This document shows, in pieces, positions 1-64,000 of a stretch of 64,000 nucleotides of DNA (within the stretch, counting starts at the first letter, position 1; each line of letters starts with the position of its first letter). The notes under the pieces are model-generated. The model saw only the letters and a program-made list of their open reading frames with translations. It ran no database searches and was not told where the DNA came from. The stretch is taken from contig LGRX02035406.1 of the NCBI GenBank assembly GCA_001247695.2, positions 1-64,000 on the forward strand, written 5' to 3'. The DNA comes from Cymbomonas tetramitiformis (lineage: Eukaryota > Chlorophyta > Pyramimonadophyceae > Pyramimonadales > Pyramimonadaceae). Both the position numbers and the translations under genes were made by a program.

Positions 1-270
1 ATTAGTATTACAGATTTATGTAAATTATATATGCATAAATAGATAAATATGTCATTTTATATCCAACGCGAATGCTTTATATAAATCGCCCCCCGCGATA
101 AATTATATAACAGGGGCGAGGGAGACGGTTTATACGCTTTTTCTGAAATAATTGGGATTCGGTTGGTGACATCATATTCAGTCGGCGACATGAACTGATT
201 TGGTTTATGTCGCTCATGTCACCGACTGAATTAATCAGTCGGTCTAATCGGTAGATACCTTCACGAGTAT

Positions 271-1666
271 CACCCCCTTGTGTTTTTAATCACATTGCAT
301 GAAGTGCAAAAATTTTCAACGTTCGTAACGAATATACATGTATTCACAAGGCGAATACTTTTTTCGAGCTCTTGATCGACCCCATCCGCAACCGCATCAG
401 CTTCGTTTGCAGTCGCGACTGCAAGCTAAGTCGATGCGGTTCATCAAGATAGGTCGACTAATTCATTGCAGCTGAGGGGTTTTCGTGCGTTTTAGCGCAA
501 TAAACTAACGGGACATATTCGTATCAATATTACGAATATATCCCGTAAGTTTCAGGGCATGCCGTCGAGTACGCTCGAAACGGTCACATCTTGACAAGAG
601 GATAAATCCAAACCCAAAACGCCTCTCGTCAAGATGCGACTGTTTGAAGCATACTTGACGGCTGGCCCTGCAACTTCCAGGACATATTCGTAATATTGTT
701 ATGAATATATCTGTCAGGTTTCGTGAGTTGGAGTGCACGACAACTCCAATTCTGTAAGGCAGTTTTGGGTTTGGGTAAATCAAAACCCAAACACAAAACG
801 CCTCATGCCAATATGCGACTGTTCGAAGTATGCTCCAAGGTATGCCCTGCAACTTCCAGGATATATTCATAATATTGTTATGAATATATCTGTCAGGTTT
901 CGTGAGTTGGAGTGCACGACAACTCCAATTCTGCAAGGCAGTTTTGGGTTTGGGTAAATCAAAACCCAAACCCAAAACGCATCATGCCAATATGCGACTG
1001 TTTGAAGTATGCTCAAAGGTATGCCCTGCAACTTCCAGGACATATTCGTAATATTGTTATGAATATATCTGTCAGGTTTCGTGAGTTGGAGTGCACGACA
1101 ACTCCAATTCTGCAAGGCAGTTTTGGGTTTGGGTAAATCAAAACCCAAACCCAAAACGCCTCATGCCAATATGCGACTGTTTGAAGTATGCTCCAAGGTA
1201 TGACCTGAAACTTACGGGATATATTCATAATAGTGTTGTGAATATATCTGTGAGGTTTCGTGAGTTGGAGTGCACGACAACTCCAATTCTGCAAGGCAGT
1301 TTTGGGTTTGGGTAAATCAAAACCCAAACCCAAAACGCCTCATGCCAATATGCGACTGTTTGAAGCATGCTGCAAGGTATGACCTGAAACTTATGGGATA
1401 TATCCATAGTATTGATACGAATATATCCCGTAAGTTTCTTGCGCTAAAACGCACGAAAACCCCTCGGCTGCCGTGAATTAGTCGACCCTATCTTGAACTG
1501 CATCGACTAGCTTGCAGTCGCGACTGCAAACAAAGCTGATGCGGTTGCGGATGGGGTCGATCAAGAGCTCAAAAAAAAATATTCGCCTTGTGAATACATA
1601 TATATTCGTTACGAACGTTGAAAAATGTTGTACTTCATGTAATGTGATTGAAATCACAAGGGGGTG
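271..1666. mobile_element. Long-inverted-repeat element with 179-bp tandem core
   Basis: Two arms of about 270-285 bp, roughly 271-555 and 1395-1666, are imperfect reverse complements of each other. The outer ends read CACCCCCTTGTG and CACAAGGGGGTG. Between them lies a tandem array. No transposase is encoded and I see no clear target duplication, so this looks like a non-autonomous foldback-type element. The boundaries are read by eye and could be off by several bases. Positions 1-270 and 1667-1938 hold no recognisable gene. Confidence 0.65.
560..1440. repeat. Tandem array, 179-bp period
   Basis: The block with the marker GTTGGAGTGCACGACAACTC recurs at exactly 179-bp spacing (markers near 726, 905, 1084 and 1263), with degenerate units on both sides. 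Each unit holds an inner inverted repeat around GTTTTGGGTTTGGG and its complement. Apparent ORFs of 60-156 codons on both strands repeat with the same period, so they are by-products of the repeat and not genes. Confidence 0.9.
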
Positions 1667-3117
1667 TGCCTGCAGTAGCGCAACAAAGTTGGGGCCGGCC
1701 GCCGATAACCTAGATTTCCATACTTAATAACTTACGAATCAATTAACTTAATCACTGATGACTGTGACGTTCAGCGTTTGCGACTACGAGAACGGAGAGG
1801 TGAATCTTTGAAACGCGAAGCAAATCTTTTGTCCCAAAAATGGCAAAGTGACCTGATCCGAACCATTGCAGAAATTCAGGGAACTCGTGTTTGTGAAACC
1901 ATGACGAAGTCCCTCGACACCACGATTAACTCGGCATCGTGACTAGGCAAGATCTGACATTCCTATCCTCCTCGCCTGAATTTGTCCAACTTTCCCACCA
2001 CTGCATCCGCCGTCAATCTCACGCAGATCTTAGAAATCGTACAGCCCATCTTGCCACTTCAAGTTTGTCCAACTTTCCCATGCCATTAATATGTGCATAT
2101 TTGACTAGTGACTCAGAATACTGTGACAATTCATGTGAAACGCATCCTCGCTCGAGGATACGCTCAGTACGAAGGAAAGAAGTGGAAGAGTGGAAGGTAC
2201 GCTGGACTGGTTATTCCAAGGCACATGACCAGTGGAGAACTCGCGATTAACTAGAACGTGGAGCCATGCTGCAACAGCTCCTAGATTTTTGCTGAGGACA
2301 CCAGGCTGCGCATGGAAGCTCAAGTCCGCGATGAGGCGACCCGACGGCGGGGGCAGCGTAGTCGTCATTCTGTTCAGACTGGAGTTACGCTGGCTCATCT
2401 CATCACCAACCCCTGTGATGAATTGGAGCAACTCGAACATATGGAACAGGATATATCCCCACCCTGGGAACGTGGAGAAGTTGCGGGAAATGGGTTGGAG
2501 GTGCTGGTGACAGAGTTGTCAGTAGTGCTCGTAAAGCCAACGACCAGACCCCGTATTCAGGTACTATTCAGCGGCACTGGTTCAGTAGAAAGAGAGTTCC
2601 TAAACTGTTTCCCCACTGGGCAGTGGTGACCCTCGATTTTGAGCCCACTTGGCATCCTACCCATGTTCAAAAGTATCCTGGAGTGGGACTATCAGCAATG
2701 TGCGCCAGGGTGTTTTGATGTCGTCTGGGCTAGCCCTCCCTGCACCCAGTACAGTCAGGCGCGCACCACTGGTGGACCACCTGATCTTCTGCAAGCCGAC
2801 AGGGTTGTATGCCGGGCGCTGAAAACCATTGACTTCCTGTAACCAGATTATTGGTTCATAGAGAACCCCAGAAGGCGTTACCCCTACGCACTACGATACC
2901 GCCCAGTGATGCGGCAGCTCCCTCTCCCATTTATATGTACGTACTGTATGTATGGTAAGCGGTTTATGAAGCCCACGTGCATATGGACGAATTCGACGCC
3001 ACCCACGCCTCTGTTGCGCTGCACTACCCTAACCCCGTGCGCGTGCAGATGGGCAACAGGCAGTCGCCCTGAAACCGCACAACTTGGGCCCCATCCCGAG
3101 CAAACTGGAGCAAAGCA

Positions 3118-3382
3118 AGGCTCCTAATCGGTTTAACCGATATTCCGATATATCGATATATCGGGGAAAAACGGGAAATCGGTATCGATCGATATCATTT
3201 TTGTGCACATTTCATCGATAAATCGGTATCGATTCAGTTTAGTATTGGTGGTCTTATGTATTGTATACGGAGAATTGTATATAAGATTCAATAATCGATA
3301 TGAATCGATATCATCGATTATCGATTGAAAATGTTGAATATCGAAATCGATCGATATGCAAGTTTGAAACCGATTAGGAGCC
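3118..3382. mobile_element. MITE with 16-bp terminal inverted repeats
   Basis: The ends GGCTCCTAATCGGTTT (3119-3134) and AAACCGATTAGGAGCC (3367-3382) are perfect inverted repeats. The 13-bp sequence CTGGAGCAAAGCA occurs on both sides (3105-3117 and 3383-3395). The inside is AT-rich and full of CGATATATCG and ATCGAT dyads. It sits within the methyltransferase remnant, whose reading resumes beyond it. A 13-bp duplication is long for a MITE, so part of the match may be chance. Confidence 0.8.
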
Positions 3383-3624
3383 CTGGAGCAAAGCAGTCTT
3401 GTTCAGTATACCCTGTACCAGCACTCTGCTGCGGCAACTTTCTCAACATCTACGCCTTCGCGAAACTGAAGACCCGCTTTGGATCCCAAGTGGCGCCCTC
3501 TGTAAATAGAAGCGGCACCCTGGTAGCGGGGGCTGACAACAAGACAAAAAGGAACCAGGAAACCTAAGAACTGGAACTTAAATAGGTACCTTGGCGGAGT
3601 AATCCCAGGAGGTAGATCACTCCT

Positions 3625-3638
3625 AAGGGGGGGGAGAG
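3625..3638 (+). other. Polypurine tract
   Basis: An uninterrupted purine run (AAGGGGGGGGAGAG) ends just before the LTR that starts TGTGCCC. It is the expected primer site for second-strand synthesis. Equivalent G-rich tracts precede the LTRs at 7217 and 50605. Confidence 0.8.
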
Positions 3639-3639
3639 T

Positions 3640-4298
3640 TGTGCCCAGAGGCACAGCGTAAGCCGATATACCTAAGTCGATGTGTGTCACCAAGGGTAAC
3701 CAGGGATTGGCAGGGTGACAGTGAAGTCGGGCTTGAGATTACGGTAAGAATGAGTACCAGATGTCCGGGGGATGACAGTATGACACTATGACAGTACAGT
3801 AGTATGGCAGTGCCGTATGACAGTCATGGTGACACTTGGTCAGATCATCGGACTACGGCCGAATTCGTATTCAGATCGAAGAGACGATGGAAATGAGTAT
3901 CAGATGTCTGGGGGTTGACAGTGTGACCCGATGACAGTATGGCAGTATGACAGTATGATAGTACTGTATGACCGTCACCGGGATAGTCCGTCAACGAGAC
4001 ATCAGAATCGAATATGTTGCATCGAATCAGAAATTGAATGAATCGAGATATGATCGGGTCAGGTTCGAACGGTGCATCGTGATATGGCATCGGGTAGTCG
4101 GGTCGGTGGACCGAGTTGCCCGAGTTACAAGAATAAGTAGAGCAGTTGAGAAGTGTACGGACTTCAGAACTCGGATCGTAACTAACGTTTGCACCTCAAT
4201 CTGGCCCTGTTCCAGCATATCGTATAAAAGAATAATGTACCTGTACATGTTCAAACAAAAACAACTTCTGAGTATATAGACTATTACTTCCCGTTACA
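3640..4298 (+). mobile_element. 3' LTR of the Ty3 remnant
   Basis: 659 bp, starting TGTGCCCAGAGGCACA and ending near TTACA. It is clearly homologous to the 659-bp LTR at 25,769-26,427 (shared GAGTACCAGATGTCCGGGG, TATGACAGTA arrays, and CAATCTGGCCCTG near the 3' end). A TATAAAAG box lies near 4223, about 75 bp before the LTR end. The 3' limit is inferred from alignment with the other LTR. Confidence 0.8.
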
Positions 4299-5575
4299 TT
4301 CGCGCACATGAATCAACCGAGAATTTTAGCCCGGCATGCGTAGTTCATAGGATGCTTGAGGGCACAGTTGTAGGTTTAGATGTTGTGAAACCAAAGTAAT
4401 AAGTTGAAAATGCCTGTACGTAGATGGATATTATATGCACAACACAAAAATTCCGTCCCCGACTAGTGAGGTACAAATGCCTGTACGTAGAAATGTAACT
4501 ATTATGTGCGTGTTAGTTTATTGCTAGTTGTTGTTTGTGCAATACTGTGAGTACTTCATATAAAAATCATGATGAGTCCCGCATAGAGCAAAGCATAACC
4601 AAAGGCTTTTAAATTTCTTTCCGTGACAACAAAGTTGTAAAACGATGTTTTCTAGACATCGCGTACACCAACTTTTGAAATATTTGATTATCAAGTTATC
4701 AATAATGAGATATAATAGACTCCTACATTCTTAATCAAGAGCAAAATTATTTAATAGTTTGCGATACGTAATTCTAACTACATGCATATATGCCCCGACT
4801 GTGTACTATGCTGTCATCAGTAACATTATTGGGGTCGCATAGTGCCTTACAGCGTTTCTCGGATACTTTACCATACGTGTCGGTGGTGAACACCAAACCT
4901 CTTTTAAAAATAATGATAACAAAGTGTCATCTTTCAGTGCAAAAGCTATCACGTGAATTTTTGCCTTCACCTTTACTACTAGGTAATTTTCAAGGAATAA
5001 TGCGAGTAATTTAGTAAACAATAATTGGCAATAAAACAATAACCAAAGTGTAAGGCTCACGATATTAAATACTTTGCACTTCAAGCTCTCTTATACAGAT
5101 TTTCACATGTGTGAAAAGTATGAGGATAAATAAAAAGGGAGTTTACAGAACACCTCAAATTTCACACATCCAGTCAACTTTTTCACCTGTCTATCATGAA
5201 GTTCCATAACAACATCCGATACATTTTCGGCTGATGGTTATATTTTGAAACAGTACTTGTTCTCAACAACCGACTTGGTATCAAGATCATGTTTGACTTT
5301 CGTGCTCGTGCCTGCGGTTTTCAGGACCAGGCAAGCAGAACTGGCTTGCATGTTGACTCAGGTAGGCACAACCAGAACGTCCAAAAATATTGGAAGACGG
5401 TCGACGCAAGCTACCACAATTCTTCAAACGGATCATGAAGAGGGGAAACAGGTGAATAACTATTCGAACTTCAGGAAGGTGTGTGAGTTAAGCCTGCTTA
5501 TTAAAGTACAATACGAACTCGGGCGTCTCCTGCCCAAGCACATGTCTTCTTTCTTTCTACTACTTACAATCTAAC
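4299..5575. other. Intergenic DNA, no gene recognised
   Basis: AT-rich sequence with no ORF of recognisable family, no clear repeat structure and no RNA gene that I can see. The end of this stretch is downstream of the fatty-acid-binding-protein gene and should include its 3' untranslated region. Confidence 0.5.
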
Positions 5576-6123
5576 TTACTGCTTCTCGTGCATACGGATC
5601 GCTGTGACATCCTTGAAGACGATGGTCATTTTCAACTTGCCGTCAGCGACCTCACGGGTGATCACGGTACCCTCAATGTTCAGAATAAGCTTGTCACCCT
5701 CGATAGTGGCAGTTCCCTTCTTTGTAGAGCCGTCAGGGGTGAAAAGATCAACTGTTGAACCATCGGCCTCGAAAGATCCCTCGATGGTGCTTTGGCCCTC
5801 CATTTTGATTGTCACCTGCGTTTGCGGGAAAAGAAACTTGTCAGCTTACTGAAACCAGGAAAAGCATAATAAAACACTTACAGCAGCGTCAAAAGCCACT
5901 GAACAGAGTAAGAAGCCCGACTTTGACCTAGGCAACGTGGGAACTCGGGGTAAGAGCTCACGGATTTCCCGGCAATGGTAAGAGTCTGCTTGGCCTTGCC
6001 AACGCCGTAGCCAAAAGCAGATGCGGCGGTGCGCGCAGTCCAGCTAACACCCTGAGCTTTCAAGAGCTCTTCCATGTTTTCGGCGGCAACGCACTTCCAG
6101 CATCCATTGAGAACTTCAGCCAT
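5576..6123 (-). CDS. Fatty-acid-binding protein (intracellular lipid-binding family), two exons
   Basis: Predicted small cytosolic beta-barrel protein that carries fatty acids or other hydrophobic ligands. Exon 1 (6123-5962) starts at the ATG of MAEVLNGCWK; the N-terminal NGCWK...ENMEELLKAQGV pattern is the family signature. A 146-bp intron (5961-5816, GTGAGC...CGCAG) is followed by exon 2 (5815-5576). The joined product is 133 residues, against about 132 for the family, and ends KDVTAIRMHEKQ, matching the last strand of these proteins. No signal peptide is visible, as expected. The single intron falls after residue 54. Both splice sites are canonical and the frame is intact, so this is probably a working host gene. 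Which ligand it binds cannot be told. The neighbours are all repeats. Confidence 0.9.
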
Positions 6124-7135
6124 TTTTGGTTTATTAGTTGGGAGTGAGTGAAAGTTTGTTTGACTGAAGGAAAATAAGATAACTTCCACCAACAGATAGT
6201 TTTATTGGGAGATCTGATGGGATAACTAACTTGTTGTCCGTCATTCGTACGCCTACAATCCGGTCACACGCATTTGTTCCGCACGATCAATCTCCATACC
6301 TGTAAATATCTAACGGGTACAAACCACCAAGGTAGGAGGGTGCGTCATCGGTAGGTTGAAAGGTTCGGTATCTATATTTTCTCCTTTAAAGATACTAGGC
6401 GGATCGATCTCAAACAGAGATCTCCACTAGGCCATCTGACCGTAGGATCATGTGCGCGACAGTGCTTCGCTTTTCGCGATCTCACGATCGGAAGTTCGTA
6501 TGTGTCGCCCGTTGGGATTCGCGCTTTGCTGCTGCTGCCGATTAAGTCACAGGGTACAAATCGTACTGTAACTCTGTAAGGAGCAGACGAGAGGTGTGTC
6601 ACGGTTCGTAAGAAAGTAAGTAAGTTGGTTGGTAAGTAACGGGGGTACCCCCCGCGCGCCCGCGCGCGCCCCCCTGCGCGACCCCCGAATCACGGTTTGA
6701 TTCGACATGGAGGGGGGTACGGAGGGGTCCGGAGGGTCCTGATTTCGGAATTTGATCGAAGGGGGAATTTTGATCGATTGAGTAGGGAGGGGGGCTCCCA
6801 ACCCCCAACCCCCCAATCAACGCATCTCGACTCTGATCGCGTCTAGTGTTCCCGCGTCGCGTCGCGTCGCCGCGGATCGCATCGAATTTTCGATTCGGTT
6901 TCGATTTTGCATTTTCGATTTTCGATTTTCGATTTCAATTTTTGATTTTCGATTTTCGATTTGCAGGGTACTAACAGAGACGGTGAAATAACGGTGGGTG
7001 TATTCGACTACGGTGGAATATACGCGTGTTATCAGTCTCCACAAACTCTGTGAAGCTGGGACGAGATGCCCGGGTGGTCTCACAATCTAAGATGCATGAA
7101 AATAAAATACAAGGGTTTTATTTTCCCCACCACTG
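6124..7135. other. Intergenic DNA with GC-rich and TTTCGA-rich simple repeats
   Basis: Upstream region of the fatty-acid-binding-protein gene. It contains a CG-rich run (about 6640-6690), homopurine and homopyrimidine stretches (about 6710-6825) and a degenerate ATTTTCG-type simple repeat (about 6888-6965). No gene is recognised. Confidence 0.6.
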
Positions 7136-7201
7136 ATGACGGAGCTGACCTGGCACCTTGGGTCGACGAGGGGTGACAGAAAGACTAGGGCTCCCTCCCC
7201 C

Positions 7202-7812
7202 AAGGGGGGGGAAGTCTGTGTCTCCGTGACACCACCTCACCCTGAAGAGGTGAGGTGCCAGATCAGGCATGCAAGCCAGAAAGCCCTAACCCTAAAGCAT
7301 ACAAATTGTTACAGGCCCAATGGGACCTTTCTCAGTCCAACTAGTTGCGGATCCCCGCTCGGGCGTTGGCCCGGAACGACAAGCTACAGGCTAAGGGGTC
7401 AGGCATTGAATTCTCTAAGTCGTTGTTGAAGCTACTGCATATACGGAGGTCCACGCATGTTGGCACCGGTGATTGGCGGCGATGTGGAACTCGATGCTCA
7501 GTTGGAGTTGCTGGCAGACCCGCTCACGGACGGAATCCAAGTATTGGAATATCCCGGTTCAAGATATCAGACAGTCAGTGAACCAATATAGATAAACTCG
7601 TCTTAAGAAATAAACCCTAAGCTAGATATACCCGGAACGGTCACGGAGTCGAAACGGTCTCGGTCCTAGCTACCTGTGACACCTTGATGTGTCACAACGA
7701 CGGGCTTACGGATCAGTCACAGGTCCAGTGTTGGCTACCTAGGAATCTGTCATAGGGGCCTGCACCGGGACTCCCGGTCAGGGCTGCCTATACAGATTTC
7801 AGCACACCACCC
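7202..7812 (+). mobile_element. Retroelement 3' end: polypurine tract and candidate LTR
   Basis: A purine run (7202-7214) precedes TGTGTCTCCGTGACAC at 7217, which resembles the TGTGCC...GGCACA LTR starts elsewhere in the window. The segment about 7548-7812 has a diverged second copy, in reverse orientation, at 22,669-22,909 (shared core GGGGCCTGCACCGGGACTCC). The hairpin CACCTCA...TGAGGTG lies at about 7232-7256. The right boundary is uncertain. The element could be an LTR or the 3' tail of another retroelement. Confidence 0.45.
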
Positions 7813-8404
7813 CAGCACTGCGGGTGGTGACTGACAGGTAAGTCAGAGACGTTAAGATAACTAGGGTAGGAGCTAGGGTGACAAACCTAACTGCTAATCC
7901 AACTGTGCTATTCTGATACACAAATTGAAACCCTCTAGCCGGCACAAGTGCAGAAATATACTGGTACTCAGGTCCTGCTAAACTACTGAAAAGCACTGTG
8001 GCAGCAAACCAGATTGAAGATTGTAGATGTCAAAGTAAAGCATAAACCAAATTGAAGACCATGTTGAGGTCAAAGCACATTTCAGCACACCACCAGAGTG
8101 GTGCACTGCCAGAGCCAGAAGGAAAGCTACTCGGGGTCAAAGTCCAGAGGTGCACCGTCACCACAATGCCCACGGTAGTAGCTTGCAGCACCGCTCTCCA
8201 GTGGGTCAGGCGGCCGGTGAACCACCGTCGCGGCACCCAGGGAGTGCAGTATTGCATCCAGAGTGACGGGGTCCAGCTCGGATATACCGGGGTATACACA
8301 TAAACATATTCTTGCCACAGGATAAGTTCACCTCAGACCCATACACAACAACCAAAGCCTGTTTGAAAATCCACTGTCCGCAGCAAAAGCACTCCCAATA
8401 ATGT

Positions 8405-8962
8405 TGTCAGGGATATGACCGATGACACATGTGTCATACATGTCATACCGGTAATACCTGTCATACATGTCATACATGTCATACTATGTCATGTCATGTC
8501 ATGTCATATGTCATAATGACATACAGTCGTCGAGTATTGTCAGTACGGTCGACTATGACATGTACAGTCATAATGTCTGTCATCCACCTAAGGTGAGTGA
8601 CATCTGTCATCGAGAGGCCAGGTATTGGCATCGAGATGGGGAAGCAAGATAAGTCTTGAAGAACCGAAGTGTTCTGAGAAGACGCGTCTTCGCTTCAAGC
8701 ATGAAATGAACAGCATGCGAGCATCAAAGGCTATATCGACCAGCCGATGCGGGTAGTTCACCCAGTGCCCTCGGGTTCACAACCCGATGGTGGTAACGCA
8801 TGAGATGCGTGAGGGCGCTGGAAGTATATGAGGAGCATTGGGCTCAAGCAAGCACTTCGGGTCACCAGACTGCTGCACTCATACCCACCATAATATTACT
8901 TACGGCTGTTACTGTTCAATAGCAGCCGCGTCAAGATAGCGTTCGCATAGCGAGCCCTGACA
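8405..8962 (+). mobile_element. Candidate 5' LTR (TGTCAGGG...CCCTGACA)
   Basis: 558 bp bounded by the perfect 8-bp inverted ends TGTCAGGG and CCCTGACA. Its first 360 bp are repeated at 25,411-25,768. It begins with an array of CATGTCATAC and ATGTC repeats. Immediately after it comes TGGTATC (8964-8970), a start like an initiator-tRNA-Met primer-binding site, which supports reading it as a 5' LTR. No target duplication was found. Confidence 0.55.
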
Positions 8963-11348
8963 GTGGTATCCTCCGCTCAGGCGAAGAACGAGAACAAGTG
9001 TGTGCAGCAGACTTGACATATATCGTATATAGATTTGTATACGGCGCGACACGGAGTTCGCATATACATATATTTCGAATATCTGCACATATACGACAAC
9101 GATCGTCAGCGATCGGTGGAGTGTCCAATAATATCATCAGCGCGACCATATTCGCATTCAACAGCATTTCAGCAGTGAATAAATTACGACAAGGTGTGCG
9201 CACGAGTGTACGAATCGTACATGTATGCTGTCAAATATCGCAGGGTTTGGTACGATATGCGAGAATCAAGCGCGCAAACGAAAAATGAGCGTCAGTGTAT
9301 ATGATTCGCATCAAGCGCGACAGAGATGCACAAAATTTCGTTATCAGCGCATTCGCATTCGTACTGTGCGACAAAGATCAGCGACAGCGACATACGCATT
9401 CATACTGTGCGACAAAGATGTGCGACAGCGACATTCGCAAATGTTCCGCGCGAATCGTACAGTGCGACACAGATGTGCGGAGATCATATTTCATACCGCG
9501 CGACGCACGTGCGATGACTATAGTTTGTACAGTTCGACGCATGATTTACTTGATGTGCGACGCATGATGTGTGCGATACATATATACGACATACATATGA
9601 ATCACGCGCAGACATAGTGTGCGATCTCGATGTTCATACAATTTTGCACCAGATGGACGCACAATGCTGCGCAGATGGACGCATGATGCTGCGCAGATGA
9701 ACAATACACATACATGCTGCGCAGAAATAGTGTGTGCGACGCCATCATCATTACACACACATGCTGCGCATAGTGTATACCATATTGCCATCATTATAAC
9801 AACATGCTGCGATTGACAGTGAGTGACAAAGTTATCACACTTATCTCACTTATCACAGATCACTATAACAGCATACTGTGATTGTGTGCACAAGTCGTAT
9901 TGTGATAATAATCAGTCTAATAAATCTAGCATACATGCACACATGCATACCAGCCTGATCACGATAACGGCTTGGCATACACATGCATATACCAACAGTG
10001 CAACATAGATGTATATGCAGAGGATTAAAAAGTAAGAAGGGCTTATCAATAAACCATCGTGTAGTTCTGTTGATCGATTCGATGGTGATCTGTCCGCGCC
10101 TAACCGACCATGGGCTTGTACCCCATGGCACCGGGGGTTTATCCAGCAATACACCTATATCACACTGCAACATGCATACTTCATATACATGCTAGATCTT
10201 GCAAGTATAGGTTATATTGAAAATCCAAATAGTGAAAGATGCCAGTCTTGATTATTAAGACAGGAATTAGCTCAGTTATCCATGACGGAGGATTTGGGAT
10301 TGGATAACTGTTCTCCTGTTGATCAAGATGGATACTCATCGGAGCTACTTGTGAAAATATATCATTTAACTCATCATCCATTATGATGATATGTACAGGA
10401 TTACAGCAGTATACTATCTATATTAATGTGCATTGTACTGGCGATATGCTGTCCAGTGGTATACAGATAAACCTGTATGATTAATCTATATCAATTTACT
10501 TAAGTGTACTCAATCAGTAAGTACATGCACAATATACAGTCACTGAGATTACTATGTATACTGACATTACACTGAGTCAGTAAGTGTATATGATCAAGTA
10601 TAATATCAGCATCACATGTATATATGATGCATAGATACCATCCAACAAACACATGTGCGTGTTGGATGTCAGTAATGGCGATAGATAAGGGAACAGGATC
10701 AATCCACATGCTGAAGGACTGGATGGAGAATATCTCCAGACCCGAAGGCAGTATACAGTGTTCACAAAACAGCTGGTCACTGTTGAACACTGTCCATGCC
10801 CTTTTCACTCTATCGCTGGAGCAACACCATCATCTACTATGCATTTTGACAGTTGATTCAGTGCCTGATCACTTCAAAGCATATCTCAATAAATCCCACA
10901 GATCAGAACTCATCTTGACAGTGATGTAGCTGATAGAGGTATTAAACAGACACTGCTCTGATTGTTCAAGCATTGTTCTGATTTACTTAGAAACTGGAGA
11001 TATCATTTTGATATTCTTCCAGTGCAGCGCCATATGCCTAAGTAAATGATAAATTACCTGATTGCTATGAGCATTGCTCAAATTACTTAGTATCTGGATG
11101 GCACTACCATCCAGAGTATTGTCATAGATCCAAAGAGATAAAGCAGACCCCCAGCAAACCCATTCGTGGGTAGGCAACGTGATCAACAACCAAGGACAGG
11201 CGACCGAACCGAGGAGTAAGTCTCGCCTGAAGCTACTAGCTAAGGTTATCTAAGGAGTTGACAGTCCTAAGTAAGTTATAAACCATCTGACAAGTTATCA
11301 CTTAAGTGAGTAAATCCGGCAGATGGGGGGCTACTTACGATTGAAATT
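8963..11348. other. Non-coding, partly repetitive DNA
   Basis: No protein family is recognised. About 9290-9500 has loose repeats of TGTGCGACAAAGATGTGCG, and about 9640-9780 has repeats of the type GCAGATGGACGC...ATGCTGC. From about 9860 to 11,340 the sequence is AT-rich with no clear structure. It may be the decayed inside of the element whose LTR ends at 8962. Confidence 0.4.
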
Positions 11349-11860
11349 TTCAGGCCCTGAAAATTTACCCCCTGATCCTTTTTTTCAGGGCCTGAAAATA
11401 TTTGTCAGGGCCTGAAAACCATTTTCATGCCCTGAAAACCATTTTCAGGCCCTGAAAACCATTTTCAGGCCCTGAAAATGACTTTCAGGGTCTGATCTTG
11501 TTTTATACTAGGCTAGTTATACACCTTAGAAAAAACCTCATGGTTAATATAAGTTTTCCACAAAAGTTCAGGGCCTGAACTTTTCGAATTCGCACTCTTA
11601 AGAACCCCCCTCAACTTTTTTTTCAGGGCCTGAACTTTTTATTCACGTTTCGTGTTATATAAAGTTTAGAATTATATTCTCATGTCCCCATCTATCCCCC
11701 TGAAAAAAAAGTTCAAGGCCTGAACTTTTACAGTGTTCCCAAGCCCTGAAAATTCACAAATGCCTTTTGAGGCCCTGAAAATGACTTTTCAGGCCCTGAA
11801 AATGGTTTTCAGGGCCTGAGAATGACTTTTCAGGCCCTGAAAATGACTTTCAGGGCCTGC
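11349..11860. repeat. Cluster of CAGG(G/C)CCTG dyads
   Basis: About 16 copies of the near-palindrome TTTTCAGGSCCTGAAAA (S = G or C) or its CAGGGCCTGAAC variant occur in about 510 bp, some spaced 21 bp apart. The last units (about 11,815-11,860) also read as heptads FSGPEND, in frame with the following exon. See the findings. Confidence 0.85.
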
Positions 11861-14072
11861 CAAAAAAGAAAGCTCCTGCAAAAAAGGCGGATCAATCAGA
11901 AAGCACTACAAGGCACAACTACCAAGAAGTTTTCGATGGGCACTTTGAGGAATTAATCAAGGATGCAAAGCTTGCTGAGTGCTGGTTCGGGGATAATCCT
12001 CGTGGGGATGTGAACGACGGCACGGACGTGAAGAACAGTTACGCGCTGCACGGAAAGTTGCGAGACGAGCCCCCGATGTTGTGGATGCGTAACACCGGAA
12101 CTCACGTGTCCTACCAGCACGTTCCAAAGTCGTAAGTTCTAACTCTTTTTACCTTACTTTCTTTTGGAACTGTTTTAGCATTAATGAAGAAACTGTTTGT
12201 TTCCTTTTGTTTGCGTGTTCATTCTTGTTATTTCACTGTGTTTTAGCATTAATGACAAAACAGCCTGTTTTCTTTAGTTTCGTCTTACATTTTGCCTTTT
12301 GTAGGACAAAAGCACATTAATGAAGATCTTGCAGTTTTGTTTCGTTTTTCTTGTGCATTCTTGTTATTTCACTGTGTTTTAGCATTAATGACAAAACAGC
12401 CTGTTTTCTTTAGTTTCGTCTTACATTTTGCCTTTTGTAGGACAAAAGCACATTAATGAAGATCTTGCAGTTTTGTTACGTTTTTCTTGTGCATTCTTGT
12501 TATTTCACTGTGTTTTAGCATTAATGACAAAACAGCCTGTTTTCTTTAGTTTCGTCTTACATTTTGCCTTTTGTAGGACAAAAGCATATTAATGAAGATC
12601 TTGCAGTTTTGTTACGTTTTTCTTGTGCATTCTTGTTTTTTCACACTGTTTTAGCATTAATGACAAAACAGCCTGTTTTCTTTAGTTTCGTCTTACATTT
12701 TGCCTTTTGTAGGACAAAAGCACATTAATGAAGATCTTGCAGTTTTGTTTCGTTTTTCTTGTGCATTCTTGTTTTTTCACACTGTTTTAGCATTAATGAC
12801 AAAACAGCCTGTTTTCTTTAGTTTCGTCTTACATTTTGCCTTTTGTAGGACAAAAGCACATTAATTAATGAAGATCTTGCAGTTTTGTTACGTTTCTCTT
12901 GTGCATTCTTGTTATTTCACACTGTTTCAGCATTAATGAGAAAACAGCTTGTTTCCTTAACTTTCGTGTTACAGTTTGCCTTTTGTAGGACAAAAGCACA
13001 TTAATGAAGATCTTAGAGTTTTGTTTCGTTTTTCTTGTGCATTCATGTTATTTCTCATTGTTTTAGCATTAATGAGAAAACAGCTTGTTTCCTTAACTTT
13101 CGTGTTACAGTTTGCCTTTTGTAGGACAAAAGCACATTAATGAAGAACTTGGAGTTTTGTTTCTGATTTCGTGTACATTCTTCTTATTTCTTACTGTTTC
13201 AGCATTAATGAGAAAAGTGCATGTTTCCTTTACATTCCTGACATTTCGCCTTTGAAAGTTTCTTGGAAGTGTCGTTAGTTCATGTTGTTCTTGTTGCAGG
13301 GTTAGTCCCGTCGATTCATCCGAGGGGTCTTGCGTCGCTGCAAGTTCCGACTCTTCAGAGGCATCGCGACCGCGCTTGCTTGTTGATGATTCATCCGATG
13401 AAGAATCTGATGCATGCCAACCCTTGCCGAGGTCTTGGTACAACTGTTCCGATCCCAAGGTTGCGCGAAGGAGAATGAAGAATAAGTTAGATGCCGAACG
13501 TGCGGCCAAAAAACGAAAGTTGCAAGGAAAAGTTTGGTGGCTAGATTCCCAGTGGTAACTTGACTTAGAGTACAAAAACATATTTTTTAAAATATAATTT
13601 AGACTCTTGCTTGTGTTGTGCTATTTTTGCTTTTGCAGTTACAAGTATATTTGCATTGATGGCCACGGCCGTCATGCTTTCTACACCGAGGCATGGGCTA
13701 ACGGATGCACACTTCGTCGTGCAACTGTTAAGCCCAAGGACAAGATGTTTGAAGTCCATGACGCAAACATTCTTGATGGGGATCTCACTAGCAACGAGAT
13801 CACCACGTTGGCAGTGGCAAAGATCCACGTCAACGACAAGGGCGCGAAGGAGCGTACCTTTTTTCAAGAACTCAGCATGTTCAAGTAAGTGTCCCCTTAA
13901 AACTTCATAGTTTCACTCAAAATATTTCTGACCTTCAAAAAGCCTATTATTTTACGAGTACATATTTTACCTTCGAACTTGACCTTTATTTCAATACTAT
14001 AAACTTCACCTAAACCAAAACACTGTTTTTTTAGGTGGAACATCCTTGCTCAACAAAAGGCCAATAAAAAGA
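11845..14072 (+). pseudogene. Amino-methyltransferase gene, 5' exons 1-4
   Basis: Four exons can be traced by open frame plus splice sites. Exon 1 runs from about 11,845 to 12,131 (Lys-rich KKKAPAKKAD, then EVFDGHFEELI...THVSYQHVPK); its start codon is not identified. Exon 2 is 13,300-13,554 (acidic SSDSSEAS and DDSSDEES, then basic RRRMKNK and KKRKLQ). Exon 3 is 13,639-13,884. Exon 4 starts at 14,035 and is cut at about 14,072 by MULE sequence. Phases agree at each junction (2, 2, 2) and the donors are GTAAGT or GTAACT. The charged N-terminus with KKRK-type stretches suggests a nuclear protein. I recognise no domain in these exons. The link to the downstream exons (16,652-21,832) is inferred from order, strand and style. 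Confidence 0.6.
12178..13290 (+). repeat. 136-bp tandem repeat filling an intron
   Basis: Intron 1 of the gene (12,132-13,299) is made almost entirely of about eight copies of a 136-bp unit. The marker CATTAATGACAAAACAGC recurs at 12,247, 12,383, 12,519, 12,655 and 12,791, then as diverged copies at 12,931, 13,067 and 13,203. One unit has a 4-bp TTAA insertion. Each unit carries two stretches that look like 3' splice sites (TTTTGTAG and TGTTTTAG). Confidence 0.9.
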
Positions 14073-14868
14073 ATGTATATATGTTGTATATGCATATGAG
14101 ATATGCGTGATAAAGCCATGCTGTGCATTATGCGTCGCTGCTGCGCGTGAGTCGAGTCAGCGGACTCGACGAATGACAAAATCATCCACCCCCTCTAACG
14201 CGCCGCGTCCAGACTCCTAGAATCTGAACGGATCTTGCGCGCGCAAGAAATATGAGGTTCCTAACATACTTTAGAATGCATATGCAAAGTTACGTTGTGT
14301 TTGGTAGACGGGATTATTCCAAACACAACGGTCGCTGAAGAGTGACTTACGGGGCGCTCAGTTCAGCGGTCTTAGCAGTATATAATGCAAGCGGATTCTG
14401 TTTTCCTCGTATGAAAGTGGTAGTGTTGCGACAAATTCATAATTGGAAATTCCGCATATCTTTGTGGTATAATTGTGAATTGTTAAACGTGTCTCTCGTT
14501 GTCGGTTACGCGCGGTCGGTCGAGACAATCCGGGGTAGGACTGCTGATGCTGAGATCGGTATCCCTCAGATGCTATCGTATCATGATTGGCCGGTAAAGC
14601 GCGAGCGCTCAACACAATCCTGGGTAGGACTGCTGACATCGGCAGGAAATTTTTGGAAAATTTCCAACGGCATAATTTTTCAGGGACATCTCCTGCGGTG
14701 CGGTGTGTACGATGTCACTTTTTTCCAGGAAACCTGTTTCGCTCCTTTAAGGGAAACGAAATGAAAAACAGCATATTTCTGAAAAAGCTGCGAAGCGTCG
14801 TTAATATAAACGAATCTTTTTGCGACACGACAAATAAAAAGACCTCGCGACACGAATGAGAGGGTTCC
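14073..14868 (+). mobile_element. Detached right end of a MULE-like element
   Basis: This segment plus the following GGTCAAGTCC is repeated with no difference that I can see 1783 bp downstream (15,853-16,661). It ends with the terminal inverted repeat of the E2 family (GCGACACGACAAATAAAAAG...GAATGAGAGGGTTCC). It carries sub-terminal GGGGTAGGACTGCTGA repeats. It has no left end of its own: its left edge abuts exon 4 of the methyltransferase gene. Identical ORFs at 14,342-14,764 and 16,125-16,547 result from the duplication and match no known family. Confidence 0.7.
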
Positions 14869-14878
14869 GGTCAAGTCC

Positions 14879-16651
14879 GGATGCACTTCATTTTTGTCGC
14901 AAGGTTATTTTATTTGTCGCACCGTGCGACAAAACTGCAATTATACCGTGCGACATAAATGAGCGTTGCGCTCATTTCTGTCGCACCTGCGACAAACATG
15001 AGCGCAACGCTCATTTCTGTCGTGAAAATTCGCAGAAATCCACAAAATTCACAGAAAATTTTCAGATGACCAAATTTGTATGGACAGGAATAGCAAGGAT
15101 AACAAATTATGAAAAACAAATCGGACAAACGATTATTTTAATTGCATTCAGGGTGTCGTGTTGAACGGAGGAATTAATTCGCGAAAATTCCTTTCAATAA
15201 AATCGCCACACAGAAAGAGAATCGGACCCCATCCCCACCCCATAATCGATGACGATGACGATGACACCCGAATGGTGTCATGGCATAATGATGAGGTCAA
15301 ACACGCTCGAGAGTTTTCCAGTGTCGGCTTTTGCAGAATCGTGACCGTTTTTGCAAAATCTGTCCGTTTTTGCAGTGGTGAGTGTTCAAATGTCATTTGT
15401 TAAATATGCAATTTTAAGAATAACACGGAACGTTTCCCCCGCAGTGTGCCCCTGTCGAGCCAAAACAAGATTACTTCTTAAGATCATGTATTAATCTAAG
15501 CAAGAATTTCCTATTGAATATTATCACATATTCCTACTAAGTTTATCGATACGCGCATCACGTAGAATGATACCCGCAATCGCAACTATTGGGGGTTTTA
15601 GAAACTCAAAATTCCGTTCGCTATACCCGGATGAACGCGCCAGCCTACAGTGAGATGTATGGTTGACTGACGAGTCTGTCCAATTTATTTCGGAAAGATG
15701 ACACACACCAGGTGCTATTTTTGCAAACAATTCCCTCACGCGATGCGCATGCTCGCTTGCAAGCGAGCGCGCGAATGAGGGAAGAAATCCTAGCGGAAAC
15801 GTGGACGCAAATGACATCCGCGTTTCCGCCAGAGCTGTCAGTGCAGTGTCAGATGCTCAAAATATGTTGTATATGCATATGAGATATGCGTGATAAAGCC
15901 ATGCTGTGCATTATGCGTCGCTGCTGCGCGTGAGTCGAGTCAGCGGACTCGACGAATGACAAAATCATCCACCCCCTCTAACGCGCCGCGTCCAGACTCC
16001 TAGAATCTGAACGGATCTTGCGCGCGCAAGAAATATGAGGTTCCTAACATACTTTAGAATGCATATGCAAAGTTACGTTGTGTTTGGTAGACGGGATTAT
16101 TCCAAACACAACGGTCGCTGAAGAGTGACTTACGGGGCGCTCAGTTCAGCGGTCTTAGCAGTATATAATGCAAGCGGATTCTGTTTTCCTCGTATGAAAG
16201 TGGTAGTGTTGCGACAAATTCATAATTGGAAATTCCGCATATCTTTGTGGTATAATTGTGAATTGTTAAACGTGTCTCTCGTTGTCGGTTACGCGCGGTC
16301 GGTCGAGACAATCCGGGGTAGGACTGCTGATGCTGAGATCGGTATCCCTCAGATGCTATCGTATCATGATTGGCCGGTAAAGCGCGAGCGCTCAACACAA
16401 TCCTGGGTAGGACTGCTGACATCGGCAGGAAATTTTTGGAAAATTTCCAACGGCATAATTTTTCAGGGACATCTCCTGCGGTGCGGTGTGTACGATGTCA
16501 CTTTTTTCCAGGAAACCTGTTTCGCTCCTTTAAGGGAAACGAAATGAAAAACAGCATATTTCTGAAAAAGCTGCGAAGCGTCGTTAATATAAACGAATCT
16601 TTTTGCGACACGACAAATAAAAAGACCTCGCGACACGAATGAGAGGGTTCC
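14879..16651. mobile_element. MULE-like element E2
   Basis: Terminal inverted repeats start GGATGCACTTCATTTTTGTC and, read inward from the right, GGAACCCTCTCATTCGTGTC. Both continue into TTATTTGTCG-type repeats. GGTCAAGTCC flanks both ends (14,869-14,878 and 16,652-16,661), consistent with a 9-bp target duplication plus one chance match. It is inside the methyltransferase gene. No transposase is encoded in its 1.77 kb, so it is non-autonomous. Confidence 0.75.
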
Positions 16652-18237
16652 GGTCAAGTCCACCGAGCTCCTTGCTCTGTTCGAGAGCCCTGATTTCGAT
16701 CAGAGGTTTTTCCAGCGACTCTTAAAGATTGTAGAGTACTTATCCGACAAGGAGGAGATCGAGGGAATCATCCGTACCTGCTGTAACACTCTTGGTAAAG
16801 GGTGCTGCTTGAATCTCGAGTCTTTGTACCTCAACAAAGAACTGGAAAGGCTCACCCTGCCATTGCAGCTGCAAGCTTTCAAGGAGTGCGAGCTTAGTTT
16901 GCCCTTTGTGGAGAACACGCCTTCGGGCGGCGTTCGGAAGATCTCTGACGCGGGCAAGCTGAAGGCCATTGACGCAAGTGTTGCGCGGCCTACGAGGATC
17001 ATCACCTCTCCCCGCTCTTTCACCGATTGCTGCACAGTCCTTTGGATGAGAGCCCAAGTTGTTTTGCACATCGCAAACATGGGCGGGCAGGCAACGGACA
17101 CCGAGAAAGCCACGCAATGGCTGGATAGCTTGCAGGCCGGGAAACAGGATGCTACTTTGCTTGGAGAGGTACATTACTTGTCTATTTTATTTGTTGCTTT
17201 ATATTTTTGCATGGAGACATGGCTTTTACATCATTCGGTTATTTTTTCAGTACGATGGGGTGAAGGCACTTTCAGCTCCAAATGCCGGGCGCCTGGTGGG
17301 GAAGGAGGACATCTTTGTGAAGAAGACCGTGAAGAAGTACATTGACTTTTGTCGTTGGAAAGAGAGAACCGAGGAGCGAACAGGGGCCACTTCCGAAGCA
17401 GGAGATGATGACGTTTCGCAAGGTGATGTTGAAGAAGAAGAGGAAGAAGAGGAAGGAGAAGAGGACGAAATTCATGAAGACGATTTCAACCTCACGGATG
17501 AAGAAGATGACGAGCGAGAAGCCCGTCTGGGGAGGCAAGAGAAGCGAAAGCTCGTCGAGCAGTTCGACGAGAGGGAGAGGAAGCTATCGAAGAAGGAAAA
17601 GAGAGACCCAACTTTCATCGAAGAAAAGTAAGTTTCTTGCCCACAATTCTTGAGGTACCCGTGACACCGGAAGACTGATTGAAGTAGTGCTTTTGTCACA
17701 GAGAAACAATGGATAAATTGGGTGCTGAACTGGAAGATGCCGAAGCCAAGGACAAGGAGGCGGCGGAAAAGCTTGCCAAGAAGAAGGAGGAGAAATTGCA
17801 AGAGCTGGAGGCGGAGAAAGCGGCACGGAAGATGGCCAAAGAGACCCAGCGGAGGGAAAGCATTGCATCGGAAGAAGTCATGGAAGAAGCGGAGCCTGAC
17901 CAGCCGCTTGATTTGACAACGGCTAAAGAGCAATACGTGCTACAACCCCATGGAGGAGTGTTCCGAAATGGCCAGGAGATTGAGTGGGGGCCGTCTGTGG
18001 AAATTATGTCTTTCATTTCGGAACGGTGGACGTCCCTTGAATACGAGCAGAACTATTTCGTGCACGTGCTACTCCTGTCGACGGCTGACATCATCAAGGA
18101 GCATGGTGGCCAAAGGAAGAAGCGCGGGAAAGCGGGAGAGCCGGAGAAGAGAATGTATTTTTGTTTGAGGAAGCACAAGCTGGCGGGCGCCGTGCAAGAT
18201 CCCGTTGTTCTTACGTCGAAAGTAATGATTGGTGGAG
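16652..18237 (+). pseudogene. Amino-methyltransferase gene, middle exons
   Basis: Three exons continue the gene after E2. The first (from 16,652 to 17,168) reads VKSTELLALFESPDF onwards and ends GGAGAG before a GTACAT donor. The second (17,251-17,627) is strongly acidic in its middle (an E-rich run near 17,431-17,465), then basic. The third (17,702-18,237) opens with a Lys/Glu/Ala-rich, probably coiled-coil stretch of about 70 residues and ends ...LTSKVMIGG. Splice sites are GT-AG with matching phases. I recognise no catalytic motif in these exons. Exons between 14,072 and 16,652 seem to have been lost when MULE sequence moved in. Confidence 0.6.
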
Positions 18238-18288
18238 GTAAGTTGCTTGATGTGTAGTGTACCGGTTTAATGGCTACTACCCGAAGGT

Positions 18289-18512
18289 CCGGTCCTCCCA
18301 CAAGGACCGAAGTGAATTTGGAATATATGCCGCGTTTTTTCGATATAGTTGGTATATGAGTGCTTTGGGGTCATATTTAGGTGTCCAATAATTATCTAAA
18401 AACGTGTGTTGGGTGTAATACTCGGTGTAGCGATGTGGTTTACGTTATTGAAAAGTGGGGGTGAAACCGCTCGAAATTAAATAAAAAGGCCGGTCCTCCC
18501 ACAAGGACCGGA
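18289..18512. repeat. Two copies of a CCGGTCCT hairpin
   Basis: The stem-loop CGGTCCTCCCACAAGGACCG occurs near 18,292 and, as a fuller CCGGTCCTCCCACAAGGACCGG-type stem, near 18,492, about 200 bp apart in the intron after 18,237. They may mark the ends of a small insertion. No target duplication is seen. Confidence 0.5.
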
Positions 18513-19501
18513 AGTTCCCAACCCACCTACACTCACTAAGTGGCCTTCCTAGTGCCCACTGCACTTAAAAAACACTTCAACATGACCTATTCGTGCCCTC
18601 TACAATGTACAACATCTTCGGAATCCACAATACTGCGGTATATATCCCTCACAATGTCATGCACCCACGAAAAAAATAGATTTCATCAAAATCGGCCATC
18701 CAAAAATCTGCTCTCGCCGAATTCCAAAGCAATGTTCCGAGTAGACTACTGCACATATTGACATGCTTAAGCATTCTAAAAATCGATAAACATGTTTACA
18801 TGAAGTATGCGACGTGGCACATCATACATCTATCATATCCGAACACTATTTGGCATTCATAGCATCCGTAGTAACGAAAAAAAAACATTTGAAAATCTTG
18901 GATCAAAAATGTTTTTTACAGGTGTAAGGTCGATTTGAGTGCGTATATACACCCAATACGAGGTCGCCAACATGGTAGCACTTCAAATTTGTCGCACCGG
19001 GTATTTTATTTGTCGTGTCGCAAGACAGATTGGAATTATACCGTGCGACAGAAATGAGCCGGGGGCTCATATCTGTCGCAGGTGCGACAATCATGAGTAC
19101 CACGCTCATTTCTGTCGTGAAAATTCACAGAAAATTTCCGAAAATGAAATTAAGCTAGGGGGAACACAAACGAATAGTACCGCGAATATGACTTGAAAAA
19201 CAAAATTACTGAACGAGTAGTACCGCGAATATTACATAAAACACAGGTGTATTATACGATCACTTGGGGACATTCATATAGCACGGAGCATACATGAGTA
19301 GCAAGCAAGCAAGCATTTCAGATGGATAAAGATACTAAGAGAAAAACCGATTACTCTCTTAAAAAATATTAGCATAAATACTTATTACTACTAGGCTGCT
19401 AGTTTCTAATACAAGGATTCAACTACCCGAGGGCGATATGAAAATCTAAACTAGGAAACTAGAGCACAGCGCACGTTCCAAAATCTTCAGAACCAAAACG
19501 T

Positions 19502-20230
19502 TTCCTGCAGCACACGAACAGCGAATCAGTCAGGACGTTGGGGATCGAACCCAATACCGACAGCCAACTGCTGTCCGCATTTCACCCTCGGGTGGGCGTC
19601 TACGTACAAAATAGACGTTTTGAAAACAGCAGCGGAACAGTGGGTGGAAAATCTAAAATTCTGAACATCAATAATCGGCGAAACCTAAACAGAGCTGGAA
19701 GTCACAGGATGCCGCGAGCACTCTGCTGGCGGCATAAAAGGATGCTCGGCGTAAAAAACAAAACCTGCAAAAAACGAAACGCTGGTTAGTAAAGACGTTG
19801 GGAATCGAACCCAACCCGTCGGAGAATCCCGCCGGTCTCCAAGCACCCCTTCAGCTTAGTAGGGCCAGAGGGAAAGATGCCGCCAGGAACGTTGCTGGCG
19901 GCTTCAGAAAAGGCACAGCATGAATTATACACTATGGCCGTTGCTGGCGCCTTCAGAAAAGGCACAGCATAAACCTGCAAAAAAACAGAGCGCTGCTCAG
20001 GAAGGAAGAATTCCTGTTGAAAATTGAACTCAAACCGTCAGGCGGGATGCAAAGACGCCCGACGGCCTCCAATCATCCATGTATCGCAGGATGGGCTGCT
20101 GGTGGGATGCGGCTCATGTGAGAACATCGCAGGAACGCCCCCCCGCCGGGTTCCACGCATGCACACGAAAACATGGTCGACATGAAATATCGCTAAAGAA
20201 AAGTAGCGCGCAAAAATCATTAATCAAACA
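19502..20230 (-). repeat. Serial tRNA-like modules inside E1
   Basis: Repeating modules are seen at about 19,540, 19,790 and (degenerate) 20,020. On the minus strand each resembles the 3' half of a long-variable-arm tRNA: a variable-arm-like hairpin followed by a T-arm such as GTTGGGTTCGATTCCCAAC. Modules 1 and 2 are each followed (on the plus strand) by a GCCGCCAG...CTGGCGGC-type stem and CCTGCAAAAAA. No complete tRNA can be folded because the 5' half and its acceptor strand are missing. They resemble tRNA-derived SINE heads or captured tRNA pieces. Confidence 0.5.
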
Positions 20231-20449
20231 AAAACACAAGCCGCGCGCTGAGACAGCGAGCAGGTAGGCGCAAGATAAGAGCTTGGAGAAAAATGAAAAC
20301 GTTGCCGACCAGGATCATACCATATCCACTTTTGTCCGGGGCGCGCCGCCGATAGGAGTGGTGAGATGATCTTGAATGACGAGATGCGTAAATAATTGTA
20401 AATTCCGCATATCTTCGGTGTAAAATATGGAATTGTTACCCGTGTCTCT

Positions 20450-20900
20450 CGTTGTCGGTTACGACCGAACGGTCGAAACAATCCGGGGTAGGACTGCTGA
20501 GATCGGTAAACCTGTTATTAGAGCAGTTTTGCGACAAATTCATAATTGTAAATTCCGCATATCTTCGGGGTAAAATATGGAATTGTTACCCGTATCTCTC
20601 GTTGTCGGTTACGACCGAACGGTCGAAACAATCCAAGGTAGGACTGCTGAGATGCTATCGTATCATGATTGGTCGGTATAACGCGAGCGCTCGACACATT
20701 CATGGTAGGACTGCTGGCATGGATGGAAAACAGTATATATATCTTCGTGGTATAATTTTGAATTGTTAAACGTTTCTCTCGTTGTCGGTTACGACCGAAC
20801 GGTCGAAACAATCCGGGGTAGGACTGCTGAGATGCTATCGTATCATGATTGGCCGGTAAAGCGCGAGCGCTCGACACAATCCGGGGTAGGACTGCTGACA
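20450..20900. repeat. Sub-terminal repeats of E1
   Basis: Several copies of CAATCC(G/A)(G/A)GGTAGGACTGCTG occur, each preceded by a dyad, either CGACCGAACGGTCG or GCGCGAGCGCTC. They sit near the right end of E1, and similar repeats occur in E2 (about 14,520 and 14,600). Sub-terminal repeats in such elements can be transposase-binding sites; that role is inferred. Confidence 0.65.
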
Positions 20901-21832
20901 TGGGCAGAAAATTTTCGAAAAATTTCCAACGGCATAATTTTTGAGGGACAGCTCCTGCGGTGTGGCCTGTTGATGTCACTTTTTTCCAGGAAACCTGTTT
21001 CGCTCCTTTAAGGGAAACGAAATGAAAAACAGCATATTTCTGAAAAAGCTGCGAAGCGTCGTTAATATAAACGAATCTTTTGCGACACGACAAATAAAAT
21101 ACCCCGTGCGACACAAATGAGGGGCTACCCGCCAACATGTATAATCTTGCAAGTATGATTGGGTATGATGTTAGGATAAAATTTTGGCAGTCCAGTGTGA
21201 CACTGGCACGATATTTGAACAAGCCCAAGTTGGACTACAAGAAGCAAGTGGAGTTGAAGTCGGAAAAGTTGAAGGAGGAAACGGGCATCACCCATCTCAC
21301 CAACTTTTACTGTGGCAACGTGCTTGGCCCATTTTCCATTCACGAGTGGGATGTGGCCGAGAGCCTGCTGGAGGCAAACATGACGAACCTCATTCAGGAA
21401 GGCAAGTGCAATTATACTCTGAGCAAAGCCTTGGGCCTGTACACGGGTAAGCTCTGGAACGAGTTCGTTGAATACGGCAAGTCGTTTCAGGCCCTTCACT
21501 CGCAGAAAGTGTTCAAGCATTGCTGCTACACTACGGGATGCGTGGCATTGGACAAGATCTGCGAGGCCAACAAGGAAACGTTGGTCGTGGGACAGAAGTC
21601 TATTCCTTTGTGCGAGTACCTGGTGGAACGGTACACAAGTGCCATGGGACAGGTGGTGATGGATCCCTTCATGGGTTCTGGTAGTTGCGGAGTGGCGGCG
21701 ATTCGGAAGGGAAGATGCTTCTACGGGTTTGAGCAGAAACAAACCAACTTTTTTGCAGCCCTGTTCCACCTCTCTCATGCTGTGCAGTCTTACGTGGGCG
21801 GCACTAACGAGGAGGAATACTCTCCACCTTAG

Positions 21833-22330
21833 GCCCCCTTGGGGAAACTGGCTAGGTAGATGCAGATGTTCCGTTTAGTACGCACAGATAACTCACAGGT
21901 TAGGTTCATGGTTAAGGTGGGAACGTGTAAGCGGGAAGGTCCCAAAGGATGAAGAGCTAGGTTTCTGGTTCTTGCCGCAGCATTAGTAGTTGCTTCCATG
22001 AAATGGGCCAGCCGAGTGTGTTGGAACAATGAACTTGAATGAACTTGATGTAATCTATGATTGTATTAGCCACCGACCGCCCTGCATCAAGAGTCTTGGT
22101 GCAGGCCTCGGGAAGAATTAGCAACGATGGGGGAAAAAATCGGTTGCCTTTTCATGGTTGCACGCGTCATCCTGAAACTCATGAAAGGCAGCAGTCGAAT
22201 TCAGGCATTTGTGCATCCCAAAAGGACAACCGTAATGACGCAACCTTCAAAGTGGAGTTCATAAAATTCCTCTCATTAAAAGTATGTCCGAAAACGACAA
22301 ACTCGGGTCCTCGTTACCTCGTAACCTCGT
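21833..22330 (+). other. 3' flank and presumed terminus of the methyltransferase-bearing element
   Basis: About 21,926-21,980 matches the reverse complement of about 61,935-61,995 (shared GTGTAAGCGGGAAGGTCCCA and TTGCCGCAGCA). TTACCTCGTAACCTCGT at 22,314-22,330 matches the complement of the stretch starting at 61,401, where another element meets the LINE. This suggests that the methyltransferase gene and the SWIM gene at 62-64 kb have the same type of 3' terminus and both sit in mobile elements. The 5' end was not found. Confidence 0.5.
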
Positions 22331-22477
22331 TACTTGAGTTTGGTGGTCGGGGACTTGCCCACACTCTCCTTGCCACGGTCACATTTCTGAAACACGTGTT
22401 TACATGTATCACCCACAATCCTACCCCAAAATATTGCATGCCCGCCACACACCTTTGCATTTATATACATGCCTTAC

Positions 22478-24751
22478 TTACATTGCAGCCCGCCAACCTA
22501 AGCGCATCTCTCTAATCATGTGCAATCTACGGACTTTCATGCCTTCCTCTTTCACTGCTTCATGCTTAATCCCGTTGGCGATCGCATGCATGTTTGCTAA
22601 CAAAAAAACACCGCAATCAACAGAATTTCGTTGTTGGCTACTATTAAGATCACGCGAGTGCACTGTGTGCTGATATCTGTATACTGTAGGCAGCCCTGAC
22701 CGGGAGTCCCGGTGCAGGCCCCTATGACAGACTCCTAGGACCAACACTGGACTGCTGACTGATTTGTAGGTTCGTGCTGTGACACACGCTGTGTCACAGG
22801 TAGGCTAGAATCCGAGACCGTCTGAGACCGCTAGGTTTATTTATCTAAGAGAGTTTATCCAGACTGAGTACGGGACTATCTGATATATGGTGTACTAGGA
22901 TATTCCGGTACTGTGTCTCCGGTAATGTTCAGGTGACTCGCTCGATGCCGTTGCCCAATTGCGTTGGTTACCTCACACAAAATGAGTTTTAAACATTCCA
23001 CCATGAATGTTTTCCGCTGCTGGTGATGTAAGGAATCAAAGTATTCAACTCTCTGCTCCTTCGGATATAAAACACCCAATGTCCAATGCAAATAAACATG
23101 GATTGGCACAAATACCACATCGTGCGTTCCCCACTCTGCTCCCAGTTGTGACGTATTGAAATAACTGTACGCTCCACGCATCTTCCCATGCGCATCCATC
23201 CTGACTTCTTGCACCTGCTTGCAGATGCCGTCAAACAATGATCTTAAGTGGTTCCGTATACTTCAAAAACATATAAACTCTTTGAACTTTGCAATTCTCA
23301 CATTGAGCCCCATTATACCATACCTTCATGGTTTCTTCCTCTTGGACTACCACTCCTTCGGAAGATGTTTTCTGAAAGCATAACACAAAAATACAAGGTT
23401 AGCTTTATGCATACGCGCCTTTTTTTAGATTTGTAGAGGCATATGGCTTTGCAGAAATCCTACCGTCACCCTCGCGGTCTTCCCGATCCAATTCACGAGC
23501 GGCATCTCAGTGAACGGGACGATCAATGTGAACGCCTCGCACTTAATGGCCACGCTCTTCATGTTGCAATACGCCATTGTAGCCTCCTCAATCATCTTTT
23601 TGGCATATACATCGATCAACGCGTCAGACAAATATGCACGAGCCGACGTCCGAGGGTACAACCGGTCAATGTCGGAACCGCAAATCGTTATCTCTCCCCA
23701 ATGCCCAGCGAGCATATTAGCCCTATCACAAACGCTGCACTTTCCTGTTGGGTCGCCGCCTACTCCGTGTACCGAGCACTTTGGCGCTCCGTATGCCTCA
23801 ACAAACATAATTGCCTCTTCATTCAGGTCAGCCACGGGGTCCATCCTCGCGGGGTCCGTCCTCGCGTGCTTCCCTCCATGTTCAACCGCGCATGGGGACA
23901 ACGGTCTACGGAGACCCGTCCCGAACGAAGGTTCTCTGTCCTTCTTCATGTGAAGCGACAGCAGTCCTGGGATACCATATTCCACCGGCTTTCACATTCA
24001 ACAAGAACATTGGGTCAAAATCCTTTTAATGTCTACATTGTATTCAAACCTATCACCGTCAATGTAAGGCAATCGATCTAGTGTCATGCCCGGTTGTGTT
24101 CATTGGACTATATTATTCGCCGTCACTTAACACACCAACCCTACCTATCCCTACCAAACCCATGGATAGTTGTTCACACCTTTCTACCTCCATGTAAGCC
24201 TCTTCCTCCTCGGTGTCCAAGTTACCAAACGGTGTTACTTCCACAAATTCCCTGTGAACAATAGCAATCGTGCATTCTCATCATATAAAAACAAAATCCT
24301 CAAAGCACACAAAACAATGCATGCCCCCACCAACCCCCAACCACCCACAACCATACTTTCTTGACCGCTCCGCACTCTCTACGTCGATGTCACCATCTAC
24401 ATTTGCATCGTCGTTGGGAATTGGCCCCGCGTGCGATGAGAACGGAATCCCAATCGCCTTTGCCAATGTTTCGGTGTCCGGTACTGGCACCATTCTCTTT
24501 CCCTCTAAGCGCCGTGTAGTAAGCGCGTTATGCACGTCAATGACACAATAGAGGGAAAACAATGCAAAGTGTCCTTCCATCTTCCGCATGGGCATCGCAA
24601 AATTCCCAAGCATGGCAATGGTTTACTCAGCCTTCTCCGTGTTGCCAATGTCCACGACACGATATTCCATATAAGAGCCCGCACCCACTTCTTGGTTTGG
24701 CATCACGATCTTCCGCCCGCTACAACTCTTCGGATCGTAGATGATTGTCAT
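22478..24751 (-). pseudogene. Ulp1-type cysteine protease (C48) gene, interrupted by a retroelement tail
   Basis: A multi-exon gene. The likely first ATG is at 24,751 (TIIYDPKSCSG...). Other coding stretches are about 24,590-24,357 (donor GTATGG), 24,251-24,188, about 23,985-23,450, a short exon near 23,360, and the protease exon 23,238-22,478. The first four boundaries are approximate. The C48 peptidase domain has the catalytic His in VYLHWTLGVLY (about 23,080), the Asp in EYFDSL (about 23,035), and the Gln and Cys in SSQQRNSVDCGVF (about 22,615-22,640). These enzymes cleave SUMO or similar ubiquitin-like tags. A 241-bp insertion splits the exon between Asp and Gln/Cys; without it the frame reads on directly (GDTV|HSRD). 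Ulp1 genes are often carried by plant-type DNA transposons, so this may be transposon cargo and not a host gene. Confidence 0.75.
22669..22909 (-). mobile_element. 241-bp retroelement tail inserted in the Ulp1 gene
   Basis: Flanked by the 7-bp direct repeat ACTGTGT (22,662-22,668 and 22,910-22,916). Its sequence, reverse-complemented, matches the 3' part of the segment at about 7548-7812 (shared GGGGCCTGCACCGGGACTCC and GTCAGGGCTGCCTA). Loss of the 5' part with retention of the same 3' end is what a truncated LINE-type insertion would leave. Confidence 0.7.
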
Positions 24752-24759
24752 ATTTTCAT

Positions 24760-25411
24760 CGCGTTTCCAATCGCGTTATAGCGGACTGGTGCCGTGGTGC
24801 CTCTAGGATTACCTGTAAGCGGGGCGTAGTGTTGAAGACGGGGAAGAGGATTACTGAATGGAATGAAGTCGAACAAAAAGGCAAAGGCGATAAGGGAGCT
24901 TAAGGTCTAGCCAAAGATGTCGACGAGGGTACACGAAAGAAAAATAGACTAGTAAACAGTCTATAATATCAAAATAATACCGTAGAGCACGAACGAAGCA
25001 ATAGGTATTCAACGGAGGTTAACGGGCTCTTGAAGTGTAGTCGAAAGGCGAGAAATTCAGGGGGGCGCTCCACTATAAAGTTAATTTACATATTTCCAAG
25101 AGAAAATCTTGTGATGGTTGTATAATTTCTGCCCGCGACGTTTACCCCCTGAACTTTTCATCGTAAGTCTCCCACCAACTGCCGGAACTACTGCTTAAGT
25201 GACTGTAAGTCACTATTGATAAATCTACATATATGTATTAGGGTTTGGTCTATTTATCATGGGTTTCAATCAGTAAAACCTCAAATAATGGCCATGCACA
25301 TATCTTCACAGAACACCATGAAAAAATATCAATTTCAATTTCATGTGTACAAGTGAGATATATTGCAGAGTTGTGACAGATGTATACATCATAGTATACA
25401 CTGGGACTTAT
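24760..25411. other. Intergenic DNA, no gene recognised
   Basis: Upstream of the Ulp1 gene. AT-rich, without a recognisable gene. A short TTTACCCCCTGAACTTTTC stretch near 25,140 resembles the dyad cluster at 11.3-11.9 kb. Confidence 0.4.
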
Positions 25412-25768
25412 TGTCAGGGATATGACCGATGACACATGTGTCATGCATGTCATACCGGTCATACCTGTCATACATGTCATACTATATCATGTCATGTCAT
25501 GTCATGTCATGTCATATGTCATAATGACATACAGTCGTCGAGTATTGTCAGTACGGTCAACTATGCCATGTACAGTCATAATGTCTGTCATCCACTTAAG
25601 GTGAGTGGCATCTGTCATCGAGAGGCCAGGTATTGGCATCGAGATGGCGAAGCAAGATAAGTCTTGAAGAACCGAAGTGTTCTGAGAAGACGCGTCTTCG
25701 CTTCAAGCATGAAATGAACAGCATGCGAGCATCAATGGCTATATCGACCAGCCGATGCGGGTAGTTCA
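25412..25768 (+). mobile_element. LTR fragment, second copy of the 8405 family
   Basis: About 357 bp very similar to 8405-8760, including TGTCAGGGATATGACCGATG at the start and the CATGTCATAC array. It stops at GGGTAGTTCA, exactly where the copy-A LTR begins; in the 8405 copy the sequence continues with CCCAGTGCCC. So copy A inserted into this older LTR. Confidence 0.75.
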
Positions 25769-26427
25769 TGTGCCCGGAGGCACAGCGTGAGCTGATATGT
25801 CTATGCGTCTGTGTGTGTCATCGGGAGTAATCTGGGATTGACACGATGACAGTGAAATTGGGCTTGAAACGCACGATGAGAATGAGTACCAGATGTCCGG
25901 GGTATGACACTATGACAATATGACAATATGACACTATGACACTATAGTAGTATGACAGTACTGTGGGGTGGTCATCGTGGCACTTAGTCAGACCCTCGGG
26001 GAATGGCCGGATTCGCATCGGGATCAGAAAGACAATGAAATCGAGTATCAGATGTCGGGGGTATGACAGTATGACAGTATGACAGTACAGTAGTATGACA
26101 GTACTGTATGACAGTCATCGTGTCAGTCCGTCGACGTGACATCTGAATCGAGAATGACGAATCGGAATTAGAAATGAGATCGGATCAGGAATTGAACGTT
26201 GGGCCGTGGTGTGACATCGGGTGCCGGGTGGTTGACCCTGCAGCCCGAGTGACGAGTGAATAAGTAGAGCACTTGAGAAGTGTTTAGCCTTCAGAACTCG
26301 GAACCGAACTATCGTTTACACCTCAATCTGGCCCTGATCCAGTATATTATAAAAACCGAATTGTGTACCTTTGCACGTTTCAATCAAAAACATCATTCCG
26401 AGTATCTGTCGTAGTGCCCCTGGCACA
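25769..26427 (+). mobile_element. 5' LTR of Ty3 copy A
   Basis: 659 bp, TGTGCCCGGAGGCACA...CCCCTGGCACA, so the ends form TGTGCC...GGCACA inverted repeats. It carries arrays of TATGACAGTA-type repeats and AGTACTGT dyads and a TATTATAAAA box near 26,345. It is the same length as the LTR at 3640-4298 and homologous throughout. Confidence 0.9.
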
Positions 26428-26429
26428 TT

Positions 26430-26437
26430 TGGTATCA
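26430..26437 (+). other. Primer-binding site (initiator tRNA-Met type)
   Basis: TGGTATCA begins two bases after the LTR end. This is the first 8 nt complementary to the 3' end of initiator tRNA-Met used by many Ty3 elements. The match weakens afterwards (AATAGCG against the expected GAGCC). Confidence 0.7.
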
Positions 26438-26977
26438 ATAGCGTGTCTGAGTGTGACTCCGCGCAACTCAACACGGCCTGTGCGTAACTCACGGTATACT
26501 GCAGGGGGAGAGCTGAGCTTTGGGGAACTTGGGCGCAATGTTTACGTCTAAAACGTCAATTTTTTTCCGAAGAAGTAATCCAAGCAACGACCCCAAACGT
26601 CACGAAATATCAGTATAACCGTTCCTTAACACTGGGGGCTCAAACGGGCTCAGAAAAGTCAACATTCGTTTTCCGATCTTAAACCCAAGTCTGCCCCAGG
26701 CCTCAAACGACCGTCAGGGGGCACCCTAAAGGGTTCCTCCGGTCTACAGTAGCCAGAAAAACTTCATAGCTCACTTTTCAGAGCCTTAAAAAGGCCAAAA
26801 ACAGCCCAAAACAGCCGTTTCAGCCTATTTTTAGCCTACCCTAAACCCTACTCCAACAGTTCCCACCACCAAAACCCTTCCCCCTAGACCCCACAGAACC
26901 GTCCAGAACCCTCCAACACCGCCTATACGGCCACCAGCAGTCGGGAAAGTCACTCAAACCAGCGCTTTTGCCAGTGT

Positions 26978-27148
26978 ATGGCAGTTCCCCCACAAAAGCA
27001 CAGAAGAAAGTGGTGGAAACAGGGACCCCTCAAGTGGTTATTTCAACCGGACTTCACTTTCCCACCAGCAGGAGCCTTCGATAACTCCCCAGAGGGCCCC
27101 CTTCCACCTTCCCCCTCCTCCTCAGACGACGAGGTGGAAGACAGCTGA
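26978..27148 (+). CDS. Small leader ORF of copy A
   Basis: A 56-codon ORF begins at the ATG of MAVPPQKHRRKWWKQG and ends DDEVEDS, just before gag. It is basic and Trp-rich at the start and acidic at the end. A second open stretch, 27,154-27,366, has the same layout (aromatic REWYYQGFFF, then Pro-rich, then acidic ESETEE) but no ATG. They could be short upstream ORFs, or exon pieces of an accessory protein. No family is recognised, and chance is possible at this length. Confidence 0.3.
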   Translation: MAVPPQKHRRKWWKQGPLKWLFQPDFTFPPAGAFDNSPEGPLPPSPSSSDDEVEDS

Positions 27149-27450
27149 GCGCCTTGACAACGTACACCCTGGCTATTCCACCAGCGCGCTACTACCGTGA
27201 GTGGTACTACCAGGGGTTTTTCTTCAATTATAATCCGGACCCTTACGATCCAGCACTACCCGTGCTCCCTGGTGAAACCTTGACCGGCGCTCCTCCGTCT
27301 CCAGAAGTCAGCCCTCCACCTTCTCCTCCTCCTTCCCCCCCTCACGAAAGCGAAACTGAAGAATAAATAAAAGGCGAGCACACCCTACCTTCTGCTCACC
27401 TGTGGCTTTTGCCACACCCAGCCTGCGATCTAATCAGCTCAGCAGCCAGT

Positions 27451-30400
27451 ATGTCACAACATACATCAGAGTCCCTTTCCAGCATGGGGGTCAGTGCAGA
27501 GCCGCGACGCCCGCCCCCATTGTTCTCACCCCTCACCTTTCCATCCCCCACCATATACGCTTCCACTTACCCCTTTCCACTCCCAGGCACCACCATGCCC
27601 TATACCGCGGTGCCACGTCCATACACCATGCCTGATGGCTCCCCCGCACAGGCTGTATGGAACGGCTCCAAATGGGTACTTCCCCAATCAGCGCCCCTCG
27701 CTGGGGGAGTGTCGCCGGTGCCATTTACACTGGGGACCCATCACCCTATGGGCTCGTACCCCACGCCGTTCCAACAACAGCTGCAGCAACAGCAGTAGTG
27801 GCTCGCGTACCAGCAGCATCAGCAGCAGTGGCCCCAACAACAACCGCTGGAACCGATGCAGCAGCAGTTACAGCAGCAGCAATTCCAGCAACAACAGTTA
27901 CAGCAGCAGCAACAGCAGCAGCAGCAGCCACGGCCGCAACAGCTGGTACCAGCCACCTCGATGCTGTACGACCCTGGGGCGGATCCCTCACCGCTGCCGC
28001 CCTTCATCAGCATCGGTGCCGCGATCCTGTCAGACCCTCTGCAGGCACCCCCTGATGGCGGAGCTCGACAGGGCGTCCCGAGCGGGGCCCCACTCTTGGT
28101 ACGCCATCTCCCCGCGGTGGCAGCTGACCCAGAGGCCCGCAGGCGTCGACGCTCCCGAAGGGAATCCTCGGGCCCTGCGACGCACGGCAGGCACATCCCA
28201 GGCCTGAGCCGCTCACCAGAGCACTCTGACCCCGAGTCCGGCACGGATGTCAGCCACACCAGCACGGGGTCCAGAGGCAGCCGGGGCACGCTTACGCGGG
28301 CAGAGCGCAGGCGGAGGGCTGCCCACAGGTCCGGGTCTGACTCGGATGCAAGCAGCCGAAGCGAGCACATTCGCAGGGAGGTTCTTGCGGCAGTACAGGC
28401 CCTGGACCTCTCCGCGATGCTCTCAAGAGGACTCGCCCCGTCAGGCGCAGCGGCATCTGCAGAAACCCCTCCACCAGGCGACCCTCAGAGCAGTGCACAG
28501 GGAGCCCTGACGGCGGACCAGACTCTCGAGGCGGGCGCTGCTGACAGCGTGACCCCCCCAGTGTCTCTGACTGTCGCTGAAGCGGCCCCCGCCGAGCCTC
28601 CCACTCAGGGTCCCCTCAACATGATGGTGGCTCGCCGGCGACAATCGATGGAGTCGGTGGTGCACGGTGGTGGCGACCCTGATTCAGAGCGCAGAGTCCC
28701 CAGCCCAAGGAACTCGCCCCCAGGCCCCCCTGGTGACCCACCCCCAGACCCTTCTGGTGACCCCGACCGAGGACCAGAGCCCTCTTACCCTCAGTACCCA
28801 GAGGTTCGGGCTCTCTTCATCACTCACGACGGTGGGTCACTGTGGGTACACCAGTCAGCGGGGGTGCGAGGCGCGGCGACTGTCTCCTTACCACGGGACG
28901 AACGCCGCAGAGCTGGAGTGCAGGGCGACACCATTCTCTTCACGATTATGCATCTGTTGGGAGCTCCGCTAACAGCTTACGCACGCATGGGAGGTCGTCT
29001 ACACCACACACCGCTACCCCTCACCAACCCCCGCGTGGAGACCTGGGTACTCATGGTCGACCGCGAGATCATGGACATGGCCATGGGAGACCCAGCTGCA
29101 GCTAATGTGCGGTCTACGAGTATGGGACAGCCGGTGTGGGAGTGGATACCAGCTACTGCGCGGGAGTCTGAGATGCTGCACTTCGACCAGGACGGTCTCG
29201 CCGCGTGGTCTGAGGTTAGTAACTCCGACTGGTACCGGAGCATGAGCGTGGTGGCCGCGCAACCACCTACCCCCATGCCCTTCCACACGCCCCTCCCGCT
29301 CCCCGCTCCATCACCAGCACCTGCACCACCGCCCATCCCTGGGCCGCCAACCTCCGCACTACCGCCTGCCCCAACCGCGGTCCCCACGAATCTCGCGCCT
29401 GCACTCCCACCCGCGCATGCCCCAGGACCACCACCTTCAGCCCGCTTTCCCCACTCCGCCTCCGCGAACCCCATCCTTTCTCCCAGCGCCGCCCCCTTTG
29501 TACCAGGTGTCATCCGATTGCCGCAGGGCACTAATCTGCGGGCGTCTTCGGACGAGGTCCGCCAGGAGCACAAGGTCAAGGAGATGGTGCTGAAGCTGGT
29601 CAAGGGTGTGACTAAGTTCCCCCGCTCCGCGGCCGACACCAAATCGGCCGACAAGGATGGCCTTCTTGCGCAGCTGGAGCACTACTCCAACCTGGTGCGG
29701 AAGACCTTCCAGGAGGCCATCGTGGTCGAAGCGCTGACTACCCCCAGCTGCACGCCGACCGTATCGGAGTACCAGGCGAGTGTGTCGAGCCTCCTCTGGA
29801 GCTTCAAGGAGTACACTCTGCAAGATCAGCAGAAGAGGTTCTTGGAGCGAGCGGCGGGGATCTTCGGGTCCGACCAGGCCTGGCACCAGCGCTACGTGGA
29901 GTTGGACGTGTTCTTCAGCGACCTGGCGGTGTGCTCCCTGACACAGGGCTACCTGGAGAACACGCACGGCGAGGCCATCGCACTGAAGCAGGCGCCGAGT
30001 GAGACCGCGGCGGAGTACTTTTCGCGGTTGGAGACCCGCATGGCCTCGGTCAACTTCCTGGCTGGCAGGGTTCCCAACTGCGTGGAGATGTCCAACCTGT
30101 CCATGCTCTCCACGTACCGCCGAGGGCTGAAGTATGCGTCCAAGGTGATGCGGCGCCTCAGGGCCATCCACCTGGACGTCTCCAAACCAGAGGAGTGGGA
30201 AAGGAAGGCTGCCTCTGACGACATCCCGGGCACCCACAACGCCCTGTTGAAGATACGGGAGGTCGCTGAGGAGGTGGAGAATGACATCGACACGGAGGCA
30301 GCTCAGAGGCGCACTGCAGACCGCCCTCCCCGAACTGTCTCCTTCGCAAACCCACCTCCCCGTTCCCCCTTCTTCAGGCGCACCCCCTCCTCGAACCGCC

Positions 30401-30820
30401 CAGCGCTCGCCATGCTGGAGAACGGGCCCACTACTGCCGCTGCCGCGGCGGTCACCCCGTTACCACCACCACCTGGTCTCTCCCGCCCTGACGCGCCGAT
30501 CGAGGGTTCGCCGGTGTTTCGCCTGCGGCTCCACGGAGCACATCGTCCGCAATTGCACGGACGAGGCCAAGCTGAAGGAGTGGAGAGCCAACGCCCCTGC
30601 CCGGCTGGCAAACTCTCCTGGATTCGTGGCCGCTGTCGTCTGGGCCATCGAACAGCAGGAGGACCTCTCCCGGGTGGACGGCGTTCCAGAGGAGTTCTCC
30701 GAGGAGGTTTTGGCGCTCGCAAGCTGTGAGGACGAGCAGAGCTACCAGACCCTGGCGGCACTCGCTGGCATCGAACTTGTGGAGGGCGACGGCCTCCCCC
30801 CAGTTGAGGATGACGAATGA
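27451..30820 (+). pseudogene. Gag of copy A
   Basis: Structural protein forming the virus-like particle. The ATG chosen is MSQHTSESLSSM at 27,451. The N-terminus is Pro-rich, followed by a long Gln-rich tract (about 27,770-27,950), an Arg/Ser-rich segment, a Pro-rich linker, a capsid-like helical region (about 29,530-30,250) and a CCHC zinc knuckle (CFACGSTEHIVRNC, about 30,515-30,556). Two defects: an in-frame TAG at 27,796-27,798 inside the Gln tract, and a frame change between about 30,480 and 30,515 that moves the knuckle to another frame. In copy C the knuckle is in the same frame as the rest, so this shift is probably a mutation. About 1120 codons in all. Confidence 0.85.
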
Positions 30821-32545
30821 CTGGCCGGCGACCAGTCCCCGACCCTGCCCTTCGGGGAAGTGAGGTCACACTCTGGCGATCAGACCCTCTCCACCCAGGA
30901 GAAGCGGTCAGAACCAGAAGAACCCCAGTCCCTGACCCTGCCCTTCGGGGAAGTGAGGTCACACCCTGGTGATCAGACCCTCTCCACCCTGGAGAAGCGG
31001 TCAGAACCAGTAGAGCCCCGACGCGCACGAGGACGCAGAGATCCTTGGGGGCATCGACCCCATCCCAAGAGCGTGGCCTTCACCTCTGGGACACGCCTGC
31101 GACACACCTACCGCTCAGCTGGTGCCCCGCCACTACCGGGGGATGACCTGATCAGTCACCCCCTTGCAGAAAGTGGCCCTTTTGACGAACCGTCCCTACC
31201 TCTCGATGATGGCCCTGCGTACACACAGGCAAGGATCGAGGGTTGGAGGGGCCGGCGAGTCCCCCGACACAGGCCCTCCGTCATGGGTGGCAACCTTGGA
31301 AGGCCCCGTGATCTCCGCCCCCAGTCGCGCGCTGTTCTGCCATTACCCAGTTATCAGTCCAACCTCGCGGACCCGCGGAAGAGGCTAACTGCGTGGCATT
31401 GGAAGAGGAAACTGTACTCTCTCCCCCTTGAGGTCGCCATGCAAAAGGTCCGCAGAGCTCTGCGTAAATCTCCAGAAGCTGCTAAAGCCCTGGTGGACAA
31501 GATGTGGGAGCGCACCCGCAGCCGCATACGCTCTGGGAGCCGATCGCCAGAGGAGCACGTGAACCGCGCCAACCAGTTGGCGGAGAGAATACGTATCGCC
31601 CGCGAACCTCAAGATCGCAGAGAGGGTCATCAGCGCATGGCATTGTGGCACCTCCTCTCGCACGACGGCCGCCAACAAGCCCTCGAGCCCTCGGGCGTCA
31701 GCTCCTCTGACCTCTACGCAGCCTGGAGGGAGTTGTCGCCCGCCGAGCAGCTGGAGGCGATCGCCACCTCGAGTCCGGACTCTTCCCCCGGCAACAGACT
31801 GTGGGAAAAGGAGGGCGTGCGAAGAGCGCAGCGAGGTCTTCGGCATCTCTCTGCACCCTGGACACTGAAGTGGGCACGATACCCGGGACAACAGGGGATG
31901 TGGGCCTTCCTGGCGCCTGGTGCAGTCTGCACGCGGTGCACCAGTACAAGATGAGGAAGCTGGGCCCCAGCCCTTTAGGCGCATCCCCTTCCTCGCCCCC
32001 GCTGGTCGAGCCCACCCCGGAGGTGGCCTCTTCGCTCCACACCGCTGACGCGCCGACCACCCCGGGAGGAAACCTTGAAGATCCACCCGACCGCGCTCGA
32101 TCTTCGCCCGAAGTGGCAGAGGAGACCTCTACCTCCAGTTCGCTCTGCTTCACCCAGCAGATGACCACCGTCAAGACGCACGAAGCAGAGGACGCGCTGC
32201 CCCGCCTGGACAGCCACCCCATCGCTGAAGACCCCGGAGTGATGGAAGAGGACTCCTCGGTCGATTCGCTCCGCTACACCCAGCAGATGGCGGCAGCTGG
32301 GACCCATGAGGCGAGGGCTGAAGGGAACCACCGGAGCTCCCACCAACTCGCCCTCGATCCCTCCACCAGCAGCCCCCAGCAGAGTGACGAGGACCCCCTC
32401 AGCCACAGCGGGGCCCCCCACACCAGTCTCACCAACAGCGCCACTACCCATGTGAGCCCCACAGTGAGCGGTACTACCCACGTGAGCCCCACAGCAAGTG
32501 GCACAACCCATGTGAGCCCTACAGTGAGCACTACCCACCACACTA
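30821..32545 (+). pseudogene. Pol N-terminal region of copy A (truncated)
   Basis: An Arg-rich region (about 30,860-31,954) is followed, in another frame, by a stretch (31,801-32,545) that includes GTIPGTTGDVG and GAWCSLHAVHQY, matching GTIPGSGGDVG and DAWCSLYRVHQW just before the protease of copy C. A 93-bp unit (31 codons) is duplicated at about 30,844-31,029. The end has three 30-bp repeats (CCCA(T/C)GTGAGCCCC type, about 32,448-32,530). Sequence is lost before the protease, so no enzyme is encoded. Confidence 0.75.
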
Positions 32546-33489
32546 GGAAGGATTTGTGTTAAAAACTGTTAATGATGTGTTAAAAATGTTAATCGAGTGT
32601 TAAATAGTGTTAATGTGGAAACTGGGTGTTAATCAAGTGTTAATACGCGAAAAATTTCATAATGGGCTATATTATAGGCGGAAAAGTGTTAATGAGGTGT
32701 GAAGAAAGTGTTAACCGTTGGCGAGGGAGTGTTAATGGGACAGTTCAGGAGTGTTAACGGAAGGCTGCATCTGTTAATCGCGGTATAATCACGCTGCTGG
32801 GAATTATATTGGAGCCAGAACACACGCCTGTTTCGCCGATACATTTGAAAAGTGTTAATACCCAGCGCAGCCACCGTGATGTGGGTGTCCTGGCGAGATA
32901 ATCATTTCAAAATGCAGTCGCCACTGACAACGCCCATGCCCATCGACGATCGACAGGATCATCTACGGTAGATATAGGTGCATCCGCGAACACCAAACGC
33001 ATGAAGACCTTATTAAGACCTATCTAGCTACGTACGTAGGATGGAACGATAGTTGGACGTAGGTAGCTAGCGAAATCATTTCTGAGCTGACGTTCTGCCC
33101 GAGCAGACCAGCATATATAATATATTTGTTACAAGAGAAACCCGAGTCTGTAAAATTTGTAAGGTGCTAAATCGTTGCACGGTTGCTGTTATATTTTTAT
33201 CCACACGTTTATAGACTGCAAAGCAAAGGGTGGGGGTGCGTGGTGTTCGTTCATAACAGATGGATGACCAGTGGAGCGCAAACTTGGTGACTGCTGGAAA
33301 GCAACCGCGAACTGCTAATAACGCGGTACGTGCAGATTGTGGGAACAGAATGTTCGTTTATTTTAAGTGTGAGTTAACTGAAGCGGGCGGTGTTCAGGCT
33401 CCCGGTGGCGCACATCGGGGCGCGGGGTTAGTTGCGGCCGCTAAGGTAAACTCCGGCACCGGTGCATTTGTGCATTTTTAGCTTGTTGC
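32546..33489. other. GTGTTAA-rich segment and unassigned DNA
   Basis: About 14 copies of GTGTTAA or GTTAAT/GTTAAC on the plus strand between 32,550 and 32,865, irregularly spaced by about 10-40 bp. The rest of the stretch holds no recognisable gene. It lies between the broken end of copy A and the LINE 5' repeats, and may be the 5' end of the LINE. Confidence 0.5.
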
Positions 33490-34262
33490 GAGCGTTTCAT
33501 ATAAGCCGGAGGTCACGCTGGGGACATACTGTCGCCAGCGTGGTGCTTCTGGTTGGTTGAAGTGTTTTATTTTCGTGTTCACCGGGTTACATCTTTTTAC
33601 TGTGTTGAAGCCTCTGCGGACCGTGTAGCTCGTGCGCTGATCGCCAACGGGCCGGTCGCGCAACGATGCGGCGGTTATGCAAGCCTCTTGTCCCTGTTTT
33701 TTAAGGGTGTTCTTCATATAAGCCGGAGGTCACGCTGGGGACATACCGTCGCCAGCGTGGCCTGCTTCTGGTTGGTTGAAGTGTTTCATTTTCGTGTTCA
33801 CCGGGTTTCATTTTTTTACATGTGTTGAAGCCTCTGCGGACCGTGTAGCGCGTGCGCTGATCGCCAACGGGCCGGTCGCGCAACGATGCGGCGGTTATGC
33901 AAGCCTCTTGTCCCTGTTTTTTTAAGGGTGTTCTTCATATAAGCCGGAGGTCACGCTGGGGACATACCGTCGCCAGCGTGGCCTGCTTCTGGTTGGTTGA
34001 AGTGTTTTATTTTCGTGTTCACCGGGTCTCATTTTTTTAATGTGTCGAAGCCTCTGCGGACCGTGTGGCTCGTGCGCTGATCGCCAACGGGCCGGTCGCG
34101 CAACGATGCGGCGGTTATGCAAGCCTCTTGTCCCTGTTTTTTGAAGGGTGTTCTTCATATAAGCCGGAGGTCACGCTGGGGACATACCGTCGCCAGCGTG
34201 GCCTGCTTCTGGTTGGTTGAAGTGTTTTATTTTCGTGTTCACCGGGTCTCATTTTTTTAATG
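33490..34262 (+). repeat. 220-bp tandem repeats, 5' region of the LINE-like element
   Basis: About 3.5 copies of a 217-221-bp unit; the marker CATATAAGCCGGAGGTCACG recurs at 33,498, 33,715, 33,936 and 34,156. The copies are very similar. They lie directly upstream of the second repeat type and of the Ulp1/endonuclease ORF, in the position of the 5' promoter monomers of some LINEs. Confidence 0.85.
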
Positions 34263-34923
34263 TAACATTCGACCACAGGCGAATTCCTAAAATTGCTCTA
34301 CGTAAGAATCGGAAAAACCGGAAAACACATTGAAACTCAGAAAACTTTTGCGCAACCATGAGACAACAAACTAAAAACATAACACACCCTGAGAATAGCA
34401 TTAGGGGCGTTACATCAAGTGATTTAGGGCGATGTAACGCTGTAACCATAAACCCGAAAAATGGACTATACAGATGCACGACTGGCTGCACAGCAGCAAC
34501 CCAAAGTGAGCGCCCCCACCAGACAATAGTAGCATTACCACCCACCCAGCTGCAACGGAATAACCACAACACCGCAACAAACCCAATACTGTAAGAACCC
34601 TAATGGTGGAAGATACTGAGCATGGCATAGGACCCAATATACCAAAAAGGGCGGTGAAAAACTTTAAGGAGAGACCTAAACAGGTCTGGAGGCAACATAC
34701 GCGAAATGTGAGGGCAGAAAGCCGACTTTCGACCACAAGCGTATTCCCAAAAACACTCTACGTTAAAATTGGAAAAACTGAAAAACGCACCGGAACAAAG
34801 CGAAACTTTTACGAAATGACGAGACAAGCTGCCAGAAACAAAACCCACCCTGAAAGAAATATTAAGTGCGGTACAGCGGACTGCCTGTGGTAATGTAACG
34901 CCGTAGCCGTAAACCCAACACAA
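34263..34923 (+). repeat. Two diverged copies of a ~461-bp unit before the LINE ORF
   Basis: CATTCGACCACAGGCGAATTCC (first 20 shared with changes) near 34,265 corresponds to CTTTCGACCACAAGCGTATTCC near 34,726, and similarity continues through CTCTACGT and the CACCCTGA stretch. The second copy merges with the start of the ORF at 34,924. Confidence 0.65.
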
Positions 34924-35217
34924 ATGTTGACAGCACCACATTGCACACAGGGAGCACGACGTGACAATGCCAGACCCCTGCAGAACGCCGCATTCGCACT
35001 AACCCCAATACTCACCATACTGATACTTACCATAGTACCAAGAAGGAAAACACTTGGTCACACAAGGAAAACAAACAGCATTGAGCGCAACAACATAACG
35101 CGTGAACGAAGAAACAGGAGGAAATGGACCAGGGCGAAGAACGCGGCAAAATGGAGGGCACAACCACCTCACGGCCAAAAGTTACTCAAAATAATTTACC
35201 GAAATGGTAAACCCATG

Positions 35218-37601
35218 GGTAGCACTTCATTTTTGTCGCATGATCTATTATTTTTGTCGCACCATGCGACACAACAATTATATTCTGGAGCGACAAAAGT
35301 GAGTACGGGACTCATTATTGTCGCAGTGCGACAAACCGTGAGTAGGGGGCTCATTATTGTCGCAGCGACAAAAAGGAGACTGATATTTACGGACAGAATA
35401 TTTACGGAAATTATACAGAAGATTATGGACTATAAACATAATATTACAGTTTACGGAAAAAACATATGCAAGCTAACTAACAATTGGTAGGAGAATGTGC
35501 TCACGTTAGCAAAGCATGCTCGATTGTCTAGTCTATATTCATTACATAACTATGCTTATACATCTTTACAATAAATGTGCAGTGCATACTATTTCGAATG
35601 TGAAGTCAGGTATGAACAAAACAAACCTGTAGACGATTGACTTCTAAAATCTAAAAGATAAGCAGGTTGCTGGGCACCGCAACATGCATTTCGCCAGCGA
35701 TAAAAGTAAAACTGAAATACCTGCACACAGCGAACGCTAAAACGTCAGAACGAAGTGATAAGATGTTGCAAACATCATGAAAACACGCAGGCATACAAAC
35801 ATTCGAAGACAATAAGCAAAATAGCTCAAACTACACTCTTCACAAATTACACACAGCAACATGCGTATCGCCAACGAGCATGAAATAGTTGAAATACCTG
35901 CACACGGTAAACGCAAACATGTCAGAAATAAGATGAACGACAAACCAACCGCAGACGCAACGAGAAACAGCACACACGCGAAACAGGCATTCAGGAATGC
36001 GAAACAGGCATTCAGGAATGCGGCGAAACAGGAAAAAGTGACCGGATATCCTGCAAAATTACAGAGAGCAAAGTCAGTGAGGGTGGTGGGACTCGAACCC
36101 ACGCTGCACAATCTGTGCAGATATCGCCCTCGAAAAAAAAACACCATATGAGAAACACGCGGAACGAACACAAAACAGGCGCTTGAAAACAAATAGCAAA
36201 TTCCTGAAGAATATCAGTCAGTGAGGGCTTGTAACAACAACAAATCCGTCGGGCAGCAGTACAGCCCGTCAGTCAGCCTCGCTACAAGAATGCCCTCTAC
36301 GAAGACAATCAAGGGGCGCCAGCAACCGAATGTTGCTGGCGGCATCGGACATAGCGCAACAACGAACGTGACTTCTAAAACAAGGAAACGCTACTCAGCA
36401 AGGATGATGGGATTTAACCGGGAAATAGTTAGTATGCGCGATACATGCAGCAGAACAAAAATGCGGGACACAGCAGGCAACGGTGTCAGGTGCGCCGCAA
36501 AATGAAAGCTTATAGAATTAACGTGTGAGTGAATATTTGATATATGAAATCAGCCAGCCGCGGCCCGCGTGGGTCCATGTCTGGATGAAGATAGCGGATG
36601 AAAATTCAGAATGAAAGTTGATGACAGTGTTTCGGGTCAACTGTGACACTGTAATGTTCGTCGCAAACCCATGCCATGTCAGCATGTCTGCCAGGTGAAT
36701 TTTTTTGTCGTGTCGCAAACCCATGCCATGTCAGCATGTTGCGAAAGTCTGGAACCTGTCGCATCGCATTTGTCGCGAGGGAGCCACACTTAAGGGCTTT
36801 TTGTGGTGCAGTTTTTTAATTTACCAATATATAAATCGAAACTGATCGCGTCGCTGATTGGCTTATCCATCGTCTGCAAACCATCTCGTTTTTGTCGTGT
36901 GATCCCTTTCCCTTGTCGTCCCATATTCATGGTGCCTATCTCAGGCGCTCGCACTTCTTATTGGCGGTTATGGGCGATCAGTCCAAAACATCTCATGTAA
37001 AACACCCTGAAATCTGTAGCACGTGCGCCTTCTATAATTATACAAAAAAAACGTGCTCCTTGTACGTGCACAGTCAGCTTATGGTATTTCGCGTGTGACC
37101 CATATTCATGGAGTTTATCTAATCTCATGGCTCCTCCGATTGGCGATCAGTCGGAAATCTCTTTTATACGCCATCTGAAATCTGTCGCGCTGATAACTTC
37201 TGCATGAATATCCATAATTCGATACTACGCCCAGGAATATTCTATGCGTCTCTGATTGGCGGCAATGCTCCACCGATTTGTATAACTCTCCTGCTTGCCA
37301 TCTTAAGGTGACCGGTGTGGACTGCAATATAATTATATATGGGCGGTTACTCCCGATCTGACAGGGAAATCACACTGTTTCCGTAAAAAAGGGCCCCAAA
37401 GGTGGACAGTTCTGGTAGTATCGTGTGCGTCGATGTCACTTTTTCCAGGAAAACCTGTTTCGCTCCTATAAGGGAAACGCAGGACCTTGCAGCTTTTTTT
37501 TGAAAAAGCTGCGAACCGTCGGTGTATAATGTTGAGTATAATCGGATCTGTTTGCGACACGACAAAAAAAATACACCTCGCGACACAAAAAAGGCGCTTC
37601 C
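35218..37601. mobile_element. MULE-like element E3
   Basis: The 9-bp target duplication AAACCCATG lies at 35,209-35,217 and 37,602-37,610. The left end GGTAGCACTTCATTTTTGTC and the right end (inward GGAAGCGCC...TTGTGTCGCGAGGTG) match the E1 and E2 ends, followed by TTGTCG-type repeats. 2384 bp, no transposase. It interrupts the LINE ORF without shifting it once a single duplication is counted. Confidence 0.85.
36077..36135 (-). repeat. tRNA-like module in E3
   Basis: On the minus strand, a hairpin CTGCACAGATTGTGCAG is followed by GTGGGTTCGAGTCCCAC and CACCCTCAC. This looks like the variable arm, T-arm and 3' acceptor strand of a leucine- or serine-type tRNA. The matching 5' strand is not found nearby, so it is not a complete tRNA. 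A GCCAGCAAC...GTTGCTGGCG stem follows at about 36,318-36,343, as with the modules in E1. Confidence 0.5.
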
Positions 37602-38468
37602 AAACCCATGTTCATTAGAACAAGGAACCCCGAATATGCAGTAACCGCAATACCAGCAGGCACCCCAACCAAGGGCAAGCCGCTGATGCGGCGGGTTGAG
37701 CAAAGAATGAGACAGAGAACCAGCTGCTGCAAGACGAACATGACAGGCGGGGGAAGCCAGGACCGCATGGGAACGTACCCACACAACACCACCACGAAAG
37801 GACTGTTCGAGAGGAAGGGCCGGCTGAACATGTTTCAAATGCAACATGCCCACTCACTATATGAGGATAACCCAATGCCCCCTCTGGTGGTAGCCTCAAT
37901 GAGGGAAACACTGAAACCAGGAAACAACAAAGAGCCGCACACCACGAAGGCATTACAGCTACTCGGGAACCTCCAGAGCTTCTGCATACCGGTATGCGAT
38001 GGCAAGCACTGGCGAGTAGTGCTGGCGGGACCAGACAAGGAAAACGACAAACTTAAGCTCTGGATATACGATTCCTTGAATGGTAAAACTAACGCAACGC
38101 TACGTAACACCAAAAGGCTTACGACAGAAATGACCAACTGGGCGGAACACCTCACTGGGAAACTATGCAGACAAGTAACTGTGGAACTAATGAACGTGGG
38201 CAACCAAAGCGCACAAGACCACTACAGTTGTGGAGTATGGGCCTTGATGGCCACCAAAGCATGGATGCACTTCCAGAAAACATGCCCAGAGGGACACTGG
38301 CCCACCCACTTCAATGAGGCAGTCAGCAAATGGGGAACCACCAACAGGGCAGCGGTCGATGCCTACAGAAAGTCGATACAACACCCAGTGAAGGAGAGGA
38401 TAACTGCCGCCGAGGGACAAAGGCAAACGCCGGGAGATAGTCAGCACGCGACAGGGACCTGGGAGCCA

Positions 38469-39783
38469 TGAACAAGGCTACAATTCAAGCAATTGCAATA
38501 TCTTTATGGCAGGAAAGATTGACCAGTAATTTAACAGGTTGAGCAACAGCTCCTCCAAATAGTTACTTCAAGTTAGAACAGCCTCCAAATGGGCAAAATT
38601 CAGGTCTTATACTTTCAAGGCGCGCAGTTCATATCTCTAATCGATCTGTCCCATGTCGGCTGGCATATCATCATCTGCCACCTATACAAATCCTAATCAG
38701 AGAATCTGCATTTGGACAATCCTAATCAAGACAGTTGATTTCATTGTCCCTTGCTGATCTTTGCCTTCTTCCTACGAGGAGCCACGTCAAGCACTTCTTC
38801 GTCATCACTGTCACTGCTTATGGTGCATTTCAATTGAGTTATATACTCATGTGTCCAACATCTCGGATATTTCCTAGGTTGCCTCTTCGTCTCTTCAGAC
38901 ACCCCAGCCTTATTCTCACCCATTGAAGTCAATCCAGTATCTGACCCATGGTTTCTTCGGTGGTACATGAACAGTCTCCACCACAGAGGCTGGGGCATCC
39001 TCAGATATGGCCTCAGACTTCTGCTCGGTGATAGGCTGATCCTCTGGCTGAACAGGTGAGGTCGGGGAGGTGCCCTTTGGCACCCAGATAAGTTCACCCT
39101 TATCATCCATGATCAATTGCAGTCCCAGTCTCTTCAACCTTCGAGCTTCAGCTTGTTCTTCAGCATCGTCAGCTACCAAGTCATCGAACTCGCTGACGTC
39201 ATCCTCGGTGTCATCATATTCGGGCGAGGCGGGCTCCCATTTCGGACTGGTAGTGTCCATGTCATATGTGACACCCGCGTCATCGTTGTCATCCGAACCT
39301 GGTAGCTTCTTCTTACTGTCAGTGACACCCGCGTCATCATTGTCATCAGAATCTAGTAACTTCTCCTTACTCCAGGACACAGCGCCTGTACCCGAATCGT
39401 CACTGTCCGTAGGCGCTGAGTGTACAGGCTTACGCCCCGTGTATGGAATTCCACGATATTCGTCATCGTCAATCACAATCGTCGGATTCCAGTGCCCAAC
39501 GCTGCTGATCGGTAATGAGAATGGCGCTACCGGCGCCTTCAATTGAGTGGCGTCTTCCAGAAACCAGCCGCCGCCCCTATTACGCTCCCAGCGTCGTAGC
39601 GCACCAGAAGGGTGGACGATAATATGCTGCCAGCTATAATCAAGTCCAGGCTTTCGCTCCCCATAGTACGAAGTCAATGGCTCGGGAGTCCCCTTCCGAG
39701 CCCATTGCCATCTCACTGCCCCAGTACGCATAAATACAATATGCCAATCGAATGGCTTGGCCGGGCTATTGTTCCCTGGCACA
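38469..39783 (-). mobile_element. 3' LTR of Ty3 copy C
   Basis: 1315 bp, TGTGCCAGGG...CCTTGTTCA on the minus strand. Nearly identical to 59,663-60,987 (1325 bp), with a few substitutions and short indels, so the insertion is fairly young. It contains most of a long ORF. Confidence 0.9.
38741..39731 (-). pseudogene. LTR-encoded ORF, 3' LTR copy
   Basis: Starts at the ATG of MRTGAVRWQWARKG; the frame is open from the very first bases of the LTR. The N-terminal third is Trp-rich (VRWQW, SWQHIIVHPSG, RRWERNRGGGWFLED). A middle acidic part has repeats of DSDDNDDAGVT and EDDVSEFDDLVADDAEE, and the C-terminus ends RRKKAKISKGQ, a nuclear-localisation-like basic tail. A 2-nt loss near 38,943, relative to the other LTR, shifts the last 60 codons. 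No family is recognised. It is conserved, with the same frame, in both LTRs. Function unknown. Confidence 0.6.
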
Positions 39784-39797
39784 ACTCCTCCCCTCTT
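39784..39797 (-). other. Polypurine tract of copy C
   Basis: Minus strand AAGAGGGGAGGAGT directly before the TGTGCCAGGG start of the 3' LTR. Confidence 0.75.
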
Positions 39798-39863
39798 AGC
39801 TTGTTAGTACAAAGAGATGATAACTCAGAGTCATTTGTACAGCAGCTAAGATCCAGACACAGA

Positions 39864-42800
39864 TCAGCCATGCGTATGGATGCGTGATATGCTTTTCTGA
39901 TCGAACAGTTGCTCGAAGAGTTGACGAAGCAATCCAGAGGGCAGAGGGTATACAGCAGTGGAGACTCCCGCTCCTTGTTGCCCCGGATGAGGTCCCAGTT
40001 GAGCAGTTTCCGGATGTGATCCCAGAGTCTGTTGGTGAAGACAAGGAGTATCCATCGTACAGTACCGTAGGTCCACTGGAGGAGGCGACTGCGTCCAGAT
40101 GCAAGTAGGCTTGCGGTAGCCAGTGCCATACATACAGTAAGAGCAATACAACGGGGTAGGTAACCGTCGAACTACGGGTCGAAATCGCAGCGCAAAGGGA
40201 AACCTGCCCATCGGATTTTCCATAAACCAATGCTTGGGTTTGAGAAAGTCAAAAATTTGGAGCGTTCGGCGTACACAGGCATCAGCCTGTCGCAGTTGTC
40301 GCACCCCAGTGGTCTTAGCCTGACTGTATTCGGTGCACGGTGGACTAGCCCAGATGACGTCAAAGTAACCAGGCGCGTAACGCTTGAAGTCCCAGTCCTG
40401 AACCTTCTCAGCGTAGGTAGGTTGCCAGCGAGGATCATGATCGACGGTGACCACAGTGCTCTTCGGATAACATGACAGGAAACTTCTCTCCACACTTCCT
40501 GTACCACTGAAAAGTACTAGTAGTCGCAACTCGCGTGTCGAGACCACAGAGTCCAGAAGAGCTAGATGCGTCACAAAGGCGTCAGAGGAGCGACAGTATT
40601 GTTCCCAAGGTAGGCAGTTGTCCAGAGAAGTGAGTTTCCCTTCATCAGAGGTGTCCAGGAAAGTTAGAGCTCTGGCGCGTTCCCGCCTTTGCTTCCGCTG
40701 CATTCTGACCTCCTGTAAGGCTTTTTCACGGGCTTGTCCTTCTCGTGATAGTCTCAGTTGTTCGAACTCCGTGAGCTGTTCGAGTTCACCCCCGTAGTTC
40801 AACGACTCACGGGTCTTCCAGGAGTCATGAGCATTAGAGTACCCAGTCCAGCGAACCAGAAATTCTTCTACTTCCTTGCCTCCTTTCATAGGTTTCACTC
40901 TTCGAGCCAGAATCTTAGACACATGGGTCTGGGATTGTCCATCCACGAGAACCTTGGCAGGAGTAGGTATTTGCCGACGCAGCGCAAAAGCTTCATCCGC
41001 GGTGCGGTATTCCTTGAGGCGATGCTGCGCAAAAACATCGTGGATACGCCATTTAGGGGGTAACTTGAGCCGATAAGCCACCGGAGCACCTCTGTCAATT
41101 TCGGGTAGCTCTCGCTGCTGGTCACTGAAGAACCTCTCGGTGATGGGTAAGGGCCCGTGCCAGCGAGGTCCCAGCTTCCTGAAGGATTCGCGGTTCATGA
41201 TATTTTCCGTGAGATGCTTGGCATCTACCCAGACCAAGTCTCCCAACTGAAAGGATTTGGCGGTGTGACGCTGGTCAAACTGATGTCGCTGGCGTTGCTG
41301 TGCCAGTTCTAGCTTAGTGCGGGCGTCCTCTAGTTGAGCCGCGAATTTACTAGCCATCTCGTGGGCAGTACCTTCTCCACCCTTACGCCTGGAGTGTTGT
41401 CCAGCAGCCGCTTGCAGGAACAAGTCCAGTTGCGACATAGGCGAGTGCCCCAAGACCAACTCAAACGGGGTAAAGCCGGTTACATCGCTCCGCGTATCGT
41501 TTATGGCGAACTCTACGTTAGCACACCACAAGTCCCAGTCCTCTGGATTGCTGCCTACGAAGGACCTTAGCATGTCTTCTACCACGCGGTTGGTATGTTC
41601 AGCTTGTCCGTCCGAACGAGGGTTGTAAGGCGTGGTGGAGGCCACTTTGGTTCCCATAAGTCTCATCAATTCCTTCCACATAGCATCCTGAAAACGAGGG
41701 TCGCGGTCAGAGACAATCTTCATAGGGGTGCCATGTAGTTTCCAGATGTGGTCGAAGTAGATTCGAGCTATAACCTCAGCGGAGCTGTCCTGGAAGTTCA
41801 ACGGGATGATGTGAACCATTTTGCTGAGCTTACACGTGAAAGTAGCAAATGCATCGTGATTCCGCGCCGTGACTGGCAGTCCAGTGACAAAGTCCACACT
41901 GACCACTTGCCATAGTCGCGTAGGAATAGTGTGGGGGTTCAGCAATCCATCCGGGTAGGAATTTCTCGGTCGCACCGCTTGACAGATAGTGCAAGATGAA
42001 ACCCAGCGTCCCACATCTTCCGCTGCCCCTTTCCACCAGAAGCGTCGCAGTACTCGTTCCAGAGTTTTGTCCCTGCCCGCGTGTCCAGCTGAAACAGATG
42101 CATGCGCCTCTTGCAGCACTACCTCGCGGAGTGGGGAATCTTCTCCCAGTACCAACTGATAGCGTCCAGCGCTCACCCTCCACAACACATCTCCCACTAC
42201 GCAGAAGTCACGAGTGCGTTGATGCGGAGCTTCTTGGATTTCCTTCCTTAAAGTCTGTAGGGGGCCAGGTCGCCCATATTCCGCTTGCAGCGCTTTGAGA
42301 AACTGGCCTCCTGATATCTGCTGATGCAGGTCTCGAACGCTGGCCGCTTCTCCAGTACGCACGATAGGAGGGGGGGAACTCGTCTTCCTTTCCCGCTTGA
42401 CACGCTGTCGAGCTGGCGGGGCGTACACCACTAGCAGGGGCCAAGGAAGGGCTCCATCCGGGGCAGCGAACATCTGCACAGGTTCTCCCTGAGCGTCATG
42501 GGTAGGAATAATGTACTCCACTCTCATTCCCGCAGATCTGAACAACTGCCGCCACTGGGGCATGCGAGACTGAAAGTCAGGAAGGACAAAGAGAGCTGAA
42601 GTATTCTCAGGGTCCAGACGCCATTCTTCCACATATCTCCTCAGTACGGCCTCGATGGTCAAATGGTTGGAGGAGAAGGGAGGATTGCACCAGACGTTCA
42701 ACCCTCGCCAGTTTTCCTTCAAGCAGTCCGTCCAGTAGCGATTGACCTGACGATTCTTTCCTCCCAAGTCGCAACAGGCGTCCACCTCGAAAGGTCCATA

Positions 42801-43240
42801 TTCTTGACTCAAGAAGTCGAACATGTCCGCACGGAACTTCCAGTCCTGTCGGTCGCTGGGCTCCAGGAGTCTGGTTGAGGCCTCGCTGCACTTCGGCGTT
42901 GCTGAGTAGTCAACAGGGGTCTTCCTGGAAGAAGGAGGCGAGGATGCTGTCAGTTTGCCAGAGCGCGTCTGAACTGCCAGGGTTGCTTCCTCGTACCCGG
43001 TTTCGGCCAGCTGCAGGGTATGTAGGGCGTCCATCCAGAGTTGAGGGGAGTCCATCCAGGTGAGAGTCCCACTGTACGCGAGGACTGGTTCAGGATCTTT
43101 GGTCTTGGCGCTGTTGGACTTGCGCTCCTTCAACTTGTTGGGATCTACCACTCCCAGGGGCGCGCGTCCTTGGCGAGACTCTGGCAGCGGTGTCCTCGAT
43201 GGGAGCGCGCCCAAGGAGTTTCGACAGGCACAGTCGCACA
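39864..43240 (-). pseudogene. Pol of copy C, second part: N6-MTase-like, integrase, chromodomain, C5-MTase
   Basis: One uninterrupted frame of about 1125 codons, broken off at its start by the copy B junction. Residues about 133-275 resemble phage-type N6-adenine methyltransferases: DRQDWKFRADMFDFL, FEVDACCD, WTDCLKENWRG and VWCNPPF. Then the HHCC zinc region (His381, His388, Cys418, Cys421) and the integrase core Asp451, Asp513, Glu549, with the expected 35 residues between the last two. A chromodomain lies at about 771-828 (FLVRWTGYSNAHDSWKT). Residues 907-1112 are a C5 cytosine methyltransferase: LFSGTGSVER, SPPCTEYSQAK (Cys969 catalytic), FMENP, and YRKPTCIWT. The domain could methylate the element's own DNA or local chromatin; that is inference. 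All key residues are present, but the frame has lost its start. Confidence 0.85.
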
Positions 43241-44415
43241 CCAACGTTGTTGCTGTTTTGGGCCTGGATTGCGGGCGTCAGAGTCAAGGTGTTGGTGGAT
43301 TCGGGAGCGTCCACCAATATTATCGCAAAGAGTACACTGCAGAAGCTCTCCGGCGTCAAGCCGGTGCGCCACGAGCAAGCCATGCGGGTTCGAGTGGCTG
43401 ACGGCACCACATATGATGCTAATTCCTGCATCAGGCCCAAGCTCCTTGCTGAGACGTCGAAGGGGTCTTACGGCCAGCAGGTTGAGCTTCGGGTAATGCC
43501 CCTCGACCTCAAGGTGGATGTCATCCTGGGAGGTCCTTGGCTGGCGAACCTTTCCCCGGTTACACTGGATTATAAGAACTGGGGTTCGGTCCGGTTCACC
43601 AAGGGCAGGGAAGAGGTCGTCATCACCGGCTGTTCGCCGGGGTCCCCGGACCCCAGTCGGTCCAAGGACACGGCAATGGCACTGGTACAGGGAGTCCTTT
43701 TGAGCCAACGTCGAGCTCGCCGGGACCTGCGGACCCTCCGAAACAGAGAGGAGCAAGCTTTCGTCGTCTACCTCGGCCCCGATGGGACTTTTGGCGCGTT
43801 GGCCTGCAACAAGGGGGGGGGAGACTCCGACGAAGATTCCCCCAACGATGTTGTAGCAGGCCTAGCGTCAGAACCCTCCTCCGGGTCCGAGGATAGTGAA
43901 GTCAGCGTGCGTCCCAGCGCAACGGTGCCGGACGGAGCAGAGGAGTCTGAGGGGCCGGGAGGGTTGGTCTCGGACAGCTCCGAGTCCGGCTACAGTGACG
44001 TGGAAGGAGCGTGTCATTTGCAGAGAGTAGGGGCGGTGGTCGAGGATATTAGGCCACAGGGATTTGCGAGTACGGTCGACGAGGCCGGGGATCATCCTGA
44101 CCCTCTCAGCGTTTTCGCTAGCAAACAGGAGGCGAACGGAGCATTTGCGTTGCTTCCGCCAGCGGTGCGTAGACAGGCGATAGAGGATCACGCGGCCGGG
44201 AAGCCACCCACCTGGCACGCTCAGGCAGCCGCGGCGCTCCGGCAGGGCCGGGGTCTGGTCGCGGAGCGACGACCCCGAGCACGGCGTAAGCGAGTGCGTT
44301 GGCGTGACCAGGTCGCAGCAGTCGGTGTGGCCCCTCCGCCGAGCAGCCGCCGGGACCAAAAGTCCCCACCGTCCCGAGCCCTCAGAGTCAGAAGTCGCGA
44401 GCCTCGGCACCAGTC
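43236..44415 (+). pseudogene. Aspartic protease region of copy B
   Basis: Retroviral-type protease that would cut the polyprotein. TLLLFWAWIAGVRVKVLVDS leads into the active-site DSGAS (about 43,298-43,312). ILGGPWL (about 43,525) and LDYKNWGSVRF follow, matching copy C. A long acidic linker comes next. The frame leaves this reading around 44,400 and the reverse transcriptase continues in another frame, whereas copy C has both in one frame, so a frameshift mutation is likely. Bases 43,190-43,235 probably belong to copy C. Confidence 0.8.
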
Positions 44416-46026
44416 GTGCCGCCAGACACTACCCCGCCGCCAGCTCCGCAGACCACAGACCCGCCGGTACCGGCCGTCCCGCCAGGCACTACCCCGCCGC
44501 CAGCCCCACAGACTGCTCAGGCCTCCCCGGAACCGCCGGAGGACGAGATAGACGAGACGGTGTCGCCGGAAATCTGGCAGCAGCTTAGGGACCTGGAAAA
44601 GGAGTTCGCAGATGTCATTTGCACAGAGCTGCCGGAATCAGTCCAGTCAAGGGAATTCAAGTCCGGCATCCGGCTCAGGCCAGATTGGAGTGGGAACGCC
44701 TTGCACCGGCGAGGGTACAAGTTGTCGCAGGAGGAGTTGCGGCAACTCCGGCAACAGCTAGATGAGCTCTTAGCCAAAGGGTACATACGACCCTCGGCCT
44801 CTCCGTGGGGCTGCCCCGTGCTGATGGTCCCCAAGCCGAGTAATCCCAAAGAGTTGCGTCTAGTCATTGACTACAGACAGATCAATGAGATCACAGTCAA
44901 GGATAAGTACCCCCTCCCAGATGTCCAGAGTCTCTTAGATGACCTACAAGGCGCTACCGTCTTCTCTACGATGGATGCCCTTTGGGGATTTTGGCAGGTT
45001 CCTATGAAAGCAGAGGACGTGGAGAAAACCGCAATGACTACGCACTTTGGAGCGTACGAGTGGTTGGTCATGCCTATGGGATTGTCAAACTCCCCAAGTA
45101 CCTGGCAAAGGATGATGCAACAGTACCTCGGGCACCTACCCTTTTGCAGAGTATTTGTAGATGACATCATGATTTTCTCGGCTGAGGTTCCGGGTAAGAG
45201 CGCCCATGAGGTACACCTCGACCACCTCCGCCAGGTCTTGGAGGCGTGTCGAAAGAATTCCGTCTACCTTAAAAAGTCGAAAGTCAAACTGTGCAAACGA
45301 TCAGTCCGGTTCCTAGGGCATGTGGTGGATCGGGATGGATGCCGCCCACAGCAGGATAAGGTTGCGTCGGTACGCGATTGGCCAGACCTAGAAACTGTCA
45401 CACACGTGCGACAGTTCCTGGGCATGTGTGGCTTCTACCGAAGGTACATTCAAAACTTCGCAGATATCGCGTACCCGTTGACCCGCCTCACCAAATCCGG
45501 CGTGGACTGGACCTGGGGCGAGAATGAAAAGGCAGCATTTAAACAGCTAAAAACTGCTTTGATCTCCTCCCCAGCCTTGGCCCTACCCGATCAAAAGGGC
45601 GCAGCAGACGGTTCCAGACCCTTCTTCGTACAGACAGATGCCAGTGGAGTAGCACTAGGGGGTGTACTCATGCAGGATCAGGGACGAGGCTTGCAGCCCT
45701 TGGCCTTTGAAAGCCGGCAGTTCTCCAGCGCAGAGCAGAACTATCACGCTGGGGAACGGGAGCTTTGTGCCATCCATCATTGCACCACGGTCACCTGGAG
45801 ACATTATCTGATTTTTACATCATTTAAGCTCATGGGAGACCATAAACCCCTTCAGTGGCTCTTCGCCCCAGCTAGGGAGCTCAGCCGACGTCAGGCTCGC
45901 TGGTACGAGGACTTGGTAGAAGTAGGAGTCCATCAGATGGAGCACGTGCCAGGGCGCTGTTTAGTAGTACCAGATGCGCAGTCCCGGCGACCAGACTATC
46001 AGGAATGTCAGCCAGAGAAGGGTTGA
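44416..46026 (+). CDS. Reverse transcriptase and RNase H of copy B
   Basis: An intact 536-codon frame. A Pro-rich start with a 60-bp duplication (PPDTTPPPAPQ and PPGTTPPPAPQ) leads into the reverse transcriptase: VLMVPKP, LVIDYRQIN, VMPMGLSNSPS and the catalytic FVDD (about codons 245-248). RNase H follows, with Asp in QTDAS (about 406), Glu in GERE (about 447) and Asp in GDHKPL (about 473). The stop TGA at 46,024-46,026 overlaps an ATG at 46,005 that opens the next frame, so the break between RNase H and integrase may be coupled re-initiation or a mutation. Part of a broken element, so not expected to act on its own. Confidence 0.85.
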   Translation: MPPDTTPPPAPQTTDPPVPAVPPGTTPPPAPQTAQASPEPPEDEIDETVSPEIWQQLRDLEKEFADVICTELPESVQSREFKSGIRLRPDWSGNALHRRGYKLSQEELRQLRQQLDELLAKGYIRPSASPWGCPVLMVPKPSNPKELRLVIDYRQINEITVKDKYPLPDVQSLLDDLQGATVFSTMDALWGFWQVPMKAEDVEKTAMTTHFGAYEWLVMPMGLSNSPSTWQRMMQQYLGHLPFCRVFVDDIMIFSAEVPGKSAHEVHLDHLRQVLEACRKNSVYLKKSKVKLCKRSVRFLGHVVDRDGCRPQQDKVASVRDWPDLETVTHVRQFLGMCGFYRRYIQNFADIAYPLTRLTKSGVDWTWGENEKAAFKQLKTALISSPALALPDQKGAADGSRPFFVQTDASGVALGGVLMQDQGRGLQPLAFESRQFSSAEQNYHAGERELCAIHHCTTVTWRHYLIFTSFKLMGDHKPLQWLFAPARELSRRQARWYEDLVEVGVHQMEHVPGRCLVVPDAQSRRPDYQECQPEKG

Positions 46027-49000
46027 AGGAAAAAGGGATTGTGGATCGCGCCACGGATGGGCCCAGAGACTCCGCACCGATAGGCAAGGGGTCCGAAGAG
46101 GACGAGGATCCTACCTCTGTCCTCGGGGCAGTGGATCGCACCACCGATGGACCCGAGTACTCTGAGCCGAAAGGCAAGAGATGTGAAGAGGACGAGGATC
46201 CCACATCTGTCTTAGGCGCCACCTTCGAGTATAGTGATTCCGAGGACGAGTCCTTCCCTCCCACCAGTCCGGCACCGGTCATTGGTGAGCTCACCCATCT
46301 GAATGGGCTCACGTGGGTAGAGTCGCCGGCCCTTTGGCTGGACGCAGCTGCCACCCTAGCAGTAGGCGAGAAGTCCTTGAGGGATGCCGAATCGCTAGCA
46401 GTCATGACCAGAGCAGACCGAGCTAGGGAACAGGCCACAGCAGAAGTCCAGAGTCATCCGGAGAAAGGAGCACCGGGGACCGACGAGTTCCCCCACCCTG
46501 AGACCCAGAGTCATCCAAAGGCAGCCGGAAAGGTACCTGAGCCCGTTAAGCCCCCAGAAGGTAGCTCCCACTACGACCAGGTCGTAGATCGCCAGGACTG
46601 GAAGCTGATCAGGGAGCGCTTTGAGGAGATAGCGGCCCAGTACGGGATGTTTGACGTTGACGCGTGTTGCGACTCCATGGGCGTTAACCGGCAGGTTGAC
46701 ACCTATTGGACCGACTGCTTGAAGGAAAAGTGGCGCGGGAAACACGTTTGGTGTAACCCTCCCTTACACGAAGGATTCAGACTTGATAGAAAGAATTCTT
46801 CGGCATTTCCTTGCTGAGTGGCGCGCCGATCCGGAAAACACCTCGGCGATGTTCCTTCTGCCAGACTATGACGCTCCCTGGAGGCGGTTGATTCACCCCA
46901 AGTATGGGCTTCATCCGGTCAAGGTCTTTGACACGAAGGACGAAAAAGGTCGTCCCAACCACCTCTTCGAGTCTCCTGATGGAGGTCGGCCCCCGCTGCG
47001 CTGGCCGGTTCTTCTGGTGTGGGCCCCAGCAGCCAGCAGGGCAAAGCCCCGAGCGCCGCCTGCGCGAAAGGACAGTGAAGCAGAACCCGACGAGCCTTTA
47101 GTCACTACAGGGGTTGCAGCAAAGGCCAGGGCAGCGTCAGGACCACTGAAGGCTGATGAGTTCGTCCGCGCCTTGCAAGCGGAATACGAACGCAGCCCGT
47201 ACCTCAGCTCGTTGAAGGAAGAACTGATCGCAGCCCCACATCAGAGGACAGACACATTTCGCATGGTAGACGACATGATATGGCGAGTGGCAGAAGGGCG
47301 GTATCAGCTAGTGCTAGCTCAGGATTCCCCCCTCAGAGAGCTGGTGATGCGCGAAGCACACGAGTCCCCAGCAGCAGGGCACACAGGAAGGGATAAGACA
47401 CTGGACAGGGTATCCCGTCGTTTTTGGTGGCCACGCATGAGCAAGGATGTCACCGACTGGTGCAAATCCTGCGTCGTGTGCCAACAGACCCGGCCACGCA
47501 ACGGGTATCCAGACGGTCAGCTTAACCCCCTGCAAGTCCCAGTAAGACTGTGGCAAGTGGTTAGTATCGACTTCGTCACTGGGCTGCCCCGCACAGAGCG
47601 AGGGTACGACGCGTTTGCTACCTTCACGGACAAGTTGTCCAAGATGGTGCACGTAGTCCCCATGCTTTACGCTGACAGCTCAGCTGCACAGATCGCGCGC
47701 ATGTATTTCGACCAAGTGTGGCGTTTGCACGGCGCTCCCATGAAGATCGTCTGTGATCGGGACTCCCGCTTCAGGGATGAGATGCATCTCGAGCTACATC
47801 GGTTGATGGGAGTCCAGGTTGCCTCTACCACGCCGTACCACCCACAAGGTGATGGGCAGGCAGAGCACACAAACCACACGGTCGAACGCATGTTGCGCGC
47901 GTATGTCGACGCCAACCAGCACGATTGGGATTTGTGGTGTACCCCGGTCGAGTACGCCATTAATGACTCTCGTTCCGCCGTCACGGGCTTCACCCCTTTT
48001 GAACTGACGTATGGTCACGCTCCGGCCTCTCAGCTGGACTTCTTCGTGGAGGCAGCACTTGCATCACGGAGAGGCCGAGCTAAGGGGGGGAGGGGCGCCG
48101 CAGTAAAAAAGGGTATAGCCCACGAGACAGCCCGCCAATTTGTTCGCCAGTTGCAGCTCGCTAGGGAGAAGCTGCTCTTAGCTCAGCAGCAGCAGATCGC
48201 CCAGTACGATGCGCGTCACAACTCCAGGAGTTACGCAGTAGGCGATGAGGTTTGGGTGGACGCCACGTACCTCACCCAGCCGAGCGACCGCGGGTTGCAC
48301 AAGAAATTGCTTAAGAAGCGCCTCGGGCCCCTTCGGGTGCTGGAAGTCTTTCACAGCGACAGGCAGATGGCCCTTCCCGCGAGCGATAGAGGCGCACCGT
48401 CGGCCTATAGGTTGCTGACGCCTAAGCAGTGGAAAGTGCACGATGTGTTTACCGTGGACCGGCTTTCGCCGGTAGAGTCGAGCAGCCGCTTTGTTGAGAG
48501 AGCTAAGGAGATTCCCCCTCCTCCGTTGGACGTCAGCGGGCGCAAGGAAACCCACGTCGAGAGGGTGGAGCGTTCGCGCACGCGCCAGCGTCAGGGTAGG
48601 AGGTGGACGGAGTACCTGGTCAAGTGGACAGGAATGCCCCGCAGTGAGAACGAGTGGAAGACCCGAGAGGATCTGGAGTGGGACGGAGCCGGCAGGCCCG
48701 GCGTTCCCAACCGGGCGTTGTTGGAGTTTGAGAGGATCGAGGCTAAGAGAGTGGAGCGAGAGAAGCTTAGGGTCCGTAAGAGGCGCGACGAGTCCGCAGG
48801 AGTGGTATGGACCACGCTATCGGAGGAGCTCAATGTAGACGGAGCTATGCCATGGGTGCCAGAGGAGAGGTTTGATGAGGAAGTAGGAACTTTCGCGAGA
48901 GTATCTGCTCAGAGCACCCTGCCGCCAGTCAACGGAGCCGCAGCACTTGAGAAGGAGCCAGTCGGCCAGTCTAAGATTCTCGTATTGTTTTGTGGGACCG

Positions 49001-49818
49001 GGTCAGTCGAGAGGCAGTTCACTAAGCAATTTCCCAACAGCGAAGTAGTTGCCGTAGACATTCAGCCCAAGTGGGGCCCCACACATTGCGAGGATATCAT
49101 GCGATGGGACTACCGACAGTTCAGACCAGGACACTTCGACGTAGTCTGGGCTAGCCCACCTTGTACAGAGTACAGCCAGGCGAAGACGGTAGGCATCCGA
49201 GATTTGCGCGCTGCGGACAGGCGAGTTCGTAGGACATTGGAGATCATCCGGTACTTGAGGCCCGAAGCATACTTCATTGAGAACCCGAAGGGAAGAGAGC
49301 CCCACGGTTTGCACACGCGTCGCTGCATGAGCAATCTACCAGCTCCGCACCTCGTCACGTACTGCAAATACGGGACCGCATACAGAAAGCCCACGCACAT
49401 CTGGACCAACGTTCCGTTGCGCACACCCTTGCGAGTGTGCGATTCCGACACGCCTTGCGAGTTCTTCCGGCAGAACGGTAGGCACGAGAAGGTAGCGCAA
49501 GGAGGGCGCGCGATGAGAGCCGGAGGTGTGTTTGCGGAGGGCATGGGAGCGCGAGAGAATTTGTATGGGATTCCGTCGGCACTGTTAAAACAGCTTTTCC
49601 ACAACCTGACCCTACATGAAGAGGTGCATGCGTTCCTGTCTGAACTGCTTGTCAGGGAGGATCTGAGCGAGATGAGCGTTTTAGTCCAGTCAGCTGTTGT
49701 TGAGGGTGACCCGCCCGAGTTTGAGCCGGAACCGATAGCGTTAGCGGGAGTACGAGCTGAAGTGACGATCATACCTGAGGGCGCATGGGAATCTGACGCG
49801 AGTGGTCTTAGCGATTGA
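46005..49818 (+). pseudogene. Copy B: N6-MTase-like, integrase, chromodomain, C5-MTase
   Basis: Starts at ATG 46,005 with acidic repeats (EEDEDPTSVLGA, twice). The N6-adenine-methyltransferase-like domain (DRQDWKLIRERF, FDVDACCD, VWCNPP) is broken by one extra T at about 46,764. The frame then changes, and that second frame alone reads NPPY at this point. After the shift 46,783-49,818 is open: HHCC zinc region (EAHES...AGHTG...CKSCVVC), integrase DDE (SIDFVTG, CDRDSRF, GQAEHTN), chromodomain (EYLVKWTGMPRSENEWKT) and C5 methyltransferase (LFCGTGSVER, SPPCTEYSQAK, FIENPKG, YRKPTHIWTN). The tail of about 75 residues past the methyltransferase is acidic. Confidence 0.85.
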
Positions 49819-49839
49819 GAGCGTTGGGGAGCGTCGGGA

Positions 49840-50210
49840 AGAGCGGTGGCTCCAGCCTTGGCGAGACCAGGCGGCAGGTGAGAACCTGGGTAATCCATCC
49901 GAGAGAGCAGTGGCTCCAGCCTTGGCGAGACCAGGCGGCAGGTGAGAACCTGGGTAATCCATCCGAGAGAGCAGTGGCTCTAGCCTCGGCACGGCCAGGC
50001 AACAGGTGGAAATCTGTATAATCCATTTGAGCAGTGGCTCTAAGCCTCGGTATGACCAGGCGGCAGGTGAGAACCTGGATAATCTATCCAACCGAGCAGT
50101 GGCTCTAGCCTCGGTGCGACCAGGCAACAGGTGGAAATCTGTATAATCCATTTCACGAGAGCATTGGCTCCGGACCTGGCACGACCGGGCAGCAGTTGGA
50201 GATCTGGGTA
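49840..50210 (+). repeat. ~65-bp tandem repeats before the 3' LTR of copy B
   Basis: About five units containing GAGCAGTGGCTC(C/T)AGCCT and CAGGTG(A/G)(G/A)AA(C/T)CTG, with two alternating subtypes (GGCGGCAGGTGAGAACCTGG and GGCAACAGGTGGAAATCTGT). They lie between the pol stop and the polypurine tract. Between 50,210 and 50,588 no gene is seen. Confidence 0.8.
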
Positions 50211-50590
50211 AAAGCTCTAAGCACTCCGAGGAGGCGGTGAAGGTTTAAAACCTTTCCTCCGGGCCGGCATCCCGAGAACTGTCAGGTAATTGGCAAACCT
50301 ATTGTCATCCCCTGTAAGTGTACCGTGTTGGAAGGTTTAAAACCTTGAGCGTGGTAATGGATGTGAGACCTTGAGCCTTGGGGGAGCCTGGTAGTGCAGA
50401 TGGCAGACCGGTGAGAGGCCGACCCTTGTGCTTAAGAGGTCGATCTCATTATTGCGGTGTGTCTTGGGGAGTGTAATGTCATCCCAGACAACAGGCGGCT
50501 GAGACCTGTATAATCATTCAGAGCAACAGTAGAAGATCTGTATAAAAACTTTACTGGTCCGACGTGGTCAGCGTGGACGTGACCTTCCCT

Positions 50591-50603
50591 AAGGGGGGGG
50601 GAG
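50591..50603 (+). other. Polypurine tract of copy B
   Basis: AAGGGGGGGGGAG directly before the LTR start TGTGCTAGGAGG, one base apart. Confidence 0.8.
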
Positions 50604-50604
50604 T

Positions 50605-51033
50605 TGTGCTAGGAGGCAAGCACACGAGCAAGAAAAACGGCTAAGTATAAAACGCAAGAGTACTCAGTACGGAGTACAGTAGGACCGATCAGGATGATGT
50701 TGATGTGAGGTGCCTAGCCTGTTGTACGGAGTACTCAGTACAGTAGAGTTATGGAAAGAGTTCATGAGCCTTGCATAAGAACTCTAAGTGTAACCAGTTT
50801 CGGAGATGAGAACTGAACTGAGAATTGTAACATAAAAGTAAAGAGCCGTAACCGCTGTATATTGTGTATTGAAAGCATGCACTTGAAAGCAAAAGCATAA
50901 CTAGCAAGATTTACGAAACCGAAGTCTGATAGTTGACCAATCGTAATCATACCTCGTGCGGTCGTTTAATAAGTATAGATATAATAAGTCCGAAACCGTA
51001 AGGAAGAAACAAGCAAGAGTGGAGACTCCTACA
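50605..51033 (+). mobile_element. 3' LTR of copy B
   Basis: 429 bp, TGTGCTAGGAGG...GGAGACTCCTACA. It has a GTACTCAGTACGGAGTAC dyad cluster (about 50,670-50,745). The right flank is the reverse transcriptase of copy C on the minus strand, starting with AACGC (51,034-51,038). The partner 5' LTR is absent, so the length rests on the terminal TGT/ACA and the resumption of copy C. Confidence 0.7.
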
Positions 51034-53598
51034 AACGCTGCATGGGTCCCCATAGCCAAGCGACATCCCCTTTGGTGAGCTGAGTCAAAGGTTGTGCTAC
51101 TTCGGAGAAGCCCAGCATGTACCGCCGGTAGTACCCAGCCAACCCCAAAAATTGGCGCACATGCGTGGCGTTTTCCAGAGCGGGCCAGTCCCTGATGGCG
51201 GCCAGCTTGCCATGTTGAGGTTGACTTCCTTCCCGTGAGATAACGTGCCCCAGAAAGCGTATCTGGGTCTGCAATAGTTGACACTTAGACTCCTTGAGGT
51301 AGATACCCTGGTTCTCACATACTTCGAGAAATTGCTGGAGATGGGAAAGATGCTCCTCCAAGGTGTTGCTGAAGAGGATACAATCGTCCAGGAATATTCT
51401 TACAAAAGGAAGATGTCCCAGAGCGCGCTGCATGCGTCTCTGATAGCAGGAAGGACTGTTGGTCAACCCCATGGGCATCACCAACCACTCATACGAGCCA
51501 TAGGGAGAAGTGAACGCAGTCTTTTCCACATCCTCAGACGCCATAGCCATCTGCCAGAACCCATCGACTGCATCGAAGGAGGAGAAGTACTTGGCCCCAT
51601 GCATGGAGTCGAACAACTGCTGAATGTCGGGAAGTGGATATTTGTCCTTGACGGTCAGGCTGTTGATGGCTCGGAAGTCGCAGACCATTCTGAGTACTTC
51701 AGGTTTCCCAGGCTTGGGAACCATCAGCACTGGTGCAGCGAACGGACTGGAGGAAGGCCTGATGTAGCCCTTGCTCAGGAGTTCATCCAGGCGTTCTCGC
51801 AGTTGAGTCAGCTCCACCATGGACATCTTATAGGGTCTCTTAGCGGGCGCGATGCCATTCCATCCCTCTTGCAGTCTCACATGGGCCACTTCATCTTTTC
51901 GCAGGGCGTCAAAGTTGGGCAGCGCTTCGCGAATTACTCGAGGTGAAAAGGACTCGATCAGCTTTTGAAACTTCTTTCTCCATTCGGGGGAGATTGAAGG
52001 GTCCTCCAAATTCTCGCTGGTGGCCACCGCTGATAACATCGAAGTCCCTACCAAAGGTGTCGCATAGGCCACTAAGATGTCGTGGGGTGTCGCGGCACTG
52101 TCCATTCCCGCATATCTGCGCCGATAGGCTTTGATCTCCTTGGTCGCTTGGGCCGCTGATAACATTACCATCGGTTCCAGAGCCATCGCGGTTCTCTCGC
52201 CTTTGCGTGTGGAGCTACGCCCCGGCGAACATCCCCGTATCCGCACGGATTTGCCATGATGGCGAAACTTGACTGATCCCCACCCATCATAGTCCAGCGT
52301 GACCGGCGAGAGGTGTCTCAACCACCTTCCTCCGAGTACAATGTCCACCTTGATGCCCAGAGGAAGTACTCGCATCTTGATGACCTCGGAGTAAGTCCCC
52401 TCTGAAGTCTCGGCGGTCAGCTTGCCGTAAGCGACTTGCGCAGAGGTCTGCACTGACCCATCCGCGAGGGTAACGTTCAGCGGCATCCCATTAGCGCGAA
52501 CTGTGAGGTTCAATCTCTTGACGCACTCACTGGAAATGAATTCGTCCGAGGCACCAGAATCCACCAGCACGCGCACTCGCTGTCCCTTCAGCAAGGCCCA
52601 GAACACCAATAGCAGCGTTCCCTCTTTGTCCCGAATCGCAGTCAGCTGACTGTCCTGGTTCCACATTACTTGACCATCGCGTCGCAGATGTGCACAGATG
52701 GCTGCTCGCACTGGGTGATGCAAAGGTACGCGCTGCTTAGACCGGATAGGTCTTGTGCGCGGTGGTGCAGGCTGAGAACGAAGATCCGGACCAAAGTACC
52801 ATCCACCTTCCAGGTCGCGATCTGCTTGTAGCTGCCGCTCCTTAGCGCGTCGCTCCTGTCCTTGAGCGCGTCGTCTGGCGCGGCTCTGCGTGCGGCTTTC
52901 CAGAGGGTAAGAGCGAAGAGGTTGGATGGAAATCTCCTCCTCCTCTTCCTCCCCAGAGCTATCTTCTGGTTCGGACTTTTGAGTGAAAGAGGGGGGTTCT
53001 TCTTCCCGCGGTGCCGCCTGGGCGTTGGTGACGTTCGCTGGTGCTGCCACTGCTTCATTACCTTCCAGGATCGGCCGCAGACGGTGGCGTTGCTGTTTCT
53101 GAATGGCCAGTAGCAGTTCCAGGTGGGTTTCCTCCTGGATGGGTTTCAGGGGAGTCGGCTCCACTCCTTCTGTCACCGTTGTCAGCACACTTTGGTTGTT
53201 CTCTGATCTGGCGGCTGCCAACTGTCGCTCCATCAACTGCTGCGTGAAGTTGAGCGACCGCTGGGAGTCCTCGAGGTCTGAAATGTCCCCAGAAGTCGCG
53301 GGCTGAGAACTAGATGGAGATAGGGTCAAATCCAGAGTTGCTTCTGGATTCGCATCTGATGGTTCCGCTGAGTCCAGGTAGGATTGATCGCCATTAGCTG
53401 TCGATGGTAGGGCCAGGTGAGCGGCCTCCTCCGCAGCTTCCCTTTCTCGCTGGTTCCATTGGTGCACCCGGTATAGGCTGCACCAGGCGTCTGGAATTCC
53501 CACATCTCCACCAGAACCTGGAATAGTACCGCACTCGGTCTCCAGGGATAGCTGAACTGCTCCTTCGGTTATCGTCAGGTCAGGGGTGACCTTCCCAT
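51034..53598 (-). pseudogene. Pol of copy C, first part: protease and reverse transcriptase
   Basis: One frame from about 53,595 (after a TGA) to 51,034. An acidic, Gln-rich segment is followed by the aspartic protease (RVLVDSGASDEF, about 52,570-52,535; VLGGRWLRHLSPVTLDY) and the reverse transcriptase (VLMVPKPGKPE, VCDFRAIN, VMPMGLTNSPS and catalytic FLDD at about 51,385). The frame ends at the tether to RNase H (QPLTQLTKGDVAWLWG), where copy B is inserted. The upstream frame (54,007-53,600) is in phase with this one and separated only by the TGA. Confidence 0.85.
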
Positions 53599-53599
53599 G

Positions 53600-54683
53600 T
53601 CATCTGTACCAGCGGCGGCGGTATCTGCGCCACCCTTCTGGCACCCATGCATCTCTCCATTTCTCATTCTCCTTTACCAGTGCCGCCGCGGCCATGTGCT
53701 CCGGGTGCGTCATCTCTCTCCAAGCTCGCGTGCGATCTGCCAGTGACTCTGCTCGAAGTCCCGGTGCTTCCTCTCCCAACCTCGTAACCTCTGCCTCATG
53801 CTGCAGTCGGTCTCGTACAGTCTTCGGGGTTCTGCTGCGAGGTTTCCCAGTGCGCTTGCGCGCTGTGCTCGTAGTACTCTCTGCGCTTGAGGCTGACGCC
53901 CTCTCTGCCAGGGTTGGACGTCGAAGGGAACACCTCAGGTCGAAGTTTAAAAGGTGGGGGTTCTGAAGCTGGACCAGTTTTTGAAGTTCCACCCCCTTCC
54001 TCCCCACTGTCGTCCAGAGGGTGTGAAACCGCGGGCAGCGTTACATCTTGCAGCCGCTGCCGCAAAGCTCGCATACGCTCCACCGGAGCCTTTCTCGGTA
54101 CTCGCGGCCGAGGAGCTTCCCGCCAGGGTGTGTTGAGTGGGTTGAAGGTCCAGTGGGTATCCTCTTCATGACCATCATCCTCACCCAGTGCTGCCAGTAC
54201 TGGTGTCTCAGGGTTAGGGTTAGGGTTAGGTTTAGGGTTAGGGTTAGGGTTAGGTTTAGGGTCATCCCCAAGATCTGGGGGTTCAACGCGGGGCATTTCG
54301 CCACGCTCGCGTCGGGGGGCTGGATAGCGGTTACCAGTCCCAAGGGGGCGATCCACACTGAACATAACGGGAGGCTTGGAGCGCTCAGGCGACGAAGGGG
54401 GCGATCTTCGTGGCGACCGCTGACGGCGCCGGGACCTTAAGTGATGTTCTCGCCGGCCTTGCTCAGTGGAAAGGTTCGCTGTATAAACAGCGGTTCGGGT
54501 TAACGAGGGTTCATCCCGTAGGGTTCTGGTTCTGTCGAGACGGCGTTGTCGCCTCTGATCGACAGACCAGGTGAATCCATACCCTCGAGCAGCCAGAGGG
54601 TTGGGGGGTGGCGAAGGATCCTTCTGAATATTCCCCCGGTTGTGGGCGAAGGCTGTACTTCTCGCCCAGGGGCGGTTACCCAT
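53600..54683 (-). pseudogene. Pol N-terminal region of copy C
   Basis: An Arg/Pro-rich region. First frame 54,683-53,796 starts at the ATG of MGNRPWARST; a second frame 54,007-53,600 carries the part that matches copy A (RTRAWREMTHPEHM against AAWRELSPAEQL). A frameshift between about 54,000 and 53,800 and a TGA near 53,600 interrupt it. It includes a Pro-Asn repeat encoded by telomere-like DNA. No enzymatic domain is recognised; it may be a linker or nucleic-acid-binding extension. Confidence 0.65.
54207..54262 (+). repeat. Telomere-like GGGTTA/GGTTTA repeats inside coding DNA
   Basis: Eight or nine consecutive units of (GGGTTA) with two GGTTTA variants, on the plus strand. On the minus strand they encode DPKPNPNPNPKPNPNPNPET in frame within pol of copy C. 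It is an interstitial array, not a chromosome end. Confidence 0.9.
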
Positions 54684-54721
54684 ACCGCCCTGTCGCCGGC
54701 GTCCCGCCGGCGGGAGGACGC

Positions 54722-57700
54722 TTAGTCCTCCTCCTCCGCAGATTGCTGACCCGAGGAGGACGCTGCGGCCGATTCCTCGTTCTGAAAATACTCCAGCGCC
54801 TCTGCTTCATCTTCCAAATCCTCCCATTCTGTCTCCAGCGCTGCGATATGAGATTCATTCGCAGCGCGGCGGCGTGCCAAACGAGCTGGGGCGTCAGCAA
54901 TCCAGGCTCGTTTCTTGGCCTCGTCGGGACAGTTAGCCCATAAATGGGAGTCAGAGTTGCATACGTAGCATCGGCGTGGCGGCCTGGTCAATCCCGCCGG
55001 GCTGGGAGGCACGGCGTGTTGCACTCTAAGGTCTGCGGGGTCGAGGTCAGTAGCGCCTTCCTCCCCAGCGTCTTGCACGGCGTTAAGTCTAGAGGACGAG
55101 CGACCATTCCTCCAGGCAGGACTTCGGTTCGCAGGTGCAGAGGCGGGAGAGGTTCGCGCTGCAGTCACAGCTTCACTGCGCTCCAGTTTGGTGGCCACAG
55201 TGATGATATGCTGCAGCGCAGTGGATCCGGGATGATTGCTTTCCCATCCCGCTGGACTTTGCAGATCCAACCGATCCTCAATAAGGCGATACATCACAGC
55301 TTGCTTCAGTCGCAGTCCAGACCAGAACTGATATAATAGCTGCTGCTGACTGATGGCGTGGCAGTTGGGCATGGCGTCGGCCAATAACTGCACCACCTCG
55401 TGCCAGGATACCAGACGAGTGGCGAACAAACGAGCAGTCTCTTCTCGTCGCTGCGCCATGCGCATCACGGTTCCAGCTAGTCCTACCAGCGCGATGTCAT
55501 CCAGCACGCTCCTGGCTACGTCGGCCAGGAAAGGTGCCAAGGTGGCGTAACGCCGGTTCCAGGCGTCCGAGTTCAACATACCACCTTGCTTGAGAAAAGT
55601 CAGAGATCGCGGCTGTAGTTTGCGCTGCGCCACTTCCTTCAAGATCTCTGGCATGGTGATCATGGTCAGGTCTAGGCGAAAAGCACTCATGCGACCCAGG
55701 GCGAAGGTGACTACGCCCATTGACAGAAAATTGACCAGCGCTTCAGAAAAAGGTGGAAGCGCGACAATATCGGCGTCAGTGGTGATTAGTTCAGCAGAGG
55801 AGGGGTACATAGGAATGTCTCTGATCAGCTTGAGCACATCAGCCACTGTCTTGGATTCTCTGTAGACATCGCCTGGGGAAGCCGCTCCCATAAGATCGTG
55901 GTGCCCTGGAAATTGAGAAAGGCGCTGGTCCACCGGCAGAAGTCCCGGAGCCGCTGGCAAGGAATTTCCAGGCGATCTGTACTCTTCTGCGCTGGGAACA
56001 CCAGAGGGAAACCGGTTGACTCCCAGTCTCGCCGGTACCGTGGCGGGAGTTGGTTGGTTGCCGGCAGCCATCCCTCGAAACAGGTACGCCTCGGAGGATG
56101 AAAATGCTGCCCAAATTTGGAGTCCAAGGGGGTCAAATTCTGTCAACTCGGACTCTAAGGCATTTTCCGCGATGGTCACCCATGAGTACAACGGCAGGCG
56201 TCTCTGCTGAGTTCCAGTACGGCTTTCCGCGCAACGCCGCGCTTCATCCACTTGCGGTTTCTCCACTTCCAAGGTGAAAGCGTCACTCGCGTCCTCGATC
56301 TCCGTCAGACGCACAGGCGTATGCACTGAACCATGCTGCGCCAGGTCTTGGATGTCCACTCCGATGTGCCGCATAGTCATCCAAATCCGATTTGTGTCGG
56401 TTATGAAGTGACTGGCGCTTCCGGGCATGGTTGGTAGTCGGTATGAATATTGGGTCTCAGCGCCATGGCTGACAGTCACTGCAGAAGAAGAGGACAGGTG
56501 ATTTCTCAACCAGAAGGAGGCTCCTTCTAAAGTCCAGAGTAACACATCTAGACGCCTGTGTCGTGGGTCACCATTATTGTCTGAAGGCGGGGGCGAGTTT
56601 CCTGGTGACGGGTGATCAGGATCCGCTGAGTCAGACGGCGATGAGCCGGCAGCCGGTGGATCAGCCGGCGCCGGTGGATTTGGCTGAAATGATGCCGGCG
56701 CCGGATAAGCCGGTGCTGGGGCCGGTTGAGCCGGTGCTGGAGCCGGTTGAGCCGGTGCGGGAACCGGTTGAGCCGGTACTGGTACCAGCCAGGGACCTGA
56801 TCCAGCTGCTGGCGCCGGTGCACCTGGTAAACCGCTCGTCCATCCTAAGGTGTGCTGGTATGGCGTCATAGGTGGAGCGCCCACCGCTGGTAGAACCGAA
56901 GTCAGATGGGGATAGTGTTGGAGCACTTGCTGATGTAGATTTTGCATGTACTCTGATACTTCTAACATCATCTGATTCTGCATTAGGGATTGATGCTGAT
57001 GGTTCAGTGCTGGGACCGAGGCATCTGAGGGCGTTCTGGCTGAGGCGGGGTCAGAGAAGAGTGCTCTGCGCTGTTCTGCCAGGCGCTGCTGGTTCTGTTC
57101 CCATCGCTGATGGCGCCTCTCCCGGCGAGAAAGCTGGTTCACTGAGTCTTGGTTCAGAGGTAAGTTTCTGACTGGAATTCGGCTGAGGACATCTGCTTGA
57201 GAAGGGGGTTCGATGACTGGAAGAGGAGGCGGCTGGTAGGCTGCGAGTCCAATGCCACGCCTGAGTGCGAGGTCGGCGTAACTGACTGAGCTGACTGTAC
57301 TGACTGGCTGCTCCGTAGTTGTTGAGGTCAGCGAGGTAGTCAAAGGTCTGGACTCGCGGTTCAACAGGGACTCGGGCATATCCGTAGTTGTTGAGGTCAG
57401 CGAGGTAGTCAAAGGTCTGGACTCGCAGTTCAACAGGGACTCGAGCATATCCGTATCCGTAGCCGCCTCCGTAGTCGCCTGAGTCAGTGAAGGCGTCAGT
57501 GAGGTTGCCTCGCTGTCTATCTCGGACTCGAAAGTCACCGATAACCTTGCCATAGAGTCACCGATCACCTTAGGTTCCGTAACGGTATCGGTAATCGGTG
57601 AAGTCAGAGAGTCACCGGTCACCTTCTCCGTAAGCGGCGATGTCAGCGAATGCCCAGAACATGCTATGCTTATGTGGCGTGGGCCACCTGTCAAGCCGGA

Positions 57701-58543
57701 GCCACCTGTCCTCCCCGCTGCCCCCACCTCCCCGTTGCTTGTTGAGGAGGGAGTTGGATGCATTGAGTGTGCCATGGGTTCGCCAGCAATGCTTTGGTGC
57801 ATGTCCTCTGACCTCCCCGCTGCCCCCACACCCCCTTGGTTAGGGCGCGGAGTCCAGGCGAGATTCTCACCCTGCTGCTGACGCTTTCGCCAGTTGGCCA
57901 CATCGTAGCGGGAGGGAAATTGGCGAAGTCCTGGTTTCTGCTCATTCGCCTCATTCTGCATGTCCTGCTCACATGCTGCAATTTTGACCTCGGTCATTTC
58001 GCGCACGGCGATCGGGTCGCGAGGTGGTCGGCCAGCAGGTAGAGGTTGTCCCGCAGAGGCTGCTCCCGCGGACTCAGCCTGAAGCGCGTTCTCGCTGAAT
58101 GGCGTGGGCAGCTGGCCGTGCGGGGAGGTCATCACCGTAGCTCCAGACCAAGTGTGTGGAGTCCTGTAGGATGTCAAAGGGCTTCGCGGTCTTGGAGCTG
58201 GAGGACTCATGTCGCGCGTCCGCGGTGGGCTCCTGCAGCGCGGCGGTGGCGGGGTCCGGTCTCGAGTCCGAGGCGGGCTTCGCTGGCGCGGAGCTGGAGG
58301 GCTCAGGTCGCGGCTTCCGGGCAGTCGCATAATGCCAGGGGAAGGGGTGGTCAAGTTGACATACCGCTGGGGAGTCGCCCTCATGTTTCGCCCTGCACCA
58401 GGGGTGTCAACAGTCAGCACCCGCGGTGACGCCGCTCTTGCATGACGCAGGGGCGGATTAGGGCGCTGTTTAGGTACCGTTACAGCCTCATCCAGGGGAG
58501 GTGTCACACAAGCTGTTCCAGAATCCAGAGCCAGAGGAGTCAT
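54722..58543 (-). CDS. Gag of copy C
   Basis: Intact 1273-codon frame from the ATG of MTPLALDSGTACVTP to TAA at 54,722. Ser/Thr/Pro-rich N-terminal half with a 24-residue duplication (PESLLNRESRPLTTSLTSTT type, about 57,330-57,440), a Pro-Ala repeat (APAQPAPAPAQPAPAPA, about 56,700-56,790), a capsid-like helical region (about 55,850-55,150) and a CCHC zinc knuckle (CYVCNSDSHLWANC, about 54,970-54,930). The acidic C-terminus ends SAEEED. Pol follows in another frame, and a GC-rich dyad (CCCGCCGGCGGG) sits just past the stop. The frame upstream of 58,543 stays open to about 58,800 but has no other ATG. Much larger than typical Ty3 Gag proteins. Confidence 0.85.
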   Translation of the reverse strand: MTPLALDSGTACVTPPLDEAVTVPKQRPNPPLRHARAASPRVLTVDTPGAGRNMRATPQRYVNLTTPSPGIMRLPGSRDLSPPAPRQRSPPRTRDRTPPPPRCRSPPRTRDMSPPAPRPRSPLTSYRTPHTWSGATVMTSPHGQLPTPFSENALQAESAGAASAGQPLPAGRPPRDPIAVREMTEVKIAACEQDMQNEANEQKPGLRQFPSRYDVANWRKRQQQGENLAWTPRPNQGGVGAAGRSEDMHQSIAGEPMAHSMHPTPSSTSNGEVGAAGRTGGSGLTGGPRHISIACSGHSLTSPLTEKVTGDSLTSPITDTVTEPKVIGDSMARLSVTFESEIDSEATSLTPSLTQATTEAATDTDMLESLLNCESRPLTTSLTSTTTDMPESLLNRESRPLTTSLTSTTTEQPVSTVSSVSYADLALRRGIGLAAYQPPPLPVIEPPSQADVLSRIPVRNLPLNQDSVNQLSRRERRHQRWEQNQQRLAEQRRALFSDPASARTPSDASVPALNHQHQSLMQNQMMLEVSEYMQNLHQQVLQHYPHLTSVLPAVGAPPMTPYQHTLGWTSGLPGAPAPAAGSGPWLVPVPAQPVPAPAQPAPAPAQPAPAPAYPAPASFQPNPPAPADPPAAGSSPSDSADPDHPSPGNSPPPSDNNGDPRHRRLDVLLWTLEGASFWLRNHLSSSSAVTVSHGAETQYSYRLPTMPGSASHFITDTNRIWMTMRHIGVDIQDLAQHGSVHTPVRLTEIEDASDAFTLEVEKPQVDEARRCAESRTGTQQRRLPLYSWVTIAENALESELTEFDPLGLQIWAAFSSSEAYLFRGMAAGNQPTPATVPARLGVNRFPSGVPSAEEYRSPGNSLPAAPGLLPVDQRLSQFPGHHDLMGAASPGDVYRESKTVADVLKLIRDIPMYPSSAELITTDADIVALPPFSEALVNFLSMGVVTFALGRMSAFRLDLTMITMPEILKEVAQRKLQPRSLTFLKQGGMLNSDAWNRRYATLAPFLADVARSVLDDIALVGLAGTVMRMAQRREETARLFATRLVSWHEVVQLLADAMPNCHAISQQQLLYQFWSGLRLKQAVMYRLIEDRLDLQSPAGWESNHPGSTALQHIITVATKLERSEAVTAARTSPASAPANRSPAWRNGRSSSRLNAVQDAGEEGATDLDPADLRVQHAVPPSPAGLTRPPRRCYVCNSDSHLWANCPDEAKKRAWIADAPARLARRRAANESHIAALETEWEDLEDEAEALEYFQNEESAAASSSGQQSAEEED

Positions 58544-59662
58544 GCTGTTAAACTCAGGAGCAGCAGCTGACAAGGTCGACTTCTTCTTGGGTATCTGGAA
58601 GCTTGGCGCACCTGCTGCTGTCGCAGCCTGCGGCGGCTGACCCGGTGAGGGCGCCTTGCAGGTGCCCTTCGCCCCCTTGCCAGTGGTTCCAGTGGCAGCA
58701 GCACCTCTCGTGCTGCGCTGCGCTGGCCTGTCGTCCCCTTGTACGCCTGGGAGTCGACGTAGGCGACGTTGGAGGTGAGCGTCCAGTGTTGGCGTTTTGC
58801 ATCATGTTGAAATTTAGTGTTGAAAAGTGGCGATCTGACCGTTGAGGAAGTCAAATCTGTCCAATTTGGGCAAATTCCCCCAGAACACTCAGAAAAACAT
58901 TTCATCGTAGCAGTGGAAGTCGTGGTGAACAAAGAAATATGCTTTCCAGAGTGCAATGCGGTTTTTGGTGGTCAAATTTCAAAAATTGAGTGTTGATCGG
59001 CAGTTTGGTTAATTTCTTGGCGGCCATTCCGAAGCAATCCAGACTAATTGGCCAGGTCCCAGTGTTGGAGACTATTTTTTTCCTTCAAAGAATATTAAAA
59101 AAATAGAAAACTATCCTTCTGGGCTCCAGTTTCCTCCTATGTAGTCTGATGGGCTCCAATTTGTCTAATTTTGCTCTGTCGTGCCGGTTGGCCATCCCAA
59201 TTTAAAATGTATAGCGATCTATGAGGACCCAGGTGTCGGGGCCAGGTTCCAAACGACAAAAAACTATCAAGAAACGTCAGGAATTTTTGTCTCTACGTTA
59301 AAACTGTCTCCGAGGTCCTCTTTTCTCAATCTGACCACTGGTCCACTTTTCACTCTCCGTTCGGGTCAATCTGGCTGTTAATCCCGGTAAATTTGAGTTG
59401 CTGGCGGCTTCTTTTCCCCCTTTCTGACCATTTTGCAGCATAACAGTTTTGGAAAATCGCCTGTCTGCATGCAGGGTGAAAGTCAGGGGGCAAAAAGGCG
59501 CAGAGCAATACCACTTCCAAGTGAAGACTTCTTGAGCACGTGACTGTATCCGAGCTGGAGCTCAAGGGTCAGTCAGAGGTTAATCTGCTTCCAATCTTGG
59601 GGCACAGGTCCGTTTTCGGCAATTTTGCAGTGTACAAAATTGCAATGTTCTAGATAAACAGT
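58544..59662 (-). other. 5' leader of copy C
   Basis: About 1.1 kb between the 5' LTR and gag. No primer-binding site starting TGG is seen next to the LTR; the minus strand continues ACTGTTTATCTAGAACATTG. No gene is recognised. Confidence 0.5.
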
Positions 59663-60987
59663 TGAACAAGGCTACAATTCAAGCAATTGCAATATCTTTA
59701 TGGCAGGAAAGATTGATCAGTAAATTAACAGGTTGAGCAACAGCTCCTCCAAATAGTTACTTCAAGTTAGAACAGCCTCCAAATGGGCAAAATTCAGGTC
59801 TTATACTTTCAAGGCGCGCAGTTCATATCTCTAATCGATCTGTCCCATGTCGGCTGGCATATCATCATCTGCCACCTATACAAATCCTAATAAGAGAATC
59901 TGCATTTGGACAATCCTAATCAAGACAGTTGATTTCATTGTCCCTTGCTGATCTTTGCCTTCTTCCTACGAGGAGTCACGTCAAGCACTTCTTCGTCATC
60001 ACTGTCACTGCTTATGGTGCATTTCAATTGAGTTATATACTCATGTGTCCAACATCTCGGATATTTCCTAGGTTGCCTCTTCGTCTCTTCAGACACCCCA
60101 GCCTTATTCTCACCCATTGAAGTCAATCCAGTATCTGACCCAGATGGTTTCTTCGGTGGTACATGAACAGTCTCCACCACAGAGGCTGGGGCATCCTCAG
60201 ATATGGCCTCAGACTTCTGCTCGGTGATAGGCTGATCCTCTGGCTGAACAGGTGAGGTCGGGGAGGTGCCCTTTGGCACCCAGATAATTTCACCCTTATC
60301 ATCCATGATCAATTGCAGTCCCAGTCTCTTCAACTTTCGAGCTTCAGCTTGTTCTTCAGCATCGTCAGCTACCAAGTCATCGAACTCGCTGACGTCATCC
60401 TCGGTGTCATCATATTCAGGCGAGGCAGGCTCCCATTTCGGACTGGCAGTGTCCATGTCATGCTTACTGTTTGTGACACCCGTGTCATCGTTGTCATCCG
60501 AACCTGGTAGCTTCTCCTTACTGTCAGTGACACCCGCGTCATCATTGTCATCAGAATCTGGTAACTTCTCCTTACTCCAGGACACAGCGCCTGTACCCGA
60601 ATCGTCACTGTCCGTAGGCGCTGAGTGTACAGGCTTACGCCCCGTGTATGGAATTCCACGATATTCGTCATCGTCAATCACAATCGTCGGATTCCAGTGT
60701 CCAACGCTGCTGATCGGTAATGAGAATGGCGCTACCGGCGCCTTCAATTGAGTGGCGTCTTCCAGAAACCAGCCGCCGCCCCTATTACGCTCCCAGCGGC
60801 GTAGCGCACCAGAAGGGTGGACGATAATATGCTGCCAGCTATAATCAAGTCCAGGCTTTCGCTCCCATAGTACGAAGTCAATGGCTCGGGAGTCCCCTTC
60901 CGAGCCCATTGCCATTTCACTGCCCCAGTACGCATAAATACAATATGCCAATCGAATGGCTTGGCAGGGCTATTGTTCCCTGGCACA
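59663..60987 (-). mobile_element. 5' LTR of Ty3 copy C
   Basis: 1325 bp, nearly identical to 38,469-39,783. Outer end GGCACA at 60,987 followed by AGCCC; inner end CCTTGTTCA on the minus strand at 59,663. Confidence 0.9.
59935..60935 (-). pseudogene. LTR-encoded ORF, 5' LTR copy
   Basis: Same ORF as in the other LTR. Here the C-terminal part is intact to KKAKISKGQ, but one C is missing near 60,867, so the first 20-25 codons after the ATG are out of frame with the rest. The acidic repeat DSDDNDDAGVTDSKEKLPG has one unit with extra residues. The two copies have different, single defects, so the parent element probably had a complete frame of about 330 codons. Confidence 0.6.
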
Positions 60988-61400
60988 AGCCCACCGATGG
61001 CCCAAACACAAACCCGCAAGTCGAGGCACAAGCGCCACGAACCCAAGAAGGGGGACACAGGGAAGCCACAAAGCAACAGGGACTATGGAGGTGGCTACAT
61101 AGACTGACCCCCACGAACCCGCCAAGTGACAATGAGCAAACGCTCGGAGAGCAGAGAACGATGGAAACCCACTCAGACGAGGGGGGGGAGGAGGTAAGCG
61201 ATGAACCCACCACACAATGGGAGAAATTCGAAGACGCACAACAGGAGGCACTGGAAACAAGCCAAGACCCCCGAAAACGCCAGCCCCCCCTCACAGAACC
61301 AAAAAAGGTAGACGTAGGGGAAGACCGCCTACACATGCTCACGTGGAATATAGCAGGACAAAGTGACGCCTGTCTCGACCTAGCACATTTTACACATCTG
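60988..61400 (+). pseudogene. LINE-like ORF, third part: start of endonuclease domain
   Basis: The frame continues from 38,468 across copy C. A hydrophilic linker leads to RLHMLTWNIAGQSDACLDL; the LTWNIAG stretch resembles the first conserved motif of apurinic-type LINE endonucleases. The frame is cut at 61,400 by the end of another element. No catalytic Glu, Asp or His motifs of the enzyme remain, so the assignment rests on one motif plus position. Confidence 0.5.
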
Positions 61401-62015
61401 ACGAGGTTACGAGGTAAAATTTTCGGAATTTCGTCGTTTTTTCTACAAACCCGTCAAAACGACCCCTTCATATTGTGCTGATTTCTCCAGTTTCACAAGG
61501 GAAATTGTGCTTTGTATTCATGCTTTTTTTGTGGAAGGGTAGATGTGATAATTCATAATATAGAGCATAATTTTGTGCTCGGATTCTTGCGTTTTAATAC
61601 AAGCCATATAATCAACTTTTTAAGTCACAACGCATACAAATTGCGGGTTATTTCTACTTTAGGCTTCAACCAAAATTGTTGGTACAGGTAGTCAAGGAAA
61701 ATAGCCGGCTTACAACAAAATTACAATGGACCAACTCAGTTCGGCAATTTCAGTACCTCAATACTAACGCAGCAAAGCTGCCCCTTCTCGACTCGCACGG
61801 AACATTCCTAAGGCAATTCTTACACCTCAATACTAACGCAGCGGAGCTGCCCCTTCTCGACTCATGCAAGACTTTCCCCTCGAGTAACACAATCACATCA
61901 TTATGCCGCGGCTCCTTGCTTGTGGCCACCACGTGCTGCGGCAAAAGCTGAGTTCTACAGCTCTCCATCCTTTGGGACCTTCCCGCTTACACTTTGCCAT
62001 CTGTTGCTGAGCTTC
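61401..62015 (-). other. 3' flank of the SWIM-gene element
   Basis: Starts ACGAGGTTACGAGGTAA at the LINE junction, the complement of the terminus at 22,314-22,330. A 66-bp segment (CTCAATACTAACGCAGC...GCCCCTTCTCGACTC) is repeated in tandem near 61,757 and 61,823. Positions 61,935-61,995 match the methyltransferase gene's 3' flank. No gene on either strand. Confidence 0.55.
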
Positions 62016-64000
62016 TCATTCCCGGAAGGTCAACGCGCCGGACTTCCTTAGCAACTCCGCGGTCAACTCCACATCCGGGTGCACTTGGATGTCCGTCGGC
62101 TTAGGTGCTATTTGCACGTACCGGGGCATTACACGGGTGCAGCAAGCATGTGTCACGCAGAACTGAAACTTGGCATCGTGCCAGTTGCCATTCACCTCCC
62201 GCCTCCCTTGCACCGCCACCCTAGGCGCGTCGGCATCCAGCACCGGTTGCTTCACACTCCTGCCTTCGTCTTTTGCACGTGCTTTCTGTGTGGCACAGCC
62301 TTGCTGCACGTTTAGTGCCGCAGCACAATCAAGAAGCCTGCCGACCTGAACCCGGTACCAGCATCCACTGGCCTTGTTGCAATCCCCTGCCACCAGCACC
62401 CACCTCAGGTGTGGGGGTAATCTTGACGTTAGCAAGCTCTTCCAGAATGTACTGCACTTCATTGTTCGTGAAGCCTGCCTGAATGTAAAAGGCATGTCCC
62501 GGAGAGAATCCGGCTTCCTTCAGCACGAAACAGATGTGCACACACCAATGTACCGCCGAACTGCGGGCGTTCCTGCCCATTAAGTTAGTCCAAGCCTTGC
62601 AGCTGCAAGAGATGCGTTGACTTCGTACTTGGGAGGCCCCCCTCTCCCCAAAGTGGATGTCACGTGCGGCCTCCAGGTACCCAAAAACCACTTGGTGCCC
62701 AGCACCCCCCTGTGCCGCAACCGTGAAGCTTCGATCAAGGATGCCATTCACCACGTTGAACCTGGTAAGGCGTGGGGTGGGTGCCCCCACTTGTAGCACC
62801 TTCAGCTTGGTCTCCCCCAAAAACAGGTCGGCCAACACTTTGGCCTGGCCTTTCGTTGTTTTCAGCATGTACCGTACTTCCCCAAGAGTGCCAACAGACA
62901 TGCGTGCCCCCAATCGGTCCGTCGAGTGAATGTGGGCCTCCATCAAGTACTCCGTCACAAGCTCCTTGTTCATCTGGGAAGAAACTATCCAGGACCGATC
63001 GGCAGCATTGTTGTTGCGGTCAGCATCCACCGACCATTCCCACTCACCGCTCTCTGGAATCTTACGAGCCATCCGAATGCATGGCTCCGCGTCGGTCAAG
63101 TCCACGGTCAGACGCCTCTTCTTTGGAAACCTGCGCTGTGTGTCCGGTCGGTGGTTGCGCGTCTCCGAGGTGTCCGCTGGTTTGTCCAAGTAAGTCTCTC
63201 GGAACTCTTCCAAAACATCATAGCTGAAGTGGCGTCCCCTACGAGCAGCTTCGAACTGTTCCCGGCGCTCTTGGTACAGTGCACCTGTACGCCCGTGTTC
63301 CCTTGACTCGTGACCTCCTTGTAGCATGTACTGCAGCTTGTGACTCTGTTGGATGAAGCTGACACAAGTCACCGAAAAGAACTCCGACATTGAGACAATC
63401 TCCCCGAAAATCTTCTTGTCACGTCCAATCAAAGGCTCGGCCAGGTTTGCACCCTTGTTCTTGAAGAAGTGCATGCATCGTTGTGCTTCACGTTCGTAGA
63501 AGGCCATGAACTGGGTCAAATTGTCCTCCACGTCCTTCCGGGACTGTTGCTCGATGAACAAGACCAACGCTTTACGACTATCCATCACCTGCTCAACACC
63601 AAGACACGTCAGGGTTGGCGAGCTAAAAGCAGGTTGATGAAGGTTTTACAGGGCGGGACCAATACCTTTCGTGGGGCTAGCGCGTGCAGCCAGGCGTAGA
63701 CCAGGCGAATGAACTGGTCTTCCTGGAAGTCGTCGGTTAGCCACTTGCAGTGCACACCCACTGCCTTCGCCACATGAAGCTCACAGTCCTTCTCGATCTC
63801 CTCGCCCTCCTCGTTCGTGATGGTTACCGCACGCCGTTCCTTCACCGGTAGGTGCTTGTTGAAATGTAGCCGTGCGCCGGCCCACCCTCCCCCTCCGCTG
63901 TCCCGAACTATACAGAACGGGCGAAACTTCGGGGTACCGCCGTTGAACTCTTTCGAGCAGGCGTCCTTGGGCAAGAGGGTTCCCTCGATGTCTTCCTTTG
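62016..64000 (-). CDS. SWIM zinc-finger protein gene, probably transposon-borne (5' partial)
   Basis: Enters from beyond the window edge. Coding stretches are about 64,000-63,610, 63,588-62,330 and, after an intron near 62,400-62,290, a last part ending at 62,016 (ELLRKSGALTFRE). Exon limits are approximate. The middle part has a SWIM-type zinc finger, CxC...CxH, in ISCSCKAWTNL...VHWCVHICFV (about 62,600-62,510). It also has basic RFPKKRRLTVDL. SWIM domains bind DNA or protein and occur at the C-terminus of MULE transposases and in other mobile-element proteins. I see no DDE triad in the visible part. Its 3' flank resembles that of the methyltransferase gene. Confidence 0.6.

Follow-up and report, generated by a model that had tools for sequence, protein, structure and literature searches.

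A Ty3 chromovirus family of Cymbomonas tetramitiformis whose Pol carries predicted Dam-type and C5-cytosine methyltransferase domains

The window analysed here, a 64-kb stretch of the 852-Mb assembly of the prasinophyte Cymbomonas tetramitiformis, contains members of a Ty3 chromovirus family whose Pol, as predicted from its domains, is composed of protease (PR), reverse transcriptase (RT), RNase H, a Dam-type domain, integrase, chromodomain and a C5-cytosine methyltransferase. Elsewhere in the genome, the order RNase H-Dam-integrase-chromodomain-C5 was found in a single open frame in 5 of the 18 Ty3 loci fetched, including L104, L105, L113, L114 and L127. The 1846-aa protein P0004 (ENA data; 6 member sequences) also carries both methyltransferase domains in one frame, and it features PR, RT, RNase H, H2C2, integrase core (rve) and chromodomain in the order of a Ty3/Gypsy chromovirus, as does L113; the rve match of P0004 is 26.9 bits, under its cut-off of 32.6. 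The family with both domains is abundant in Cymbomonas. A search of IMG/VR with the whole minus-strand protein of the window returned no relative with a pattern match.

Within the window, an LTR-bounded chromovirus on the minus strand (copy B) is broken by a plus-strand fragment of a second one (copy C), and a third copy (copy A) is decayed (Table 1). Copy B shows the TG..CA LTR ends and polypurine tract, the latter identified by eye, of a Ty3/Gypsy chromovirus, and its flanks AGCCA and AGCCC match by eye at 4 of 5 positions, which is consistent with a possible target-site duplication. Inspection by eye did not identify a primer-binding site in copy B, and scanning the window for Rfam families and tRNAs gave no match at the thresholds used.

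Table 1. Positions of Ty3 element features in the window, with the evidence for each.
Copy	Feature	Position	Strand	Evidence
B	5' LTR	59663..60988	-	97.9% identity to 38469-39784 over 1327 columns; TG...CA ends in element sense
B	3' LTR	38469..39784	-	pair of 59663..60988; immediately preceded, in element sense, by a purine-rich tract
B	ORF of 1283 aa, probably gag	54722..58573	-	lies between 5' LTR and pol; weak PF21890 zinc-knuckle match (0.011), below cut-off
B	protease and reverse transcriptase	51029..53503	-	PF13650 6.9e-9; PF00078 1.8e-32; aligned to P0004 8-551
B	3' part of pol, one frame of 1126 aa	39864..43244	-	Dam, H2C2, integrase, SH3, chromodomain, C5 methyltransferase
B	Dam-type domain	42375..42863	-	EVDACCD...CNPPF; PF05869 1.8e-9, 37.9 bits; phrog_111 2.1e-12; model pLDDT 82.9
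B	H2C2	41964-42137	-	PF17921 4.8e-19
B	integrase core	41619..41909	-	PF00665 9.7e-6, 26.2 bits, below its cut-off of 32.6
B	chromodomain	40791..40925	-	PF00385 4.9e-7, above cut-off
B	C5 methyltransferase domain	39894..40529	-	FSGTGSV, SPPCTEYS, ENP, YRKPT.IW; phrog_757 3e-16; model pLDDT 90.3; C5-methyltransferase folds in PDB
C	whole inserted fragment	43247-49818	+	DVDACCD, integrase, chromodomain, SPPCTEYSQAK
C	protease, at fragment start, abutting copy B	43247..43750	+	tblastn of P0004 24-190
C	reverse transcriptase and RNase H	44416..46026	+	PF00078 3.4e-31; PF17917 1.4e-28
C	Dam, N-terminal part, to frame break	46587..46772	+	DVDACCD ... CNPP; PF05869 1.4e-7, 31.8 bits
C	rest of Dam, integrase, chromodomain, C5 methyltransferase, one frame	46783..49818	+
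C	C5 methyltransferase domain	48970..49620	+	phrog_757 6e-17; 51% identity to C5 of copy B
A	decayed copy: chromodomain (2155-2289), C5 (2294-3142)	2155..3142	+	tblastn of P0009; frame break near 2290

An earlier note on this DNA had proposed that copies B and C share one domain order, that RNase H is lost from copy C, that NPPY or NPPF occurs in both and that a third, decayed copy retains chromodomain and C5. The third copy was located, and the Dam motif, integrase, chromodomain and SPPCTEYSQAK are common to copies B and C, but neither has the full order in one frame. RNase H is indeed missing from one copy, for which the note stated no strand, but that copy is the minus-strand copy B, whose pol aligns to P0004 up to about residue 551 and resumes at about 734 (tblastn); the plus-strand copy retains the domain. 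Similarly, CNPPF is present in the minus copy, whereas a frame break at 46762-46766 inside NPP[Y] splits the Dam of the plus copy and leaves no single-frame NPPY there. Given that copy B is broken by copy C and neither is intact, nested insertions, assembly or the fusion of gene models could be suspected of having produced the pairing of Dam with C5. Both domains also occur together in single open frames on further contigs of this genome and in P0004, which already refutes an artefact, barring misassembly of every such frame, and we consider this explanation exceedingly improbable.

The domain that lies between the RNase H position and integrase in both copies is a Dam-family domain and a putative N6-adenine methyltransferase, as the earlier note had suggested. 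PF05869, with a curated cut-off of 28.1 bits, scores above that level in copies B and C as well as in P0004 (42.2 bits) and P0019 (37.0 bits). The match spans only about 70 residues (profile 7-78 of 169), with the remainder diverged, and the phage N6A methyltransferase equivalog TIGR01712 gave 29.5 bits against a threshold of 97.05. The predicted fold matches N6-adenine methyltransferases, and a PDB sequence search with the domain found no convincing relative. The best PDB fold matches are PCIF1, which acts on N6 of the cap adenosine, and KsgA-type rRNA methyltransferases. Action of the best match on RNA caps makes RNA a possible substrate, which is a counter-point to the DNA-methylating role proposed below. 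Dam may accordingly methylate adenosine in RNA, whether element transcript, cap or tRNA primer, leaving only C5 to act on DNA; RT and RNase H, the partners of Dam in Pol, work on RNA:DNA hybrids. We regard this alternative as rather improbable: a common fold does not show the substrate, the best family matches, PF05869 and phrog_111, are DNA methyltransferase families, and the DNA enzyme M.TaqI scores at most about 2.4 Z units below the best match.

We also evaluated whether the Dam motifs are conserved. CNPP[F/Y/W] is kept in 23 of 24 matches bearing VD[AV]CCD, the exception being P0016; NPP and the D upstream of it do not vary among the 24 Dam rows chosen for alignment A2; and EVDACCD and NPPF are kept in 12/12 copy B family loci fetched, the window locus included. 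P0002, with 98% identity to copy B across the Dam, has an uninterrupted NPPF or NPPY, and so do the copy C relatives P0019 and P0020. Among relatives, motif loss is seen in P0016, which is without NPP, and in the DIRS-like P0151, which reads NPL. Neither absence of a Dam match nor loss of NPP from most relatives, the outcomes that the earlier note had named as telling against its reading, was found. That note had also raised the possibility of a mere DNA-binding module. A catalytically dead fold would be consistent with the divergence outside the 70 matched residues and with the P0016 exception, but the conserved catalytic motifs and a Dam pN/pS of about 0.2 disfavour it, and we judge it very unlikely.

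The ratio pN/pS was determined for four single-frame copies (L104, L105, L113 and L114, with L127, also single-frame, outside the set) and then for 12-14 copies (L106, L110, L111 and L116 being outside the 14-copy set). Values were 0.24 for Dam, 0.08 for C5 and 0.68 and 0.16 for two linkers. The copies represent the top of a Dam-scored list, which biases toward low Dam values; RNase H, integrase and C5 played no part in the choice. The linker contrast for Dam is valid for one linker only, as the Dam value lies between that of the chromodomain-C5 linker (0.163) and that of the chromodomain (0.270). Based on these ratios, both methyltransferase domains appear to be under purifying selection and look functional. 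Between-copy differences gave no clear mutational sign of CG methylation: C/T difference rates were 0.0284 (CG), 0.0282 (CHG) and 0.0233 (CHH) for 7 disjoint copy pairs and 0.0265 (CG), 0.0249 (CHG) and 0.0210 (CHH) for all 91 pairs, and the CpG observed/expected ratio was about 0.86. The missing footprint is weak counter-evidence, because the excerpted text of PMC12695648 indicates that base composition is not substantially shaped by either mark across the species studied and that prasinophytes are CpG-rich despite high 5mCG.

The Ty3 Dam has its nearest relatives in DIRS-like polyproteins. In trees with 8 and with 26 viral rows, the virus rows occupied one side (100/100) and the Ty3 and DIRS-like Dams the other, with the DIRS-like rows forming one side of a branch with 96/75. 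The trees kept 10/20 Ty3 rows and 23/28 DIRS-like rows (P0023, P0024, P0154, P0159 and P0161 were left out, and the partial-Dam gene model P0074 has no position in the trees), and the larger tree added 18/20 new viral rows of at least 100 aa. The trees fit either of two histories, in which the Ty3 Dam may derive from DIRS or both may derive from a third source. A phage origin is unsupported for the sampled sequences, and the term 'phage-type' in the earlier note was too loose. The Ty3 elements themselves have H2C2 and rve integrase modules rather than the tyrosine recombinase, without DDE integrase, that defines DIRS. Phage-integrase-type matches were observed at 3/6 DIRS-like Dam loci, all under cut-off.

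The domain that follows the chromodomain in both window copies has a C5 fold with motif I, PPC and ENP/ENV. Its identity as a C5 methyltransferase, proposed in the earlier note, is carried by phrog_757 (a phage methyltransferase and the best family) and the predicted fold, although PF00145 reached 21.3 bits in both copies, just under the cut-off of 22. A length of about 200-220 aa, the motifs SPPCTEYS and YRKPT.IW and grouping with viral enzymes mark the short viral type. The best viral structure match (BFVD) is A0A2P0VN45 of Tetraselmis virus 1, which we take to be a giant virus of a green alga (TM 0.85/0.87, 36% identity, 218 aa). On the basis of phrog_757 and the viral matches, the domain is a predicted short viral-type enzyme, apparently unlike the Dnmt3 of Klebsormidium, though DNMT3 leads the fold comparison; a PDB sequence search found nothing convincing, the sole matches at E<=1 being two DNMT2 entries (0.76-0.78). 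At about 212 aa, it seems to be without a classical target recognition domain. Its residues C133, C158, C164 and H173 do not vary in alignment A1 and may form a metal site. The comparison with charophytes in the earlier note is unsupported, as the host is a prasinophyte, hence a chlorophyte, and the C5 is of the viral free-standing type.

The C5 tree was built from 110 of 204 domains of at least 150 aa (spans of about 165 residues or less dropped; thinned at 80% identity; 20 of 82 viral rows used; free, retro and unknown classes assigned by script rule). Retroelement C5s fell into one larger group with free-standing C5s. A single capture by retroelements is unsupported, because the tree requires 16 changes of the retroelement label, the rows from IMG/VR fall outside the group and the root is uncertain. 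The closest free-standing proteins are P0039-P0042, P0047 and P0055; searches for their prokaryotic or IMG/VR source gave only 5 relatives from viral contigs (34-38%) and confirmed none in genome contigs, and P0040 searched alone gave none.

We propose that the two domains most likely serve to methylate the DNA of the element itself. That the family's Pol carries both as active enzymes that would methylate element cDNA or integration-site DNA is, in our estimation, an evenly balanced proposition. Because all are parts of the same Pol, Dam and C5 would travel with RT and integrase, and their targets would be newly made double-stranded element DNA or DNA at the chosen integration site, with Dam acting on adenine N6 and C5 on cytosine. 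The C5 beside the chromodomain would resemble a small chromatin-guided cytosine methyltransferase that marks the insertion and its surroundings, while the task of Dam would be to mark the cDNA or protect it. In the element, a Dam also found in DIRS-like retroelements would have been combined with a C5 of a kind also found in a green-alga giant virus. A fuller version is more tentative and probably goes too far: with the chromodomain as its chromatin reader, Pol might write both N6-methyladenine and 5-methylcytosine into the element's cDNA or the site of insertion, so that every new copy would carry a twofold methylation identity through one enzyme common to DIRS-like retroelements and another of algal-giant-virus kind.

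Phage and viral methyltransferases of such kinds often serve restriction evasion. Both domains could similarly be mainly protective, such that modified cDNA escapes nucleases or restriction-like defences of the host, its giant viruses or polinton-like viruses, and the C5 lineage is common to Tetraselmis virus 1 and the Dam family to phages. According to excerpts of two papers, a giant virus is integrated in the Cymbomonas genome, which also has many polinton-like viruses (PMC10675990), and an antiviral role of retroelement methylases has been proposed in a review (PMC6338049). We nevertheless find this unlikely, as the C5 adjoins the chromodomain, which suggests chromatin rather than free cDNA as its site of action. 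For methylation of the element's own DNA, the closest tested cousin is KnitGypsy-Dnmt3, which showed no methylation in yeast, a result that its authors deem inconclusive in the text available (PMC5890265).

KnitGypsy-Dnmt3 of Klebsormidium nitens is likewise a Ty3/Gypsy Pol with a C5 methyltransferase under purifying selection, but its C5 is Dnmt3-type, not of the short viral type predicted here, its host is a charophyte, and the excerpts mention no adenine-methyltransferase domain (PMC5890265). SymbioDIRS-Dnmt3 and SymbioLINE-Dnmt are also retrotransposons with DNMT domains, the DIRS versions being active in yeast; they belong to other retroelement classes, have Dnmt3-type or other DNMTs, and no Dam is reported in those excerpts (PMC5890265). 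DIRS1-like retrotransposons share the RT-RNase H-MT order and PF05869 with the Cymbomonas Ty3 elements, but use a tyrosine recombinase without DDE integrase, and the portions available describe no chromodomain or C5 (PMC3266345, PMC3783388); among tyrosine-recombinase elements, MT is stated to occur only in DIRS (PMC3783388, in part). The putative cytosine DNA methyltransferase of Tetraselmis virus 1 is similar to the Ty3 C5 but free-standing, outside any polyprotein. In Cymbomonas itself, three scaffolds at >10,000x were noted in passing to hold repeats with chromodomain, RNase H and cytosine DNA methyltransferase, with no adenine methyltransferase or element structure given in the passages available (PMC5741210); these repeats are probably pieces of the family described here.

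The earlier note considered the pairing not well described, and we found no description of Dam and C5 in one retrotransposon in the open-access literature searched. Retrotransposon methyltransferases are there otherwise described singly, adenine-type in DIRS and cytosine-type in a few Ty3, DIRS and LINE elements. The occurrence of both in one numerous, selected Ty3 polyprotein argues for a separate job for each, and it suggests that modification enzymes have been exchanged among classes of retroelement as well as with a viral gene pool. Taken together, these findings raise the testable question of why a mobile element would methylate DNA where the host may silence it by methylation, and they suggest that methylome data from Cymbomonas need care, given the many potential 6mA and 5mC writers in its genome.

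Copy B, a minus-strand Ty3 element, is bounded by long terminal repeats (LTRs), with a purine tract preceding its 3' LTR and 4 of 5 bases agreeing between its flanks. Copy C, a plus-strand Ty3 fragment, lies inside copy B, and the readings of the two abut at 43244/43247; no LTR pair belonging to copy C was seen in the window. The earlier note had placed RNase H, an N6-adenine-MTase-like domain of PF05869 type (Dam), integrase, chromodomain and a C5-cytosine methyltransferase domain (C5) in that order in both copies, with RNase H lost from one of them. These domains were recovered, but RNase H, which is retained in copy C, is absent from copy B at the junction, and the Dam of copy C is broken by a frame shift within NPP[Y]. 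The decayed third copy that the note had reported, copy A, was confirmed and keeps the chromodomain and C5 alone. Over the stretch containing the break, 32 of the 39 other listed copies of the copy C family share one common length that differs from that of copy C, which suggests that the break is private to copy C. By eye, the related protein P0020 is the same as copy C up to the break and reads through NPPY.

Features of the window
Feature	Positions	Strand	Remarks
Copy B LTRs	38469-39784 and 59663-60988	minus	97.9% mutual identity; TG...CA ends
Copy B probable gag ORF	54722-58573	minus	between the LTRs
Copy B protease-reverse transcriptase (PR-RT)	51029-53503	minus	between the LTRs
Copy B Dam-integrase-chromodomain-C5	39864-43244	minus	between the LTRs
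C5 domain	39867-40532	minus	
Copy C	43247 (PR) to near 49620 (C5 end)	plus	inside copy B
Copy A	2155-3142	plus	
287-aa ORF	37608-38471	plus	adjoins 3' LTR of copy B
231-aa ORF	21137-21832	plus	PF01555 5.2e-10; phrog_67 4.2e-12
Repeat array	12044-13299		8 copies, spacing mostly 136 bases
Repeat array	604-1440		4 copies, 179-base spacing

The 287-aa ORF, which matched nothing in Pfam and PHROGs searches, resembles by eye a Ulp1-like cysteine protease in its motif. The 231-aa ORF encodes the C-terminal portion of an N6/N4 DNA methyltransferase; it is apparently a fragment and adds a third methyltransferase kind to the window.

The same architecture was found elsewhere. P0004 (1846 aa, from a 9,009-base contig in ENA data) reads PR-RT-RNase H-Dam-H2C2-integrase-SH3-chromodomain-C5 in a single frame. 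A C5 profile match, partial in P0010, occurs in 10 of 20 Dam-bearing Ty3-like proteins (the window's own counted), and several of the 10 lacking it are gene models that are cut short or spliced in another way. Among 18 Ty3 loci fetched from the Cymbomonas genome (L104-L116, L124-L128), 15 have a C5 match 3' of Dam, which in some loci is incomplete or lies in a different frame; five (L104, L105, L113, L114, L127) hold RNase H through C5 in one open frame; the fetched stretches of L106 and L111 contain no C5 match, and the sole match of L116 is on the opposite strand. We conclude that the order is real.

The family is numerous. The best match to the minus-strand Dam region is P0002 (CYMTET_53375, Cymbomonas tetramitiformis; 98% identity, 79% coverage). 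Across 851,713,466 bases in 25,745 contigs, we obtained first-look candidates, whose numbers are not copy counts, for PF05869 (7,257; all 150 scored exceeded the cut-off without internal stop), the copy B family (1,461; 40 scored, the 39 other than the window's own at 97-98% identity) and the copy C family (2,105; 40 scored, the remaining 39 at 99-100%). The Dam motifs are conserved, EVDACCD and NPPF being present in 12/12 fetched copy B family loci (the window's own counted).

Pooled pN/pS over the single-frame copies L104, L105, L113 and L114 was 0.033 for RNase H, 0.235 for Dam, 0.099 for integrase, 0.270 for the chromodomain and 0.082 for C5; over 12-14 copies the values were 0.063, 0.205, 0.207, 0.100 and 0.104, respectively. 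Because the copies analysed were those ranking highest by Dam score, the sampling favours Dam but not C5. In the same four copies the RNase H-Dam linker gave 0.675 versus 0.163 for the chromodomain-C5 linker, which indicates that the former drifts and the latter is also constrained. Across the alignable sequence, eight relatives showed 48-84% identity to P0004 for Dam and 47-72% for C5, with 22-48% in those two linkers and 40-65% in the Dam-integrase linker.

In C5, Cys133, Cys158 and His173 are invariant in both domain alignments (A1 and A3), beyond the catalytic Cys66, and Cys164 is invariant in A1 and at least 90% conserved in A3; these four residues possibly form a metal site replacing the target recognition domain. 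Prorocentrum minimum proteins P0083 and P0093 carry the same short C5 (45% and 43% identity), which extends this lineage beyond green algae to a dinoflagellate.

Unlike the charophyte hosts to which the earlier note compared these elements, Cymbomonas is a chlorophyte (Pyramimonadales). De Mendoza et al. (PMC5890265) describe Dnmt3 inside a Klebsormidium Gypsy element and Symbiodinium elements with DNMTs, and mention Dam-like enzymes for DIRS; PMC6338049 assigns DAM to DIRS, and DCM to Ty3/Gypsy and DIRS. On Cymbomonas scaffolds covered more than 10,000x, Burns et al. (2015; PMC5741210) noted a cytosine DNA methyltransferase together with RNase H and a chromodomain. For the pairing of N6-like and C5 domains in one Ty3 element, which the note thought not well described, no description was seen in the open-licence literature searched. 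Cymbomonas also has DIRS-like elements with RT-RNase H-Dam (L117, L118, L121, L123), in contrast to an older survey (PMC3266345) that gives DIRS1-like elements as absent from green plants.

For the Dam/C5 element the analysis establishes domain order, selection, conserved motifs and predicted folds, while the enzymatic activity and the target of both domains are inferred. A chromodomain adjoining C5 resembles plant chromomethylases. We sought a CG mutational footprint in element copies and none was clear. Because Dam and C5 share Pol with RT and integrase, the cDNA and the integration site would be the DNA at hand, and a mechanism acting there through the two predicted methyltransferases is plausible. 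Taken together, these results provide good support for a family of dual-methyltransferase Ty3 chromoviruses that is numerous and under selection.
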